IMG/VR virus record: IMGVR_UViG_3300020195_000966 | Span: 1-40,734 of that record | Length of the DNA: 40,734 nucleotides | Source of the DNA: a virus | Strand: one strand, 5' to 3' | Shown here: positions 1 to 40,734 of the stretch, piece by piece | Layout of the letters: each line of letters begins with the position of its first letter | Position numbering within the stretch: position 1 is the stretch's first letter | Made by a program: the position numbers and the translations under genes | The notes under the pieces: generated by a model | The model's database searches: none | Seen by the model: the letters and a program-made list of their open reading frames with translations, nothing else | What the model was told of the DNA's origin: nothing

Positions 1-166
1 CGGTGACACCCGTCGGCCCGGTCGGACCTGTCGCGCCCGTCGGCCCGGTCGCGCCGGTGAAGCCTGTGGGTCCTGTCGGTCCGGTGAAGCCCGTCGCCCC
101 GGCACTGCCGCCGCTCCCAGCTTGCACGTCGAGTGCCGCGCGGGCCGCTGCTGCTGTTGGGATCAT
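1..166 (-). CDS. collagen-like Gly-X-Thr fibre protein, N-terminal part (runs off the window)
   Basis: Only the first 55 codons are present. After a short Ala-rich leader ([12 protein letters not shown]...) and a Gly/Ser stretch, the reading frame becomes an uninterrupted collagen triplet repeat of GFT, GPT, GAT and GVT units. Gly-X-Thr repeats form triple-helical stalks in bacterial and phage fibres such as BclA and phage tail collagens, and their threonines are known O-glycosylation sites. The ATG lies 9 bases after the stop of the upstream glycosyltransferase, and an AGGGAG ribosome site overlaps that stop. The gene therefore belongs to the same operon as the sugar cassette. I infer a tail fibre or appendage stalk. 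The repeat is clear; the C-terminal head that would define its role is outside the window. The opposite-strand Pro-Val-Gly frame is a shadow of this repeat. Confidence 0.75.
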
Positions 167-175
167 GGCCGCTCC

Positions 176-949
176 CTATGCTCGGTCCCAGAACGTGATC
201 GGCAGCGACGGGTCGTTCCACGGCGTCTTGTGGCACTGTGCCAGAACCCCGACCGGATCGCCAGGAGGCTCCGCCGGACCCCACTTCGCCTGATACCTCG
301 CCCGGTTCAGCGCGAAGTGGTGCCGGACGTGATGCGCCGCGTCTGGTTCCATCTTTGTCGTCAGAGAACCGTGGTGCAGGAACCTCGCCTCGGGGATCAT
401 CTTCGGCGTGTGCCCGGCGAGGACGACGCGCGTGTAGTAGTCGTTGTCCTCAAAGTAGGCGGGGCGGTAGCGTTCGTCGAACGTCCCGAACCTCTCTGTC
501 GCCCCCCGCCTCAGCATGAAGAAGGCGAAGTCGCAGGAGTCGACGGGCCGCTCGGGCGACGTGTGGTTCCTGTCCAGGCCGCTCCAGATCATCGCCTCGG
601 GGTTCGCCTCTCCCCATGCCGCCATCGCGTCTACGGACTCGGCTTCGGCTTCCACGTCGTTCGCCGTGAGCAGGTACAGGTCGTGTTGGCCCTGGCCGCA
701 CCCCCAATTCCAGGCTCCCGCCACGCTCCGCTCCACTCCGGGCTCGTGCAGGACGCAGACCCGATGCTTCGTCTGCCGCTGGCAGTATCCCTGAAGATCG
801 ATGGGGCCAATCTGGTGAAGCCGTGTGCAGGCGAGGTAGATCGTCAGTTCGTGGACGTCGCTGCGCAGCCTCGCTACGGCCCGCTGCGTCGCTTCGATGA
901 GCGCCGGGTTCTGGTAGATCCAGACGGGGATGGTCACTGCGATCTTCAC
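176..949 (-). CDS. family 2-like (GT-A) glycosyltransferase
   Basis: A 257-residue protein with the outline of a compact GT-A glycosyltransferase. The N-terminal strand is KIAVTIPVW. The donor-site region reads LLTANDVEAE in place of a standard DxD. The C-terminal acceptor region is typical of GT2 enzymes: FGTFDERYRPAYFEDNDY, followed by RFLHHGS. It starts at GTG with AGGAG overlapping the stop of the upstream truncated paralogue, 3 bases away. It closes the sugar cassette and directly precedes the collagen-like gene, so attachment of sugar to that fibre is a reasonable inference. Donor and acceptor cannot be read from the sequence. Confidence 0.75.
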   Translation of the reverse strand: MKIAVTIPVWIYQNPALIEATQRAVARLRSDVHELTIYLACTRLHQIGPIDLQGYCQRQTKHRVCVLHEPGVERSVAGAWNWGCGQGQHDLYLLTANDVEAEAESVDAMAAWGEANPEAMIWSGLDRNHTSPERPVDSCDFAFFMLRRGATERFGTFDERYRPAYFEDNDYYTRVVLAGHTPKMIPEARFLHHGSLTTKMEPDAAHHVRHHFALNRARYQAKWGPAEPPGDPVGVLAQCHKTPWNDPSLPITFWDRA

Positions 950-952
950 CGC

Positions 953-1282
953 TTACTCCTCCACAGCTTCTGGCTGGTAGGCGTCGCCTGCTCGTATGGC
1001 TCGAATTCGCGAATACCCGTTCGCTGCGGCGATCCGGAAGCCGTGTGCGACCGCTTCGTCCGTGGATCGCCAGACGCCGGGTTCATACGCCACGTCTACG
1101 ACCACGGCGTTTGCCCGCTCGCACGCCTCCCGCAGCGGGCCGGGGTTTATCACATGAAGCCGCTCGCACACCAAGTAGACCGTGCTTTCGGCTGGCAACG
1201 AAGCGACGGTATGAAGAACCTGGCGGATGTTGTCCATCACCAGCATTTCCACCGGGATGACGAACGCGTCACTTGCCGCCAT
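953..1282 (-). CDS. truncated glycosyltransferase-like paralogue (N-terminal half only)
   Basis: This 109-residue protein aligns with the first 110 residues of the neighbouring 257-residue glycosyltransferase. Shared segments are T-[VI]-YL-[VA]-C-x-RLH-x-I near residue 40, the EPGV-x-RS motif near residue 70, and an A-x-D at the donor site. It stops just where the acceptor half should begin. An ATG with GAGGAG six bases upstream and a 14-base overlap with the previous gene support translation. It could be a duplication remnant, a nucleotide-sugar-binding partner of its neighbour, or a decayed gene. The frame is intact to a clean stop that carries the next gene's ribosome site, which favours retention. 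Confidence 0.6.
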   Translation of the reverse strand: MAASDAFVIPVEMLVMDNIRQVLHTVASLPAESTVYLVCERLHVINPGPLREACERANAVVVDVAYEPGVWRSTDEAVAHGFRIAAANGYSRIRAIRAGDAYQPEAVEE

Positions 1283-1826
1283 GATGCTCCTCGCAGTTGT
1301 AAATCACGTCGCAGCACCATCGGATGCCGTGGCTGTTCACCGTCGCGACGATGCAGTCGAAGTCGCTCCCGTTGCCGATGCCCCACGGCTTCAATTGGTC
1401 CCGCGGGCACGCCAACTGCGCGCCGCCGACGTTGCCGAATTGCATGACTGGCTCTCTCCACAGGACTTTCCCGTAGTGCAGCATCCTGAACACCAGCGGC
1501 TTGTGGAACCGCATGTTCCGGCGCACGGCCGCCACCGCCCCGTCAAGCAGCTTGTCGTCGTCGTCCAAGTGCATGATCCAGTCGGCCCCTGATCGTGCGA
1601 TGCCGTGGTTGCGCTGCGCGTTGCCGAACATGCTGACCGGGTCGCTGTGGTGGCTGTAGCGAACTCGCGGGTCACGAACCTCGTCGACCGCAGCCTCCGC
1701 GTCTGGCCGATGCCCGTCGCCAACCACTTCGATCGTGGTGTCGGCGTCGAGCTGGTGCATGGCGCTGGCGATGGCTCGCGGTAGCGTGGCGCGTCCGAGG
1801 GTCGGCAGGATGATCGCCAGCTTCAC
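1269..1826 (-). CDS. glycosyltransferase family 2 protein
   Basis: A 185-residue GT-A type enzyme. It begins KLAIILPTLGRATLPRAI, the usual GT2 opening strand and helix. It has QRNHGIARSGADWIMHLDDDD near residues 71-95, where the DDDD holds the divalent metal and nucleotide sugar. It is short for GT2 (typically 230-300 residues) and lacks a long C-terminal acceptor region, ending in a Cys/His-containing tail (IRWCCDVIYNCEEHH). GTG start; a GTGA overlap of four bases with the dehydrogenase gene and a GAGGAGG ribosome site indicate translational coupling. A role in the virion or surface glycan pathway is inferred from the cassette. Confidence 0.8.
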   Translation of the reverse strand: MKLAIILPTLGRATLPRAIASAMHQLDADTTIEVVGDGHRPDAEAAVDEVRDPRVRYSHHSDPVSMFGNAQRNHGIARSGADWIMHLDDDDKLLDGAVAAVRRNMRFHKPLVFRMLHYGKVLWREPVMQFGNVGGAQLACPRDQLKPWGIGNGSDFDCIVATVNSHGIRWCCDVIYNCEEHHGGK

Positions 1827-2629
1827 GGCGCCACCTCCTCGGCCTTCTCTGCGGCCGCCGCCACATCGGCTGCGAACGCCGCGTCGGTCAGTGGCATCGT
1901 GCCGTCACGCACGCTCCGGGCGAACGTGTCGAGCATCGACTGCAACGGTTCTGGCGCGTCTTGCTGCTGATCGCTTTCCGCTAACGCCCCGTGCTTCGCT
2001 CTTGCACGCCACCGCCGTTCGCGCGGCCCGTAGGTGGCTTTGATGCGGAAGGTTCCCGTCGCCAGCCAGTCCCCCCTGATGTCCGCCTGATCGTGCGACA
2101 GGGTGGCGGCCGTGACTCGCGGCACCTCTCCTGAGGCCATCCGCAAGATGGCCAGGTCGTGTACGGCCAGATCCCAGAGCGCGCCTGCGCCGCCGTGGCG
2201 CGGCCTATCAGCCGACCTGACGGCGCTGATGCCGTTTGCATGCCTGGCGGCCGCGCAGAAGAACGGCGCGTCGCCCAAGTAGCACGAGACGTAGTCCACC
2301 ATGACCGTGCATCCCGCCTCGCGTGCCGCACGGTGGATCTCCATGCACGCCGCCGACGCTGCCGCCAGAGGCTTCGCGGCGATAACATGCTTGCCTCGTC
2401 GCAAGGCTTCCAGCACCAACGGAGCGACACTCTGAAGCGGCACGGAAACAACAACTGCGTCGCTCTGCCTCCATAGGCTGTCGAGGCTTGCCGTAGCGCA
2501 GGCGACGCCCTGAGTCGCGACGGGGTCAATGTCCCACGCCGCCACGAGCTCGCAGCATCGAGAACGGCCGATTGCGGAAGCGACCCGCGAGCCCCACACG
2601 CCATATCCTATTTGCCCGATGCGAAGCAT
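1823..2629 (-). CDS. Gfo/Idh/MocA-family sugar oxidoreductase
   Basis: A 268-residue NAD(P)-dependent dehydrogenase. The Rossmann signature GYGVWG is at residues 8-13. The family EKP motif appears as AKP with lysine near residue 86. The substrate-domain D-L-A-V-H-D motif, with the conserved Asp and His, is near residues 153-158. It is about 60-80 residues shorter than most family members. The ATG overlaps the TGA of the aminotransferase gene (TGATG). Next to an aminotransferase and a hexapeptide acyltransferase, it matches the WbpB/WlbA position in pathways that oxidise C3 of a nucleotide sugar before amination. The specific sugar is inferred only as a 3-amino-3-deoxy type. A much longer open frame upstream is an overlap with the aminotransferase gene in another frame. 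Confidence 0.8.
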   Translation of the reverse strand: MLRIGQIGYGVWGSRVASAIGRSRCCELVAAWDIDPVATQGVACATASLDSLWRQSDAVVVSVPLQSVAPLVLEALRRGKHVIAAKPLAAASAACMEIHRAAREAGCTVMVDYVSCYLGDAPFFCAAARHANGISAVRSADRPRHGGAGALWDLAVHDLAILRMASGEVPRVTAATLSHDQADIRGDWLATGTFRIKATYGPRERRWRARAKHGALAESDQQQDAPEPLQSMLDTFARSVRDGTMPLTDAAFAADVAAAAEKAEEVAP

Positions 2630-3429
2630 CACGATCCCCTTCCAAGTCGCGCACGCACCACCGCCGCCGCCGCTTCGGCTATGGGGCAGTCGCCGGTGAT
2701 GCCACGGTTCCTGTATGCCGGCGTGTCGTAGACGACGTTCGGATAATAGCCGTCCGCGACTCCGTATCGCCCCAGCCCGGAAAGAACTGCTCCCCAATGG
2801 CTGGTCAGGACGTGCAGACCGATCACCGCCAAGGGCTCCGCCATTCGGAAGTTGAAGCCGACGTGATGAAAGCTCCTCCCGCCCGAATCGCCCTGGTTGA
2901 CGATGGCGCGGATCGCGGCCTCGTCCAGTCGCGATCCCGTCGGGAAAGCGATCATGCCGCCCTCGAACGTGGACAGATTCTTGGTCCGGTAGAAGCTGAA
3001 GCACCCTGCGTCGCCAACCGTTCCAGCCATACGTCCGTCGCGTTCTGCGCCGAGGGCCTGGCACGCATCCTCTATGATGACGGCCCCGGCGGCGGCACTG
3101 CGGACGCCTTCCATGTCGCACACCTTGCCGAAGAGATGCACAGGGACGACTGCTCGCGTGGTGGCACGCATCCGTTGCCGTAGCGAACCCGGATCCAGAA
3201 GCAAATCGCTAGGCGTCACGTCGGCGAACACTGGCGTGGCCCCGGCGAACAAGATTGCATTCGCGGTCGCGATGAAGGTGAAGGGGCTCGTCACCACCGT
3301 GTCCCGCTGCGTCATCTTCATCGACATCATGCAGGCGGCGAGCGCGGCCGTTCCGCTGTTGACCGCGATGGCGGCCCGGACGCCCAGCTTTTCGGCGAAC
3401 GCCGACTCGAACTCGCGAACAGCGCCCAT
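2629..3429 (-). CDS. DegT/DnrJ/EryC1-family sugar aminotransferase
   Basis: A PLP-dependent sugar aminotransferase of 266 residues. Visible features are NSGTAAL (phosphate-binding start), the IEDACQA aspartate near residue 121 that contacts the pyridine nitrogen, and the Schiff-base lysine in SFYRTKNLSTFEGG near residue 150. A GFNFRMAEP substrate loop follows. Family members are usually 360-400 residues. Here the region between the NFRM loop and the C-terminal DCPIAEAAA helix is shortened by about 90-100 residues. I chose the ATG with AGGA eight bases upstream, 11 bases after the acyltransferase stop, over an ATG 66 bases earlier that would overlap that gene. Likely WbpE/WlbC-like amination of a 3-keto nucleotide sugar. 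Confidence 0.82.
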   Translation of the reverse strand: MGAVREFESAFAEKLGVRAAIAVNSGTAALAACMMSMKMTQRDTVVTSPFTFIATANAILFAGATPVFADVTPSDLLLDPGSLRQRMRATTRAVVPVHLFGKVCDMEGVRSAAAGAVIIEDACQALGAERDGRMAGTVGDAGCFSFYRTKNLSTFEGGMIAFPTGSRLDEAAIRAIVNQGDSGGRSFHHVGFNFRMAEPLAVIGLHVLTSHWGAVLSGLGRYGVADGYYPNVVYDTPAYRNRGITGDCPIAEAAAAVVRARLGRGS

Positions 3430-3440
3430 GCTCCAGTCCT

Positions 3441-3839
3441 TTACCGTATGGGGGACATCGTGGCCTGCGCCCGTGCGCCGACCCACAACGTCCACGCCGG
3501 CACGTCCCGATCAACTATCGAGCCCGCGGCGATCATGGCCCCTTCGCCTATGCTGATGCCAGGCAGAAGGATCGCCCCCGCGCCGATGGAAGCGCCGCGT
3601 TGCACCGTGACGCCTCGCCGAGTCCATTCCCCAGACGCCCGCGGCCAGTTGTCGTTCGTGAAGCAGCAGTGCGGCCCCACGAACACCTCGTCGCCCAGGA
3701 CCGTTCCGGGGCAGATGAACGCGAAGGCTTGTATCTTGCACTTCGCCCCGACGACAGCCCCGCCTATTTCGGCGAACGCCGCGACGCGTGTGCCAACACC
3801 AATCGCCGAGCCGTACACGTTGGCGGTTGGGTGAATCAT
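3441..3839 (-). CDS. left-handed beta-helix (hexapeptide) sugar N-acyltransferase
   Basis: A 132-residue acyltransferase built of hexapeptide repeats ([LIV]-G-x4) along almost its whole length, from VYGSAIGVGTRVAAFAEIGG to ISIGEGAMIAAGSIV. The middle carries VGPHCCFTNDNWPRA, the FTND..PR loop seen in N-acetyltransferases acting on 3- or 4-amino sugars (WbpD/WlbB and QdtC type). It is short, as in single-domain members that trimerise. It sits directly before the DegT and Gfo/Idh genes, completing a dehydrogenate-aminate-acylate set. Acetyl-CoA as donor is family knowledge, not visible here. Confidence 0.8.
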   Translation of the reverse strand: MIHPTANVYGSAIGVGTRVAAFAEIGGAVVGAKCKIQAFAFICPGTVLGDEVFVGPHCCFTNDNWPRASGEWTRRGVTVQRGASIGAGAILLPGISIGEGAMIAAGSIVDRDVPAWTLWVGARAQATMSPIR

Positions 3840-3861
3840 CGGCTAAGGGCACGCCTCGGCC

Positions 3862-4701
3862 CTACCTCTTTATCAGCAGATTCCAGACCCGGTTGGGGTC
3901 ACTGGCGGCTACCTCACGCGGTTCCACCGGCTTCCACCAGCCGTCGTAGCCGATGTTGTGCAGCACCCCGACGTTGCAGCGATCCATCGCCTCGGCAAGA
4001 AGCTGCTTCTGGACATCCTCCGGGCCAAGAAGGAAGCCCGCGTGCTCGAACAGGATGCTGCACTTCGGATTGGCGTCCATCAGGGCCTGCGCGCCACGGA
4101 TGACTTCGTAGTCCATGCCCTCCGCGTCGATCTTGATGAAGTGGACATCGCCTCGGACGAGAGCGTCCAGCCGCGACACGCCGACCGGCTCCGAGCACTC
4201 GTCCTGCCGATGCGGATGGTCCTTCGGCGAGGGCAGCAGGGACGCGGAAGTCGGGTTCCCTCGCTTCCACCGCAGAACGCCTTCAGAGACGCTATCCCCG
4301 ATGGCCAGCGGGCTTGCGTCCGCGTTGGAGCATCCGTTGATTCGAGTGTTCTCTTGCAGGAACTCGAAGCTGCGGCTGTTCGGCTCGAAGGCGAAGACGT
4401 GGCCCTCGGTCGCGAGCTTGGACAGCAGGACGGTGAAGACGCCGTGGTTCGCCCCCACGTCGATGCACCGCCAGTTCGGCTTCACGAAGCGGACCACGGC
4501 CATCGCCGTCCACGACTCCCAGAAGCCGTCGAGGATCAGGTGCGGCCCCATGTGCTCGTCGGCCAAGTCGACGTAGAAGGGATACTGCCCGAAGAGGCGG
4601 CACATCGCCCGCATCGGGTTGATCGGGTGGGAGGCAGACCGCAGCCTGCACCAGTCCTCGAACTCGTCTCGCGACCGCTCGCACAGCTTCCGAATGTCCA
4701 T
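3862..4701 (-). CDS. FkbM-family SAM-dependent methyltransferase
   Basis: A 279-residue class I methyltransferase. The SAM-binding motif is CIDVGANHGVFTVLLSKL, then VFAFEPNSRSFEFL (acidic ribose-binding loop) and the FkbM signature HFIKIDAEGMDYEVIRGA. FkbM enzymes methylate hydroxyls of sugars and polyketides, and they are common in glycan-decoration clusters. I chose the ATG one base after the stop of the upstream transferase gene; a longer frame upstream only overlaps that gene. Together with the neighbouring sugar genes it suggests an O-methylated sugar, although the acceptor is unknown. Confidence 0.82.
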   Translation of the reverse strand: MDIRKLCERSRDEFEDWCRLRSASHPINPMRAMCRLFGQYPFYVDLADEHMGPHLILDGFWESWTAMAVVRFVKPNWRCIDVGANHGVFTVLLSKLATEGHVFAFEPNSRSFEFLQENTRINGCSNADASPLAIGDSVSEGVLRWKRGNPTSASLLPSPKDHPHRQDECSEPVGVSRLDALVRGDVHFIKIDAEGMDYEVIRGAQALMDANPKCSILFEHAGFLLGPEDVQKQLLAEAMDRCNVGVLHNIGYDGWWKPVEPREVAASDPNRVWNLLIKR

Positions 4702-4702
4702 G

Positions 4703-6355
4703 TCACCCCGCTTGGTTGCTGACCGCCTGCGGAACCATCTCGACCTTGCACCGCTCGTGGTCCAGCCACTCGCCGCGCCAGACCCCGTCGCCCCCTTCAC
4801 GGAGCAACATCGTCGGAACGTAGTCGACGTTCAGGATGGCGAGAATGCCGTCGAGAACCGACCAGAAAATCTCGCACCGGGCCGAGCCCTTGCCGATCCG
4901 GTTGTCCTCCAGAAGCCGCATGGCCCGGTCGTCGATGCCCAGCCTGCGATAGCGGAACGTCGACCCGATGAGGCGTCTCTGCGTCACGCGGTCCTTTCCC
5001 GAAGGAGACTCATTGTACCACAATCGGCCGCTCCAGACACGCCTTAAATCCTCCAAATGACGGTGGCAATGGGCGGCATTCGTCAGGCAGTCCTGGCCGT
5101 GGGGATAGCCGTGGAGCGTCGGCTTGTTCTGGCAGCCGTGCTCGAAAAGCAGGTTGCCGTCGAGGCCGTATTGGTGGATGGCCCCGCCGTTCCAGCCGCA
5201 CGACTTCTCGGGCATGGCGTAGTCGCGCCCCACCTTCGCCCAGGCCAGATGGTAGATCGACTTGTCCCCGAAGACGAACTTGTAGGTCCAGTCGCTGTGG
5301 TCGTTGAGGAACTTCGCGACGGCGATCTCGTGGTGGCACTTCCGCTTGTCGATGACGAACTGGCCGGACTCGAAGTCCACGTTGGCGCGATGCTTCATGC
5401 CCAGGTTCTCCCACACGACGGGAGGGAGCCATTCGGTGCGGCCGTCCACCTGCCCTTGGGGCGGAAGGTCGGGCCAGAAGATCGCGCCCGTGTCGCGGTA
5501 GCGGCGCTCGCCAAAGAGCGGCGTCGGGTCCGCGATGGGGATGTTGTCGGCATCGAGGAACAGGACTTCTTCGTGGCTGCACGCCATGACGGCCGCCAGC
5601 TTCGACTCCCAACCGGCCAGGATGCGGAACTTCTCCTGCTTCTCGAACTCACGCAGGTCGATGACGGAAACGTCGTGCGCGGCGAAGAGTGCGGTCAGGG
5701 TCGGATCCCATTCGAGCGGGCCGAGGTGCGCGAACGTGATCGGGAGCTTGCAGCCGAGCCGGCGCAGTTCCTTCACCATGACCCACGCGCCCGGCAGGTA
5801 GCCGTGGTCGAGGCATTTGCCGCTGGACCAGCCCGACTTCGCGGAGACGCATGAGACGATGCCGCGGCCCTTGTAGCGGCCTTCCGGGAAGATCGGGGCG
5901 GCGACGGCCACCTCGTCCAGAAGCTGGATGTGCGCGTCGCGGACGTTGTCCCATCCCGTCCACCCTTCCGGGAAATTGCCGGGCGGGCCACGCAGGACTT
6001 CGGCGACCGTGGCGACCGGGGTGTTCGGTCGAATCTCTTCGGGAGTCGGCATCGTCTCCTCGTACTCTTCGCAGGACAGGCAGCAGGCGGCAGACCCGTT
6101 GTTCGGACCCTTGGTGCAGCGATCGTGGACTTCGCAGTCGTAGACGTGCTTGGAGTCGCAGTCACACGGCGCGCGTTCAAGGATCGGCCCCAGAAACCTA
6201 CACGACTTCGTGCGGCCTGGCAAGACCGGCGACGACACGTTCTGGCCGTCTCCGTCCCAGAGGGATCGGTAGTCGAATCGCGTCGTGTAGAGCATGCAGA
6301 TGTGGCACGTCTCTGGCTGCGGCGGTTCGGCGGCGTGTTGGCACGGACGCGGCAT
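4703..6355 (-). CDS. GT71/MNN1-like glycosyltransferase with Cys-rich N-terminal domain
   Basis: A 550-residue protein of two parts. Residues 1-105 are cysteine-rich (PRPCQH, CHIC, CRFLG, CDCDSKHVYDCEVHDRC, CCLSC), probably metal-binding. The rest resembles the MNN1/GT71 mannosyltransferase fold. It has VLFLDADNIPIADPTPLF with DAD near residues 268-270, then GAIFWPDL, ESGQFVIDK and FGDKSIYHLAWAK in the family's order. Such enzymes transfer mannose or related sugars in eukaryotes; bacterial and phage relatives are poorly characterised. I chose the start at MPRPCQH, with an AGGGTG ribosome site; an ATG 51 bases upstream is possible. It is the first gene of the sugar cassette. Confidence 0.75.
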   Translation of the reverse strand: MPRPCQHAAEPPQPETCHICMLYTTRFDYRSLWDGDGQNVSSPVLPGRTKSCRFLGPILERAPCDCDSKHVYDCEVHDRCTKGPNNGSAACCLSCEEYEETMPTPEEIRPNTPVATVAEVLRGPPGNFPEGWTGWDNVRDAHIQLLDEVAVAAPIFPEGRYKGRGIVSCVSAKSGWSSGKCLDHGYLPGAWVMVKELRRLGCKLPITFAHLGPLEWDPTLTALFAAHDVSVIDLREFEKQEKFRILAGWESKLAAVMACSHEEVLFLDADNIPIADPTPLFGERRYRDTGAIFWPDLPPQGQVDGRTEWLPPVVWENLGMKHRANVDFESGQFVIDKRKCHHEIAVAKFLNDHSDWTYKFVFGDKSIYHLAWAKVGRDYAMPEKSCGWNGGAIHQYGLDGNLLFEHGCQNKPTLHGYPHGQDCLTNAAHCHRHLEDLRRVWSGRLWYNESPSGKDRVTQRRLIGSTFRYRRLGIDDRAMRLLEDNRIGKGSARCEIFWSVLDGILAILNVDYVPTMLLREGGDGVWRGEWLDHERCKVEMVPQAVSNQAG

Positions 6356-6406
6356 TGCACACCCTGTTCGTGGTATACGGGGGGTCCGGAACCCCTTCAG
6401 GAGCAT

Positions 6407-6506
6407 GTCCCATGAGCATCACGGCGAAGACTCTGGCAACCAATGTACTCGCGTGCGCGTTCGCCTTTCAAGGGGGCGTCGCATGGCCGCATGGTCTCGC
6501 CATCGC
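6407..6506. other. intergenic gap between Ser-Gly repeat gene and sugar cassette
   Basis: No convincing gene or sigma70-like promoter is visible. On the cassette side, just beyond this gap, GGGGT (6381-6385) and ACCCC (6391-6395) form a small hairpin at the head of the transferase gene. This is the longest non-coding stretch between the tail genes and the sugar genes, so it is a candidate place for separate regulation. Confidence 0.4.
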
Positions 6507-8210
6507 TCACTCCGTCACCACGATCTTGATGGCGCCGGTCGTTCCGGTGCATCCGCATAGCCCGGTCATCCCGGCGATGAACTCCGCAGCCAGCGGCAGG
6601 CACGGTCCTGTATTGCCGTAGGAAATTTCAATTTGACAGCTATCGAGGAACGACACGTCAAGCCTGAAATCATTGCTGTTGAGACCGGTGCAGTAAAACT
6701 TCAAACGGATGTTCGTCGTTCCGCAAAACACCCGTTCCCCGACCCATTTTTGCGTTGGGGCATCGTAGACCAGCGTCACGACGATGCCGCCGCCCAGGCA
6801 GGTGCATGTCGACGTGCTCTGCGTGATGGTCGCGTAGATCGTCGTCGGCAGCAGATTGGCGCAGCAGTTGGTCCTGATGCCCGTGCCCGTGCCACCGCTC
6901 GTCGACCCCGACCTGCTACTTGAACCTGACCTACTTCCGCTACCGGAACCTGATCCACTTCCGCTTCCACTGCCTGAACCAGAACCACTGCCTGAACCTG
7001 ACGCCGAGCCGCTGCCTGAACTTGATCCGCTGCTAGAACCTGAGCTGCTGCCTGAACCTGATCTGCTGCCTGAGCCGCTTCCTGAACCTGAGCCGCTACC
7101 GGAATCTGATCCACTTCTGCTTCCACTGCCTGAACCAGAACCACTGCCTGAACCAGAACCACTGCCTGAACCAGAACCACTGCCGGAACCTGATCCACTT
7201 CTGCTTCCACTGCCTGAACCAGAACCACTGCCGGAACCTGATCCACTTCTGCTTCCACTGCCTGAACCAGAACCACTGCCTGAACCTGAGCCGCTACCGG
7301 AACCTGATCTGCTGCCTGAACCGCTGCCTGAACCTGAGCCGCTACCGGAACCTGATCCACTTCTGCTTCCACTGCCTGAACCTGAGCCGCTACCGGAACC
7401 TGATCCACTTCCGCTTCCACTGCCTGAACCAGAACCACTACCACTGCCTGAACCTGACGCCGAGCCGCTGCCTGAACTTGATCCGCTGCTAGAACCTGAG
7501 ATCGAGCCGCTACCGGAACCTGATCCACTGCCAGATCCCAATCTTGACCCACTACCAGACCCCGATCCTGAGCCAGATCCGCTGCCCGACAACGAGCCAG
7601 ACCCACTACCACTGCCGCTTCTTGACCCTGAACCACTACCACTGCCGCTTCCCGAACCCGAACCGCTGCCCGCGTAAAATCCGCTACTGGACCCAGAACC
7701 CGATCCGCTACCACTGCCCGAACCCGAGCCGCTACCGGATCCCGATCCGCTACCACTGCCGGAACCCGAGCCACTGCCGCTTCCAGAACCCGAACCACTT
7801 CCTGATCCTGATCTACTACCGCTCACCCCCGACCTAGAGCCAGAGCCGCTTTTCGGCCCTGACCCGCTGTAGGCCGGCAAGCCGCAGCACGCTCCCACGA
7901 AGACCTTGCGACCTGCAGCCTGGCCGACCAGCACACTACCGATCCGCCCAAGACCAACCCCACAGCATTCCCCTTGGCCATAAACCTTGCGGCCGCCAGC
8001 AATCCCTACCAGGATCGCCAATTCTCGTACGGCATTTACAGGCCCGGCAAACCCCACGCAAGAAGGTCCAGTAGACGACCTTGAGCCAGAACCAGATCCC
8101 GACTGTGACCCTATCGACTGAGTGCTGCGACATGTGCCCACGTACACGCGTCGACCCGCTGCCCGGCCGACGTGTAGTGCCTCAAATCGCTGAAGCTTCG
8201 GCAAGGTCAT
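6507..8210 (-). CDS. Ser-Gly repeat virion protein with Cys-rich C-terminal domain
   Basis: A 567-residue protein in three parts. Residues 1-120 hold three copies of a short motif: [30 protein letters not shown] and [15 protein letters not shown]. Residues about 120-425 are almost pure Ser-Gly dipeptides with occasional Arg, Ala, Asp or Ile. The last 140 residues form a Cys-rich beta-type domain ([43 protein letters not shown]). It starts with an ATGA overlap with the upstream tail gene, so it is co-translated with tail components. I infer a flexible linker or fibre displayed on the tail. The serines could be glycosylation targets for the cassette that follows. No family was recognised. Confidence 0.65.
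6930..7850 (-). repeat. low-complexity Ser-Gly coding repeat with higher-order duplications
   Basis: About 900 bp of degenerate six-base units encode Ser-Gly on the minus strand and Pro-Glu-Pro on the other strand. Above this, longer blocks are duplicated. The 60 bp at 6985-7044 recurs exactly at 7441-7500, and 18-bp units containing CCTGAACCAGAACCACTG repeat many times between 7120 and 7440. The pattern points to growth by recombination or slippage. Confidence 0.85.
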
Positions 8211-8992
8211 TCGTTGGCGTCCACATACCAGCACTCGTCGCCATCAGTCCACGACTTTGCCGTCGGATCATAGATCTGCTCGACGGCCGGATAGCGGCCA
8301 TCGACTTTGACAAGAGAGGTGATGCGAACGAATAAGACGATATGGGCCAAGTAGAAGGAATATTTTGTCGAGCTTCCTTTGTACCCCTCAGCCAGCCAGA
8401 CATAAGTGTTCTCTGCAACAGTGGTGTTTCCGCCTAGTTCATAGGCGCTCAGCACTCCTGTCCGACCGTTGGCTAATATGCCAAATGAACCGGGATACAA
8501 CTGTTCTGCTTCGGACCAGCTATATGGATCGGTGCCTCCCGTTATGCAGGCGAATATCCAGGTGCAGCAAGAAGGCCTGCTGAACAGAACATAGTCGTCA
8601 TAACCGAAATGCATCCAAACGATGCTATCGTTTTCAGTATAGAGTTCATTCTCTTCATACGCCGGGAGGAAATCAAAGTTGGTCGGATCGCCACTCCCTC
8701 CAATGCCATGTCTCTCGGCATCGGCAAAGGTTCCATCTCCATTCTCGAGGACCTCTATCCAAGAATAGGAGTCTGATTCGTCAACAGACCCAGGGAACCG
8801 CGCTATGATACGAGCCCGCACCCAGCGGCTATTGGGTGTAGTGAAATGTATTCCATTTCCACCTGCCGTGACGCTGACGGCCCCGGTAGCTGTGATATTG
8901 GACGAGGAAGCCAGAGCATCCGACAACGTGTTAAGAGCACGAGTTGACGGACGCGACTGTCTGCTGAACGGGGATCGGGGTACAATTCGCAT
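8207..8992 (-). CDS. predicted distal tail protein, unknown family
   Basis: A 261-residue soluble protein, mostly beta-type by composition and rich in Tyr, Trp and Gly, with no membrane segment. The N-terminus is basic (MRIVPRSPFSRQSRPS). The C-terminus has LAHIVLFVRITSLVKVDGRYPAVEQIYDP. I do not recognise the family. The position, between the gene after the tape measure and the Ser-Gly repeat protein, is where baseplate or tail-tip proteins lie. It starts 3 bases after the upstream stop and ends with an ATGA overlap into the next gene. Confidence 0.55.
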   Translation of the reverse strand: MRIVPRSPFSRQSRPSTRALNTLSDALASSSNITATGAVSVTAGGNGIHFTTPNSRWVRARIIARFPGSVDESDSYSWIEVLENGDGTFADAERHGIGGSGDPTNFDFLPAYEENELYTENDSIVWMHFGYDDYVLFSRPSCCTWIFACITGGTDPYSWSEAEQLYPGSFGILANGRTGVLSAYELGGNTTVAENTYVWLAEGYKGSSTKYSFYLAHIVLFVRITSLVKVDGRYPAVEQIYDPTAKSWTDGDECWYVDANE

Positions 8993-8995
8993 GTA

Positions 8996-9976
8996 TCACG
9001 GGACTGTTATAATGCTTTCATCAGTAAGCGGAAAAGAGCTGAACAGTTCTCCAAAATCTTTCAAGCTGTAGACGACCTGACTAGTGCCCCCTTCGCTGGG
9101 CGGAGGAAGGCCATCATGAGTCAGATATCTATAGGCATAAGGCTGCAACAGCTTTCCATTGTATTGCAAGAAGGTATTGTGGTTCACTGAACCATCGCCT
9201 TGTGGATCGAAGTGTTTAAACTTCATTGTGATGTCGTAGTAAAGACGATTGTCAAACCAGCGGTAAGGCTTGACTTCAGCATGGGTGTAGAGAAGAGTTT
9301 GCGGGTGGAAAGTCAAACTGCGGCTCTCTACACCCATGACTTGTGCATTAACAGAACCAAGCAGTTGGCTGATGGCTGTCGGCAAACCCGGCACCCGATG
9401 CCAAACGATCATAATCTCCGCAGAAGGCTGGATACGGCCGTAAGATCCTGTAACTTGTACACCTTGGACACCACCCGGCTCCGACCACCTGAGGGAGCCG
9501 TGCGGAAGAGTCAGATATTCTGCAGAGGGTTGTACCCAGATAGATACAAATCGAGCCAAGCAAGACTCGTAGCCTTCGTCGTCGTACTCCTCCCTTAGAT
9601 ACTCGTCGGACAAGAGTCGGTAGTGCAGGGTTTCATAACCGATGCTGACACGAGCCCATTCGGTAACAGCAGATCTAAGTGTCGTGTTCCACTTTGTATT
9701 GCCAATATGCTCTATGCTCTCTATGGCTGCAGGGTACATGAAATTGACAGGACCTGTACCGAAGTCTACCTTATAAGCCTCTGGTAGTTCTCGAAGAACT
9801 ACCGCATGGCCGTCTACACCTTCTAAACTCGCACTGCCGAACATGGCTGTAAGGAACTTCCAGCGAGTCTCCCACGGTGTGTCAAAGATGCGACGTGCCC
9901 TAAAGCCGTCAGAGCCCATCGATTCCTGCGGAGAACTAGGACGTTCATGATACTCGATACCCTTAAGGAAAGGCAT
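8996..9976 (-). CDS. predicted distal tail / tail-tip protein
   Basis: A 326-residue protein whose ATG shares one base with the tape measure stop (TAATG), with GGAGGTG seven bases upstream. Composition is beta-rich, with many aromatic residues (MPFLKGIEYHERPSS, YPAAIESIEHIGNTKW, AEVKPYRWFDNRLYYDITMKF). In siphoviruses the gene after the tape measure usually encodes the distal tail protein; that role is inferred from position only. No domain was recognised with confidence. Confidence 0.6.
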   Translation of the reverse strand: MPFLKGIEYHERPSSPQESMGSDGFRARRIFDTPWETRWKFLTAMFGSASLEGVDGHAVVLRELPEAYKVDFGTGPVNFMYPAAIESIEHIGNTKWNTTLRSAVTEWARVSIGYETLHYRLLSDEYLREEYDDEGYESCLARFVSIWVQPSAEYLTLPHGSLRWSEPGGVQGVQVTGSYGRIQPSAEIMIVWHRVPGLPTAISQLLGSVNAQVMGVESRSLTFHPQTLLYTHAEVKPYRWFDNRLYYDITMKFKHFDPQGDGSVNHNTFLQYNGKLLQPYAYRYLTHDGLPPPSEGGTSQVVYSLKDFGELFSSFPLTDESIITVP

Positions 9977-12900
9977 TAAGGTGCACCTCCAAGAATATTT
10001 TGAAGATAGGGTGTCCACTCAGTAAACGTCTTGTTGCCCTCTTGCAGCTCTTTAAGCATCTTCACCATGGTCTCCATATGCATCTTCTTGATTTCTCGAG
10101 TAATGGGATCATCGCCGAGAGCAGTGACCTGAATACGCTTGTAAGCCTCGTCGACCGAGGAGTATTGAGGAGTTGCCTTGAAAGATTGCATGGCATAGGC
10201 CATCTGCTGGAGGCCAGCCATACGCTTGTCCTTGGCCTCTTGAGCTGGCTTAGGCGGAGCACCTACGACACCTAAGCCACCTTTACTAATAAGGGCCGAT
10301 GCTACGTTGTAACGTTCCGCTTTCTTTATGTGGGCTGTGTCAATTTCTTCATCTTCGTTGACAACAGCCTCTTTTTCTCTCCATATCCCTTTCGCATGAC
10401 CGAAGGTGGCTACACGAACAATGCTGTTACCCCACAGCTTCAGAGCCTCATTTGCTTGCTCCACGCGACTTGGGATTTCTGGTTCGAAATGCACTCTTTT
10501 CATTCTCGTCGCCTTTGCCATTTCCTCGAGTCGTGTGGCAGCCTCCTCTTTGGTCTTTGAAGATTTAATGACACCCTGTATTTCGGGGTCTTTAAGAACT
10601 TCTTGCTCCGACCCGGTGTAAACTCTAGCCCGGAGGTTTTTTTCTTTTGCTGCTTCACCTTCCAAAAGTCCATCATGGTTAAGTTCCTTGTACAACTGAA
10701 ACCCAACTAGCGCAATTGCGGAAAGCGCCGCAATAACAAGGCCCATAGGGGTCAGAAGAGCGGTAAAGATGGTTACGACGGAAGTGACTATAGAGACAAG
10801 GCCCGCAAGGCTAGCGATGAACACCCCTCCTATGATGCCCCACTTGATTATAAAGGCAATCCACCCCTTGAATGCAGGCGAGGCACCGCTCACCGCTTCG
10901 GCCAGAGCTTGAATGAAAGCTGAAAGCTGGATGATCTCGGGCATCAGAGCCATGCCGAGCTGGCCAGCAAGAAGCGTCACAGAGCCGGTAAGTGTGGCCC
11001 AGGCATCAGGCGAGGCGGCCTGGATCAGAGCTGCTCCGGTGGCTGCGAGGCCTAAAGTGATGCGGCTGACCGCGTTAGCAAAATTCTGCAGGCCGGCATT
11101 GAGCTTGTTCAGCCGTTTTACAAAACCCGTCGCCTCTGGAGGTGACGCAGCTGTAGGAGTAGACCCCGTTACAGCACCAGCAGCAACCCCAGTTAGAGTT
11201 TTTGTAGGTTCAGGAGGAGTGGCCTTTGCTGTAGTTTCGGCAAGTTTATCTTTTGCGCGTTCTTCGAGGTTTTTCTCTAGCACCACTTTAAGCGGCAAAT
11301 TGTCCGGAGTTGCAAGCGGAGGAGTAGCTGGAGAAGTAGATGCAGCTTGCTTTTCCTCAGAGGCTTTCCTCTCCGCGAGCCATCTTTCTTGGTTACGTTT
11401 AGCGTATTTCGCTAATCTTTCTGCGCGAGCTTCAGAAGCAGCTGAAGGAGCAGAAGCAGCTGGAGTTCCTGCAGGCTGAGGAACAGAAACAGCTGAAATT
11501 TCTGTAGACGTAGGATCAGGAACAGCTGGAGAAGTAGACGCAGCTTGCTTTTCGCTAGCGGCTTTCCTCTTCCCGAACCATCTTTCTTGGTTACGTTTAA
11601 AGTATTTCGTTAATCTTTCTAGAGTTCCTGCAGGCGGAGGAGTAGAAGCATCTGAAGGATCAGGAGCATCTGGAGAAGTAGACGCAGCTTGCTTTTCGCT
11701 AGCGGTTTTCCTCTTCCCGAACCATCTTTCTTGGGTACGTTTAAAGTATTTCGTTAATCTTTCTAGAGTTCCTGCAGGCGGAGGAGCAGCTGGAATTTCC
11801 GTAGCGTCGGGAACTGAAACTTTCCTCGGGGTACGTGCCCAAGTGTCGTAGCGAGCTTCGTCGGCTGCACGCGCCTTTTGTTTAGCGGCCTCGCGTTCCT
11901 TATCTTTCGCCTCGTCAATTTCGGTTTCTTTTCGCCACTCCGCCGCCAGCCGCCTCTGCTCCTTCTTCTCCAAATCCGCAGCTGAAAGAGCAGGAGCAGC
12001 TGGAGGGGCAGGCGGAGAAGCAGGAGCAGCTGGAGAAGCAGGAGTAGACGGAGAAGCTGGACGGGCAGACGGAGAAGCCGGAGCAGCTGGAGAGGCAGGC
12101 GGAGGAGCAGAAGCAGTTGAAGTAGCAGGCGGAGGAGCAGGAGCAGCTGGAGTTCCTGCAGGCTGAGGAGTAGAAGCAGCTTGCTTTTCGCTAGCGGCTT
12201 TCCTCTCCTCGAGAAACTCCCCTCTCCTACGTTCATGGTATTTCTCTAGCTCTATTGCTAAAAGGACCTCGCCGGCTTCGTCAAATATGTCGCTAAGCGG
12301 AGAAGTATCCCCTGACGCAGCCCGCTTTGCGAGGTACTCTTTCCTAAAAGCTTGTCGCTCTTTTAGTGCCGATACTGCGTATTTCTCTTCTATTTCTACT
12401 TCTTTGTTGTACCGCAACTCTGCATCTGAAGGAGCAGGAGCAGCAGGAGCAGTAGGAGCAGCTGAAGGAGCAGACGGAGAAGCAGGAACAGCTGGAGGGG
12501 CAGACGGAGAAGCAGCTGGACGGGCAGGCGGAGAAGCTGGAGGGGCAGGCGGAGGAGCAGGAGTAGCTGAAGGAGCAGGCGGAGAAGCAGTAGCAGCTGG
12601 ACGGGCAGACGGAGGAGAAGGAGCAGCTGGACGGGCAGACGGAGGAGAAGGAGCAGCTGGAGGAGCAGGAGCAGCTTGCTTTTCCTCAGAAGCTTCCCCA
12701 GCCGCGAGCCATATTTCTTGGTGACCTTCCGCGCGCAATCTTTCTTTGTTAGCTTTAGAGTATGTCGCCATTCTTTCTGTGAGAACTTTATCCCAGTCTG
12801 CTGAAGGAGCAGGAGCAGCTGGAGAAGCAGTTGAAAGAGCAGGAGCAGCCGGAGAAGTAGGAGCAGCTGAACTTACCGCTTCTTTACCGCCATCGCGTTG

Positions 12901-13755
12901 ATACTCTAACCACTCCTCATCCGACGGATCCTGTCCCGTCCCATGGTTAGCTACCTCTTCGCTATCGATAGCAGCTTGATCCTTTTTTATATCTGCCGTT
13001 TGTGCAGCCTCGCCCTCCGCCGCTATAGCCGCAATAGCCTCCTCTGTAGTTTTACCAGGTTCAGAAGCAGGAGCTTTTTTTGTACCGGGCGGTGTAGCGG
13101 CAGCAATTCCTTCGGTTACCGAAGGAAGTGCGTTTATAGCCTCCTTCATGTGATTGGGTGCGTTTTCAATATCATCGAGGATCTTCTTAACCGCGGCTGC
13201 TTCGTCGTCGGGTGTACCTCCTATTAAAGCCTTTGCTCGCCCAATTATGATTGTATTTTCGACTGCCTGCTTCTGGCGGACCTTGTGGCGAAGGTCGTCC
13301 CGTTCGTCCTGGTTCTTCCAACGGGCGGCCTGCCTCTTGTCTCCTTCCGCCCTACGCGTCTCCCACTTCGCGTCACTAGCGTTTTGGAGTTCCTCCTTCA
13401 GCTTCGCACGAGCTTTGATCTCCTCCATGAGCTGTTCGTGCGATTTGAAAACCTTCTCCGAAGACCCGGAGGAAGAAAATAAACCGCCGCCCCCACCACC
13501 GCCGCCGCCGCTTGGGCCAGCAAGTCGGTTCCAGATGTCAGAGCGGAGGGGCCGAGGAACACCTACCTGCAGCATCAAGGCGGAAGTGAGTCGGCCGGTC
13601 ATCTCCTGAACGCGACGAATAGAGTTCTCAAAATGAGAAAGGCTCACCGAGATGTGGGTGAGCCTTTCGCCAAATTCTCCAAATCGTTCGAGAAGTTTGC
13701 GGACGGCTTCCACCCCGGAGAATGGAGTAGAACTGAGATGTGGCCTTCCGTCCAT
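9976..13755 (-). CDS. tape measure protein
   Basis: A 1259-residue protein. The N-terminal third is charged and helical, with a run of nine glycines near residue 87. Residues about 300-830 alternate Pro/Ala-rich linkers (APAPP, SPPSARPA) with charged helical blocks such as LERLTKYFKR and ERWFGKRK. A hydrophobic region of roughly 70 residues follows (FKGWIAFIIKWGIIGG..., ending IALVGFQLYKEL), with at least two membrane-length segments. The C-terminal part is charged and helical. It directly follows the G/GT chaperone genes and is the longest tail gene, both typical of tape measure proteins that set tail length and enter the host envelope. The long Pro/Ala linkers are unusual for this class. 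Confidence 0.85.
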   Translation of the reverse strand: MDGRPHLSSTPFSGVEAVRKLLERFGEFGERLTHISVSLSHFENSIRRVQEMTGRLTSALMLQVGVPRPLRSDIWNRLAGPSGGGGGGGGGLFSSSGSSEKVFKSHEQLMEEIKARAKLKEELQNASDAKWETRRAEGDKRQAARWKNQDERDDLRHKVRQKQAVENTIIIGRAKALIGGTPDDEAAAVKKILDDIENAPNHMKEAINALPSVTEGIAAATPPGTKKAPASEPGKTTEEAIAAIAAEGEAAQTADIKKDQAAIDSEEVANHGTGQDPSDEEWLEYQRDGGKEAVSSAAPTSPAAPALSTASPAAPAPSADWDKVLTERMATYSKANKERLRAEGHQEIWLAAGEASEEKQAAPAPPAAPSPPSARPAAPSPPSARPAATASPPAPSATPAPPPAPPASPPARPAASPSAPPAVPASPSAPSAAPTAPAAPAPSDAELRYNKEVEIEEKYAVSALKERQAFRKEYLAKRAASGDTSPLSDIFDEAGEVLLAIELEKYHERRRGEFLEERKAASEKQAASTPQPAGTPAAPAPPPATSTASAPPPASPAAPASPSARPASPSTPASPAAPASPPAPPAAPALSAADLEKKEQRRLAAEWRKETEIDEAKDKEREAAKQKARAADEARYDTWARTPRKVSVPDATEIPAAPPPAGTLERLTKYFKRTQERWFGKRKTASEKQAASTSPDAPDPSDASTPPPAGTLERLTKYFKRNQERWFGKRKAASEKQAASTSPAVPDPTSTEISAVSVPQPAGTPAASAPSAASEARAERLAKYAKRNQERWLAERKASEEKQAASTSPATPPLATPDNLPLKVVLEKNLEERAKDKLAETTAKATPPEPTKTLTGVAAGAVTGSTPTAASPPEATGFVKRLNKLNAGLQNFANAVSRITLGLAATGAALIQAASPDAWATLTGSVTLLAGQLGMALMPEIIQLSAFIQALAEAVSGASPAFKGWIAFIIKWGIIGGVFIASLAGLVSIVTSVVTIFTALLTPMGLVIAALSAIALVGFQLYKELNHDGLLEGEAAKEKNLRARVYTGSEQEVLKDPEIQGVIKSSKTKEEAATRLEEMAKATRMKRVHFEPEIPSRVEQANEALKLWGNSIVRVATFGHAKGIWREKEAVVNEDEEIDTAHIKKAERYNVASALISKGGLGVVGAPPKPAQEAKDKRMAGLQQMAYAMQSFKATPQYSSVDEAYKRIQVTALGDDPITREIKKMHMETMVKMLKELQEGNKTFTEWTPYLQNILGGAP
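11526..11785 (-). repeat. 144-bp period tandem repeat inside the tape measure gene
   Basis: Two copies of about 116 bp, starting at 11526 and 11670 (period 144 bp, 48 codons), are nearly identical, with only a few substitutions seen. They encode the module LERLTKYFKR...ERWFGKRK...ASEKQAAST. A third, more diverged copy lies near 11330-11420. The copy-number change keeps the frame, as expected for a length-setting protein. Confidence 0.8.
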
Positions 13756-13766
13756 TTGCTGTACGC

Positions 13767-14500
13767 CTATTCCTTACCTACCGCTTCCTGTTTCTGTTCC
13801 TGCTGCTGCTTTTCCACCCACTTGGCGGCGACTTCCTCTTCCGATAACCCCCGCCACTCTTTCCAGACTTTCCAGAAGGTGTCCTTCTCTTCCGTGTACT
13901 TGCTAAAGGGGCTGCCGGGGATATTGAGCTTACTGGTATCCTCGGGGCGGAAGAGAATGTTGCGGACTTGGTAAGGGGTGAGATCGCCGATCTGGGATAG
14001 AGTGAGATGGAACGGATCTTTAGTCAGGGCAGCAAACACGTCTTCTATACTCTGCGCCCGGCGGATAGCGTGCTCTACATGCTCGCCGGGCTCGTCGCGT
14101 TTGGGTCCGCATTCGCCGCCGACATCTTGTCGAGGACCTCCTCCATCTGCTTCTTGAGAATCGCTTCCACCGTTGCCGCCGAAATGTCGGGGTGGTTGGG
14201 CTTCAGGCAGAGAGTGACAAGGACAACAAGGTGATGCAAGGTTGTCATGGCCTGGGCCACGGCGGGACCGCCGAAGTTGTAATAGCCCGAGGAGATGTCC
14301 CGATGCACCGAAGCCAACAGCTCTCGATACTCGCCATCGCTGCAGTACACCTTCATCCGCTTGATGGTCTTCAGGGCATGGTCTTCCAGATGTCGCTCGA
14401 ACTCTCCTTGGATCTTATAAGTCCAAGGAGAAAAACGATAGGACACACCCTCGTGATCGAGCGTTGTGCCTATTCCAAGAGCAGCTGCTGTTGAAGTCAT
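13767..14500 (-). CDS. tail assembly chaperone GT fusion made by -1 frameshift
   Basis: The upstream frame (from 14500) carries the heptamer CCCAAAC at 14105-14099, phased as C CCA AAC, a canonical X XXY YYZ slippery site. A -1 shift there enters an open frame continuing RDEPGEHVEHAIRRAQ and on through SLSQ-like helical sequence (LTLSQIGDLTPYQVRNILF) to the stop at 13767. The product has about 244 residues: 134 from the first frame and 110 from the second. In tailed phages, G and GT proteins bind the tape measure during tail assembly, and their genes lie just before it, as here. The second frame also has an internal GTG at 14039, but the coding-like sequence extends upstream of it to the slip site. 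This supports frameshifting rather than a separate start. Confidence 0.8.
14075..14500 (-). CDS. tail assembly chaperone G-like protein (unshifted product)
   Basis: A 141-residue helical protein read without frameshifting, ending ADPNATSPASM just after the slippery heptamer. The core has LEDHALKTIKRMKVYCSDGEYRELLASVHRDISSG, and a Pro-rich short tail follows the slip site. It lies between the tail-tube genes and the tape measure, the conserved position of lambda G-like chaperones. The identification rests on position, length and slippery site; sequence similarity in this family is normally low. Confidence 0.75.
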   Translation of the reverse strand: MTSTAAALGIGTTLDHEGVSYRFSPWTYKIQGEFERHLEDHALKTIKRMKVYCSDGEYRELLASVHRDISSGYYNFGGPAVAQAMTTLHHLVVLVTLCLKPNHPDISAATVEAILKKQMEEVLDKMSAANADPNATSPASM

Positions 14501-14518
14501 TAAGAGTAGTACCTGTTA

Positions 14519-15427
14519 TTAGGGGTCACGATTAGCATTACGCCAATCCCAAGGAGCGATCGGCGGTACCGGGCTGCCCCACAGGCCAGTGCCTGCCAAT
14601 CGAGCAGTACGCTCCAGGGCTGAATAGGAAATGCGATTGTCGTATCTGTAGTAATGCCACGCCATGCCGGCGGCAAGCATCGAAGCGTTGACGTCTTCAG
14701 TTCCTAGCAAGATCCTTCCCACCATTCGATCACGATCGTCCACCACCTTAGGCACCAAAGTCACAATTGCTCCTGCCGGAAGTTTATTGCGAAGATACGC
14801 CGAAGCCACGGAGCCGTAAGGTTGATCGGGCTCGGGAGCGTCAATGCCTTCTAGACTGATCGTGGTATCAACTTCTCCTTCTCTAACTATGATTGTGTCG
14901 CCATCCGTAACAGAGACAACCATCACGAGTGAACTAAGCCCTTCTGCGTATGGAGTAGTCTGCGTAGGAAGAAGGCCGTAATCGTCTCCGTACTGCTTGC
15001 CAGTAACCATGAACTTTGCAACGCCACGAACTTCGTTCTGAAATTGCAAGGAGGCGATGATAAGGAAGAAGCTGAAGCGATGGACGGGCTGGTTGCGGTC
15101 GAGATCGGCTGTCACGAATACCTTGCTGCCAGGTACAAGATTTGAAGAAAGGTTGTCGTTGAAGAGAACAAGAGCAGTATCGTAGATACCTTCCAAAGTC
15201 ACATCTACGTCAACGCTCTTGGCGATATACTTCTTGACGATGACGGGGAAAGTATGGCCTTGCGGATCATCTGCCCAGGTGAGGTCGTCCAGCTCTGCCG
15301 TAGCATTGACCATCCAGCTGGTCAGCGGCAGGTACACTGGACCATTCGGGCCATTGAGATGTACGCGGCCTCGCGAGCCTTGCAGGAAGCTGGAGCCTCC
15401 AGAAGGCAAGCCGCCGGGAAAAATCAT
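14519..15427 (-). CDS. tail-tube-like protein fused to a staphylococcal-nuclease (SNase) domain
   Basis: A 302-residue fusion. Residues 1-150 match the two upstream tail-tube-like proteins: GSRGRVHL, TSWMV near 37, a DVDVTLEGIYDTALVLF segment, L-x-PG near 98, and EVRGVAKFMVTGK near 132. Residues 168-290 are an SNase domain: VSVTDGDTI (Asp175 and Asp177), SLEGIDAPE (Asp196, Glu199), DRDRMVGRIL (Arg238), and AWHYY...YSALERTAR. Against the known SNase active site, the Arg35 equivalent is Ser191, while Asp21, Asp40, Glu43 and Arg87 equivalents are kept. It may thus be a weakened nuclease or a binding domain carried on the tail. It could decorate the tube or act at DNA entry. Confidence 0.8.
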   Translation of the reverse strand: MIFPGGLPSGGSSFLQGSRGRVHLNGPNGPVYLPLTSWMVNATAELDDLTWADDPQGHTFPVIVKKYIAKSVDVDVTLEGIYDTALVLFNDNLSSNLVPGSKVFVTADLDRNQPVHRFSFFLIIASLQFQNEVRGVAKFMVTGKQYGDDYGLLPTQTTPYAEGLSSLVMVVSVTDGDTIIVREGEVDTTISLEGIDAPEPDQPYGSVASAYLRNKLPAGAIVTLVPKVVDDRDRMVGRILLGTEDVNASMLAAGMAWHYYRYDNRISYSALERTARLAGTGLWGSPVPPIAPWDWRNANRDP

Positions 15428-15460
15428 GGATCACAAGGCCCTAATATGAACAAGGATCAG

Positions 15461-15916
15461 TTACGGTGTAAACGGATAGAAGCCGACCTCTGGCACGCCA
15501 CTCGCCTTGCCTGAAACAGAATACTTGACAACTCCTCGTGTTTCACTGTCCATCGTGCAGTCTAGAATCAACACGTCGATAATATTCCATGACTGAAGGG
15601 CGTCACCTGCAACCAGCTCGATGTCGACCCTGACATAGTTGCCGGGCTTCAGGAAGGGGGGATCAGCAAAAAGTTCTATCGACGTTTCCCAGAAGGCGTC
15701 GAGCGAGATGTCCAGATCCGTGAACCCTGGAAGGTGGCCGGATACAGGTGTAGCAGTCCTCCCGACTATGTCGGTGGCTCCCCAGCCGTGCACCATGCAC
15801 GTCACGTCCAGGTCATCAACCTTCCAACTGACTTGCCATCGAGTAGTGCAAAGCCAGACAAAGGTTGTGCCTGTCTTTATTCCGACTCGACCTCTGAACC
15901 CACTTACCTTAGACAT
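15461..15916 (-). CDS. tail-tube-like protein, copy 2
   Basis: A 151-residue protein, the same length as its upstream neighbour and plainly its paralogue. Shared stretches are GRVGI, CTTRWQVSWKVDDLDV, HGW, GHLPG-x-TD-x-DIS, DAFWE, PP-x-LKPG and LILDCTMDSE-x-RGVVKYS. I chose the ATG at MSKVSGFRGRV because it aligns with the neighbour's start. The position after head-tail completion genes and before the chaperones is that of the major tail tube protein. Which of the three homologues builds the tube cannot be told from sequence. Confidence 0.7.
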   Translation of the reverse strand: MSKVSGFRGRVGIKTGTTFVWLCTTRWQVSWKVDDLDVTCMVHGWGATDIVGRTATPVSGHLPGFTDLDISLDAFWETSIELFADPPFLKPGNYVRVDIELVAGDALQSWNIIDVLILDCTMDSETRGVVKYSVSGKASGVPEVGFYPFTP

Positions 15917-15956
15917 TGTGAAAAATACCTGAAGTTGTGCGAAATATGAATAATTC

Positions 15957-16412
15957 TCAGTTGCGCGGGTAGAAGTAAGTGATCTGGCCGCCACTCACTT
16001 TTCCAGATGCCGAATACTTCACCACTCCGCGAACCTCGGAGTCCATGGTACAGTCCAAGATCAGAACACTGCTGAATACCCAGCGGTGATTGACCAAAGT
16101 CTTGTGTAAAAATAGATCGACGTAGAGATAGGCACCAGGCTTCAAGTAGGGAGGACTCTCAAATAGACCAAGGTCGTTCTCCCAGAAAGCATCGAACGAT
16201 ATATCAATATCTGTGATACCGGGAAGGTGACCCGTAAAAGGCGTGATGGGCCCACGAGCTTGATCTGCTGACACCCAGCCGTGTTCCGTGCAAGATACGT
16301 CGATGTCATCAACCTTCCAGCTGACTTGCCATCGCGTTGTGCAAAGATTTGCCATACTTCCCAATTCTTCGCCGATGCGGACACGACCCTGATAGCCTGC
16401 AATTTTAGTCAT
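15957..16412 (-). CDS. tail-tube-like protein, copy 1
   Basis: A 151-residue paralogue of the next gene: GYQGRVRIG, LCTTRWQVSWKVDDIDV, GHLPGITDIDISFDAFWE, YLKPGAYLYVDLFL, LILDCTMDSEVRGVVKYSASGK. No Ig-like or other add-on domain is seen. Being first and unfused, it is a good candidate for the main tube subunit. An AAAGGACG ribosome site lies upstream. Confidence 0.7.
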   Translation of the reverse strand: MTKIAGYQGRVRIGEELGSMANLCTTRWQVSWKVDDIDVSCTEHGWVSADQARGPITPFTGHLPGITDIDISFDAFWENDLGLFESPPYLKPGAYLYVDLFLHKTLVNHRWVFSSVLILDCTMDSEVRGVVKYSASGKVSGGQITYFYPRN

Positions 16413-16453
16413 GGGAGGAAACGTCCTTTAATGTCTAGGGAGAGAGATAGTTA

Positions 16454-16981
16454 TCACTCGCCAACAATCATGACATTGACCGTGGCAGCATTGACTGAGT
16501 CGAGGTTGGTGATGTCGAGAAGATCGCCTGTAGCTCCAACGACAGCATAGCCGGCCGCAGAGTTGGTGAAGAGGAAGAAAGCACCGCCAGAGAGAACCAT
16601 GACCTTATCGTTTGCCGCACCGACCCAGTTGGCAAGACCATTGGCGTTGCCGCCCACGGAGACACCACTAGCCAGATTGACCGCCTCATCCAAAGCGACG
16701 TAGATGCCACGAATCTTGACGAAGGTGAGATCGTTGCCGAGCGGATCTTTGATGGGAGTGCCAGCGCCACCATGAAGATCCAGACTGGTCGTGGCCGAGG
16801 CAGCAATCGTCAAGGTAGCGACGTAGCAGTATCTCGCGGCCTTGATTCCTGTTCCTTGGGCAAGAGCAGTCTTGTAAGAGAAGGAAGCCGGTGCAGTAAC
16901 CAGCTGGCCATAGCTCGTGGTGTCGGTGAGAGTGAGAGAGGCCGACACTTTGAGCGAGTCAACAGTCAGAGTAGTTGCCAT
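16454..16981 (-). CDS. predicted virion protein, unknown family
   Basis: A 175-residue protein, rich in Ala, Gly, Ser and Thr, with no charged helices or membrane segments. It looks like an all-beta structural protein (MATTLTVDSLKVSASLTLTD, GGAFFLFTNSAAGYAV, NAATVNVMIVGE). It lies between the tail-completion gene and the tail-tube genes. It could be a tail or decoration protein. I recognise no family. Confidence 0.55.
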   Translation of the reverse strand: MATTLTVDSLKVSASLTLTDTTSYGQLVTAPASFSYKTALAQGTGIKAARYCYVATLTIAASATTSLDLHGGAGTPIKDPLGNDLTFVKIRGIYVALDEAVNLASGVSVGGNANGLANWVGAANDKVMVLSGGAFFLFTNSAAGYAVVGATGDLLDITNLDSVNAATVNVMIVGE

Positions 16982-17003
16982 TGTATCCTAGAAAGTAGAA
17001 GAA

Positions 17004-17720
17004 TCAGGAAAGGGGATATTGACGATCAATCCAGCAGGAGTAACCGACGTGAGTTCTGTATATCAGACTGCCATCCTTGTAGCGAATCGGCTCGGCGGCT
17101 ATTTCGTAGCGGGAAGGGCGAAAGTAAACGGTGCTGGACGTATCGTCTGTGAAAGGTAGGTCCTTCCAGTCAAAGACCGAGCGAAGTTGAAGGGCAGCGG
17201 CTTCAGCTTTGGCAGCCCCGGCGCAGAGGACACAAAACTCGACTTCGGCCAGCTCCATGTACGTTTCGGTATGCGTCCAGTCGAACGTCGTCTGCCCCGA
17301 TTCGACATAAGCATAGGGCAGTTCTGGAGGAGAGCCGTTGATCGTCTCGGGAACCTCGTTGACGTAGAGACCACCGACAACCAACTCTGTCAAGGGCACT
17401 GACTCGTACCAGCGGGTCTTGATTGCCGAGAGGATCGTATTGGTCGTGGTGACCAGCGAGATCGACTTCAGGCGAGGCAACGACAGTTCGCCGTTGTCCG
17501 ACACGCCCCAGACCAGGTAGTGCCCCTCGGGAGAGAGATTGAGCACTGTGACATTGCCGTCCCCGATTCGCGTAGGGCCCGTGACGTCGGAGGGGAGAGA
17601 GCCTAGGAGGCGTCGATAGAACAGCCGGTTCGTAACACCTGCATCGCCAGAGAAAGTCGCCAGGAAGGCCGTGCTCGACAAGCGAGTGAGCGTCAGGCTA
17701 GGCTGGCTGGGAGAAGGCAC
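17004..17720 (-). CDS. tail-completion-like protein with N-terminal Fn3/Ig-like domain
   Basis: A 238-residue protein of two parts. Residues 1-85 resemble a fibronectin-III/Ig-like beta domain (LTLTRLSSTAFLATFSG, NVTVLNLSPEGHYLVWGVSDNG). Residues 95-238 have the layout of tail terminator/completion proteins: an opening helix ILSAIKTRWYESVPL, then PELPYAYVESGQ, EVEFCVLCAGAAKAEAAALQLRSVFDW, and a final beta strand. GTG start overlapping the head-closure stop by one base. Position between connector and tail-tube genes supports a tail terminator role, which is an inference. Confidence 0.6.
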   Translation of the reverse strand: MPSPSQPSLTLTRLSSTAFLATFSGDAGVTNRLFYRRLLGSLPSDVTGPTRIGDGNVTVLNLSPEGHYLVWGVSDNGELSLPRLKSISLVTTTNTILSAIKTRWYESVPLTELVVGGLYVNEVPETINGSPPELPYAYVESGQTTFDWTHTETYMELAEVEFCVLCAGAAKAEAAALQLRSVFDWKDLPFTDDTSSTVYFRPSRYEIAAEPIRYKDGSLIYRTHVGYSCWIDRQYPLS

Positions 17721-18073
17721 TACGTCTGTTCTCTAGCGTCCATCGAGTAGACTTGGTGGCGTCCGGCTTGGTCCCGCATGCCGATCAGAATGAAGATCTG
17801 ATTCGTCTCGGGTACACGACAGCGGTCGCCCTTTTGAGACTTCATGTCGATCGCCGTGTAGATGCGATGCGTGACAAGGATCTGCCGCTGGGCAAAGATG
17901 GAGTTCTTCTCTTCCGTACGGAGAGGCTGAATCGAGGCGGCAACGTCCTGGAAGCCATTGACCGACTCAAAGCCCTTGAGGATTCCACCCGAAGAATCCT
18001 GAGAGTTGACAGGTCGTTCCAGGGAGATCGAACTGTTGAGGAGCGACAGGTAGGACATCTGCTTCAGTGCCAA
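17720..18073 (-). CDS. head closure / head-tail adaptor-like protein
   Basis: A 117-residue small beta protein with the layout of SPP1 gp16-like head-closure proteins: an opening segment ISLERPVNSQDSSGG, a middle QRQILVTHRIYTAIDMKSQKGDRCRV, and NQIFILIGMRDQAGRHQVYSMDARE at the end. The start is uncertain: TTG at 18073 overlaps the previous gene by ten bases, while ATG at 18058 starts five bases after its stop and gives MSYLSLLNSSISLERP. The gene sits directly after the connector gene, as in many siphoviruses. Confidence 0.65.
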   Translation of the reverse strand: MALKQMSYLSLLNSSISLERPVNSQDSSGGILKGFESVNGFQDVAASIQPLRTEEKNSIFAQRQILVTHRIYTAIDMKSQKGDRCRVPETNQIFILIGMRDQAGRHQVYSMDAREQT

Positions 18074-18762
18074 CCCAAGGCAACTTCCTTGTACCGACTA
18101 AGAATCTGATTTATAGTAGCCAGCTCGGGCATCTGCCACTCGTGTCGCCGGCCATCCGCAAGAGCATAGCTGTAATCGCCGATACGCTCTTCTACGACAT
18201 TACCCCCTTGAGGGATAGTCCGCTTCATATAAGAGCATAGAAAAGCCACGGCATACTGTATGTCTTCGGGTACTGTCACGTAGCCGGCTGTGTAGGTGAC
18301 TTTGATGTTGCCGTAGAGAGGGCCTGTGTCGAGCGTCAAAGAGCGTGGTGCGGAGTAGGATCTGGGCAGTTCCGGCCAGACGGTGTTCAAGCGGAGCAAA
18401 AGGCCGGAACGAGATTGAACGGCATTGGGGCCGTCCCAGTCGAGAACATAGCTAACGCCGTCAGCGAGCAGAGTGGACGCCGGGAAGGGAGAAGAGGGGT
18501 TGTGCCCGAATGCTCCCGCATAGTCCAGGTACACCGACGCCACTGCTGTTACAGGCCGCCAACGAAGAGCTAGTTCTCGACGGTTGTTGCCGTTGTAGAA
18601 CTCAGTGTAGTTTTGCGACTCGAAACGACGGCCAGTAAACTCGCTGACAACTGCCTCAGCCGCAGGCTGGAGAGCGGTAAGCCAGGTATCCTGGCTCGTA
18701 TTCGCCGCCGGGATTCCGAGATAGCCCTTGATCTTGGCGACAGTGGTTAGCGCCACGATCAC
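18064..18762 (-). CDS. head-tail connector protein (gp6/gp15-like)
   Basis: A 232-residue protein with the mixed helical pattern of head-tail connectors. It opens with VALTTVAKIKGYLGIPAANTSQDTWLTALQPAAEAVVSEFTGRRF, a typical start of this family. The middle is YNGNNRRELALRWRPVTAVASVYLD, and later come IKVTYTAGYVTVPEDIQYAVAFLCSYM and a terminal helix. GTG start in a GTGA overlap with the upstream virion gene. It would attach to the portal ring. Confidence 0.8.
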   Translation of the reverse strand: MIVALTTVAKIKGYLGIPAANTSQDTWLTALQPAAEAVVSEFTGRRFESQNYTEFYNGNNRRELALRWRPVTAVASVYLDYAGAFGHNPSSPFPASTLLADGVSYVLDWDGPNAVQSRSGLLLRLNTVWPELPRSYSAPRSLTLDTGPLYGNIKVTYTAGYVTVPEDIQYAVAFLCSYMKRTIPQGGNVVEERIGDYSYALADGRRHEWQMPELATINQILSRYKEVALGWH

Positions 18763-19451
18763 GCCTCGCTGTGGTAGCCCAAGTGAACGAAGACGGTACC
18801 GGCTCCAGAAGTCTGCACGCGGACCTTCTTGTCGGCTGTAGCCAGCTTCTTGAGGAAGTCGCCGCTGATTGCAACTGTGCTACCGTTGACACCGTAAAGC
18901 TTATACAGGACAGTGCCCGAAGTCTCTGCCAGCAGACTAAGAGAGATCGTAGCCCCAAAGGAGACGACCAGATCGTCAATGACGATCTTCTGAGTGGCAG
19001 TCGGAGCAGCAGACAGGTCGGCCGCTACGGAAGCATCCGCAGAATCGAGGATCGCCGTCAATTTCGTGTAGGTCGAACCGTCTTTGGCCGAACGCGTCCA
19101 GACCTTGCCATTCGCGTCGGTGTTCAAGGACGCGTAGTCGCCATCGGTGCCAGGAGAAGCTGCGGCCGTGTCCGTGCGTTTGGTAAGGACAAAGACGCCT
19201 GTGTCGCCCGTCGTGTGTGCGGCGTCTTCGGCCTTGCCAAGGGAAGTGGCAGCCACGCCGGGGACGAGCGAAGTGACATCGACGTCGCCGATGTCCACAC
19301 CAGAATTGGCCGCAAGCTTGCCGACGGCAGACGAGCCGGCCAGTAGAGTGGTCGAGTGCTCGACAATATGCGGATCGCCATCAGAGCCCACACCCGAAGA
19401 CTTCAGGTAGACCGTAGCGTTGCTGGCGTTCTTGATAGCAGCGTTGGACAT
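18759..19451 (-). CDS. virion protein with shared DGDY module
   Basis: A 230-residue Ala/Thr/Ser-rich protein. Its central motif (DTGVFVLTKRTDT...GTDGDYASLNTDANGKVWTRS) matches one in the gene at 22096-22950 (GLQVLAVRRAAP...DTDGDYEPLQVSAGRLWTST). A beta-rich C-terminal half follows (TVLYKLYGVNGSTVAISGDF, GAGTVFVHLGYHSEA). It lies between capsid and connector genes. A head decoration or fibre-base protein is plausible; no function is assigned. Confidence 0.6.
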   Translation of the reverse strand: MSNAAIKNASNATVYLKSSGVGSDGDPHIVEHSTTLLAGSSAVGKLAANSGVDIGDVDVTSLVPGVAATSLGKAEDAAHTTGDTGVFVLTKRTDTAAASPGTDGDYASLNTDANGKVWTRSAKDGSTYTKLTAILDSADASVAADLSAAPTATQKIVIDDLVVSFGATISLSLLAETSGTVLYKLYGVNGSTVAISGDFLKKLATADKKVRVQTSGAGTVFVHLGYHSEA

Positions 19452-19462
19452 TATGCTCTCTG

Positions 19463-19819
19463 TCAGATGAGGGCGATGTAGCCGGAGTCGTAGGGTATGG
19501 TGAAGTCGAGGGCTGGTGTAATGCCTTCAACTACATCAGGGGCTGCCATGAACCAGAGAAGTATCTGGGAAGCGGCCCCGCCGATGACGTAGATCGTACT
19601 GGTGAAAGCTGCTACGGCCGGAGAAATCACCAGCTCCTGGCCAGCATCCAAAGGCCAGCCAGTCGCAGCCGTCACCTCGGGTGAAAAGCCGATGTAGACG
19701 TTGTCCGAATTGCCCAACGCTGCCTTGCATTTCAGGCCCGAAAGCGGAGCATCGTAGGCAGTCAGAGGCACCGCAGTGGTGCCGACCGTGAGAGCCGATT
19801 GAAGAGGAGCGTTGGGCAT
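19463..19819 (-). CDS. small predicted virion protein
   Basis: A 118-residue mostly non-polar beta protein (LTVGTTAVPLTAYDAPLSGLKCKAALGNSDNVYIGFSP, ELVISPAVAAFTSTIYVIGGAA). Tightly packed between two other head-region genes, with 4- and 11-base gaps, which supports its reality. It may be a head decoration or minor structural protein; no family was recognised. Confidence 0.5.
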   Translation of the reverse strand: MPNAPLQSALTVGTTAVPLTAYDAPLSGLKCKAALGNSDNVYIGFSPEVTAATGWPLDAGQELVISPAVAAFTSTIYVIGGAASQILLWFMAAPDVVEGITPALDFTIPYDSGYIALI

Positions 19820-19823
19820 AGGA

Positions 19824-20261
19824 TCACGTCACGTAACCTGTCCCTGTACCAGAAATCTTCAGGCGGCCCATAACAAAGGCAGCGACAGGAACGTTAGGAG
19901 TGCCACCGCCGGCCGTAACCACGACGCACTTGACGTAACGCATCTTCCGCTTCGCGGCGGAGACGACGGTGACGAGGTTGTCGTTGAGGGTGGTCGAGCC
20001 GGCAAGTGCAGTCTTCACGCCGTCGGCAATGTCGCTATAGCTGCCGCCAGAGGTGGCAGACTCCGTCAGCTTGAACTGAACGGTCGTCGTGGCGTCGCCG
20101 GCATTGCCCGTGCAGAAGAAGCCGTGGATGGGACCATCGGTAAGCTGGCAGTCGACCGCCGTGCCGGAGGTCGTAGTATCGGTGGAGATGGTCGTGCCCG
20201 GCACAATAGAGTAGCCGAGCTTCGTATTCGTCGCGAGATCAACGAGGAAGGTTGCAGACAT
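19824..20261 (-). CDS. predicted head-associated protein following the major capsid gene
   Basis: A 145-residue protein beginning MSATFLVDLATNTKLGYS, with AGGG five bases before the ATG. It has segments typical of phage decoration-type proteins (FFCTGNAGDATTTVQFKLTES, LVTVVSAAKRKMRYVKCVVVTAGGG). An upstream in-frame extension runs into the capsid gene's 3' region and is not supported. It is the first gene after the capsid gene and its downstream inverted repeat. A decoration role is inferred from position. Confidence 0.55.
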   Translation of the reverse strand: MSATFLVDLATNTKLGYSIVPGTTISTDTTTSGTAVDCQLTDGPIHGFFCTGNAGDATTTVQFKLTESATSGGSYSDIADGVKTALAGSTTLNDNLVTVVSAAKRKMRYVKCVVVTAGGGTPNVPVAAFVMGRLKISGTGTGYVT

Positions 20262-20309
20262 GTGGCCCTGTAGTGAGGAGATTTGTGCGGGTAAGAAGAA
20301 AAGAAAAGA

Positions 20310-20378
20310 GACGCCGGGGGCGAGAGAGGCTGCGGGAAAGGGATAATAAAGAGCCCCCTCTTGTACTCCCCCGGCGTC
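20310..20378 (-). terminator. long inverted repeat after the capsid gene, possible attenuating terminator
   Basis: An 11-bp perfect arm pair (20310-20320 and 20368-20378) encloses a second small hairpin (AAGAG/CTCTT with a GGGG loop on the minus strand). It is followed on the minus strand by a U-rich run (TCTTTTCTTTTC). It lies between the capsid gene and the next gene, where many phages have partial termination to raise capsid mRNA over downstream mRNA. Confidence 0.55.
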
Positions 20379-20386
20379 AATTCGAC

Positions 20387-21823
20387 TCAGCCTTCCACGA
20401 GCGAGTCGCAGAGGATGAAGCTGGCTTCGCGGAGCGGGGCCGCATCGCAGTAGAGAATACCTCGCAACCACGTCTGGTCGTTGGTCAGCGGAGTGTCGCC
20501 GCTATTGCTCATCTGGAACTCCATCACGCCGCTGAGGGCGATCAGGTAGTCGTTGAAGTCGCCGCCCAGGACATAGCTGAGGGCGGTGCTGCTGCCCTTT
20601 GCTCGGTTGTTCGCAAGCTGCGTGCTCTTGAACACCGGGTAGCCGCTCAGATTGCCGGGCATCTGGCGTTCGAGGCTGAAGCTGTCCTGCAGCTCGCGCC
20701 AGACATTGAAGACAAACCCGCCCTTGCCGTCGCCGGCCGTGATGGCGTCCGACCGACGGTTCACAATGCCCGCCCACAGCAAGGGCCGCATGATGAACGC
20801 CTTGAAGATCGCGTTGACATTCTCGACCTTGGCGACCAGCTTCGCCACGTCCTCGGGGCTGAAGGTGTCGCCGTCGGTGCCCGTCGTGCTCGCTGTATGC
20901 GTGCCGATCGAGGCATAGTTGATGAGGCCCTTCGGCGTAGTCGAGCTGCCGACGTCTTCGAGCAGGGTCTTGTCCATCTTCAAGGACATCACACGCGCGA
21001 TGTCGTCGCGGATGAACTGTTCGACCGAGACCGCAGCGAACCGGAACAGCTCGTTGGGAATCTTCGAGAGCACGCCCAGCTTCTTGGCCTGCAGCGTGAT
21101 GTCGCCGGTCGTCGGATGCGAGTCGGTGATCGCCGACGACTCGCCGACCCAGTAGGCCGTCGAAGCGCCAGTCTGACGCGGCAAGGTCAAGCGACCGTGC
21201 GGCGGCATCGGCATCTGGCGGGCACCAGCCTGCATCAGGACTTCGTTGTTGCGGAGAATGGTGACCAACTCGCCGAAGACCGGCATGCCGACCAAGGCAC
21301 CCAAGTTGGCGTCATCCTGCCAACTCATGGCCTTCTCGACGCCCCAGTGCTTGAGGCGAAGATTGCGGACTTCCTCCGGATTCGAACCGTGGACCGAAGC
21401 ACCCATCACCTGACGGCACTCCGTGGCCAGCCGCTCGTCTCCGAGCTGCACGGCCAGCAGATCGCTGGCGAAGGGAACCATGACCGAGTTGCCGAAGCCG
21501 CGGCGATAGCCCGCATCCTGGTAGAGCTTGCTCAGCCGGCTGTGCATGTCCAGCTCGACCTTCACATTGTCAGAATGCAGATGCCCGCCAATAAAGGCAC
21601 CCAGCTTCTGAAAGCTGAAGCCGCGACTGGTGTTGGGATCCTCGCCCGTTCGGATGAAAGGGCCTTGGGCGGCGGCGGGAGTCGGCTTGGCCAGCTCCTT
21701 CACGGTCTTGACCAGGTCCGCCTGAGTGGCTGCAAAACTGTTGATCGACTCGATCAACGTCTTCGAGGGATTGACCACCTCAGTGGCCTTAGTAGCAGAA
21801 ACTTCGGGAGGCATGTTTTCCAT
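20387..21823 (-). CDS. major capsid protein, HK97 fold
   Basis: A 478-residue HK97-family capsid protein. Residues 1-110 are a helical delta-domain-like region (TLIESINSFAATQADLVKTVKELA). The rest carries family landmarks: GALVGMPVFGELVTILRNNEVLMQAG, GRLTLPRQTGASTAYWVGESSAITDS, QAKKLGVLSKIPNELFRFAAVSVEQFIRDDIARVMSLKMDKTLLE, TTPKGLINYASIG, and near the end YPVFKSTQLANN and FNDYLIALSGVMEFQMSN. It follows the S78 protease by two genes. A second ATG at 21814 has a better-spaced GGA upstream. The N-terminal region is probably cut off by the protease. Confidence 0.92.
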   Translation of the reverse strand: MENMPPEVSATKATEVVNPSKTLIESINSFAATQADLVKTVKELAKPTPAAAQGPFIRTGEDPNTSRGFSFQKLGAFIGGHLHSDNVKVELDMHSRLSKLYQDAGYRRGFGNSVMVPFASDLLAVQLGDERLATECRQVMGASVHGSNPEEVRNLRLKHWGVEKAMSWQDDANLGALVGMPVFGELVTILRNNEVLMQAGARQMPMPPHGRLTLPRQTGASTAYWVGESSAITDSHPTTGDITLQAKKLGVLSKIPNELFRFAAVSVEQFIRDDIARVMSLKMDKTLLEDVGSSTTPKGLINYASIGTHTASTTGTDGDTFSPEDVAKLVAKVENVNAIFKAFIMRPLLWAGIVNRRSDAITAGDGKGGFVFNVWRELQDSFSLERQMPGNLSGYPVFKSTQLANNRAKGSSTALSYVLGGDFNDYLIALSGVMEFQMSNSGDTPLTNDQTWLRGILYCDAAPLREASFILCDSLVEG

Positions 21824-21856
21824 GAAGAAAGAAGGGGAAATGATTTCTAGCAGATG

Positions 21857-22072
21857 TCACTGGTTTGGCGAGAATTCGCCGCAAGACATGTCCAATGCAG
21901 TTAATGTAAAGATACCAACAGGTCCATGCAATGTCAATGGGCCTTGCGATATAATTTTAGGAGGGTATCGCCGGCATTCGCCAAAGATGGGACTTCCGGC
22001 AACAGGCTTCCAGTGCTTGCAGTTCCCACATATGGGCAACAGGACAGGTTCAGGCTTTGGTTGTTTTGCCAT
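21857..22072 (-). CDS. small Cys-rich putative metal-binding protein
   Basis: A 71-residue protein with CGNCKHWKP, then GECRRYPPK, and C-G-E-F near the end (MSCGEFSP). Four cysteines in a C-x2-C ... C ... C layout suggest zinc binding, as in many short phage proteins. I chose the ATG at MAKQPKPEP; a TTG 27 bases upstream overlaps the neighbour. It sits between two head genes, which is an unusual place for a likely regulatory or accessory protein. Confidence 0.65.
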   Translation of the reverse strand: MAKQPKPEPVLLPICGNCKHWKPVAGSPIFGECRRYPPKIISQGPLTLHGPVGIFTLTALDMSCGEFSPNQ

Positions 22073-22095
22073 GTAGCTGCTCTTAAAAGTGGCGG

Positions 22096-22950
22096 TCAAT
22101 CCTGCCGCAGGCCAAGGATCAATTTAACACCAGACGCCGTGAAGGTTGGCGTGCCAGCACCGTTCACAACGGCAAGGTAGATGAGCTGCGAACCGGCGGA
22201 AGCTTTCAGGCAGAGGCCGATAGCCTTGAGGCAAGCGACCTTCACGCCGCCCAGGTCCTTATAGTCGCCAACTCCCACGTCGACGAATCCGAGTATATCG
22301 AGAGCGCCCGCATCGCTGATGGAAGGCGCAGCGTTCTCGGCACCGAACGTGTTGTTCGCAGACAAGAAGTAGACAGTAAAGGCTACGCCCTGATCGTCTT
22401 CGTCGACGACGGTAAGCGATTGGAGGACAGCCCGACCGGCGTTGACTCGGACACCAGTGAACGATTGTGTCTCGGCGAGCAGGTCCCCGGAAGCGTAGGC
22501 AACAATGTCCAGGGTCAGAGTGACGCTAACCACATCACCGGGAGCACCCACCTGACCGATGGTGGCAGAACCGGCTTCGAGGGCCGTTGAAGTCCAGAGC
22601 CGGCCGGCAGAGACTTGAAGGGGCTCGTAGTCGCCATCGGTATCGGAAGTGTTGACAGGAGCCGCTCTGCGGACGGCAAGAACCTGAAGGCCCTTGTCGC
22701 CACTGATACTGGCCGCATCCTCGGCAAGAACCAGATCGTCGAGGAGGGCAAGGGAGGTGACGGCGGGGTCGTCCGAGCCCAGCGTGACGCGAGGAGTGGA
22801 CGCAGCAACTGCACCGGCCGCAGAGGTCATGTCAAGGGCGACACCATCAGCGCCGACACTGAGCTTGACTCGCTGGAACAGGACACCGCTTACATCGTCA
22901 GCAGCGATCGATGCGCCGGAACCTGGTGTAACGAAGAGATTGTCAGCCAT
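22096..22950 (-). CDS. predicted head virion protein with DGDY module
   Basis: A 284-residue Ala/Val/Gly-rich protein. It shares the motif VLAVRRAAP...DTDGDYEPLQVSAGRLW with the gene at 18759-19451, implying a common module. The rest is beta-rich (GDVVSVTLTLDIVAYASGDLLAE, GVAFTVYFLSANNTFG). Between the prohead protease and the capsid gene, it could be a decoration or fibre protein. An ATG three bases after the protease stop implies co-translation. Confidence 0.6.
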   Translation of the reverse strand: MADNLFVTPGSGASIAADDVSGVLFQRVKLSVGADGVALDMTSAAGAVAASTPRVTLGSDDPAVTSLALLDDLVLAEDAASISGDKGLQVLAVRRAAPVNTSDTDGDYEPLQVSAGRLWTSTALEAGSATIGQVGAPGDVVSVTLTLDIVAYASGDLLAETQSFTGVRVNAGRAVLQSLTVVDEDDQGVAFTVYFLSANNTFGAENAAPSISDAGALDILGFVDVGVGDYKDLGGVKVACLKAIGLCLKASAGSQLIYLAVVNGAGTPTFTASGVKLILGLRQD

Positions 22951-22953
22951 AGG

Positions 22954-24207
22954 TCAGTTCATCCTTCGGCCCGTGGCCTTGAAGATCTCTTTCTTGAGCG
23001 TCTCGCTGTTGGCTTGCACGCTTTTCAGGACATCGAGCAGCTGCAGTTCCCACTCAGCAGGCCCGGCGTGCACGACGGGGACGGGAACGGGAACGGGTTC
23101 GGGCTTCTTTTCGAGCAGGCCCTTGAGATCGGCGATCAGCGTGCGGTGCTCTTCCGCATTGGACTTCATTGTGTCGACAACCAGGGAGAGCGTGGTCTGC
23201 ATCGTGATGAGGGTGTCGAGCAGGATCTTGTTGACTTCGACGGTCTCGACTTTTGGGGCCGGCTCTTCGAGGGCCAGGACAGGAGCTTCGACGGGAGGGG
23301 AGTCGTCGAGAAGCAGCTTCACTTCGCCGACACGAACCAGTTTTCCCTCGGCGTACTCGAGGTCGGACTCGGCCATCTTGAGGACTCCGGAAAACGAGGA
23401 CTTGGTCGGGTCGAAACCTGGCGACCAGACACGGGCTTTAAGGGCGAACGGTTCGAGAGAGCGTCGGATGGAGGAGGGGATGGGAGAGTCGCCGACTTTG
23501 CCGCGAGAAAGGGCAGCCGTGAGGTTGTCGGTGCATTCCGGGTTGGCGGGAATCGAGACAACAGACCATTCGAGCATGGTCCACTCCAGGAACCGGAGGG
23601 GTGCCCAGCCGTCGAAGTAGATGATCTCTTCGCCGTTCGATGCCTTCTTTGGACGAAGGTCGCGGCCGTCTTCGTCACAGTGCTCGTCCTTCATGAAGGA
23701 CGCGACGTTAGGCAGGAAGCCGATCGAAGTGGAACGCAGGATCTTCTCGGCGACCAGACCAAAGACACAAGCGGATTCCGGAGTCTTGCCGTGGAACCGG
23801 CAAGAAGCTTTGACGCCGTCCTCGCCAACGACAGGAGGCATGGAGGTCGCAATCGGCAAGTCGTGGGACTTGTGGCCGAAGAAGACTTGGGGATTCTTGA
23901 GGAACTGGTCCATGGTCTTGATGCAGCCGCGTGGCATGACCACGTCACCGTAGCGGTCGCGGGCAGGAGTGGTAATGGTGAACGAGGCGGTCATATCCGA
24001 CTCGTCGACCTCCGGCTCCGGAGCTTCGGGGTCCCCGAAGGCAAGAACGTTGCTGTCGCCCAGGCGGGTGACGGCAGTGCTGAGGAAAGCGATCGACGGC
24101 AGAGCAAGGCCATGCGACCGCATCTGGCCCAGGAAAGCGGACTGCCGCTGGGCAAGGACGTCGTAGATCGAATTGTTCAGCAGGATGTCGGGGTCTTTAA
24201 TGGCCAT
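22954..24207 (-). CDS. HK97-family prohead protease (S78), with C-terminal scaffold-like extension
   Basis: A 417-residue protein. The protease domain covers residues 60-260: GDVVMPRGCI, QVFFGHKSHDLPIA (catalytic His near 112), RSTSIGFLP (Ser near 161) and LEWSVVSIPANPE (Glu near 213), in the order of the S78 family. The C-terminal 150 residues are acidic, Pro-rich and helical (LLDTLITMQTTLSLVVDTMKSNAEEHRTLIADLKGLLEK, LDVLKSVQANSETLKKEI), suggesting a fused scaffold. It would cleave the capsid delta domain and itself during head maturation. It overlaps the portal gene by 11 bases. Confidence 0.9.
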   Translation of the reverse strand: MAIKDPDILLNNSIYDVLAQRQSAFLGQMRSHGLALPSIAFLSTAVTRLGDSNVLAFGDPEAPEPEVDESDMTASFTITTPARDRYGDVVMPRGCIKTMDQFLKNPQVFFGHKSHDLPIATSMPPVVGEDGVKASCRFHGKTPESACVFGLVAEKILRSTSIGFLPNVASFMKDEHCDEDGRDLRPKKASNGEEIIYFDGWAPLRFLEWTMLEWSVVSIPANPECTDNLTAALSRGKVGDSPIPSSIRRSLEPFALKARVWSPGFDPTKSSFSGVLKMAESDLEYAEGKLVRVGEVKLLLDDSPPVEAPVLALEEPAPKVETVEVNKILLDTLITMQTTLSLVVDTMKSNAEEHRTLIADLKGLLEKKPEPVPVPVPVVHAGPAEWELQLLDVLKSVQANSETLKKEIFKATGRRMN

Positions 24208-25822
24208 GACCGTTGAGGGAAAAAGAGTTGTTCGCGCGACTACGCATAAGACGTTCGAGATGGTCGTAAGGAGACAGAGAGGTTTCGTCGGAGACGGTGG
24301 GCTGCGGAACGCCGGGGGAGGAGGGAGGAGAGGGCTGGTGCTTGCCCCCCATAGGAAGCGTGGTCATGTTTACGGGGAAGACCGGGTCGTTGCCCCAAGT
24401 AGGATAAGGCTCCCGGCCCCGGAGGACGCGGACTTCGTTGGGAGTGACGGCTCCGCACATCATATCGGTCATCAGCTGCTTTTCAAAGATTTCCGGATCG
24501 GGCGGGCTGGTGTCCTCCCACCAGATCTTGCGGCTGCCGTTGCTGTCGCCGTCCACGTCGTCGAAGAGACGGGCAAGCTTTTCGGTAAAGGCCTGACCCA
24601 GAGCATGCAGGAGTGGGTTCAGGGTAAAGGCACAGAAGCCGGCCTGGGCCGCAAGGACGCTGCCGTGGGTCATGCCGTCCATCATCCCGGCAACGAGCTT
24701 CGGAACGCCGAAAAGGGCCAGGATGTTGTCCCGCATATCGTCGGCGGTTTCGCCGAAGACCATCTTGTTCGGCTCGATGGTGAGCGGGTTGACCTTTACG
24801 CCGGGGGGAAGAAAGAGGGGACGGTTCGCTCGGGTGTCGCCGGCGTAGCGGGCTACGAACTTGGCCTCAATGCGGCGGAGATCCTCATCGCTGGGTTCGA
24901 GCACCTTTCCGTCGAACTGGATGGCGACTGTGGGAAATGTGCCGTTGCGTTGGCTGAACCACATGGCCCGGTTGTTGGAGTCTGCGATGTCGATCCACTG
25001 CGAACCGGCCGAGGTGGGCGAGTGGCCGTCCATCTTCGACATCGGATTCTTCAGCCGGAAGTGCAGGACTTCGTGCTCGGGAAGCTTCTTGCGGAGGTAC
25101 ATGCCCTCCGTCGGACGAAGCTCCCAGTGCGTGAGGCCTTTCTGCTCGTGATGGATCGGCCAGATCCAGTGCGAGGGGATGACCCAGGCCGCACAAGGGA
25201 GACCGAAGCTGTTGCGGGGCATCCACCAGTAGGCGGAGCCGGTCAGCAGGAGGAAGAGAATGGTCTCGTACCAGATATCCGAAGCGGTGTCCGGACGATT
25301 GGGGTCGCGGAGGAGGCAGCAGAGCGGATGATCCGGGTCTTCGGGAACTATCTCCTGATGGGTCTGGAGTGGGGTGAGGGCCTTGGTGCGAGCAGCGGGC
25401 GAAATTATGCGGGAGCGTTCTGCGCTGGGGACGGTGCCCTTGTTGTAGACGCGACTGATGTTGGGCGGATGCTTGGCGACGTTGCGGGCGATCGCAGAGA
25501 CCGCGATGTAGACCCAATGCTTGTAAGAGGCGACTTGTTCGGTGCGGCGTTCGCTCCAGCCATTGGCGAAGCCAGAAGGGAGCGAGGCTCCGTAGGAAAG
25601 GATCGAGGAGATATCGCGAGCAGGTTCTTCGGAGACGTTAGAAACTTTCGGCTTCTTGCTACGGCCTTTGCTGGAAGAAGACGGGGGATCCGAGGGCACT
25701 ATCCTGGTGTCCCTCGGATCTGGAGACGAAGGTGCCATGGCCGCAGGCTGAGAAAGGTTCGAGCGAGCGTCGGGTGAGGAAGGTCGCCTACGGTTTCGAT
25801 TGCGTCGGGACATGACCACCAT
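24197..25822 (-). CDS. portal protein, HK97 family
   Basis: A 541-residue portal. A Pro/Ser-rich basic N-terminus of about 80 residues precedes the family core: YKHWVYIAVSAIARNVAKHPP, WYETILFLLLTGSAYWWMPRN, MSKMDGHSPTSAG, FSQRNGTFPTVAIQ, MVFGETADDMRDNILALFGVPKLVAGMMDG, and GAVTPNEVRVLRGREPY near the end. The portal forms the dodecameric vertex for DNA packaging and tail attachment. ATG at 25822 and ATG at 25813 are both possible. It is the first gene of the leftward operon, just after a good sigma70-type promoter. No terminase gene lies upstream on this strand. Confidence 0.92.
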   Translation of the reverse strand: MVVMSRRNRNRRRPSSPDARSNLSQPAAMAPSSPDPRDTRIVPSDPPSSSSKGRSKKPKVSNVSEEPARDISSILSYGASLPSGFANGWSERRTEQVASYKHWVYIAVSAIARNVAKHPPNISRVYNKGTVPSAERSRIISPAARTKALTPLQTHQEIVPEDPDHPLCCLLRDPNRPDTASDIWYETILFLLLTGSAYWWMPRNSFGLPCAAWVIPSHWIWPIHHEQKGLTHWELRPTEGMYLRKKLPEHEVLHFRLKNPMSKMDGHSPTSAGSQWIDIADSNNRAMWFSQRNGTFPTVAIQFDGKVLEPSDEDLRRIEAKFVARYAGDTRANRPLFLPPGVKVNPLTIEPNKMVFGETADDMRDNILALFGVPKLVAGMMDGMTHGSVLAAQAGFCAFTLNPLLHALGQAFTEKLARLFDDVDGDSNGSRKIWWEDTSPPDPEIFEKQLMTDMMCGAVTPNEVRVLRGREPYPTWGNDPVFPVNMTTLPMGGKHQPSPPSSPGVPQPTVSDETSLSPYDHLERLMRSRANNSFSLNGHGH

Positions 25823-25850
25823 GGCAAAATGTGACAGACTATGCTATTAT
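25822..25850 (+). promoter_or_regulatory. weak rightward promoter candidate
   Basis: TATTAT at 25845-25850 is a fair -10 box; the best -35 at 17 bp spacing is TGGCAA, a poor match. A GGAGG run at 25851 and TAGGAG at 25861-25866, seven bases before the ATG, give a strong ribosome site. This is the only space available for a rightward promoter of the 948-residue gene. Confidence 0.3.
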
Positions 25851-25874
25851 GGAGGAAACATAGGAGTTAGTCAA
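25846..25874 (-). promoter_or_regulatory. sigma70-like promoter for the leftward structural operon
   Basis: Reading leftwards, TTGACT (25874-25869) and CATAAT (25851-25846) are separated by 17 bp, close to the TTGACA/TATAAT ideal. Transcription would start near 25839, giving a short leader before the portal ATG. The -35 box overlaps the start codon of the divergent gene, so the two units may interfere or be co-regulated. Confidence 0.6.
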
Positions 25875-28720
25875 TGGCAATAGGCAAGTACAAAAGTGGC
25901 GAAGAGTGTCTGCAAAAGATTGCGGAGATCATCTCTGAGAGCACTGGCATCAACTTGATGCTGCCGGGCAACATAGAGGGGGCAGCACAGGCGATACAAA
26001 GGGGGCTGGGGCGGGTGCTGAGTTCTCGCACCACGCGAGCGGGGGCAAGGCTTGCGGAGTTTTTTGCAGATCCAGCCAAGGTTGCCAAGCTGCTGAAAAA
26101 GGTCAGAGAGCATTCGCTTGCAAGACCTGACAGTGGGTACAATACAGCCGCCATACGGCACATCACTGCCTCAATTGAAGTGTCACTCCAGCAGTTTCAC
26201 ACCATTGCCGCAAAGTCGGCGGAGGGGATTGGACGCCAGAGCCAGGAGCAGAAAGCGCAAGCATTCGCTCGCGCACAAGGCCAGACCAGAGCTGCTGCGG
26301 ACACACGAGAGGATATGGCAGCCAAGCGAGGAAAACGACAAGTTGCTACAAGCGTTACCCAGCATTACCGTTTCCTACAGGAAGATAGGCAGAGCGGTGT
26401 GCAGACCGTGAGTGCGACAGAGCTGGAAGAATCTCCTGTTGAAAAGTCACGTCCAGGCAAGCCGGGCAGTACGGGTCCAAGCCTGGCAGGTGACATAGTA
26501 AAGCGTCGGGATACGGTTGCCGACCATCGGAGACAGCAGGATGCACAGTTACAAGGGCAAGTGAACTGGACCAGAGCTAAGGGCAAACGGAAGGTACCGG
26601 AAAGAAGACGGCAGTCGATACTGTCTGGCACGGCTGTAGCACAGTTGTTGCCCCCGAAGGTAGTAAGCGAGATCGAGCTGCATGCAAAACGAGCCAGGCT
26701 GGACTACAGGCAGACACACGAACTGTTCAGTTTGCTGATCGAGCACAGTGGAAATTTGTTCAACCCGCAAAGCCCATACTACAGGATGAGACAAGGACCC
26801 AAGAAGGACAGCAATGTCGGCCTAACTCCGCAGCAGGTACGTACCATTGCCGCCTGGATACCCCATGCCGCTGCGAGAGTCAGCGGCAATGCTCCACCAA
26901 GAGCAGGAAAAAGGCGAGAAAATTCCGGGTCCGTTTCGTTCGACTGGATCATGAAAGCGGCCAAGAACGTGGGAGCAAGCGAGGAGCAGGCAAAGCGGGC
27001 GATATCCGATCTGGCTGAGATGTATCCGACCCTGCTCAACGACAAGAAACTGCACAGATTTAGAAAAAGCATCGACAACCACGAGATGGGACACAGGCCA
27101 CAAGAGCAGGAAGAGAGAGCGGTTTTTGCGGCGCAGGACTATCTTCGAAGGATGAAGCGTGCGGATCGGGTTACGGCCGCATCAAAGGAAGGAAAGGCAT
27201 ACGAGGCCTGGGCTAAAGCGAACTCTGTACCGTTGCACAAGGAGGGGCAGAGCATTGCTGACGCGATGAAGGAGCAGGCTAAAAGGACTGCGCTTTTGGA
27301 TAAGGTTGCTGCAGTACGTACAAAGCGGTACCAGTCCTGGATTGAGGCGAATCCTATACCGTTTCGCAAGTTTGAGGGCATGACGGTTGACGAGCTGCTC
27401 GATCCTCTCTACAACCCCGATACGGGGAAAAGAGATATGAGGCGAGGGAAGGACAGAACGTACTATCTTGCCGCTATGATGGACTCGGATCTGATTCGAA
27501 AGAAGTATCCACACTTTCATACGTTCTTGCATCGGTACTATACAACTCAGCCGGACGTGAAGGCTGCCGTCGATCGGCATACGGCAATGGGTGACAGGTT
27601 GTCGCCAAAGGACCTGGATCCACATTGGAGCGATCGCCGCGAAAATTACTCAGGGTTCAGAGTGGCTTACAGTGACACGAGCAAAAGGAAGGAAGAAGGG
27701 TTTGCAGTATCGGATGCGCAGGACAGGGATTCTGATGAATTAAGGGGTACACCAGGATATGAAACTCATGCCCGACGCCGGGAGCAGAGACGAGCAAAGG
27801 ATCCGGATCCTAACTGGACGCGGAGAGATCAGGATAGAGCATCGCTGCGAAGGCAGTGGGAGAAGGGCGGGCCAGTCTCCGATCGCGTAAAGCACCTAGT
27901 TGCCCTGATGGACAGCCCGGCCTACAGACCTCCAAAGCCTTATGAACGTCCGGCCGTCAAAGGCAAAAAGAGAAGGCAGTGGGTGCAAGACGAGGAAACG
28001 GGGATGTGGAAGCGGGAAGGGCAGGTGATCTACAAGCGGTTTGACTGGAAGAGCGGAGAGTGGGTCAATGCGAGGGGTCGAGGTCGGCTGCAGGGATTGC
28101 AGTCGCGGATCATGGCCACGTACGCCGAGTGGAGCAAGGAGAGAGAAGAGCGGCAGATCAAGTTCTGGGGCTTGACCGAAAAGTTGGTGCAGAGCGACTC
28201 CCGGTACAAGGTAGATTCAGTTTCGGACGAGACCTCAGTAGAGAGCTTCACCGGAATGGGCAGAAGAAAGGATAGGAGCAGCCCAGTCGATCGATTCGCT
28301 TTTGATGTTCAGAGGGAAGAGGATGAGACTATGGGGAGACGCGGGAAGAGGAAGAAGGGCAGCAGGCCCAAGGAACGAGAGATGGCGTGGGCCGACAAGT
28401 TCAGAGGCGCAAAGTCGCTGGAGGAGTGGCACATGCACGTACAGGGTTTGGAGGAAGAGGTAGGAGAAGGAACCGGTATGGGCATGGCGGCACTAAGCTT
28501 CCACCAGGGCGACAAAGAAAAGTTGGCCAAGTACGGTCTGCGAGATTATCCGGCCAGTCCTTATGACACGATAGGTGTCAAGGGGTCGGATGGGAAGGAC
28601 ATCTCTTCGGCGGACAAGCACCCCATTTACGAGCAAGAGGAGCCGACTCTGCGAAGCGTCATGAGGCAGACGGGTGCGGTGCTGACGGCAGCACAAAGCG
28701 GCAAAAAGCCTACAGCGTGA
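25874..28720 (+). CDS. large basic hydrophilic protein of unknown function
   Basis: A 948-residue soluble protein, rich in Arg, Lys, Gln and Glu, with no membrane segment and no nucleotide-binding or nuclease motif that I can see. Two short internal repeats exist: YEAWAKANSVPLHK (about residues 440-453) with YQSWIEANPIPFRK (about 486-499), and KDLDPHWSDRR (about 579) with KDPDPNWTRRD (about 642). It is transcribed away from the portal gene, in the place where terminase normally sits, but it shows no Walker A or B and is not a terminase. An internal virion or ejected protein, or a large DNA-binding protein, are guesses. Base composition is less GC-rich than the genes to its right. Confidence 0.75.
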   Translation: MAIGKYKSGEECLQKIAEIISESTGINLMLPGNIEGAAQAIQRGLGRVLSSRTTRAGARLAEFFADPAKVAKLLKKVREHSLARPDSGYNTAAIRHITASIEVSLQQFHTIAAKSAEGIGRQSQEQKAQAFARAQGQTRAAADTREDMAAKRGKRQVATSVTQHYRFLQEDRQSGVQTVSATELEESPVEKSRPGKPGSTGPSLAGDIVKRRDTVADHRRQQDAQLQGQVNWTRAKGKRKVPERRRQSILSGTAVAQLLPPKVVSEIELHAKRARLDYRQTHELFSLLIEHSGNLFNPQSPYYRMRQGPKKDSNVGLTPQQVRTIAAWIPHAAARVSGNAPPRAGKRRENSGSVSFDWIMKAAKNVGASEEQAKRAISDLAEMYPTLLNDKKLHRFRKSIDNHEMGHRPQEQEERAVFAAQDYLRRMKRADRVTAASKEGKAYEAWAKANSVPLHKEGQSIADAMKEQAKRTALLDKVAAVRTKRYQSWIEANPIPFRKFEGMTVDELLDPLYNPDTGKRDMRRGKDRTYYLAAMMDSDLIRKKYPHFHTFLHRYYTTQPDVKAAVDRHTAMGDRLSPKDLDPHWSDRRENYSGFRVAYSDTSKRKEEGFAVSDAQDRDSDELRGTPGYETHARRREQRRAKDPDPNWTRRDQDRASLRRQWEKGGPVSDRVKHLVALMDSPAYRPPKPYERPAVKGKKRRQWVQDEETGMWKREGQVIYKRFDWKSGEWVNARGRGRLQGLQSRIMATYAEWSKEREERQIKFWGLTEKLVQSDSRYKVDSVSDETSVESFTGMGRRKDRSSPVDRFAFDVQREEDETMGRRGKRKKGSRPKEREMAWADKFRGAKSLEEWHMHVQGLEEEVGEGTGMGMAALSFHQGDKEKLAKYGLRDYPASPYDTIGVKGSDGKDISSADKHPIYEQEEPTLRSVMRQTGAVLTAAQSGKKPTA

Positions 28721-28914
28721 TATAGACTGCCTTTTTGGCAGGAGCGGTTTTTTTGGAGGGCCGGTTCAGAAGGGGTCCGCGTGGTAGTAGAGAGAGGGTA
28801 GGTGTAGGGGTTTTTGACCCCCATCCCTATTAGAAATATCTCTTAAATACGGCTCGTCTTCCTAGGCGTAGGGAGGGCGGGCCGTCTCTCATTATACGCC
28901 ATGGAGTACTCGCT
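28721..28914 (+). promoter_or_regulatory. intergenic region with hairpins and a possible promoter
   Basis: CTGCC-TTTTT-GGCAG at 28730-28744 forms a small hairpin followed by GCGGTTTTTTTGG, a plausible weak terminator for the preceding gene. GGGG-TTTTTGA-CCCC near 28807-28821 is a second hairpin. TTGACC at 28814-28819 with TATCTC at 28837-28842 (17 bp apart) is a moderate promoter candidate for the small-gene region. GAGAGAGGG near 28791-28799 resembles the recurring GAGAGGG motif further right. Confidence 0.35.
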
Positions 28915-29127
28915 ATGGAATTCATTCCATACGCGGAGGCGGTGCAGTGGGCCGTTGCTGGCTCGAACGGGAAGGAGAGCATCTTGCTCTTCTTCTCCAA
29001 CGCGGAGGACACCATCGATGCCTATAGTGGCATCGAGGGGTGTCAGGGGTGGTCGTCGCAGGTCGGGAAGCTCAAGTTTCCCGGTCAGATCATCGACATT
29101 CAGTGGAATGTCGGTTGGGCCAAGTAA
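28915..29127 (+). CDS. small hypothetical protein
   Basis: A 70-residue protein (MEFIPYAEAVQWAVAGSNGK...IIDIQWNVGWAK) with alternating hydrophobic and polar residues, suggesting a small mixed fold. The start has GGAG eight bases upstream. A longer frame from 28901 in another phase is not supported. No family was recognised. Confidence 0.6.
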   Translation: MEFIPYAEAVQWAVAGSNGKESILLFFSNAEDTIDAYSGIEGCQGWSSQVGKLKFPGQIIDIQWNVGWAK

Positions 29128-29137
29128 GAAGGCCGAA

Positions 29138-29174
29138 ACGCCGATCGCCTCGGCGTCTGCAGGTTATGCCTGCA
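29138..29174 (+). terminator. two adjacent intercistronic hairpins
   Basis: ACGCCGA-TCGCC-TCGGCGT (29138-29156) and TGCAGG-TTATG-CCTGCA (29158-29174) are perfect small stems placed one after the other between two small genes. No T-run follows, so processing or mRNA protection is as likely as termination. Confidence 0.45.
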
Positions 29175-29307
29175 CTGACGATGGCCAGAAGAAAGGAGAG
29201 ACGTCAGAGAGATGGTTGAGACAGGAGCCTCGACGCCCTGGCACTCGCTGTCTGTAACTTGGCATGTTGCTAAGCCGGACAGTCGACCGGGGAAAGAGGT
29301 CTGTACC

Positions 29308-29505
29308 ATGGTGCAGAACAACGTGTCGGTAACCTTCGTCGTGTCCACCCCCACGCAGCTGCTGCTGCTGGCGAGGTTCTTCCGGACCATCGCGGTCCGG
29401 AGCGTCGAGGGGGACATCGAAGTGCTCGTGGAGAATCCGTCCCGCCATGACGTCGATGCCGCGCTTGCGGTCTGCGGACTGCAGGTCGCGTACTACGACG
29501 AGTGA
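29308..29505 (+). CDS. small hypothetical protein
   Basis: A 65-residue protein starting at MVQNNVSVTFVVSTP, with AGAGG eight bases before the ATG. Its pattern (QLLLLARFFRTIAV, DIEVLVENPS, DVDAALAVCGLQVAYYDE) suggests a small alpha/beta fold. An in-frame ATG at 29212 would add 32 residues that do not look coding, so I prefer the shorter form. Function unknown. Confidence 0.55.
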   Translation: MVQNNVSVTFVVSTPTQLLLLARFFRTIAVRSVEGDIEVLVENPSRHDVDAALAVCGLQVAYYDE

Positions 29506-29511
29506 TAGGGA

Positions 29512-29547
29512 ACGCCGGAGAGGAAGACCGTTCTTCCTCTCCGGCGT
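29512..29547 (+). terminator. perfect 16-bp stem-loop
   Basis: The arms ACGCCGGAGAGGAAGA and its exact complement flank a CCGT loop, immediately after the stop of the preceding small gene; GTCTTGTTCTG follows. It is the first of the long perfect stems that separate genes in this arm. It may terminate transcription weakly or serve as a processing site. Confidence 0.6.
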
Positions 29548-29611
29548 GTCTTGTTCTGTGCATGAGACAGAAGTGCCCGAGCGTCGGGGCTCCTGTTAGA
29601 GGCAGTAGGAG

Positions 29612-29634
29612 GAGCCAAGCATGTTGCTTGGCTC
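29612..29634 (+). terminator. perfect 10-bp stem-loop upstream of Cys-rich gene
   Basis: GAGCCAAGCA and TGCTTGGCTC pair perfectly around a TGT loop, followed by TGTTCGTTTGT. The TGT triloop and GCA/TGC closing resemble the stem-loops further right. Confidence 0.5.
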
Positions 29635-29666
29635 TGTTCGTTTGTATCGCCCCAGAGGATGAGAAC

Positions 29667-29942
29667 ATGCAGAGCTGGGAGAGGTGTATGGCCGAGAGGG
29701 TAGTGGCAGCGATCAGGGACAAATGTTGTCCCTGGTGCTGCTGCCCAAACATTCAGGGCGAATGCCCTGAATGCTGTCCGGCAGACTACGAGCCGGACGG
29801 GGAGGGGCACGACGATGTGGACTGGGAGAACGCCGAGGAGATCGCCGACCCGCCGGCGAGCCCATCCTGGGCACAGGCCTGCCCGTACTGCGGGACGCAA
29901 AACGTCCCGTACAATGAATGTCCTGGCTGCATCCCCTTCTGA
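29667..29942 (+). CDS. Cys-rich putative zinc-binding protein
   Basis: A 91-residue acidic protein with two clusters of cysteine pairs: KCCPWCCCPNIQGECPECC near residue 19-37 and ACPYCGTQNVPYNECPGC near residue 71-88. The second is a clean double CxxC knuckle as in zinc ribbons. Start chosen at MQSWERC, with AGAGGA seven bases upstream. It could be a small regulator of nucleic acid binding or protein contact; this is not resolvable from sequence. Confidence 0.65.
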   Translation: MQSWERCMAERVVAAIRDKCCPWCCCPNIQGECPECCPADYEPDGEGHDDVDWENAEEIADPPASPSWAQACPYCGTQNVPYNECPGCIPF

Positions 29943-29948
29943 GATGCG

Positions 29949-29982
29949 TGCCGTGTTCCCCTCACAGTACGGGAACACGGCA
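29949..29982 (+). terminator. 12-bp stem-loop
   Basis: TGCCGTGTTCCC and GGGAACACGGCA pair perfectly around CTCACAGTAC, just after the stop of the Cys-rich gene. A second imperfect hairpin (GAACC ... GGTTC) follows at about 29991-30016. Confidence 0.5.
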
Positions 29983-30094
29983 TCTACCTGAACCTTGCAC
30001 TACGCAAGACAGGTTCCGTTCGCCCTGGAGGAAAAAAGGCTGAGCTGAGTCGAGCAACCGCCCCTGACGTCGTGTGACGCCGGGGGAGAAAAGT

Positions 30095-30124
30095 GTGTGC
30101 GGGGGATTGCAGTCCCCCGCACAC
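30095..30124 (+). promoter_or_regulatory. 12-bp stem-loop in the leader of the polymerase-like gene
   Basis: GTGTGCGGGGGA and TCCCCCGCACAC pair perfectly around TTGCAG. Just downstream, GGTTGTTCC and GGAGGAACC can form an imperfect hairpin that would hold the GGAGG ribosome site (30144-30148) of the next gene. Translation may therefore be controlled by structure. Confidence 0.45.
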
Positions 30125-30157
30125 GGGTTGTTCCACCCTCCCAGGAGGAACCTTGCC

Positions 30158-32641
30158 ATGATGACGGCTAACAAGCCGGAGGTCAAGGTAAGCGGAAGGA
30201 CGGTGACTGTAGTCCAGGTCACCGCCGCCGGAGAGAAGGTAGCCCGGAAGTACCGGGTGCCAATCTCTCGCCTTTCGGAAACGCTCGGGCGTATCGCCCG
30301 AGCGGAGCCGAAAGCTGAAGTCAGGGTCAGTTTCCCTGGCGTCAGCCGACGCCAGGTGAAGGAGGTCCTCAGTCTCCTCACGCAGGAGATTCTGGACATC
30401 TATGGCCCGGGGATCGACAGCTGGGGCTGGAAGCCCCTGGTCGAGGTTGCCGGGCTTCGGGTTCGAAAGCTCGTGCTGCCGAAGGTCAGGAAGGACGATG
30501 ACCCCGAGGTCATCCGGCAGCTGGTGATGCGAAAGGTCGCATCACCTCAACCGACCCTCGCCGTCCCAGTGGACGGCGGGGTGCTCCTGGCGTATGCCGA
30601 CCAGGAGGGCTGGCTGACGGCCTATGAGGCCGTCGGTGTGGTCTTCAAGGGGGGCAAGAAGCCCTTCAAGCGGGCGAAGAGCCTGCTCAGTAGGTTTCCC
30701 ATCACCGCCAGGCTGGCGGTGGTGAAGGTCGCCATCCTCGACGACGAGGCCGATATCCTCGACGGATACGGCCTCGTCCGCGAGAGCTGGGTGCGGGCTC
30801 GCATCCAGGAGATGCGGCCTGCCTTGGTCGGGGAGTCCAAGAAGGACTTCCAGATCAAGGAAGCTTTCAAGGCCATGATGGCCAAAGCGAGGCGTAGCGA
30901 GTGGTTCTCCTTCCGGGGCGTGCTCCCGGAAGGGTTCCTGAAATGCCACCTGCGGGTGGTAGAAGACGGCAAGTTCCCGGATCCCTCGGCGGACATCGTC
31001 GTCCACCGCGGGAACATCAAGAACGAGATCGCCAGCAGCGGCGACTCGTTCGTGGGAATGCTGCCGATTGGCAGCCATGGGGCGGCCCGGGTCAATGTGC
31101 AGCTCCTGGCTGCACATCCCTGGCTCTTTCCGGAGAGCGAGGTCGTGGAGTGGGCACACGACCAGCTACGGAAAGTGTACCGGGGGATCATCGGCGGAGA
31201 GCTCGGCGAGACCATCGGGAAGTTGATGGTTGCGGAGCAGGCCCAGGCGGAGGGCCTGGGGGAAGAGTCCATGTACCTGAGGATGAGGTGGACGGCCCTC
31301 CGGCTGTTCGGCCTCGGGTACAGGTTCGAGAACGCCCCCGCCCTGGGCGTTCGGTACGCGGAGGCCATGAGCCGGCCTATCGCGAGACGGAGTGAAGACG
31401 GGAAGGTGCTGAAGCTAGGGGTAGAGATACCCTGTAGCTGGGAGGGACAGCCCGTGTCCTCCTCCTTCGCCAGCCTCCTCGGATTCCCCGAGGATCGGCT
31501 GCCGCAGGGCAACGAAGTCCGGCGTCTGCCGGGCTTCGACTTCGCCGTCATCACTGACGCGAAGTGGCGGGCACTGAATCGCTTCGGGTCGTGGGGTAGC
31601 CACGACGGCGATGACTTCGTGGTGTGGGTATACCGCACCATCGAAGGGCAGCGGAAGGTCATTGGGGTCCGCAACCCCAGCGACCGAGGCGGCTATGCCG
31701 TCTTCGATTACGTGGACGGGGACGTGCGTCCCCTGTCCACCCGGATGGATGAGAGGGGTATCAAGTGCGGGGTGAGCTTCCCTGCACTTGATATCTCCAG
31801 CCGTACCCCGAGCAAGGAGGAGCTCGGGGTGGTGCATGTGGCTCCCACGGCGGAGGTGAAGCACATCAACTTCACCTCCGCCGAGGTGGAGGAGGAGGTC
31901 ACGCACCTCCTCAAGGGCGACAGCCCCGGGGCCTTCGCCAATCTGATCATGGCCCTCAACGTGATGGGGCCACAGGACAGCGGGCAGGATCGCCCCTGCT
32001 CGATGGACGATGGCATCGATGCCATGGTCCAGGGGACCAATCGCGAGCTCATCGCCAAGATCCAAGGATGGATCGAGGCGGTGAGTCGCGGGATCGTCAT
32101 GGAAGACGTCCCGTTCGACACCTACATGGCGGCGAAGTGCCGCTTCCAAGTCCCGTTCGACCTCCAGGAGGAGGGGTACGAACTGGTAGTCCGCGACGGC
32201 CTCGTCACCAGGATCTTCAAGGAGATCGAGAGTCGCCGCAAGGCGATGCTGGTTCTCCTGGAGAACTGGCTCCAGCGGCATCACGAGATGCCGCCCGTGC
32301 TTCGCGAGAAGTACGGTGTCGCGGAAGATGATGAGGCGTACCGCCGCCTCAAGGGCATCGTCGGGAAATTCCGCTTCGCCTGCTACCGGGCGATGCAGGG
32401 TCCCACGGAGTACCGCAAGGAAGCGATGGCGGTGGCGGTGGCGGCGGTGGCGGCGGCGGTTCCCAAGGAGGAGATCGGGCTCCTCGGGTACCTGCTGCAC
32501 AGGTACCCAACCAGCCAGGGGAGGATCTCGGAGGGGATCCTCTACAGTGAGGACCTCGTAGAGGGGTACATCGAGTCTCTGGGGGGTGTCGAGGGCGACA
32601 TCCTCCTGTACCCCGACGACGGCGGGGAAGAGGTGGAGTAG
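30158..32641 (+). CDS. putative divergent two-barrel (QDE-1/YonO-like) RNA polymerase
   Basis: An 827-residue protein, the largest in the small-gene arm. Motifs in order: D202-G-Y-G, like the DG.G before the first barrel of cellular RdRPs and YonO-like enzymes; RGVLPEGFLK with Lys262; IVVHRGNIK with Lys288; RVNVQLLAAHPWL with the Q of the family's 'Q.L..L' stretch; VEIPCSWEG near 422-430, where family members have a (R/K)xPC motif; then FDFAVITDAKW and GSHDGDDFVVW near 480-490, which matches DxDGDxxxVxW except that the first Asp is Ser481. RNPSDRGG follows soon after. The ATG has AGGAGG nine bases upstream. The missing first aspartate and low overall similarity keep this tentative. An unrelated replication protein is the alternative. 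Confidence 0.4.
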   Translation: MMTANKPEVKVSGRTVTVVQVTAAGEKVARKYRVPISRLSETLGRIARAEPKAEVRVSFPGVSRRQVKEVLSLLTQEILDIYGPGIDSWGWKPLVEVAGLRVRKLVLPKVRKDDDPEVIRQLVMRKVASPQPTLAVPVDGGVLLAYADQEGWLTAYEAVGVVFKGGKKPFKRAKSLLSRFPITARLAVVKVAILDDEADILDGYGLVRESWVRARIQEMRPALVGESKKDFQIKEAFKAMMAKARRSEWFSFRGVLPEGFLKCHLRVVEDGKFPDPSADIVVHRGNIKNEIASSGDSFVGMLPIGSHGAARVNVQLLAAHPWLFPESEVVEWAHDQLRKVYRGIIGGELGETIGKLMVAEQAQAEGLGEESMYLRMRWTALRLFGLGYRFENAPALGVRYAEAMSRPIARRSEDGKVLKLGVEIPCSWEGQPVSSSFASLLGFPEDRLPQGNEVRRLPGFDFAVITDAKWRALNRFGSWGSHDGDDFVVWVYRTIEGQRKVIGVRNPSDRGGYAVFDYVDGDVRPLSTRMDERGIKCGVSFPALDISSRTPSKEELGVVHVAPTAEVKHINFTSAEVEEEVTHLLKGDSPGAFANLIMALNVMGPQDSGQDRPCSMDDGIDAMVQGTNRELIAKIQGWIEAVSRGIVMEDVPFDTYMAAKCRFQVPFDLQEEGYELVVRDGLVTRIFKEIESRRKAMLVLLENWLQRHHEMPPVLREKYGVAEDDEAYRRLKGIVGKFRFACYRAMQGPTEYRKEAMAVAVAAVAAAVPKEEIGLLGYLLHRYPTSQGRISEGILYSEDLVEGYIESLGGVEGDILLYPDDGGEEVE

Positions 32642-32658
32642 AGACGCCGTGATAGGGA

Positions 32659-32697
32659 ATGACAAGAGCTGCAGCAACATGCTGCAGCTCTTGTCAT
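32659..32697 (+). terminator. perfect 18-bp stem-loop with GCAGCA/TGCTGC core
   Basis: An uninterrupted 18-bp stem with an ACA triloop, a few bases after the polymerase-like gene's stop. The core GAGCTGCAGCA pairs with TGCTGCAGCTC. Related stems with compensatory changes occur four more times downstream, always between a stop codon and a 51-nt element. Confidence 0.65.
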
Positions 32698-32703
32698 CCT
32701 TGT

Positions 32704-32754
32704 GACCCCGGGCAGGATCGGCCTGCCTCGTCGGCTTCGATGCCGACCGGGGTC
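32704..32754 (+). ncRNA. 51-nt three-way-junction element, copy 1
   Basis: Outer stem GACCCCG/CGGGGTC (7 bp) encloses hairpin GGCAGG-ATCGG-CCTGCC and hairpin GTCGGC-TTCGAT-GCCGAC. TTTCGCTCA follows, as in all copies. The third stem uses a T-A pair where copies 3-5 use C-G, so pairing is maintained. This copy is not followed by a gene at once but by a 390-bp non-coding stretch. Confidence 0.7.
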
Positions 32755-32763
32755 TTTCGCTCA

Positions 32764-33010
32764 ACGCCGGGGGAAGAGGGGATGGGTTCCTTTCTCCCTC
32801 CTCCCCCGACGTGAGTATAGCCCTCCACACGTCTCAGCGTACCTGGGATAGTCTGGGATCCTGGCAAGCTTACCCACACAATCGGCAGACAGGTCATCTC
32901 ATCTCCGAGTTTGGTTTTTCAAGTTGAGGGGGATGGGTATTGTGTTACCTGTCCAGTAGGCTACGTGCGTGAGAGCTCCGGTAGCTTTCACTGTCACGGC
33001 CTGCTCGACT
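32764..33010 (+). other. non-coding stretch with a GAGAGGG-like motif
   Basis: No credible gene. CGCCGGGGGA and a C-rich counterpart near 32802-32811 form a large imperfect hairpin. AAGTTGAGGGGG at 32921-32932 matches the recurring AAGTTGAGAGGG motif and may start a transcript running into the next 51-nt element and gene. Confidence 0.4.
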
Positions 33011-33061
33011 GACCTCGGCAAGGATCGGCCTGCTACGTCGGCTTCGATGCCGGCCGGGGTC
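33011..33061 (+). ncRNA. 51-nt three-way-junction element, copy 2
   Basis: The most diverged copy. Outer stem GACCTCG/CGGGGTC has a T-G wobble, the third stem GTCGGC/GCCGGC has one wobble, and the second hairpin has lost perfect pairing (GCAAGG). TTTCGCTCA is conserved after it. Length is still exactly 51 nt. Confidence 0.6.
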
Positions 33062-33072
33062 TTTCGCTCAGT

Positions 33073-33137
33073 AAGTGGAGAGGGAGCCTGTAAGGTACAG
33101 GTTCCCACAGTGTGTGCAGGGTCGCCACTGCGGCCCT
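33073..33137 (+). promoter_or_regulatory. type I leader: AAGTGGAGAGGG motif plus two hairpins
   Basis: AAGTGGAGAGGGAG (33073-33086) leads directly into hairpin GGGAGCCTGTA-AGG-TACAGGTTCCC (33082-33106, one G-T pair). A second hairpin AGGGTCGC-CACT-GCGGCCCT (33118-33137) follows, then the CCAGGAG ribosome site. If GGG is the transcript start, the mRNA begins with a hairpin. Confidence 0.5.
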
Positions 33138-33153
33138 TGACCAGGAGAATGCC

Positions 33154-33876
33154 ATGTTCATCAGCACCAGCACCAGCACGTCCCCGTCCGCCGCGGCCCT
33201 CCGTGGCATCCATCGCTTGGCCACGGTCCACGCGCACGCGTGGGCCTATGAGTGCTCGGAGGACGAGCTGGTCGAGAACCAGGTCCTCGCCTTCGAGAAG
33301 GCCACGGAGGCCATGGAGGCCTCCGAGCACAGGCCCATCGGCCTGCGCCCGTCCCTCAGCCATGTGACCGGTACGGGGCGGCTGTCGTGGAGCCCCAGCT
33401 GGGACGGGCAGGGGATCCGGCTGGAGGTCAGCCGCCCCGCCGGCGGCGTGGTCTCCGGGCAGGGAGGGTATACCGTGGCGGTCGGGCGCGTCAACTGGGA
33501 CCAGGACGGCAAGCTCGACGTCTCCGTCCTGGTCGACGCCCGCCCGGGCGTAGGAGTCCAGCTCCGACACCTCTCCGTCCTAGAGGAGGCGGTCGCGGCG
33601 GCGATCGGCTCCTACGAGACCCCGATCGAGGCGGAGGGCTGGGCCCTGGAGCGCGTGCGTATGCATGCGGAGGGTAGCTGGTTCGACGACGAGTACTTCG
33701 GCGGCTCCGCCGCCGAGCTCGTCGTCCGCCTGGACGTCGAGTCGGCCGCCCTGGACGCCGCGCGGGCCCTGGCCCTGGCTACCGGCTGCTACCCGAGCCG
33801 GGGGCGGCCGAGCTACCAGGATCCGACGCCCGAGGCGGCCCTCGACGCCGAGCCGGACGCGGCTCTGGTGCCGTGA
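33154..33876 (+). CDS. hypothetical protein, paralogue of the gene at 34886-35656
   Basis: A 240-residue acidic alpha/beta protein starting MFISTSTSTS, with CCAGGAG six bases upstream. Shared with its paralogue: LRG-[IV]-HRLA-x-VH-x-HAWAYECSEDE, EASEHRP-[IV]-GL, PSLSHVTGTGRLSW, RPAGGVVSGQG-x-YTVAVG, EEAVAAAIGSYET-x-IEAE and LDVESAALDAARALALA. Identity is high in the body, while the C-terminal 30 residues differ. No membrane segment and no recognised motif. The N-terminal 'MFIS' and leader are shared with the next gene, as in a module duplication. Function unknown. Confidence 0.7.
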   Translation: MFISTSTSTSPSAAALRGIHRLATVHAHAWAYECSEDELVENQVLAFEKATEAMEASEHRPIGLRPSLSHVTGTGRLSWSPSWDGQGIRLEVSRPAGGVVSGQGGYTVAVGRVNWDQDGKLDVSVLVDARPGVGVQLRHLSVLEEAVAAAIGSYETPIEAEGWALERVRMHAEGSWFDDEYFGGSAAELVVRLDVESAALDAARALALATGCYPSRGRPSYQDPTPEAALDAEPDAALVP

Positions 33877-33884
33877 GGTAGGGG

Positions 33885-33915
33885 CAAGAGTCGCAGCAAC
33901 ATGCTGCGACTCTTG
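33885..33915 (+). terminator. 14-bp perfect stem-loop
   Basis: CAAGAGTCGCAGCA pairs with TGCTGCGACTCTTG around an ACA loop. Compared with the stem at 32659 the inner pairs changed from CTG/CAG to TCG/CGA with pairing kept. Confidence 0.65.
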
Positions 33916-33926
33916 TCCTCTCGTAT

Positions 33927-33977
33927 GACCCCGGGCAGGATCGGCCTGCCATGCCGGCTTCGATGCCGGCCGGGGTC
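33927..33977 (+). ncRNA. 51-nt three-way-junction element, copy 3
   Basis: Fully paired reference copy. P1 GACCCCG/CGGGGTC, P2 GGCAGG/CCTGCC with ATCGG loop, P3 GCCGGC/GCCGGC with TTCGAT loop, and two unpaired bases (AT) between P2 and P3. TTTCGCTCAG follows. Confidence 0.7.
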
Positions 33978-33988
33978 TTTCGCTCAGT

Positions 33989-34053
33989 AAGTGGAGAGGG
34001 AGCCTGTAAGGTACAGGTTCCCACAGTGTGTGCAGGGTCGCAATGGCGGCCCT
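33989..34053 (+). promoter_or_regulatory. type I leader, second copy
   Basis: Nearly identical to the leader at 33073: AAGTGGAGAGGGAG, then GGGAGCCTGTA-AGG-TACAGGTTCCC, then AGGGTCGC-AATG-GCGGCCCT. The loop of the last hairpin differs (AATG against CACT) while its stem is conserved. Followed by the CCAGGAG ribosome site. Confidence 0.5.
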
Positions 34054-34069
34054 TGACCAGGAGAATGCC

Positions 34070-34234
34070 ATGTTCATCAGCCAGACGTCCTCCGAAGTCG
34101 CCCCCGCCCCCGCCCCCAAGTGTGAGCACGACGATACCATGCAGGTCGACGGTCTGGCGGGCGATCCCCTCCGGATCGTGCGGTGCAGCGACTGCGGGAA
34201 GGAGGGGAGCATCTGCACGCTCCTCGAGGAGTGA
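34070..34234 (+). CDS. small putative zinc-binding protein
   Basis: A 54-residue protein: MFISQTSSEVAPAPAPK, then CEHDDTM and, further on, VRCSDCGKEGS. The C-x-H plus CxxC pairs suggest one bound zinc. Start set by CCAGGAG six bases upstream, in the same leader context as the 240-residue gene. Function unknown. Confidence 0.65.
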   Translation: MFISQTSSEVAPAPAPKCEHDDTMQVDGLAGDPLRIVRCSDCGKEGSICTLLEE

Positions 34235-34237
34235 TAG

Positions 34238-34280
34238 GGAGGACAAGAGTCGCAGCATGTTGCTGCGACTCTTGTCCTCT
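34238..34280 (+). terminator. 19-20-bp stem-loop with TGT loop
   Basis: GGACAAGAGTCGCAGCA pairs with its exact complement around TGT, extended by two or three more pairs at the base. It overlaps the region just after the stop of the small zinc protein gene. Confidence 0.65.
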
Positions 34281-34285
34281 CGTAT

Positions 34286-34336
34286 GACCCCGGGCAGGAT
34301 CGGCCTGCCATGCCGGCTTCGATGCCGGCCGGGGTC
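34286..34336 (+). ncRNA. 51-nt three-way-junction element, copy 4
   Basis: Identical in sequence to copy 3 as far as I can read, with TTTCGCTCAG after it, but it is followed by the other (type II) leader. This shows that the 51-nt element and the leader are separate parts. Confidence 0.7.
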
Positions 34337-34347
34337 TTTCGCTCAGA

Positions 34348-34399
34348 AAGTTGAGAGGGCGCGTTGTGCGCCCGGTCGGTTCGAGGTCGCCCAGAGGAG
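34348..34399 (+). promoter_or_regulatory. type II leader: AAGTTGAGAGGG motif plus GGGCGC hairpin
   Basis: AAGTTGAGAGGGCG (34348-34361) leads into GGGCGC-GTTGT-GCGCCC (34357-34373). Then GGTCGGTTCGAGGTCG and a GAGGAG ribosome site seven bases before the next ATG. Confidence 0.5.
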
Positions 34400-34406
34400 T
34401 GTAACG

Positions 34407-34649
34407 ATGGTCAAGACTCTAGTGTATCTGTCAGGCGAAGCCTTCCCCCGTCTCTGTGTCGGTGGTCGGCTCCTGTGGCTTGGGCCGCGGGGCGCGGGAG
34501 AAAACCTCCACGAGCCCGGTGCGGGCTCGGAGTCCTTCTGCGACGAGCTGCCCGACGGTGACTACCAGACCGTCCAGGGCAGCGACCCTTCCCAGTGGTG
34601 TCCCCCCATGCCTGTCGGGCAAAGGATTGTTAGCGTCATGGATCTGTGA
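34407..34649 (+). CDS. 80-residue hypothetical protein, copy A
   Basis: An 80-residue protein: VKTLVYLSGEAFPRLCVGGRLLWLGPRGAGENLHEPG ... SDPSQWCPPMPVGQRIVSVMDL. The gene at 35833 encodes a same-length paralogue, very similar except for residues 44-57, where the acidic variable segment differs. No membrane segment; two or three conserved Cys and Trp. Function unknown. GAGGAG sets the ATG. Confidence 0.7.
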   Translation: MVKTLVYLSGEAFPRLCVGGRLLWLGPRGAGENLHEPGAGSESFCDELPDGDYQTVQGSDPSQWCPPMPVGQRIVSVMDL

Positions 34650-34686
34650 CGCCGACGGCGGGCGCGGCGCTGGTGCCGTGAGGTAG

Positions 34687-34721
34687 GGCAAGAGCCGCAG
34701 CATGTTGCTGCGGCTCTTGCC
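34687..34721 (+). terminator. 16-bp perfect stem-loop with TGT loop
   Basis: GGCAAGAGCCGCAGCA pairs with TGCTGCGGCTCTTGCC. Relative to the stem at 34238, two inner pairs and the basal pair changed on both arms together. Confidence 0.65.
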
Positions 34722-34742
34722 ATCTTGTCAACCATTCCCCGT

Positions 34743-34793
34743 GATCCCGGGCAGGATCGGCCTGCCATGCCGGCTTCGGTGCCGGCCGGGGTC
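34743..34793 (+). ncRNA. 51-nt three-way-junction element, copy 5
   Basis: P1 begins GATCCCG (a T-G wobble with CGGGGTC), P2 and P3 are perfect, and the P3 loop is TTCGGT instead of TTCGAT. TTTCGCTCAG follows. Confidence 0.7.
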
Positions 34794-34804
34794 TTTCGCT
34801 CAGT

Positions 34805-34868
34805 AAGTGGAGAGGGAGCCTGTAAGGTACAGGTTCCCACAGTGTGTAGGGCTGCAAAGGCAGCCCTT
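34805..34868 (+). promoter_or_regulatory. type I leader, third copy with compensatory hairpin changes
   Basis: AAGTGGAGAGGGAG and the GGGAGCCTGTA hairpin match the other type I leaders. The second hairpin reads AGGGCTGC-AAAG-GCAGCCCT: both arms differ from AGGGTCGC/GCGGCCCT, yet all eight pairs are kept. CCAGGAG follows. Confidence 0.55.
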
Positions 34869-34885
34869 GACCAGGAGATGTGACC

Positions 34886-35656
34886 ATGTCCAGCTTCAGC
34901 CGATCCACGCCGTCCCAAGAAGTCCTCCGTGGCGTCCACCGCCTCGCGGTGGTCCACTCCCACGCCTGGGCCTATGAGTGTTCGGAGGACGAGATGGCGG
35001 CGGACTTCGGAGAGTGCTTCCTTCTCGCCATCGAAAGGATGGAAGCCTCCGAACACCGGCCCGTGGGTCTATATCCGTCCCTCAGCCATGTGACCGGTAC
35101 GGGGCGACTGTCGTGGGAAGTCGCCCTGGACGGGCGAGGGATCGAGCTACGGGTCGATCGCCCCGCCGGGGGCGTCGTGTCCGGGCAGGGACGGTATACC
35201 GTGGCGGTCGGCCACGTCGACTGGGACGGCGGCGGCAATCTCACGGTGTCGCTCCTGGTCGACGCCAGGCCGGAAGTCGGCGTGCACCTCCGGCACGTCG
35301 CCGTCATGGAGGAGGCTGTCGCGGCTGCCATCGGCAGCTACGAAACCTCCATCGAAGCCGAGAGGGGGGCACTCGACCGCGTGCGTATGCACGCGGGCGA
35401 CTGGAGGTGTGATCAGTATTTCGGCGGAACCGCGGCGGAGTTGGCCAGCCGACTCGACGTCGAGTCGGCCGCCCTGGACGCCGCGCGGGCCCTGGCCCTG
35501 GCGAGCCCGCCTGGGTACCAAACGGGTCGGAGCTACTTCGATGGTTTCGCAGCTGGCGAGCCGGTCGCCGTGGGCGTCGCCGGCTGGGAGCCGGACACAT
35601 CGACTCTGCCGTGGCCGTCTGTCGAGCGGGAGCCGGACCCCTCGATTGTGCCGTGA
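34886..35656 (+). CDS. hypothetical protein, paralogue of the gene at 33154-33876
   Basis: A 256-residue protein starting MSSFSRSTPSQEVLRGVHRLAVVHSHAWAYECSEDE; CCAGGAG lies eight bases before the ATG (a GTG six bases earlier is possible). The body is closely similar to the 240-residue paralogue, with conserved HAWAYECSEDE, PSLSHVTGTGRLSW, RPAGGVVSGQG and LDVESAALDAARALALA. The C-terminal tail is longer and different (GEPVAVGVAGWEPD, EREPDPSIVP). Two diverged copies, each followed by an 80-residue protein gene, indicate duplication of a multi-gene segment. Function unknown. Confidence 0.7.
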   Translation: MSSFSRSTPSQEVLRGVHRLAVVHSHAWAYECSEDEMAADFGECFLLAIERMEASEHRPVGLYPSLSHVTGTGRLSWEVALDGRGIELRVDRPAGGVVSGQGRYTVAVGHVDWDGGGNLTVSLLVDARPEVGVHLRHVAVMEEAVAAAIGSYETSIEAERGALDRVRMHAGDWRCDQYFGGTAAELASRLDVESAALDAARALALASPPGYQTGRSYFDGFAAGEPVAVGVAGWEPDTSTLPWPSVEREPDPSIVP

Positions 35657-35657
35657 T

Positions 35658-35705
35658 GGGGATGACAAGAGCCGCAGCATGTTGCTGCGGCTCTTGTCAT
35701 TCCCC
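35658..35705 (+). terminator. very long stem-loop (about 22 bp, one bulge)
   Basis: ATGACAAGAGCCGCAGCA pairs perfectly with its complement around TGT, and four outer G-C pairs extend it past one bulged T. This is the longest of the five related stems. Confidence 0.65.
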
Positions 35706-35707
35706 GT

Positions 35708-35758
35708 GACCCCGGGCAGGATCGGCCTGCCTTGTCGGCTTCGATGCCGACCGGGGTC
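35708..35758 (+). ncRNA. 51-nt three-way-junction element, copy 6
   Basis: P1 and P2 as in the reference copy. P3 is GTCGGC/GCCGAC, a T-A pair in place of C-G, shared with copy 1. Followed by TTTCGCTCAG and the type II leader. Confidence 0.7.
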
Positions 35759-35769
35759 TTTCGCTCAGA

Positions 35770-35826
35770 AAGTTGAGAGGGCGCGTTGTGCGCCCGGTCG
35801 GTTCGAGGTCGCCCATTTCGGAGTGT
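35770..35826 (+). promoter_or_regulatory. type II leader, second copy
   Basis: AAGTTGAGAGGGCG followed by GGGCGC-GTTGT-GCGCCC, identical to the leader of the first 80-residue gene through the GGTCGCCC segment, then diverging near the ribosome site (CGGAG). Confidence 0.5.
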
Positions 35827-35832
35827 CAAGGC

Positions 35833-36075
35833 ATGAAGACTCTGGTGTATCTGTCGGGGGAAGGGTTCCCGCGGCTCTGTACCGGCGGGCGGCTCCTGTG
35901 GCTCGGGCCGCGGGGTGCAGGCGAAAACCTCCACGAGCCCGGTGCGGTCTCGGAGTCCTGCTGGGACGAGACGGAGGAGCCCGGGGTCTACGTGGACGTG
36001 GAGGTCAGCGACCCTTCCCAGTGGTGTCCCCCCGTGCCGAAGGGAGTCAGGATCGTCAGCGTCATGGATCTGTGA
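35833..36075 (+). CDS. 80-residue hypothetical protein, copy B
   Basis: Paralogue of the gene at 34407, same length, starting MKTLVYLSGEGFPRLCTGGRLLWLGPRG and ending KGVRIVSVMDL. The segment CWDETEEPGVYVDVEV replaces FCDELPDGDYQTVQG of copy A. It is preceded by the same type II leader. Kept as two copies with a variable centre, it could be under diversifying selection. Function unknown. Confidence 0.7.
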   Translation: MKTLVYLSGEGFPRLCTGGRLLWLGPRGAGENLHEPGAVSESCWDETEEPGVYVDVEVSDPSQWCPPVPKGVRIVSVMDL

Positions 36076-36142
36076 CGCCGACGCGGTAAGCGCTGATGCC
36101 GCCACCTGGGGCCGCGTCCGTGCCGTGACAGGAGCCGAGAGA

Positions 36143-36176
36143 AAGTTGAGAGGGAGACCAATGTGGTCTCCCTCTC
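36143..36176 (+). promoter_or_regulatory. AAGTTGAGAGGG motif with 13-bp stem-loop
   Basis: AAGTTGAGAGGGAG (36143-36156) runs into GAGAGGGAGACCA-ATG-TGGTCTCCCTCTC (36148-36176), a perfect stem. No 51-nt element is present here. The next gene's AGGAG follows 14 bases later. Confidence 0.5.
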
Positions 36177-36206
36177 TCGTGTCCATGTGCCGAACAGGAG
36201 CAAGTC

Positions 36207-36602
36207 ATGCAGACTTCAACCGCAGCCACCACCGCCGCCCCCAAGTGGTGGGCACTCGACAACCTGACAGAGGGGATCAGCTACATCCCTCTGTCCCCGG
36301 AGGCACCAGACCTCTGGTGCACCCACGATACGGGTAGCAGCCGGCGGTGCTATCGGGTCTGCGGCATGTACGTCGTACATGCCCCCGATGGCGGGATGTA
36401 CACCAGGCCGTGCCTGGTGCGGGAGGACCTCGTCCGGCGGGGTGCCGACCCCCTCAAGGCGGTGTTCCCCGCATGGAGCAGCGCCCCATGCTGGACCGTG
36501 CGGAGGTCCGCCAAAGAGGACGCACCCGTCAAGGTGCCTCGCCGGGCACACCTCGACGGGTACTGGTTCGCGGTCGGCAACCCTACCGACCGCGTGAAGT
36601 AG
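36207..36602 (+). CDS. hypothetical protein
   Basis: A 131-residue protein with a Thr/Ala-rich start, then WWALDNLTEGISYIPLSPEAPDLWC and YVVHAPDGGMYTRPCLVREDLVRRGADPL, and a Trp-rich centre. Probably one small globular domain. AGGAG seven bases before the ATG. No family recognised. Confidence 0.65.
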   Translation: MQTSTAATTAAPKWWALDNLTEGISYIPLSPEAPDLWCTHDTGSSRRCYRVCGMYVVHAPDGGMYTRPCLVREDLVRRGADPLKAVFPAWSSAPCWTVRRSAKEDAPVKVPRRAHLDGYWFAVGNPTDRVK

Positions 36603-36627
36603 TCACCTTCGCCCGGAGGAGATGCAA

Positions 36628-36849
36628 ATGGCTCTGATGATAAGTGTTCAGCGTCTCAGTGACGGGTCGTACGAGGCTCAGGCAGAGGGCCTGATGCCCG
36701 GCGTTGGGCCGACGCCGCACGAGGCACTCGTCAGCCTCGACCTGAGCGAGGCTGCCTTCGGCTGGGCATGCTTCAGCCAGGTCTTCGATGATGTCGAGGA
36801 CGACCACTACTGCTCCGAGTCGGAGCCGTCCGGCTTCGGCACGTCTTGA
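36628..36849 (+). CDS. small acidic hypothetical protein
   Basis: A 73-residue acidic protein (MALMISVQRLSDGSYEAQAEGLMPGVGPTPHEAL...FDDVEDDHYCSESEP). The opening strand-turn-strand with 'GP-TPHEAL' resembles short HicB-like N-terminal folds, but the match is weak and I do not assign it. GGAGGAG six bases upstream favours this ATG over the one at 36622. Confidence 0.55.
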   Translation: MALMISVQRLSDGSYEAQAEGLMPGVGPTPHEALVSLDLSEAAFGWACFSQVFDDVEDDHYCSESEPSGFGTS

Positions 36850-36892
36850 CCTACACGTTCGTGTCCCTACACCTTCGCCCGAGGGTCCAAGT

Positions 36893-37000
36893 ATGAACTG
36901 CAAGAAGACGAGTCCAGACACCCGCCGCAGCCAGCTCGCTCAGCTGAACGAGCTGGTTCGGCTGGCATACCCGAACGGGAAGGGTAAGCCGGCAAAGTGA
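36893..37000 (+). CDS. very small basic protein
   Basis: A 35-residue basic peptide: MNCKKTSPDTRRSQLAQLNELVRLAYPNGKGKPAK, with GAGGG eight bases before the ATG and a clear gap to its neighbours. The central RRSQLAQLNELVRLA could be an amphipathic helix. Probably real given the dense packing of this arm; function unknown. Confidence 0.45.
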   Translation: MNCKKTSPDTRRSQLAQLNELVRLAYPNGKGKPAK

Positions 37001-37011
37001 TCCCCCACCCG

Positions 37012-37048
37012 AGTGTGAGGGGAGGGGCATAGCCTCTCCCCTCACACT
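37012..37048 (+). terminator. 17-bp stem-loop with one wobble pair
   Basis: AGTGTGAGGGGAGGGGC pairs with GCCTCTCCCCTCACACT around ATA. It is GAGGGG-rich like the transcript-start hairpins, and the next ribosome site (AAGGAGA) follows 8 bases on. Confidence 0.55.
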
Positions 37049-37067
37049 TCAATGCAAGGAGAACAAC

Positions 37068-37310
37068 ATGCTGACAGAAGAGTTGCTACGGGTCTGCCAT
37101 GAGCGGCAGACCCGCATCCACCTCGGCTCCAAGCAGACGGGTGACCCCAGGCTGGAGCTGATGGTAGTGATCTCCGGCCCCAACGTCCTCGTCGAACGAT
37201 GGGTCGACGGGGAGTGGAGCAGCAGCTTCCACGTCCCCGAGATCCAAGAGGACATCCGGGCAGCAATCCAAGCCCTGGACCACAGACTGCTGCAGCTGCT
37301 CCATGAGTAG
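37068..37310 (+). CDS. small hypothetical protein
   Basis: An 80-residue protein: MLTEELLRVCHERQTRIHLG, LMVVISGPNVLVERWVDGEWSS, EIQEDIRAAIQALDHRLLQLLHE, giving helix-strand-strand-helix. AAGGAGA six bases upstream. Function unknown. Confidence 0.6.
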   Translation: MLTEELLRVCHERQTRIHLGSKQTGDPRLELMVVISGPNVLVERWVDGEWSSSFHVPEIQEDIRAAIQALDHRLLQLLHE

Positions 37311-37331
37311 CCGCAGCAAAGTGACCCGATG

Positions 37332-37371
37332 AAGTTGAGAGGGAGGGAGCAAGACTACAATGCTCCCTCCC
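37332..37371 (+). promoter_or_regulatory. AAGTTGAGAGGG motif with stem-loop
   Basis: AAGTTGAGAGGGAG (37332-37345) then GGGAGGGAGCA-(9 nt)-TGCTCCCTCCC. The same motif-then-GGG-hairpin order as elsewhere, placed 22 bases before the next gene. Confidence 0.5.
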
Positions 37372-37392
37372 CTCACTGTAAAGGAGAGACTG

Positions 37393-37632
37393 ATGGTTGT
37401 CTACGCTGTCGAAGCCTGCGAGTGCTTCACCGACGAGTACCGCGAATGGGTAGTCGCGGTATTCAGACTAGAGGCCGATGCCCAGCAGCGTGTAGCGCTA
37501 CTGAAGCAGTACGTCCAGGAAGAGGAGGAGGCAACGAGGCCCTCGGATCGGAAGTGCCCGCTCGACCCCATGTTCGAGCACTTCGGCACACACAGGACAC
37601 GATACACCTGCAAGCCACTGGAAGTGCTGTAG
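37393..37632 (+). CDS. small hypothetical protein
   Basis: A 79-residue protein (MVVYAVEACECFTDEYREWVVAVFRLEADAQQRVALLKQYVQEEEEA ... KCPLDPMFEHFGTHRTRYTCKPLEVL) that looks like a small alpha/beta fold with three or four Cys. An ATG 33 bases upstream is inside the hairpin and is unlikely. AAGGAGA sets the start. Function unknown. Confidence 0.6.
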   Translation: MVVYAVEACECFTDEYREWVVAVFRLEADAQQRVALLKQYVQEEEEATRPSDRKCPLDPMFEHFGTHRTRYTCKPLEVL

Positions 37633-37641
37633 GCGTGTGGA

Positions 37642-37678
37642 GTCTTGAGCGGGAGGGAGCATTGCTCCCTCCCGCTCA
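37642..37678 (+). promoter_or_regulatory. TTGAGCGGGAG motif with near-perfect palindrome
   Basis: AGTCTTGAGCGGGAG is a variant of the recurring motif. TGAGCGGGAGGGAGCA pairs with TGCTCCCTCCCGCTCA around a single T, so it can form a cruciform or a stem of about 14 bp with a small loop. It precedes the tight operon of overlapping genes. Confidence 0.5.
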
Positions 37679-37706
37679 TTGTTAAAGTGGAAGAGGAGAA
37701 GCTTCA

Positions 37707-37907
37707 ATGACTGAGAGCGGTCCGTCATGGGCCACAGACCTGTGGCGCACAGTGGCCAAAGTACGCCGGGGAGAGGAGGATAAGGAACTGGCATTTCTTA
37801 TCTCCCTCGTGCGGGAGAACAAGACAGAGCCCGAAGGCAAGAAACAAACCATGTTGCAGGCCTGCGAGGAACGCATGCAGCAACTACAAGTGGAGGAGTA
37901 TCCGTGA
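37707..37907 (+). CDS. small helical hypothetical protein
   Basis: A 66-residue protein, helical throughout (WATDLWRTVAKVRRGEEDKELAFLISLVRENK, TMLQACEERMQQLQVEEYP). First gene of a run of overlapping genes; its last four bases overlap the next gene's GTG (GTGA). Function unknown. Confidence 0.6.
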   Translation: MTESGPSWATDLWRTVAKVRRGEEDKELAFLISLVRENKTEPEGKKQTMLQACEERMQQLQVEEYP

Positions 37908-38212
37908 CAACTGCCCCCTTCGAGATCCGCCTACTCCCTGAAGAGGGCCGGATCGTGCTCGGGGGGACCATGGATGGCTCCCCTGAAGTCTACGCAGAGA
38001 TCGAGGAAGTAGCCAAGCAGGCACAAAGTCAGGAGAAGTGGATTGTCGATGCGACGGAGGTTCTCCTGAAGAGCTGGGGAACTGTGGGCTGGATACAGGC
38101 CGTCCACAAGTACCTGCGTAACTGTCAGCTGACCTACGTTCAGTGTCAACTTCTGGCGGTTTTGCAGAACATCGAGGAGGCAACACATCGCCAAGAGGAG
38201 GGCAAGACATGA
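37904..38212 (+). CDS. STAS-like domain protein
   Basis: A 102-residue protein with the layout of small STAS (SpoIIAA-like) proteins. It has an opening FEIRLLPEEGRIVLGGTMDG; a central strand WIVDATEVLLKSWGTVGWIQAVHKYLRN, in the place of 'vDls.v..inSsGv..W'; and an end strand with YVQCQLLAVLQNIEEA. STAS proteins are partner-binding switches; no partner is visible. It starts at GTG in a four-base overlap and ends with ATGA into the next gene, so the three are translated together. Confidence 0.45.
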   Translation: MTTAPFEIRLLPEEGRIVLGGTMDGSPEVYAEIEEVAKQAQSQEKWIVDATEVLLKSWGTVGWIQAVHKYLRNCQLTYVQCQLLAVLQNIEEATHRQEEGKT

Positions 38213-38727
38213 TCCACATAAGGTGGATGGTGAAGGGAGATGTGCAGGGACAGGGAGGGGTCGTCCAGCACTGCGACCCGACAGGAATAGGCAGCGATGC
38301 CTTCATACAATTCCTCAGACAGCCTCATATCATAGGGCAAGTCGCCGAAGACGGCGACCGGATGCTGGGCTGGATCATGTACGAAATGGGCCCATGGTGG
38401 GTCCACGTCCATGATATGGACATCCGAACGGACTCGCCGTTCGAAGAGGGCATGGAGGCACTGAAGGCCCTGGTCTACAGGGCAATGAGGGCCGCCCTGC
38501 AAAGTTGCGGACGTCGGCCAGTCGTGACACTGCAAGTGGCCGACAAGGACCTGCCCCTGCAGCTGCTGCTCAAGGACCTAGGCTTCAAGGGCAGTGTACT
38601 GGATCGACAGACATATCTGTTCCAGTACGGACAGGTGCCAGCGCAAGTCTGCCTCCCGTCAGGAACAAACCGGATCGCACATCTCCTTGATGCGACGCCG
38701 GGAGAAGAAGGAGAACCATGTACTTGA
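38209..38727 (+). CDS. GNAT-like acetyltransferase
   Basis: A 172-residue protein with a GNAT-type outline: QVAEDGDRMLGWIMYEMGPWWVHVHDMDI (beta strands and the region before motif A), FEEGMEALKALVYRAMRAALQSCGRRPVVTLQVADKDLPLQLLLKDLGFKG (helix, strand, helix and the 'LGF.' end). The usual Q/RxxGxG/A acetyl-CoA loop is not well matched, so activity is uncertain. GGAGGG and an ATGA overlap set the start. Confidence 0.5.
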   Translation: MIHIRWMVKGDVQGQGGVVQHCDPTGIGSDAFIQFLRQPHIIGQVAEDGDRMLGWIMYEMGPWWVHVHDMDIRTDSPFEEGMEALKALVYRAMRAALQSCGRRPVVTLQVADKDLPLQLLLKDLGFKGSVLDRQTYLFQYGQVPAQVCLPSGTNRIAHLLDATPGEEGEPCT

Positions 38728-38891
38728 TCTACATGGTGGAGAAGACTGGACGAGGCCAGTATTGGACCGGCCACTACTGGGCCTCAAGGGTCGAGCAGGC
38801 AAGAGTCATGCTCGCCGAGGAAGAAGCAAAGAAAGAGCTCGCCTACGTGACCGAGCTCTACCCGTTCGCCAAACTCAGGAGGCTCGCGTGA
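38718..38891 (+). CDS. small hypothetical protein overlapping its neighbours
   Basis: A 57-residue protein: MYLIYMVEKTGRGQYWTGHYWASRVEQARVMLAEEEAKKELAYVTELYPFAKLRRLA. It overlaps the previous gene by ten bases and the next by four (GTGA), with AAGGAGA upstream. The helix with repeated Ala-Glu-Glu and the WTGHYW segment suggest a small alpha/beta domain. Function unknown. Confidence 0.6.
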   Translation: MYLIYMVEKTGRGQYWTGHYWASRVEQARVMLAEEEAKKELAYVTELYPFAKLRRLA

Positions 38892-39244
38892 AAATAGTCA
38901 ACGTCAAGGGGATGCATCCCGACAGCGGGATCGTCTACTGCGGCAGAGAGTGGGCCGGGTGGCCCAGCAGCGTGTGGGGCAACCCCTACCGCGAAGGACG
39001 GGACGGCTCCCGTACAGAAATAATCGAGAAGTTTCGTGTGTACCTGCAAAAGATGTTGGCAGGTAAAAGCCCCGCCGCACGAAACATGCAGGAGGAGCTG
39101 GCAGACCTGACAGAGCGATCCGTCCTCGGGTGCTGGTGCACTCCACTCCGATGCCACTGTGAGGTGATCGCGGAGGAGTGGGAGAAGAGGTACAGCCTAG
39201 ACGCAGAGTGGGAGAAGCGGTACGGAAATGGAGGAGCGAGATGA
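38888..39244 (+). CDS. DUF4326-family protein
   Basis: A 118-residue protein matching the DUF4326 pattern: VKIVNVKGMHPDSGIVYCGREWAGWPSSVWGNPY near the start, RTEIIEKFRVYLQKML in the middle, and VLGCWCTPLRCHCEVIAEEW near the end, with the CWC-x-P-x-x-CH knuckle. The function of this family is not established. A duplicate YSLDAEWEKRY segment follows an EEWEKRY, a small internal repeat of about 11 residues. Start at GTG with AGGAGG five bases upstream; the longer upstream frame is an overlap with the small gene. Confidence 0.75.
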   Translation: MKIVNVKGMHPDSGIVYCGREWAGWPSSVWGNPYREGRDGSRTEIIEKFRVYLQKMLAGKSPAARNMQEELADLTERSVLGCWCTPLRCHCEVIAEEWEKRYSLDAEWEKRYGNGGAR

Positions 39245-39399
39245 GCTACACGCTAGTGGCAACTCTGAGCCATCGTTCTTGCGAGGTGACGTTCACCTCG
39301 TCGCGGGCGGCAATGACCGCCGGCATGCATTTCCTTCTGTTCGGATACTCAATCCGAATTGAGACGGCCTCTCAGGAAAGTAACCTGACGGAGGGGTAG
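39241..39399 (+). CDS. small hypothetical protein
   Basis: A 52-residue protein (MSYTLVATLSHRSCEVTFTSSRAAMTAGMHFLLFGYSIRIETASQES), starting with an ATGA overlap and AGGAG upstream. Beta-rich with a hydrophobic centre, but no clear membrane helix. Function unknown. Confidence 0.5.
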   Translation: MSYTLVATLSHRSCEVTFTSSRAAMTAGMHFLLFGYSIRIETASQESNLTEG

Positions 39400-39409
39400 G
39401 GAGTGGAGT

Positions 39410-39508
39410 GTGGAAACACTGCTCTTGGTAGTGGGAGTGGCCATAGCCGGTGCCGCAGTGTGCGAGTACCTGCTACGTCAGCACGAACAAGGAGACCGAG
39501 ATGATTGA
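39410..39508 (+). CDS. small single-pass membrane protein
   Basis: A 32-residue peptide from GTG: (V)ETLLLVVGVAIAGAAVCEYLLRQHEQGDRDD. Residues 3-20 form one membrane span with a positive/negative tail after it. GGGAG six bases upstream supports translation, and its end overlaps the next gene by eight bases. It could be a holin-like or membrane-anchoring peptide. Confidence 0.45.
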   Translation: METLLLVVGVAIAGAAVCEYLLRQHEQGDRDD

Positions 39509-39677
39509 GTTCTACGTGTTCCTCTTCCTGATCGCACCAGGTGCGGTCAGTGTGCAGCGGACGCCGGGAGGGTACGGGGTGTCCTACGAGCCTCTGTGGC
39601 TCACCCTCGGCCGTTCCCTGCTGCCACGCAAGCAGGCCGATCCGGTGAAGTCAGCAACTGTCTTAGGCCCAGGCTGA
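39501..39677 (+). CDS. small membrane-associated hypothetical protein
   Basis: A 58-residue protein: the first 17 residues (MIEFYVFLFLIAPGAVS) form a hydrophobic signal-like or membrane segment, then a soluble basic tail (SLLPRKQADPVKSATV). AAGGAG six bases upstream fixes the ATG. Paired with the preceding 32-residue membrane peptide. Function unknown. Confidence 0.5.
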   Translation: MIEFYVFLFLIAPGAVSVQRTPGGYGVSYEPLWLTLGRSLLPRKQADPVKSATVLGPG

Positions 39678-39729
39678 ACCGCGACAGCGAACTGCCCGAC
39701 CAAACAGGCAGTGGGCATGAGGCCGGGCC

Positions 39730-39759
39730 GCGAGAGGGGGACTGCACCACCCCTCTCGC
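39730..39759 (+). terminator. 10-bp stem-loop
   Basis: GCGAGAGGGG pairs with CCCCTCTCGC around a 10-nt loop, followed by TTTCACC. An ACTGCC ... GGCAGT hairpin lies just upstream near 39690-39711. Confidence 0.5.
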
Positions 39760-39784
39760 TTTCACCTAGATGACAGGAGATCAG

Positions 39785-40063
39785 ATGAACCTCCAGGAAC
39801 TGTTCGCGGACCGTAAGAGGTGGACGCAGAAGGCATTCGCTCTCAACACGGGAGGAAATCAAACCGGCGTCTGCAGCAAAGACGCTGTAGCATTCTGCCT
39901 GTCGGGTGGATGCTACCTGCTGTACCCCGACAGCTACTTCCCAACGTACCTGAAGCTGCAGGACGCAGCGGAGGAGCTGTACAAGACGCGAGACATCCTG
40001 AAACTCAATGACAAGCTCGGCTACGACGCCGTCGTTCGCGTTGTAGCAAAAGCAGGAGTCTGA
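39785..40063 (+). CDS. DUF6197-like protein
   Basis: A 92-residue protein with a DUF6197-type layout: LQELFADRKRWTQKAFALNTGGNQ near the start, SKDAVAFCLSGGCYLLY in the middle, and LKLNDKLGYDAVVRVVAKA at the end, where the family has a 'ND..g.t.e.v...l..A' motif. Function of the family is not established. AGGAGA four bases upstream fixes the start. Confidence 0.55.
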   Translation: MNLQELFADRKRWTQKAFALNTGGNQTGVCSKDAVAFCLSGGCYLLYPDSYFPTYLKLQDAAEELYKTRDILKLNDKLGYDAVVRVVAKAGV

Positions 40064-40198
40064 AGCCGCCCTGCTGCAGCAAGAAGCAGCAGGGAAGTGA
40101 GTGCAGAGAGAGTTTGTAAGAGAGAGGGAAGAACGTGATGCCGCTGCAATGTAGCAGCGGTGCAGGTTATTCCCACAGCAAACACGAAGGAGAGACTC
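40064..40198 (+). promoter_or_regulatory. non-coding gap with two hairpins and a GAGAGGG-like sequence
   Basis: CTGCTGC-(8 nt)-GCAGCAG (about 40070-40091) ends the previous gene. AAGAGAGAGGGAAG near 40117-40130 resembles the recurring AAGTTGAGAGGG motif. Immediately after, GCCGCTGC-(6 nt)-GCAGCGGT forms a stem (about 40140-40161). The order again is motif, hairpin, ribosome site (AAGGAGA), gene. Confidence 0.4.
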
Positions 40199-40588
40199 AT
40201 GGTCCACCAGTACATCACCCGCAAGCTCCTTGCCAGCGTCCTCGGGGCCTGCCTCCTCGGCGGCGGCTATGCCGGGAGCAAGATGCTCGGCGGAGACAGC
40301 GTGGCAACCGTCGGGACGTGGGTGGTCGGCGAGCACAAGGACATCACGTTCACCTGCCGGGGCACCTACCGGCCCGGCAAGAACAAGGGCAACCCGATGC
40401 CTTTCATCTTGGTGAACAACCACAAGTACGTGAAGAACAGTAAACCGGTGGATTTCGTGACGGTCAAGGTCGACTACGCCGGGGACGAGAAGGCTCTGGA
40501 GGGTCGCGTGATCCGGGCCAAGGGCATCGTCACGGAGTATCGGGGCGAGAAGCAGCTCACTTGCATGAGCATCGTCGTCGCCCAGTGA
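40199..40588 (+). CDS. predicted lipoprotein with OB-fold (tRNA_anti-like) domain
   Basis: A 129-residue protein. The N-terminus MVHQYITRKLLASVLGAC has a basic start, a short hydrophobic stretch and an LGAC lipobox at Cys18, so membrane anchoring after lipidation is likely. The rest matches a small OB-fold pattern: DITFTCRGTYRPG, NPMPFILVNNHKYV, DFVTVKVDYAGDEKALEGRVIRAKGIVTEYRGEKQLTCMSIVVAQ. OB-fold lipoproteins of this kind are known in bacteria but rarely from phages. AAGGAGA fixes the start. Confidence 0.6.
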   Translation: MVHQYITRKLLASVLGACLLGGGYAGSKMLGGDSVATVGTWVVGEHKDITFTCRGTYRPGKNKGNPMPFILVNNHKYVKNSKPVDFVTVKVDYAGDEKALEGRVIRAKGIVTEYRGEKQLTCMSIVVAQ

Positions 40589-40602
40589 GAAGGCCGTAAG
40601 GG

Positions 40603-40645
40603 GCGGGCGAGGGGAAAGCCGGCATGTGCTGGCCCCCTCGCCCGC
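40603..40645 (+). terminator. 12-bp stem with nested hairpin, followed by TTTGT
   Basis: GCGGGCGAGGGG pairs with CCCCTCGCCCGC; the loop holds GCCGGC-ATGT-GCTGGC. The short T-tract after it and its place after a stop codon favour termination. Confidence 0.6.
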
Positions 40646-40678
40646 TTTGTCTGATACCACAGCACAGGAGACCGAGCT

Positions 40679-40734
40679 ATGAGTACGTTTGCAGCGGCAG
40701 CCGACCAGGCTACCAAGACCGGCAGCAGCCAGAA
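40679..40734 (+). CDS. start of a gene cut by the window edge
   Basis: ATG with AGGAG eight bases upstream opens a frame MSTFAAAADQATKTGSSQ that runs off the window. Too short for any assignment. Confidence 0.5.
   Translation, partial: MSTFAAAADQATKTGSSQ

Follow-up and report, generated by a model that had tools for sequence, protein, structure and literature searches.

A candidate phage operon for glycosylating virion proteins with a 3-N-acyl-amino sugar beside a collagen-like Gly-X-Thr gene

Introduction

Viral coating of a virus's own fibres with sugar is known in giant viruses and has hardly been explored in phages. The question is raised by a fragment of an HK97-type phage (IMG/VR record IMGVR_UViG_3300020195_000966; the window analyzed here is its positions 1 to 40,734, 40,734 nucleotides), in which sugar-synthesis and sugar-transfer genes adjoin the start of a collagen-like gene. 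Is this sugar made for the phage's own fibre, or for another target? A sequence-only reading had proposed the fibre, with a BclA-type glycoprotein as the model.

Results

Organization of the cassette

The minus strand of positions 1-6406 holds one tightly packed, operon-like run of nine ORFs (Table 1), in the order GT71-like and Cys-rich fusion, FkbM, hexapeptide enzyme, compact DegT, Gfo/Idh, GT2, half-GT, GT-A and collagen-like ORF start, with successive intergenic gaps of 1, 22, -55, -1, -4, -14, 3 and 9 bases. The run shares the strand of the tail genes and comes after them; gene identities, packing and this post-tail position are as read from the sequence. Rfam and tRNA scans of the DNA gave no matches, and no excess of terminators or promoters was found. 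An operon ending in a collagen-like gene had been described, and the packing agrees with this, but that ORF runs off the record edge. FkbM is present as claimed, whereas the "up to four" transferases come to three plus a half.

Table 1. Annotated features of the window
Feature	Position	Strand	Support
Collagen-like ORF start, cut by record edge; 11 Gly-X-Thr triplets visible	2..166	-	PF01391, 27.3 bits with neighbours
257-aa GT-A-fold glycosyltransferase, GT2-like, ND replacing DXD	176..949	-	AlphaFold model and Foldseek
109-aa half-GT	953..1282	-	Paralogue of N-terminal half of 257-aa GT
185-aa GT2 glycosyltransferase, DDD motif	1269..1826	-	PF00535, 1.9e-10
268-aa Gfo/Idh/MocA dehydrogenase, putative sugar 3-dehydrogenase	1823..2629	-	PF01408, 3.5e-15
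288-aa compact DegT-family PLP aminotransferase, Lys172 in SFYRTKN	2629..3495	-	PF01041, 6.4e-65
132-aa hexapeptide (left-handed beta-helix) N-acyltransferase, FTND motif	3441..3839	-	PF00132, 1.2e-15
279-aa FkbM-family methyltransferase	3862..4701	-	PF05050, 2.4e-14
567-aa protein: N-terminal Cys-rich domain and GT71-like Mannosyl_trans3, DAD motif	4703..6406	-	PF11051, 5.5e-25
575-aa Gly-Ser-rich protein, non-repetitive C-terminal part, just upstream of cassette	6507..8234	-	Repeat-type MSCRAMM matches only
Tail protein, related proteins in syntenic phages; landmark for the conserved module of tail genes upstream of cassette	8996..10018	-	
HK97-type major capsid protein; query for finding relatives	20387..21823	-	
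Portal protein	24197..25822	-	

The collagen-like ORF starts at 166 and leaves the record after 55 codons, with Thr at Y in 11/11 Gly-X-Y triplets, which is the Gly-X-Thr tract expected of a BclA-type protein. The PF01391 score is barely above the cut-off of 27.2 bits. A chance tract was rejected, as the longest in-frame Gly-X-Y run in positions 1-6400 has 13 triplets, whereas none of 50 mononucleotide shuffles exceeded 5. Joining the record ends, as for a circular molecule, keeps a frame open, but the sequence that comes next is not collagen-like. The 575-aa neighbour, for which no Pfam family was found, is possibly a virion protein and an alternative glycan acceptor.

Enzymes for sugar synthesis and transfer

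The family identities of the Gfo/Idh, DegT and hexapeptide proteins, assigned earlier from the sequence alone, are borne out by Pfam. For the dehydrogenase, 2629 is the better start, and the best NCBIfam match is UDP-GlcNAc 3-dehydrogenase, at 36.9 bits far under the cut-off of 450. The aminotransferase covers only Pfam profile positions 25-234 of 360; it has a shortened C-terminal domain with the motif HYPxVVY...GITGNCPIAE, aligns at 44-51% identity to nine compact sequences, and represents a form found almost only in viral contigs. A broken gene was rejected because the nine phage sequences have the same gap, which indicates a shortened but shared form. Its fold-search matches mix 3- and 4-aminotransferases, and WbpE is among its nearest solved relatives. 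The hexapeptide enzyme (68% identical to L430, a Planctomycetaceae-MAG contig) resembles a WbpD-like N-acetyltransferase in family, FTND motif and close PDB relatives. In phmmer, its top five PDB sequences are all N-acetyltransferases, and three carry the labels WxcM-like, LPS-biosynthesis and QdtC, which we take to be 3-amino-sugar enzymes.

Neither a WbpA-type 6-dehydrogenase (PF03721) nor a sugar 4,6-dehydratase (PF16363) was found in the record, itself possibly a fragment. The proposed "complete" WbpB/WbpE/WbpD-type set therefore stands as a 3-amino-sugar synthesis and transfer set, with its completeness unproven because the WbpA-type enzyme is absent; without a host-supplied uronic acid, the product would be a neutral 3-acylamido sugar. 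The suggested analogy with anthrose fails as a pathway, since anthrose is a 4-amino-4,6-dideoxy sugar (PMC6222408, in excerpt) and the PF16363 dehydratase was not found in the record.

Among the transferases, the 257-aa protein has no Pfam match. Its AlphaFold model (pLDDT 83.3) adopts a GT-A fold with glycosyltransferases as top Foldseek matches (E 2.1e-10), and tblastn matched it to a GT2 of Pontimonas phage phiPsal1. Similarity between this protein and the 109-aa ORF is confined to the former's N-terminal half (38% over 69 residues). No obvious transmembrane segment was found in the transferases of the cassette (maximum KD19 0.96-1.57). For FkbM, a start at 4701 is better than one at 4800. 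The Cys-rich domain of the 567-aa protein (residues 56-120) resembles an ORF that stands alone in the fibre module of the related phage G013 (35%, E 1.8e-14 in a search of three subject sequences). The domain is kept in the fibre module of some relatives, with Cys-rich-type ORFs also in G017, G019 and G014, and the next ORF in G013, G017 and G019 was read as GT-like.

DegT, FkbM and GT2 occur in 0/23 records of the phage's relatives. No match was obtained against phages with megablast of positions 1-25000 or with tblastn searches using the 1259-aa and 567-aa proteins, and no relative was recovered by viral scans with the 567-aa protein or the single DegT, or by searching the major capsid protein against 84,980 genomes.

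Recurrence in other viral loci

The hexapeptide-DegT-Gfo trio recurs, with its order kept and its genes abutting or overlapping, in 13 of 80 DegT viral loci (counted from table rows). In four of the 13 (L302, L309, L311 and L344), the trio is accompanied by Gly-X-Thr tail ORFs and two GTs, and the remaining 67 DegT loci have no such tract. The four form one WhiB-bearing lineage unrelated to the window's phage (L309 and L311, which look like the same phage, were both counted). The cassette that the sequence-only reading suggested looking for beside collagen-like genes in other phages thus exists in one unrelated lineage. Collagen tracts in 4/80 DegT loci vs 2/120 controls do not make a convincing difference, and all four are one lineage. 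The DegT loci divide into 27 short (window included) and 53 long, with the open-ended locus L312 left out; the 26 short-DegT loci besides the window have no collagen tract and are placed in large sugar-gene clusters. Relatives of the 257-aa GT showed no collagen enrichment (1/80 vs 2/120 controls).

When viral records were chosen only for Gly-X-Thr tracts, GT2 was detected in 24/100, compared with 2/100 GC-rich controls (Fisher 2.8e-6; tests covered 100 of the 115 collagen and 100 of the 120 control records, with G077 and G088, which look like the same phage, both counted). This enrichment and the recurrence of the trio are sequence-level observations. In 10/24 records, vs 6.4 expected (P 0.05), GT2 and the tract were no more than 3 kb apart; the other three distance cut-offs were not significant. 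In L103 and L051, collagen-like ORFs have GT and methyltransferase-type genes as same-strand neighbours. DegT was found in 0/50 Gly-X-Thr records, these 50 being taken from the 115 and including all 24 GT2-positive ones.

Discussion

Proposed function

With moderate confidence, we interpret the cassette as a late phage operon that glycosylates the phage's own tail or fibre proteins with a phage-made 3-N-acyl-amino sugar. The Gfo/Idh enzyme would oxidize C3 of a nucleotide sugar, for which UDP-GlcNAc is the likeliest substrate, the compact DegT would transaminate the 3-ketone, and the hexapeptide enzyme would N-acylate the new amine. A virion protein would then receive a short O-glycan from the glycosyltransferases, with Thr residues of the Gly-X-Thr stalk as the likeliest sites, and FkbM may methylate this glycan. 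The acceptor is, we infer, the collagen-like protein; late expression is presumed, and the glycan may serve shielding or adhesion. This reading is favoured by the operon packing on the tail-gene strand, the transferases without obvious transmembrane segments, the PDB relatives of the acetyltransferase, the Cys-rich domain shared with fibre modules of relatives, the recurrence of the trio (in one lineage with Gly-X-Thr tail ORFs and GTs), the GT2 enrichment, and the gene neighbourhoods of L103 and L051. Counting against it are the 0/50 result for DegT, the unconvincing collagen counts among DegT loci and among relatives of the 257-aa GT, the weak distance statistics, the truncation of the collagen-like ORF, and published host-LPS readings of comparable viral genes.

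Alternative explanations

The main rival, which we consider rather unlikely, is that the 3-acylamido sugar modifies host LPS or some other glycan of the envelope and in this way blocks adsorption of other phages or alters the serotype. The nearest solved relatives do include LPS and O-antigen enzymes (WbpE and the LPS-biosynthesis acetyltransferase), and excerpted accounts read pelagimyophage GT clusters in a tail-fibre hypervariable region (PMC7029224) and a viral wbpD (PMC13211439) in this way. The 26 other short-DegT loci also fit, with their sugar-cluster setting and no collagen tract. However, the cassette shows no flippase, polymerase, lipid-carrier transferase or membrane GT and is placed after tail genes, and the trio, collagen tract and GTs occur together in a WhiB-bearing phage lineage. 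Actinobacteria are not known to have LPS. WhiB points to actinobacterial hosts (PMC10202952, in excerpt).

Glycosylation of another virion protein, either the Gly-Ser-rich protein directly upstream of the cassette or the capsid, is improbable. Mycobacteriophage glycans are placed on capsid and tail-tube subunits (PMC12619734, in excerpt), and the GT and methyltransferase genes of phiPsal1 adjoin its major capsid gene, but here the very next gene carries the Gly-X-Thr tract, and records with such tracts are, as a class, rich in GT2. Modification of phage DNA is very improbable: DNA glycosylation is named as a phage GT role (excerpts of PMC10202952 and PMC12619734), whereas this cassette lies in the tail module and no family from the general profile searches stood out as a base-modifying partner. 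An artefactual joining of host polysaccharide genes to a phage contig is hardly credible. The cassette has 65.5% GC vs 53.9% in 8235-20000, but the record's right arm also has 64.7%, the Cys-rich domain at the junction occurs in the fibre module of relatives, and the compact DegT is almost confined to viral contigs; a chimera was rejected on these grounds.

Implications and comparison with known systems

Returning to self-glycosylation, we tentatively extend it beyond this phage: Gly-X-Thr collagen-like fibres of tailed phages may, as a class, be O-glycoproteins made via phage GTs, with some phages having their own 3-N-acyl-amino-sugar pathway and a phage-specific compact DegT, and some of the viral "wbp" genes now classed as auxiliary genes for host LPS may really be virion-glycosylation genes. 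If true, phages resemble giant viruses in making rare sugars and attaching them to their collagen-like fibres, the reading of widespread "auxiliary metabolic" sugar genes would change, and the trio, GTs and Gly-X-Thr fibre would define a concrete, testable locus set.

The published systems are compared here as excerpted. The Wbp/Wlb pathway for UDP-ManNAc3NAcA (WbpA-B-E-D-I; PMC10622841) likewise combines a 3-dehydrogenase, a 3-aminotransferase and an N-acetyltransferase as a set; our cassette differs in that its record lacks a WbpA-type dehydrogenase, DegT and Gfo are shortened, and the location is a phage tail module. Freshwater actinophages E7 and F5 have GTs, WhiB and a variable island of tail-fibre and collagen-like proteins, and their authors proposed DNA or the cell wall as GT targets (PMC10202952); the words aminotransferase and acetyltransferase are absent from that paper. 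Mycobacteriophage Che8 and its relatives carry virion glycans with phage GTs implicated (Freeman 2023 as cited in PMC12619734, PMC11256854), but the acceptors are capsid and tail tube, and the excerpts do not mention a phage-borne amino-sugar pathway. BclA of Bacillus anthracis has a densely glycosylated collagen-like region and antC/degT in its sugar operon (PMC10050317), although it is a bacterial spore protein that carries anthrose on rhamnose. The mimivirus viosamine/fibre cluster makes a 4-amino-6-deoxy sugar via a 4,6-dehydratase, in a eukaryotic giant virus, but similarly encodes a sugar aminotransferase, an acetyltransferase and GTs; there, collagen-like proteins are modified by a viral glycosyltransferase, and a fibreless mutant has lost the cluster (PMC4691112).

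Organization of the cassette

The 40,734-base IMG/VR virus record (class linear) carries on its minus strand genes for a portal, a head protease and an HK97 major capsid protein, followed by tail genes and then the cassette, which extends to base 1. Because the genes between positions 6406 and 166 are spaced by 1, 22, -55, -1, -4, -14, 3 and 9 bases, they are read as one operon. Six cassette genes received a Pfam assignment. No Pfam family matched the 257-aa transferase, but its model adopts a GT-A fold (pLDDT 83.3) with glycosyltransferases as top Foldseek hits; a 109-aa ORF duplicates the N-terminal half of this protein. The ninth ORF, truncated by the record edge, is a collagen-like start with 11 Gly-X-Thr triplets and Thr at all Y positions. 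Fibre-region proteins of relatives (L030, L034) have Gly-Ser linkers shorter than the Gly-Ser-rich stretch of the window, and the 855-aa right-arm ORF has distant relatives in the same divergent place in three stretches (L016, L023, L024).

Coordinates of features in the window and in a viral Gly-X-Thr record
Record	Position	Strand	Feature
Window	1-6406	minus	Cassette of nine ORFs
Window	6507-8234		Very long Gly-Ser-rich stretch and non-repetitive C-terminal part
Window	14519-15427		SNase-domain protein (PF00565) within the tail module
Window	25871-40734	plus	Long ORFs without assignment (948 and 855 aa) in the right arm
L103	1-9599		Several ORFs read as glycosyltransferases or methyltransferases, then two collagen-like ORFs; two Pfam-checked

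Predicted sugar pathway

The three biosynthetic enzymes fit sugar oxidation, transamination and N-acylation, and the acetyltransferase is the most telling of them. Among its five best PDB sequences are QdtC, an LPS-biosynthesis acetyltransferase and a WxcM-like protein, all three of which act on 3-amino sugars; the other two bear the name N-acetyltransferase. For the dehydrogenase, the top NCBIfam model was UDP-GlcNAc 3-dehydrogenase, with a score far under the cut-off. The WbpD step is described as acting on UDP-GlcNAc3NA in PMC10622841. Neither a 6-dehydrogenase nor a 4,6-dehydratase was found in the record, which favours a neutral 3-acylamido sugar over a uronic acid or anthrose, although the record is possibly a fragment and precursors may come from the host.

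A compact DegT aminotransferase

The family-profile match of the window DegT ends at position 234 of 360, and its model has a DegT fold (pLDDT 86.7, pTM 0.85), with perosamine synthases and WbpE among its matches in the PDB. Among the best 80 of 394 viral DegT relatives, 25 loci (L270-L293, L337) aligned at 43-50%, reaching almost to the C-terminus of the 288-aa protein. Alignment A4 places an identical C-terminal gap in nine of these, which also have the motif HYPxVVY...GITGNCPIAE in common. The 25 compact forms come from aquatic phages, some read as T4-like, and lie within large sugar-gene clusters.

A scan of 84,980 genomes yielded at least 80 DegT loci, and among the matches listed two were read as compact by coverage: L430, from a Planctomycetaceae MAG, and L431, from an alphaproteobacterial MAG with consecutive Gfo, hexapep, FkbM and DegT genes. 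Several other listed cellular loci align beyond residue 270 across longer DNA stretches, and the alignment of a further cellular locus (L479) reaches residue 259 without a long insertion. Besides a phage integrase, L430 encodes an acetyltransferase at 68% identity, together with a Gfo-like frame and DegT in its compact form, and thereby hints at a planctomycete host. This prophage-like contig of 6539 bases also has GT-like and sulfotransferase-like frames and is the closest relative of the window trio among the matches listed.

Recurrence in other phages

The trio, defined as hexapep-DegT-Gfo in window order on one strand and at most 100 bases apart, was counted in 13 of the best 80 of 394 loci, with a compact DegT in L277, L280, L287 and L288 and a full-length one in L302, L309, L311, L314, L324, L338, L342, L343 and L344. 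Gly-X-Thr tracts occur in only four of these 80 loci (L302, L309, L311, L344), where two glycosyltransferases and collagen-like tail ORFs converge on the trio. In L309, whose coordinates are identical to those of L311, the glycosyltransferases are Anp1/GT2 and GT2-TPR, and a WhiB gene adjoins the trio. DegT identity is 68-76% among L302, L309 and L344; the four loci represent one lineage and therefore one independent case.

A search for four Gly-(Ala/Pro)-Thr triplets returned 115 viral stretches. GT2 was present in 24 of 100 tested collagen records (14/50 and 10/50), versus 2 of 100 controls (0/50 and 2/50) drawn from 120 records picked by an unrelated GC-rich pattern (Fisher P 2.8e-6). The first 50 controls and the collagen set had median record lengths of 22.0 and 25.1 kb and median locus GC of 66.8% and 66.3%, respectively. 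GT2 lay within 3 kb of the tract in 10 of the 24 records (6.4 expected, P 0.05), a weak clustering of position, and in those ten the two share a strand, as is usual in phage operons. In L103, GT-like and methyltransferase-type genes run directly into a collagen-like ORF. DegT was found in 0 of 50 Gly-X-Thr collagen records, so synthesis of their own sugar is rare among them.

The capsid gene is common to 23 records, eight of them under 11 kb, and GT2, FkbM and DegT were each found in none of the 23. The six relatives examined have fibre-like genes downstream of the tail genes, several with short collagen-like stretches. In G013, G017 and G019 a Cys-rich ORF is followed by an ORF read as GT-like (that of G013 has no Pfam hit), and in G014 the start of a Cys-rich ORF lies at the record end. 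The Cys-rich portion of the window's 567-aa glycosyltransferase has a match in the Cys-rich ORF of G013. The site, and perhaps also a transferase there, is thus old in this phage lineage, and the amino-sugar genes look like additions.

Weighing the readings

Collectively, glycosylation of the virion fibre, as the sequence-only reading had proposed, best accounts for the position, packing and recurrence of the cassette and for the link between collagen-like tracts and GT2; the acceptor, the sugar and the timing are inferred. Modification of the host surface is the serious rival and is the published reading of similar clusters (PMC7029224; PMC13211439). The hosts of the WhiB-bearing lineage probably lack LPS, which argues against LPS as the general target.

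In the accessible parts of open-licence literature on phage collagen-like proteins and glycosylation, phage nucleotide-sugar synthesis with a tail fibre, planctomycete phages and viral Wbp enzymes, no report of the combination was recognised. Glycosylation of virions themselves was reportedly described in mycobacteriophages by Freeman in 2023.

Follow-up and report, generated by a model that had tools for sequence, protein, structure and literature searches.

Results

The window analysed here is the whole 40,734-base virus record, in which the genes for the portal, prohead protease, capsid and adaptor lie on the minus strand. The divergent neighbour of the gene under study encodes the portal protein (24197..25822, minus strand; PHROG 12, E 1.5e-45; Pfam PF04860). 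Between the two genes, an ORF on the plus strand (25874..28720) encodes a 948-aa protein with unknown function. Two related loci, L003 and L002, have a large ORF at the equivalent place (826 and 637 aa, respectively), a likeness noted from position.

The gene itself is an ORF at 30158..32641 on the plus strand, starting with the ATG at 30158 and encoding 827 aa, in a reading frame that is open from a GTG at 30074 to 32641. A Shine-Dalgarno sequence, AGGAGG (30143..30148, plus strand), was read directly nine bases 5' of the ATG. On the grounds of ORF, family and predicted fold, the coding sequence was annotated as a divergent two-barrel RNA polymerase-like protein. It is followed on the plus strand by an inverted repeat with a GC-rich repeat (32655..32763), the first copy of a repeated intergenic unit with a terminator-like appearance.

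The original prediction, made from sequence alone, proposed a highly divergent two-barrel RNA polymerase (RNAP) based on several short strings. All of these strings were present in the translation of the ORF: DGYG (containing D202 and G203), the stretch from R253 to K262, IVVHRGNIK (K288), RVNVQLL (Q315), EIPCS (P425) and GSHDGDDFVVW (G480, S481, D483, D485 and D486). They are not chance strings, since the residues named here, S481 excepted, are invariant in an alignment (A3) of 25 sequences with 18-24% identity to the window protein.

Searches with the single window protein against Pfam, PHROG and PDB sequences gave chance rows alone, even at E 10. With tblastn, neither 50,697 phage records nor 72,556 plasmids yielded a match, and single-sequence scans of viral contigs and genome contigs were likewise empty. 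The relatives were reached solely by using the portal protein as bait, by which 8 related IMG/VR loci were obtained. In five of these eight (L002, L003, L005, L008 and L009) a homologue of the window protein adjoins the portal gene on the opposite strand; three of the five records came from the genome search, and L003 and L009 were added by local tblastn. No homologue was seen in L004, L006 and L007, whose contigs end less than 4 kb from the portal gene on the relevant side. Profile scans then yielded 16 loci from 72 matched stretches and afterwards 40 loci from 58, on contigs that reach 268 kb.

No homologue was found with the family profile in GTDB genome contigs, or with the protein of the relative L018 by tblastn in INPHARED phages. 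The window protein had no match to an RdRP family of Pfam (E up to 10), and the profile search of PDB gave no match to an RNAP. Two further members by model were BFVD entries of uncultured Caudovirales phage labelled 'Uncharacterized protein': A0A6J5NTF7 (TM 0.97 and 52% identity to L018) and A0A6J5M9G6 (TM 0.70 and 19% identity). Apart from these two entries, the members found in this analysis come exclusively from uncultivated viral contigs.

In window numbering, the invariant residues of alignment A3 are K168, K171, R172, D202, G203, R253, K262, P274, N286, K288, E290, P303, Q315, W332, G387, P394, P425, Q431, G480, D483, D485, D486, R493, R505, P507, Y513, S547, G591, N595 and D621.

The fold was predicted with AlphaFold2 for the window protein (pLDDT 65.2, pTM 0.64, a modest confidence) and for the L018 protein (pLDDT 86.1, pTM 0.84). 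When the window model was compared with PDB by Foldseek, the top 10 rows were all RDR2, QDE-1, gp64 or gp62, and 7 rows had E <= 0.001; the best values were 2.5e-7 for RDR2 and 2.3e-6 for QDE-1, and unrelated folds appeared from E 0.36. The TM-scores to RDR2 and QDE-1 were low (0.34-0.41), with large rmsd. For the L018 model, Foldseek gave RDR2 (E 2.5e-7), P23-45 gp64 (1.7e-5) and P74-26 gp62 (1.3e-4 and 5.7e-4), followed by gp96 (0.019) and unrelated folds from 0.15.

Structural alignment of the window model by VIA gave a Z of 10.3 with RDR2 (7w82; rmsd 8.5, 560 aligned) and 9.6 with QDE-1 (7y7s; rmsd 6.4, 580 aligned). VIA-align of the L018 model placed RDR2 7w84 first (Z 11.8, rmsd 7.2, 576 aligned), then QDE-1 2j7n (Z 10.1, rmsd 5.7, 595 aligned), gp62 (Z 9.1, rmsd 5.1, 382 aligned), gp96 (Z 7.2, rmsd 4.2, 324 aligned) and crAss gp66 (Z 5.7, rmsd 6.5, 508 aligned), and the first unrelated row had a Z of 4.8. 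The overall fold criterion, that solved two-barrel RNAPs outscore other folds, was met by both models. Fold comparison with Foldseek was a check proposed together with the original prediction, and its outcome favours a two-barrel RNAP.

Single double-psi beta-barrel (DPBB) entries, namely designed DPBBs, the p97 N domain and aspartate decarboxylase, align to residues 177-304 of the window model, and single DPBBs align to residues 121-264 of L018. We assign this segment (approximately 30686..31069, plus strand) to barrel B, the lysine barrel. The Z values of these matches are weak (4.2-5.0, rmsd 3.2-4.0), and the matching entries are mostly DPBBs; the criterion was met, and barrel B is predicted by the model to be a double-psi barrel. 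Barrel A is covered through whole-chain alignments only, and both AlphaFold2 models put three strands after the metal loop. A canonical barrel has one strand there.

Comparison by hhalign with YonO, gp64 and gp66 was not significant (E 0.16-0.75). A control comparison of YonO with gp64 also failed, so the failure of hhalign says little here. The expectation of a new branch was borne out, as nothing at the sequence level ties the family to YonO, gp64 or gp66. One detail of the original prediction was wrong, because the crAss-like phi14:2 RNAP carries DFDID and not DxDGD.

The DG motif, D202-G203 (30761..30766, plus strand), is invariant, and its equivalent ranks first among all L018 windows with a DG profile built from QDE-1, YonO and gp64 (z 4.3). 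Two putative barrel-B lysines, K262 (30941..30943, plus strand) and K288 (31019..31021, plus strand), are invariant in 25/25 sequences; their match to the known catalytic lysines rests on motif order alone. In L018, neither the KG profile nor the bridge-helix profiles pointed to the places expected for these motifs.

The predicted catalytic loop, G480 S481 H482 D483 G484 D485 D486, lies at 31595..31615 on the plus strand. Its pattern, G-[GS]-x-D-x-D-D, was found in 35/35 ORFs scanned (29 distinct) and in 25/25 sequences of alignment A4. The loop fails a three-aspartate criterion of DxDxD, as 24 of the 25 sequences have Gly at the first-Asp position and one, the window protein, has Ser. D483 and D485 are kept as the second and third Asp, and D486 is an extra Asp after the third. 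With a DxDGD profile made from RDR2, QDE-1, YonO and gp64, the metal loop ranks first among all L018 windows, in a register that sets the first Asp on the second Gly of the loop (Ser481 in the window) and the second and third on D483 and D485. The same register was obtained by hhalign on a reordered segment. Placement of Ser481 at the first-Asp position, as originally proposed, was thus upheld; as the relatives carry Gly there, the change is a family trait and not a local loss.

An RxP motif lies 38-43 residues ahead of the triad in gp64, gp66, YonO and gp96, and also ahead of it in QDE-1 and RDR2 (as KNP in RDR2). In the window protein the putative counterpart of this motif, R505-N506-P507 (31670..31678, plus strand), comes after the catalytic loop and not, as expected, before it. 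A 10-residue RxP profile gave one clear match in L018, KSVIVARSPN, C-terminal to the loop, with a z of 4.7 against 2.9 for the runner-up and a rate of about 1 in 500 column shuffles, and R[STN]P stands 24-30 residues C-terminal to the first-Asp position in 25/25 sequences. Some R-x-P also occurs 20-60 residues ahead of the loop in 17 of the 25: sixteen have, at -56 or -58, a non-invariant R-I-P (RIPIPC or similar), and the remaining one, the window protein, has RLPs at -34 and -25. In the position of its best-matching R[SN]P, the family departs from the motif order of QDE-1 and YonO.

The recurring GAGAGGG had been suggested as a promoter. Alone, it is mildly enriched in the window (18 against 11.8 expected; 9 of 100 shuffles reach 18). 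For the longer pattern AAGTKGAGAGGG, allowing a single mismatch, 8 sites were counted where 0.54 would be expected, and 0/100 shuffles reached this count. All eight are plus-strand sites between 32.9 and 37.3 kb, on the downstream side of the polymerase gene, and most of them precede plus-strand genes. They comprise one site with one mismatch (32921..32932), three copies of AAGTGGAGAGGG (33073..33084, 33989..34000 and 34805..34816) and four of AAGTTGAGAGGG (34348..34359, 35770..35781, 36143..36154 and 37332..37343); in the latter seven a predicted RNA hairpin begins exactly at the GGG. As a side observation, AAGTTGAGAGGG and GGCCTGTCGAGATATGGGG may be taken as candidate sequences of the promoter-like site, with promoter use being inferred. 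Hairpin-bearing GAGA..GGG sites number 14 in the window, several of them intragenic; 4.4 were expected, and none of 30 shuffles exceeded 9. Two kinds of duplicated block are present, D5 in five copies and D1 in six, and 5 of the 8 AAGTKGAGAGGG sites are copies within duplicated blocks; the sites at 36143 and 37332 are outside the D1 and D5 blocks.

An analogous motif, GGYCTGYYGAGATNYGGGG, also with a hairpin, was found in two related phages just downstream of the polymerase gene and on its strand, with 4 matches against 0.04 expected in each of L066 and L068 and no match in L065. Most GGYCTGYYGAGATNYGGGG sites look syntenic between L066 and L068. Both patterns were built from the sites that they count. 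A scan for the spaced motif plus hairpin in G002 and G004 gave 1 and 0 matches, probably owing to the 5-bp stem limit; the later counts rest on a pattern derived from the sites themselves. Among seven starts that were folded as RNA (four from the window and three from the relatives), all have a hairpin that begins at the first or second base of the GGG, and in three it is clearly more stable than shuffles (z below -3).

A shared promoter motif was not found in the large-phage loci. The string AAGGGACC, ahead of the polymerase gene in L014, L023 and L028, was considered as a common promoter motif and rejected, being single-copy in each. No site of the AAGTKGAGAGGG type was found ahead of the polymerase gene itself; from this we infer that the host RNAP may read the polymerase gene first. 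Overall, the promoter proposal gained support from the longer AAGTKGAGAGGG and from the relatives, and GAGAGGG alone remains weak.

Discussion

In the present study, we have shown that the ORF belongs to a family with invariant residues, a predicted match to the two-barrel fold and an accompanying promoter-like motif. The family is best described as an unnamed and highly divergent phage branch which, according to the models, is likely to be a two-barrel RNAP by fold, outside every described subfamily tested. It was not described in the open-access literature searched, including PMC10770324, PMC1750930, PMC11258233, PMC7281927 and PMC5467207, and it could be among the 23 RNAP families compared in PMC10770324.

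We consider it likely that the gene encodes a single-chain two-barrel RNAP that transcribes the phage's own genes; activity, DNA dependence, the role of D486 and promoter use are inferred. In this view, barrel B would carry the invariant K262 and K288, facing the substrate, and barrel A the metal-binding loop. Nucleotidyl transfer would use two metals, and in place of the usual three aspartates there would be Asp483, Asp485 and the additional Asp486; these are proposed as the metal ligands because the first Asp is Gly or Ser family-wide. The template would likely be the phage's own DNA. Transcription would probably start at the GGG of sites such as AAGTTGAGAGGG, and the transcripts would then open with a 5' hairpin. 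The reading is supported by the invariance of D202, G203, K262, K288, D483, D485 and D486 in 25/25 sequences whose identity to the window protein is about 20%. The fold comparison attached to the original prediction favours a two-barrel RNAP, with barrel A covered by whole-chain alignment only; that D483 and D485 face K262 and K288 is still inferred from motif order, with no measurement on coordinates.

Against the polymerase reading stand the absence of the first Asp and of any sequence-level link to a known RNAP family. According to PMC5467207, multisubunit RNAPs conserve the triad absolutely, and changing all three Asp left YonO inactive. The modest confidence of the window model, its low TM-scores, the misses of the bridge-helix profiles and the limits of the promoter evidence also count against it. 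Given that result with the YonO triple mutant, the lost first Asp is the main ground for doubt.

One structural sub-hypothesis is compatible with the polymerase reading. Barrel A may be permuted, so that the RxP hairpin follows the metal loop, with a strand order of 1-2-5-6-3-4 or 3-4-5-6-1-2. In its favour, the sole clear match of the 10-residue RxP profile in L018 sits after the loop, R[STN]P follows the loop throughout the family whereas RxP precedes it in the known enzymes compared, and both AlphaFold2 models have three strands following the loop. However, doubt is left by the 17 sequences with some RxP before the loop, a 22-residue RxP hairpin profile missed the place, and reordering of the segment brought no gain in hhalign score (15.5 vs 18.7). 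Without coordinates in hand, we lean slightly against the permutation.

For the promoter-like sites, it is possible, though not likely, that the GAGAGGG sites are merely parts of duplicated intergenic blocks, such as terminators or leader hairpins, read by the host RNAP. The five sites inside repeated blocks agree with this explanation, but the sites at 36143 and 37332 do not, and neither do the hairpin-bearing analogous motifs of G002 and G004.

After loss of the first Asp, the protein could also be a two-barrel fold that is catalytically dead or has taken on another role, for instance one that binds nucleic acid or inhibits another RNAP. The missing Asp in 25/25 sequences, set beside the absolute conservation of the triad in multisubunit RNAPs (PMC5467207), speaks for this. 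We regard it as unlikely, as D483, D485, D486, K262 and K288 have stayed invariant at such low identity, which a dead enzyme need not have kept, and promoter-like sites adjoin the gene in three phages. A polymerase acting on RNA templates, suggested by RDR2 and QDE-1 being the top fold matches, is very unlikely, given that the gene lies in a phage of the portal/capsid type with promoter-like DNA motifs and that RNA-DNA scaffolds or DNA are used by YonO (PMC5467207) and gp64/gp96 (PMC10770324), which are also phage enzymes.

Beyond the preferred reading of a phage RNAP, a bolder version may be entertained as a possibility, in which the catalytic heart has been rebuilt: the first Asp is gone, a new Asp stands after the third, barrel A is permuted and the enzyme uses its own GGG promoters. 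Some RNA-virus polymerases have a permuted palm, which is comparable to the permuted barrel of this version.

The three-Asp loop is needed in YonO (PMC5467207), and a family that lacks the first Asp throughout opens a rearrangement of the metal site to direct testing. The active site of two-barrel RNAPs may be buildable in another way. The candidate promoters that accompany the family make the putative enzyme assayable.

Single-chain two-barrel RNAPs have been described in SPbeta and P23-45 (PMC7281927). The crAss-like phi14:2 gp66 is likewise a phage two-barrel RNAP, which the L018 model matches weakly in fold (Z 5.7), but it is a virion protein of 2180 aa with a DFDID triad and RIP 39 residues ahead of it. 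The non-virion RNAPs P23-45 gp64 and P74-26 gp62 share with our family the form of a single-chain phage enzyme and match its fold (Z 9.1 for L018 and 7.2-7.5 for the window model); gp64 differs in its length of 616 aa, its intact ADYDGD and RRP 38 residues ahead of the triad. GC-rich promoters have been proposed for gp64 (PMC10770324). YonO of SPbeta is also a single chain, close in length at 839 aa, and shares the order of the DG, KG and D-D-D motifs; it differs by its intact DNDGD and RSP 43 residues ahead of the triad. RDR2 and QDE-1 have only about 10-13% identity to the family in the fold alignments, carry DxDGD where the family has G-x-D-x-D-D, have RxP before the loop where the family has it after, and belong to an RNAi context which is absent here. 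They are nevertheless the best fold matches of both models, and they share the DG motif, the KG motif, a GG-loop followed by a hydrophobic strand, and both barrels in one chain. Phage enzymes have been linked to the eukaryotic RNAi polymerases, whose closest relatives appear to lie in this phage group (PMC7281927); the family described here would be a new branch of that group.

Repeats around the polymerase gene

Arrays with a period of 36-38 nt were found between ORFs, close to the gene of the divergent two-barrel RNA polymerase-like protein (hereafter polymerase; activity unproven), in 8 of the 25 related IMG/VR viral loci checked. They lie at L034:182-970, L051:11452-12092, L014:7382-7762 and L030:11897-12165, and further arrays are present in L037, L047, L029 and L046. 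In these arrays, boxes resembling TTAGTAACA come 20 nt after AATGAATCA, and the spacers vary. These arrays are unexplained; they could possibly serve as iteron, operator or promoter arrays.

The window itself carries, at 32655-36170, an intergenic unit in repeated copies, which was composed of a long perfect hairpin, a GC-rich repeat, a promoter-like site and a leader hairpin. Genes were also duplicated, around 33112-33876 and 34880-35656.

Neighbouring genes and polymerase paralogues

Between the portal and polymerase genes, the window encodes a 948-aa protein (25874-28720) without family match. L003 and L002 have large ORFs at the equivalent position, and the ORF of L002 shows a weak ExoX-like motif at its C-terminus. 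The 1105-aa polymerase homologue of L002 (2656-5973) has a NADAR-like C-terminus (E 3.4e-5, below the Pfam cut-off), and a DUF4326 gene stands separate from the polymerase at window 38594-39244. IS110-like transposase genes are located upstream of the polymerase at L028:5608-6354 and L014:5813-6682; in L028 a DEAD/SNF2-type helicase lies downstream. Adjoining the window's tail genes, an ORF (6507-8234, minus strand) has a very long Gly-Ser repeat stretch.

Two polymerase paralogues, L017 and L034, showing 53% identity, were both found on a single contig, IMGVR_UViG_3300042868_009074 (267,766 bases). This may reflect a joined assembly or, equally only as a possibility, a virion/non-virion pair.

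Follow-up and report, generated by a model that had tools for sequence, protein, structure and literature searches.

What is the role of a short sequence that is repeated six times between the early genes of a virus? The copies are found in record IMGVR_UViG_3300020195_000966, and the window analysed here is that entire IMG/VR entry of 40,734 bases, the ends of which are not closed. The record belongs to an uncultured virus of bacteria, a tailed phage. Its head genes, encoding portal and capsid, are located on the minus strand to the left of 25.8 kb, and the plus strand beyond 25.8 kb carries numerous small genes, most of them without a recognised product. No tRNA or tmRNA was found. Portal and capsid resemble those of cultured phages only remotely, the portal being 44–53% identical in eight viral contigs, and the relatives examined have a GC content of 37–44%, which makes them AT-richer than the record carrying the repeated element. 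The function of a large early protein (30158–32641) was not recognised either; a D-x-D-D motif had hinted at an RNA polymerase, an idea that was abandoned since it has no profile support.

Inspection of the window confirmed six gap-free copies of exactly 51 nt, at 32704..32754, 33011..33061, 33927..33977, 34286..34336, 34743..34793 and 35708..35758 (copies 1 to 6). All are on the plus strand, intergenic and between early genes, and no additional copy is present on either strand of the 40,734-base record. Every copy is followed by the same 9-nt tail, TTTCGCTCA, as had been predicted. The tail is invariant in 6/6 cases, located on the plus strand at 32755..32763 behind copy 1 and, identically, at 33062–33070, 33978–33986, 34337–34345, 34794–34802 and 35759–35767 behind copies 2 to 6. 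The original prediction also proposed that the copies fold into a three-way junction (3WJ). This holds for five out of six, where the proposed 3WJ is the MFE structure (-33.7 to -36.3 kcal/mol), with z of -3.4 to -4.6 relative to dinucleotide shuffles. It occupies 80–93% of the ensemble in the four copies folded, that is, as one dominant structure. Copy 2 prefers another fold (MFE -27.5, versus -19.6 for the 3WJ), its stem 2 being broken by two mismatches, C-C and A-G. The opposite, minus strand of a copy folds nearly as well. A strict search for compact 3WJs in the 15-kb early region returned the five fitting copies and one weak other, and this region holds no other compact 3WJ of comparable strength.

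The 3WJ consists of 19 pairs with junction linkers of 0/2/0 nt, and the 2-nt linker is variable among the copies. Copies 3 and 4 are identical over all 51 nt, copies 1 and 6 have GTCGGC/GCCGAC as their third stem, and copy 5 carries a U-G pair in the outer stem and the loop UUCGGU. Loop 1 and the tail are 100% invariant and loop 2 shows a single A-to-G change. The two loops, AUCGG and UUCGAU, are able to form a 4-bp pairing (AUCG with CGAU; chance about 0.025), and the loop change in copy 5 is tolerated through a wobble. Judged from the sequence, the loops could thus kiss within the 3WJ, which we regard as a lead only. Two further readings of short motifs were rejected. A start codon in the linker (CCATGCC, copies 3–5) is missing from copies 1, 2 and 6, and CGCTCA is not boxA-like, since boxA contains a U-run that is missing here.

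The copies are part of a recurrent cassette, in which a stop codon is followed by a long hairpin (H1), the 3WJ, TTTCGCTCA, a leader with one or two hairpins, a Shine-Dalgarno site and a gene. The prediction that every copy has a long stem-loop on one side and a leader on the other applies to five copies, copy 2 having no long hairpin before it. H1 is located on the plus strand at 32657..32699, 33882..33918, 34237..34281, 34687..34721 and 35658..35704, before copies 1, 3, 4, 5 and 6, respectively. It is a nearly perfect helix of 16–22 bp without a U-tract, separated from the 3WJ by 4–9 nt in most copies and by 21 nt in copy 5. The leaders, also on the plus strand, are of different types. Type A, behind copies 2, 3 and 5, has a hairpin H2 (33082..33106, 33998–34022 and 34814–34838) and a hairpin H3 directly 5' of the Shine-Dalgarno site (33118..33137, 34034–34053 and 34848–34867). 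Type B, behind copies 4 and 6, has the hairpin GGGCGC-GTTGT-GCGCCC (34357..34373 and 35779–35795), and the leader of copy 1 is of a third form.

The start codons are found 70–92 nt downstream of the 3WJ. All cassette genes are on the plus strand: the unrecognised gene at 33154..33876 is a paralog of that at 34886..35656 (65% aa identity), the unrecognised gene at 34407..34649 is a paralog of that at 35833..36075 (78% aa), and an unrecognised gene of 54 aa is located at 34070..34234. Copy 1 is followed by a stretch of about 400 nt in which no gene was recognised. The cassette proteins had no match in viral contigs, and their structure predictions were poor (mean pLDDT 32 and 50). Copy 2 has lost both stem 2 and H1, yet a gene is still present downstream of it.

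The element had been suggested to be perhaps mobile or amplified, and only the latter agrees with its distribution, as the copies have multiplied together with duplicated cassettes of gene and leader. Neither target-site duplications nor an occurrence in both orientations at unrelated sites, as in MITE- or REP-like elements, was observed; the copies have a single orientation and none lies outside the 3-kb cassette array. What is common to all cassettes is a unit of about 62 nt, TGA followed by the 3WJ and TTTCGCTCA. The ends of this unit (TGAC ... TTTCGCTCA) are constant before three leader types and behind varied upstream sequence. Copies 3 and 4 are identical despite their differing leaders, which implies that cassettes have recombined at or near the 3WJ.

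Is the fold maintained as an RNA? The compensatory changes originally invoked were overstated: pair 28–43, which is C-G, U-A or the intermediate U-G, is the sole pair changed on both sides, and 138/500 shuffles score equally, which is non-significant. A conserved RNA structure is supported instead by an asymmetry in wobble pairs and by a low divergence compared with the flanking genes. Over the 3WJ, H1 and the leader hairpins, the non-Watson-Crick pair columns on the plus strand are ten G-U and one A-C (p=0.012), although the ten are not fully independent, as one of them, column 25 of the type A leader, does not vary among the three sequences. Since neither a DNA structure nor a minus strand RNA would show such an asymmetry, it points to a plus strand RNA. 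Furthermore, copies 4 and 6 differ at 3/51 sites, two of which are the compensating pair, whereas the genes behind them differ at 16/38 fourfold sites (p=5e-5). Compared with the fourfold sites of their genes, copies 2 and 5 give a weak contrast (p=0.052). Recombination or gene conversion between copies could also explain their low divergence, and the structural conservation of the 3WJ is that of related copies within a single record. Covariation is stronger in H1 than in the 3WJ, with four pairs and a score matched by only 1/500 shuffles, and it argues that H1 and the 3WJ together form a structured boundary. In leader hairpin H3, a single pair covaries.

Consistent with the original prediction, no known RNA family accounts for the element. 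A scan of the 40,734-base record against Rfam 15 at gathering scores gave 0 hits, and a permissive Rfam scan of 32600–36250 gave matches only far below the gathering scores. The covariance model that had been suggested as a check was built from the copies and, run on distant relatives, seven related records among them, found no copy outside the record. In viral contigs, searches for the element by exact and degenerate pattern found one chance match in an AT-rich phage and otherwise none, a tail-plus-leader pattern found none, and a loops-plus-tail pattern gave 8 chance matches. This last pattern had 42 hits in 85,000 genomes; among its hits from viral contigs and genomes at most 12/19 pairs form, mostly <10. 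Because these patterns demanded an exact match to the loops or the sequence, homologues that have diverged strongly could escape them. Blastn with the element as query returned only short matches in phages and plasmids (best E 0.04). The 3WJ is thus real, matches no known RNA and is so far known from one uncultured record. In the distant relatives G002 and G004, several early genes have a simple hairpin 10–20 nt upstream of their Shine-Dalgarno site. Structured spacers seem to be a habit of this phage group, with the 3WJ as an elaborate local form.

Comparison with known systems led to the same result. Purine riboswitch-like 3WJs have an outer stem and two hairpins with kissing loops around an unpaired junction core that binds the ligand. 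The phage 3WJ shares the outer stem and the two hairpins with loops that could pair over 4 bp, but it is only 51 nt long, has no Rfam match and lacks a conserved unpaired ligand core, its linkers being 0/2/0 nt with the two nucleotides variable. The CUGANGA and GAAA core of a hammerhead ribozyme is likewise missing from this 0/2/0-nt junction, in agreement with the Rfam result. In phage T7, RNase III sites are strong hairpins between the early genes of one long transcript. They resemble the strong intergenic early hairpins described here, but have no three-way junction, and cleavage at H1 is only putative.

The nearest system in layout is ESAS of the cluster K mycobacteriophages, a repeated intergenic element of 46–50 bp with an inverted repeat, found before a subset of the non-structural genes (PMC3203893, PMC11373665). 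Like the 3WJ, it is repeated between genes in one orientation and its function is partly unknown (PMC3203893, PMC11373665). However, ESAS is a single imperfect inverted repeat with SigA-like -35/-10 hexamers, whereas the 3WJ is a closed junction of 19 pairs, farther from the start codon, and inside it no such hexamers 17–18 bp apart were found. By inspection, it has three stems rather than one imperfect inverted repeat of 15–17 bp, and GGGATAGGAGCCC, the 13-mer that comes after such a repeat at the start codon, is absent before the start codon 70–92 nt downstream. Nearest in possible action is the put RNA of phage HK022, which consists of a pair of neighbouring stem-loops, about 70 nt in size, occurs at two sites that lie downstream of PL and PR, and binds the zinc-binding domain of the RNA polymerase beta-prime subunit, through which it suppresses termination (PMC9378689). 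Both are structures of phage early transcripts, 50–75 nt in size, placed before genes and hairpins. The 3WJ, however, is one closed 51-nt junction present in six copies, and not two adjacent stem-loops of about 70 nt in two copies. The 3WJ is therefore a member of neither ESAS nor the put RNAs.

No sigma-70-like promoter or AT-rich patch was found at the copies, and the best -10/-35 match within the conserved block is 8/12 and not common to all copies. The nearest upstream promoter candidates, which are AT-rich, are near 25.82–25.90 and 28.81–28.87 kb, 4–7 kb upstream, and we infer that the cassettes are probably read within one long early transcript. A scan of 25800–40734 for intrinsic terminators (U-tract of >=5 T in 8) found no site at H1 or the 3WJ; the tail TTTCGCTCA has three consecutive T. 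As it has no U-tract, H1 is more like a processing site or a roadblock than a canonical terminator.

The reading that we favour, as yet tentatively, is that the 3WJ is a plus strand RNA acting in cis that marks where one early cassette gives way to the next, most plausibly a processing or end-protection structure. The upstream message would be cut or stopped at H1, the 3WJ would give the message downstream of it a structured and protected start, and each small gene could thereby obtain its own stable mRNA from a single long early transcript. We prefer this role because hairpins at or near the 5' end can protect and stabilise bacterial mRNAs (PMC3997798), and rank it above a protein-binding regulon, antitermination, neutral duplication and a promoter.

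An unlikely alternative is that a phage or host protein binds the invariant loops and TTTCGCTCA, which would make the six leaders a post-transcriptional regulon. The loops and the tail are indeed the most invariant unpaired parts, while the 2-nt linker varies freely, and the same element precedes at least five genes. At 70–92 nt before the start codons, however, the 3WJ is too distant for a direct ribosome block, and a candidate RNA-binding protein was not recognised in the record. We consider it about equally improbable that the RNA has no selected function, the 3WJ being a palindromic spacer homogenised by gene conversion as a by-product of cassette duplication and recombination. Paralogous genes and whole 160-nt stretches were duplicated along with the copies, the identical copies 3 and 4 carry different leaders, and copy 2 has decayed, all as such a history would have it. 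Against it stand the excess of G-U over A-C, the ends of the unit, which stay exact in front of all three types of leader, and the absence of structure-breaking changes from 5/6 copies.

Less likely still, the 3WJ may be an RNA-only processive antiterminator by analogy with put RNA, which after transcription would stay on the polymerase and permit read-through of hairpins. Transcription of the cassettes seems to begin at a promoter kilobases upstream and to run through many strong hairpins, and the element, similar in size to put RNA, stands before every hairpin to be overcome; a processive factor would not, however, need one closed 3WJ repeated six times in 3 kb, and the hairpins have no U-tracts. 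A promoter or promoter part recognised in the DNA by a host or phage-encoded RNA polymerase is very improbable: one conserved block does stand before each cassette gene, like the cluster K ESAS promoters (PMC11373665), no other promoter is visible nearby and the large early protein has no recognised function, but the block lacks a shared -10/-35, the wobble asymmetry indicates RNA and no match to a polymerase was obtained for the 30158 protein.

Structured elements that recur between the early genes of phages have been described before, but are still poorly understood. The element described here has an RNA fold that is well defined and unusually compact, its boundaries are exact, and nature provides six variants of it as well as a decayed copy, so that its structure and function can be tested with small constructs. 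It is conceivable, though rather doubtful, that it is a small phage RNA of a new class, namely a minimal 3WJ of 51 nt, perhaps locked by a loop-loop kiss and with a fixed 9-nt tail, that is plugged in before each early cassette and sets transcript ends or polymerase read-through. If the 3WJ does set mRNA ends, or antiterminates, by itself, it could serve as a portable part for regulation and would constitute such a class.

Long hairpins are concentrated in the early region of the window. With stems of at least 11 pairs as the threshold, 26 hairpins were found in this hairpin-rich early zone (28969-37678); the first 25.8 kb contains five, and the segment from 37.7 to 40.7 kb contains none. Seven long hairpins lie within the coding sequence of the 827-aa ORF 30158-32641, compared with a mean of 0.56 and a maximum of three in 100 synonymous codon shuffles of the same ORF. 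The encoded protein gave no match to a known family, and distant homologues (22-27% aa identity) are found in four relatives; an invariant WGxxDxDD motif is present.

Directly downstream of the homologue of this ORF, two distant relatives share a near-identical stretch of ~45 nt (G004 21268-21345 and G002 48947-49020), which forms a 17-bp hairpin with a single A-C mismatch. The counterpart position in the window is occupied by copy 1 of the 51-nt predicted three-way-junction element and by H1, the long hairpin just upstream of it. The H1 of copies 1 and 3 (32657-32699 and 33882-33918; loop ACA) is the reverse complement of the H1 of copies 4-6 (34237-34281, 34687-34721 and 35658-35704; loop TGT). 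Judged from their sequences, the opposite versions look as if the hairpin had been flipped in place.

No recognisable gene was found in the ~250 nt downstream of copy 1 (32764-33010), which include a weak promoter-like sequence, TTTTCA-16-TATTGT, at 32916-32943. A cassette gene may have been lost here, or the stretch may encode a non-coding RNA.

A scan of 11 early proteins recognised a single family, DUF4326 (Pfam E 3e-20), in a small protein encoded at 38888-39244. The minus-strand structural genes and plus-strand early genes are separated by an AT-rich divergent region (25815-25898) with sigma-70-like matches on both strands; it is probably the main promoter region for the early genes.
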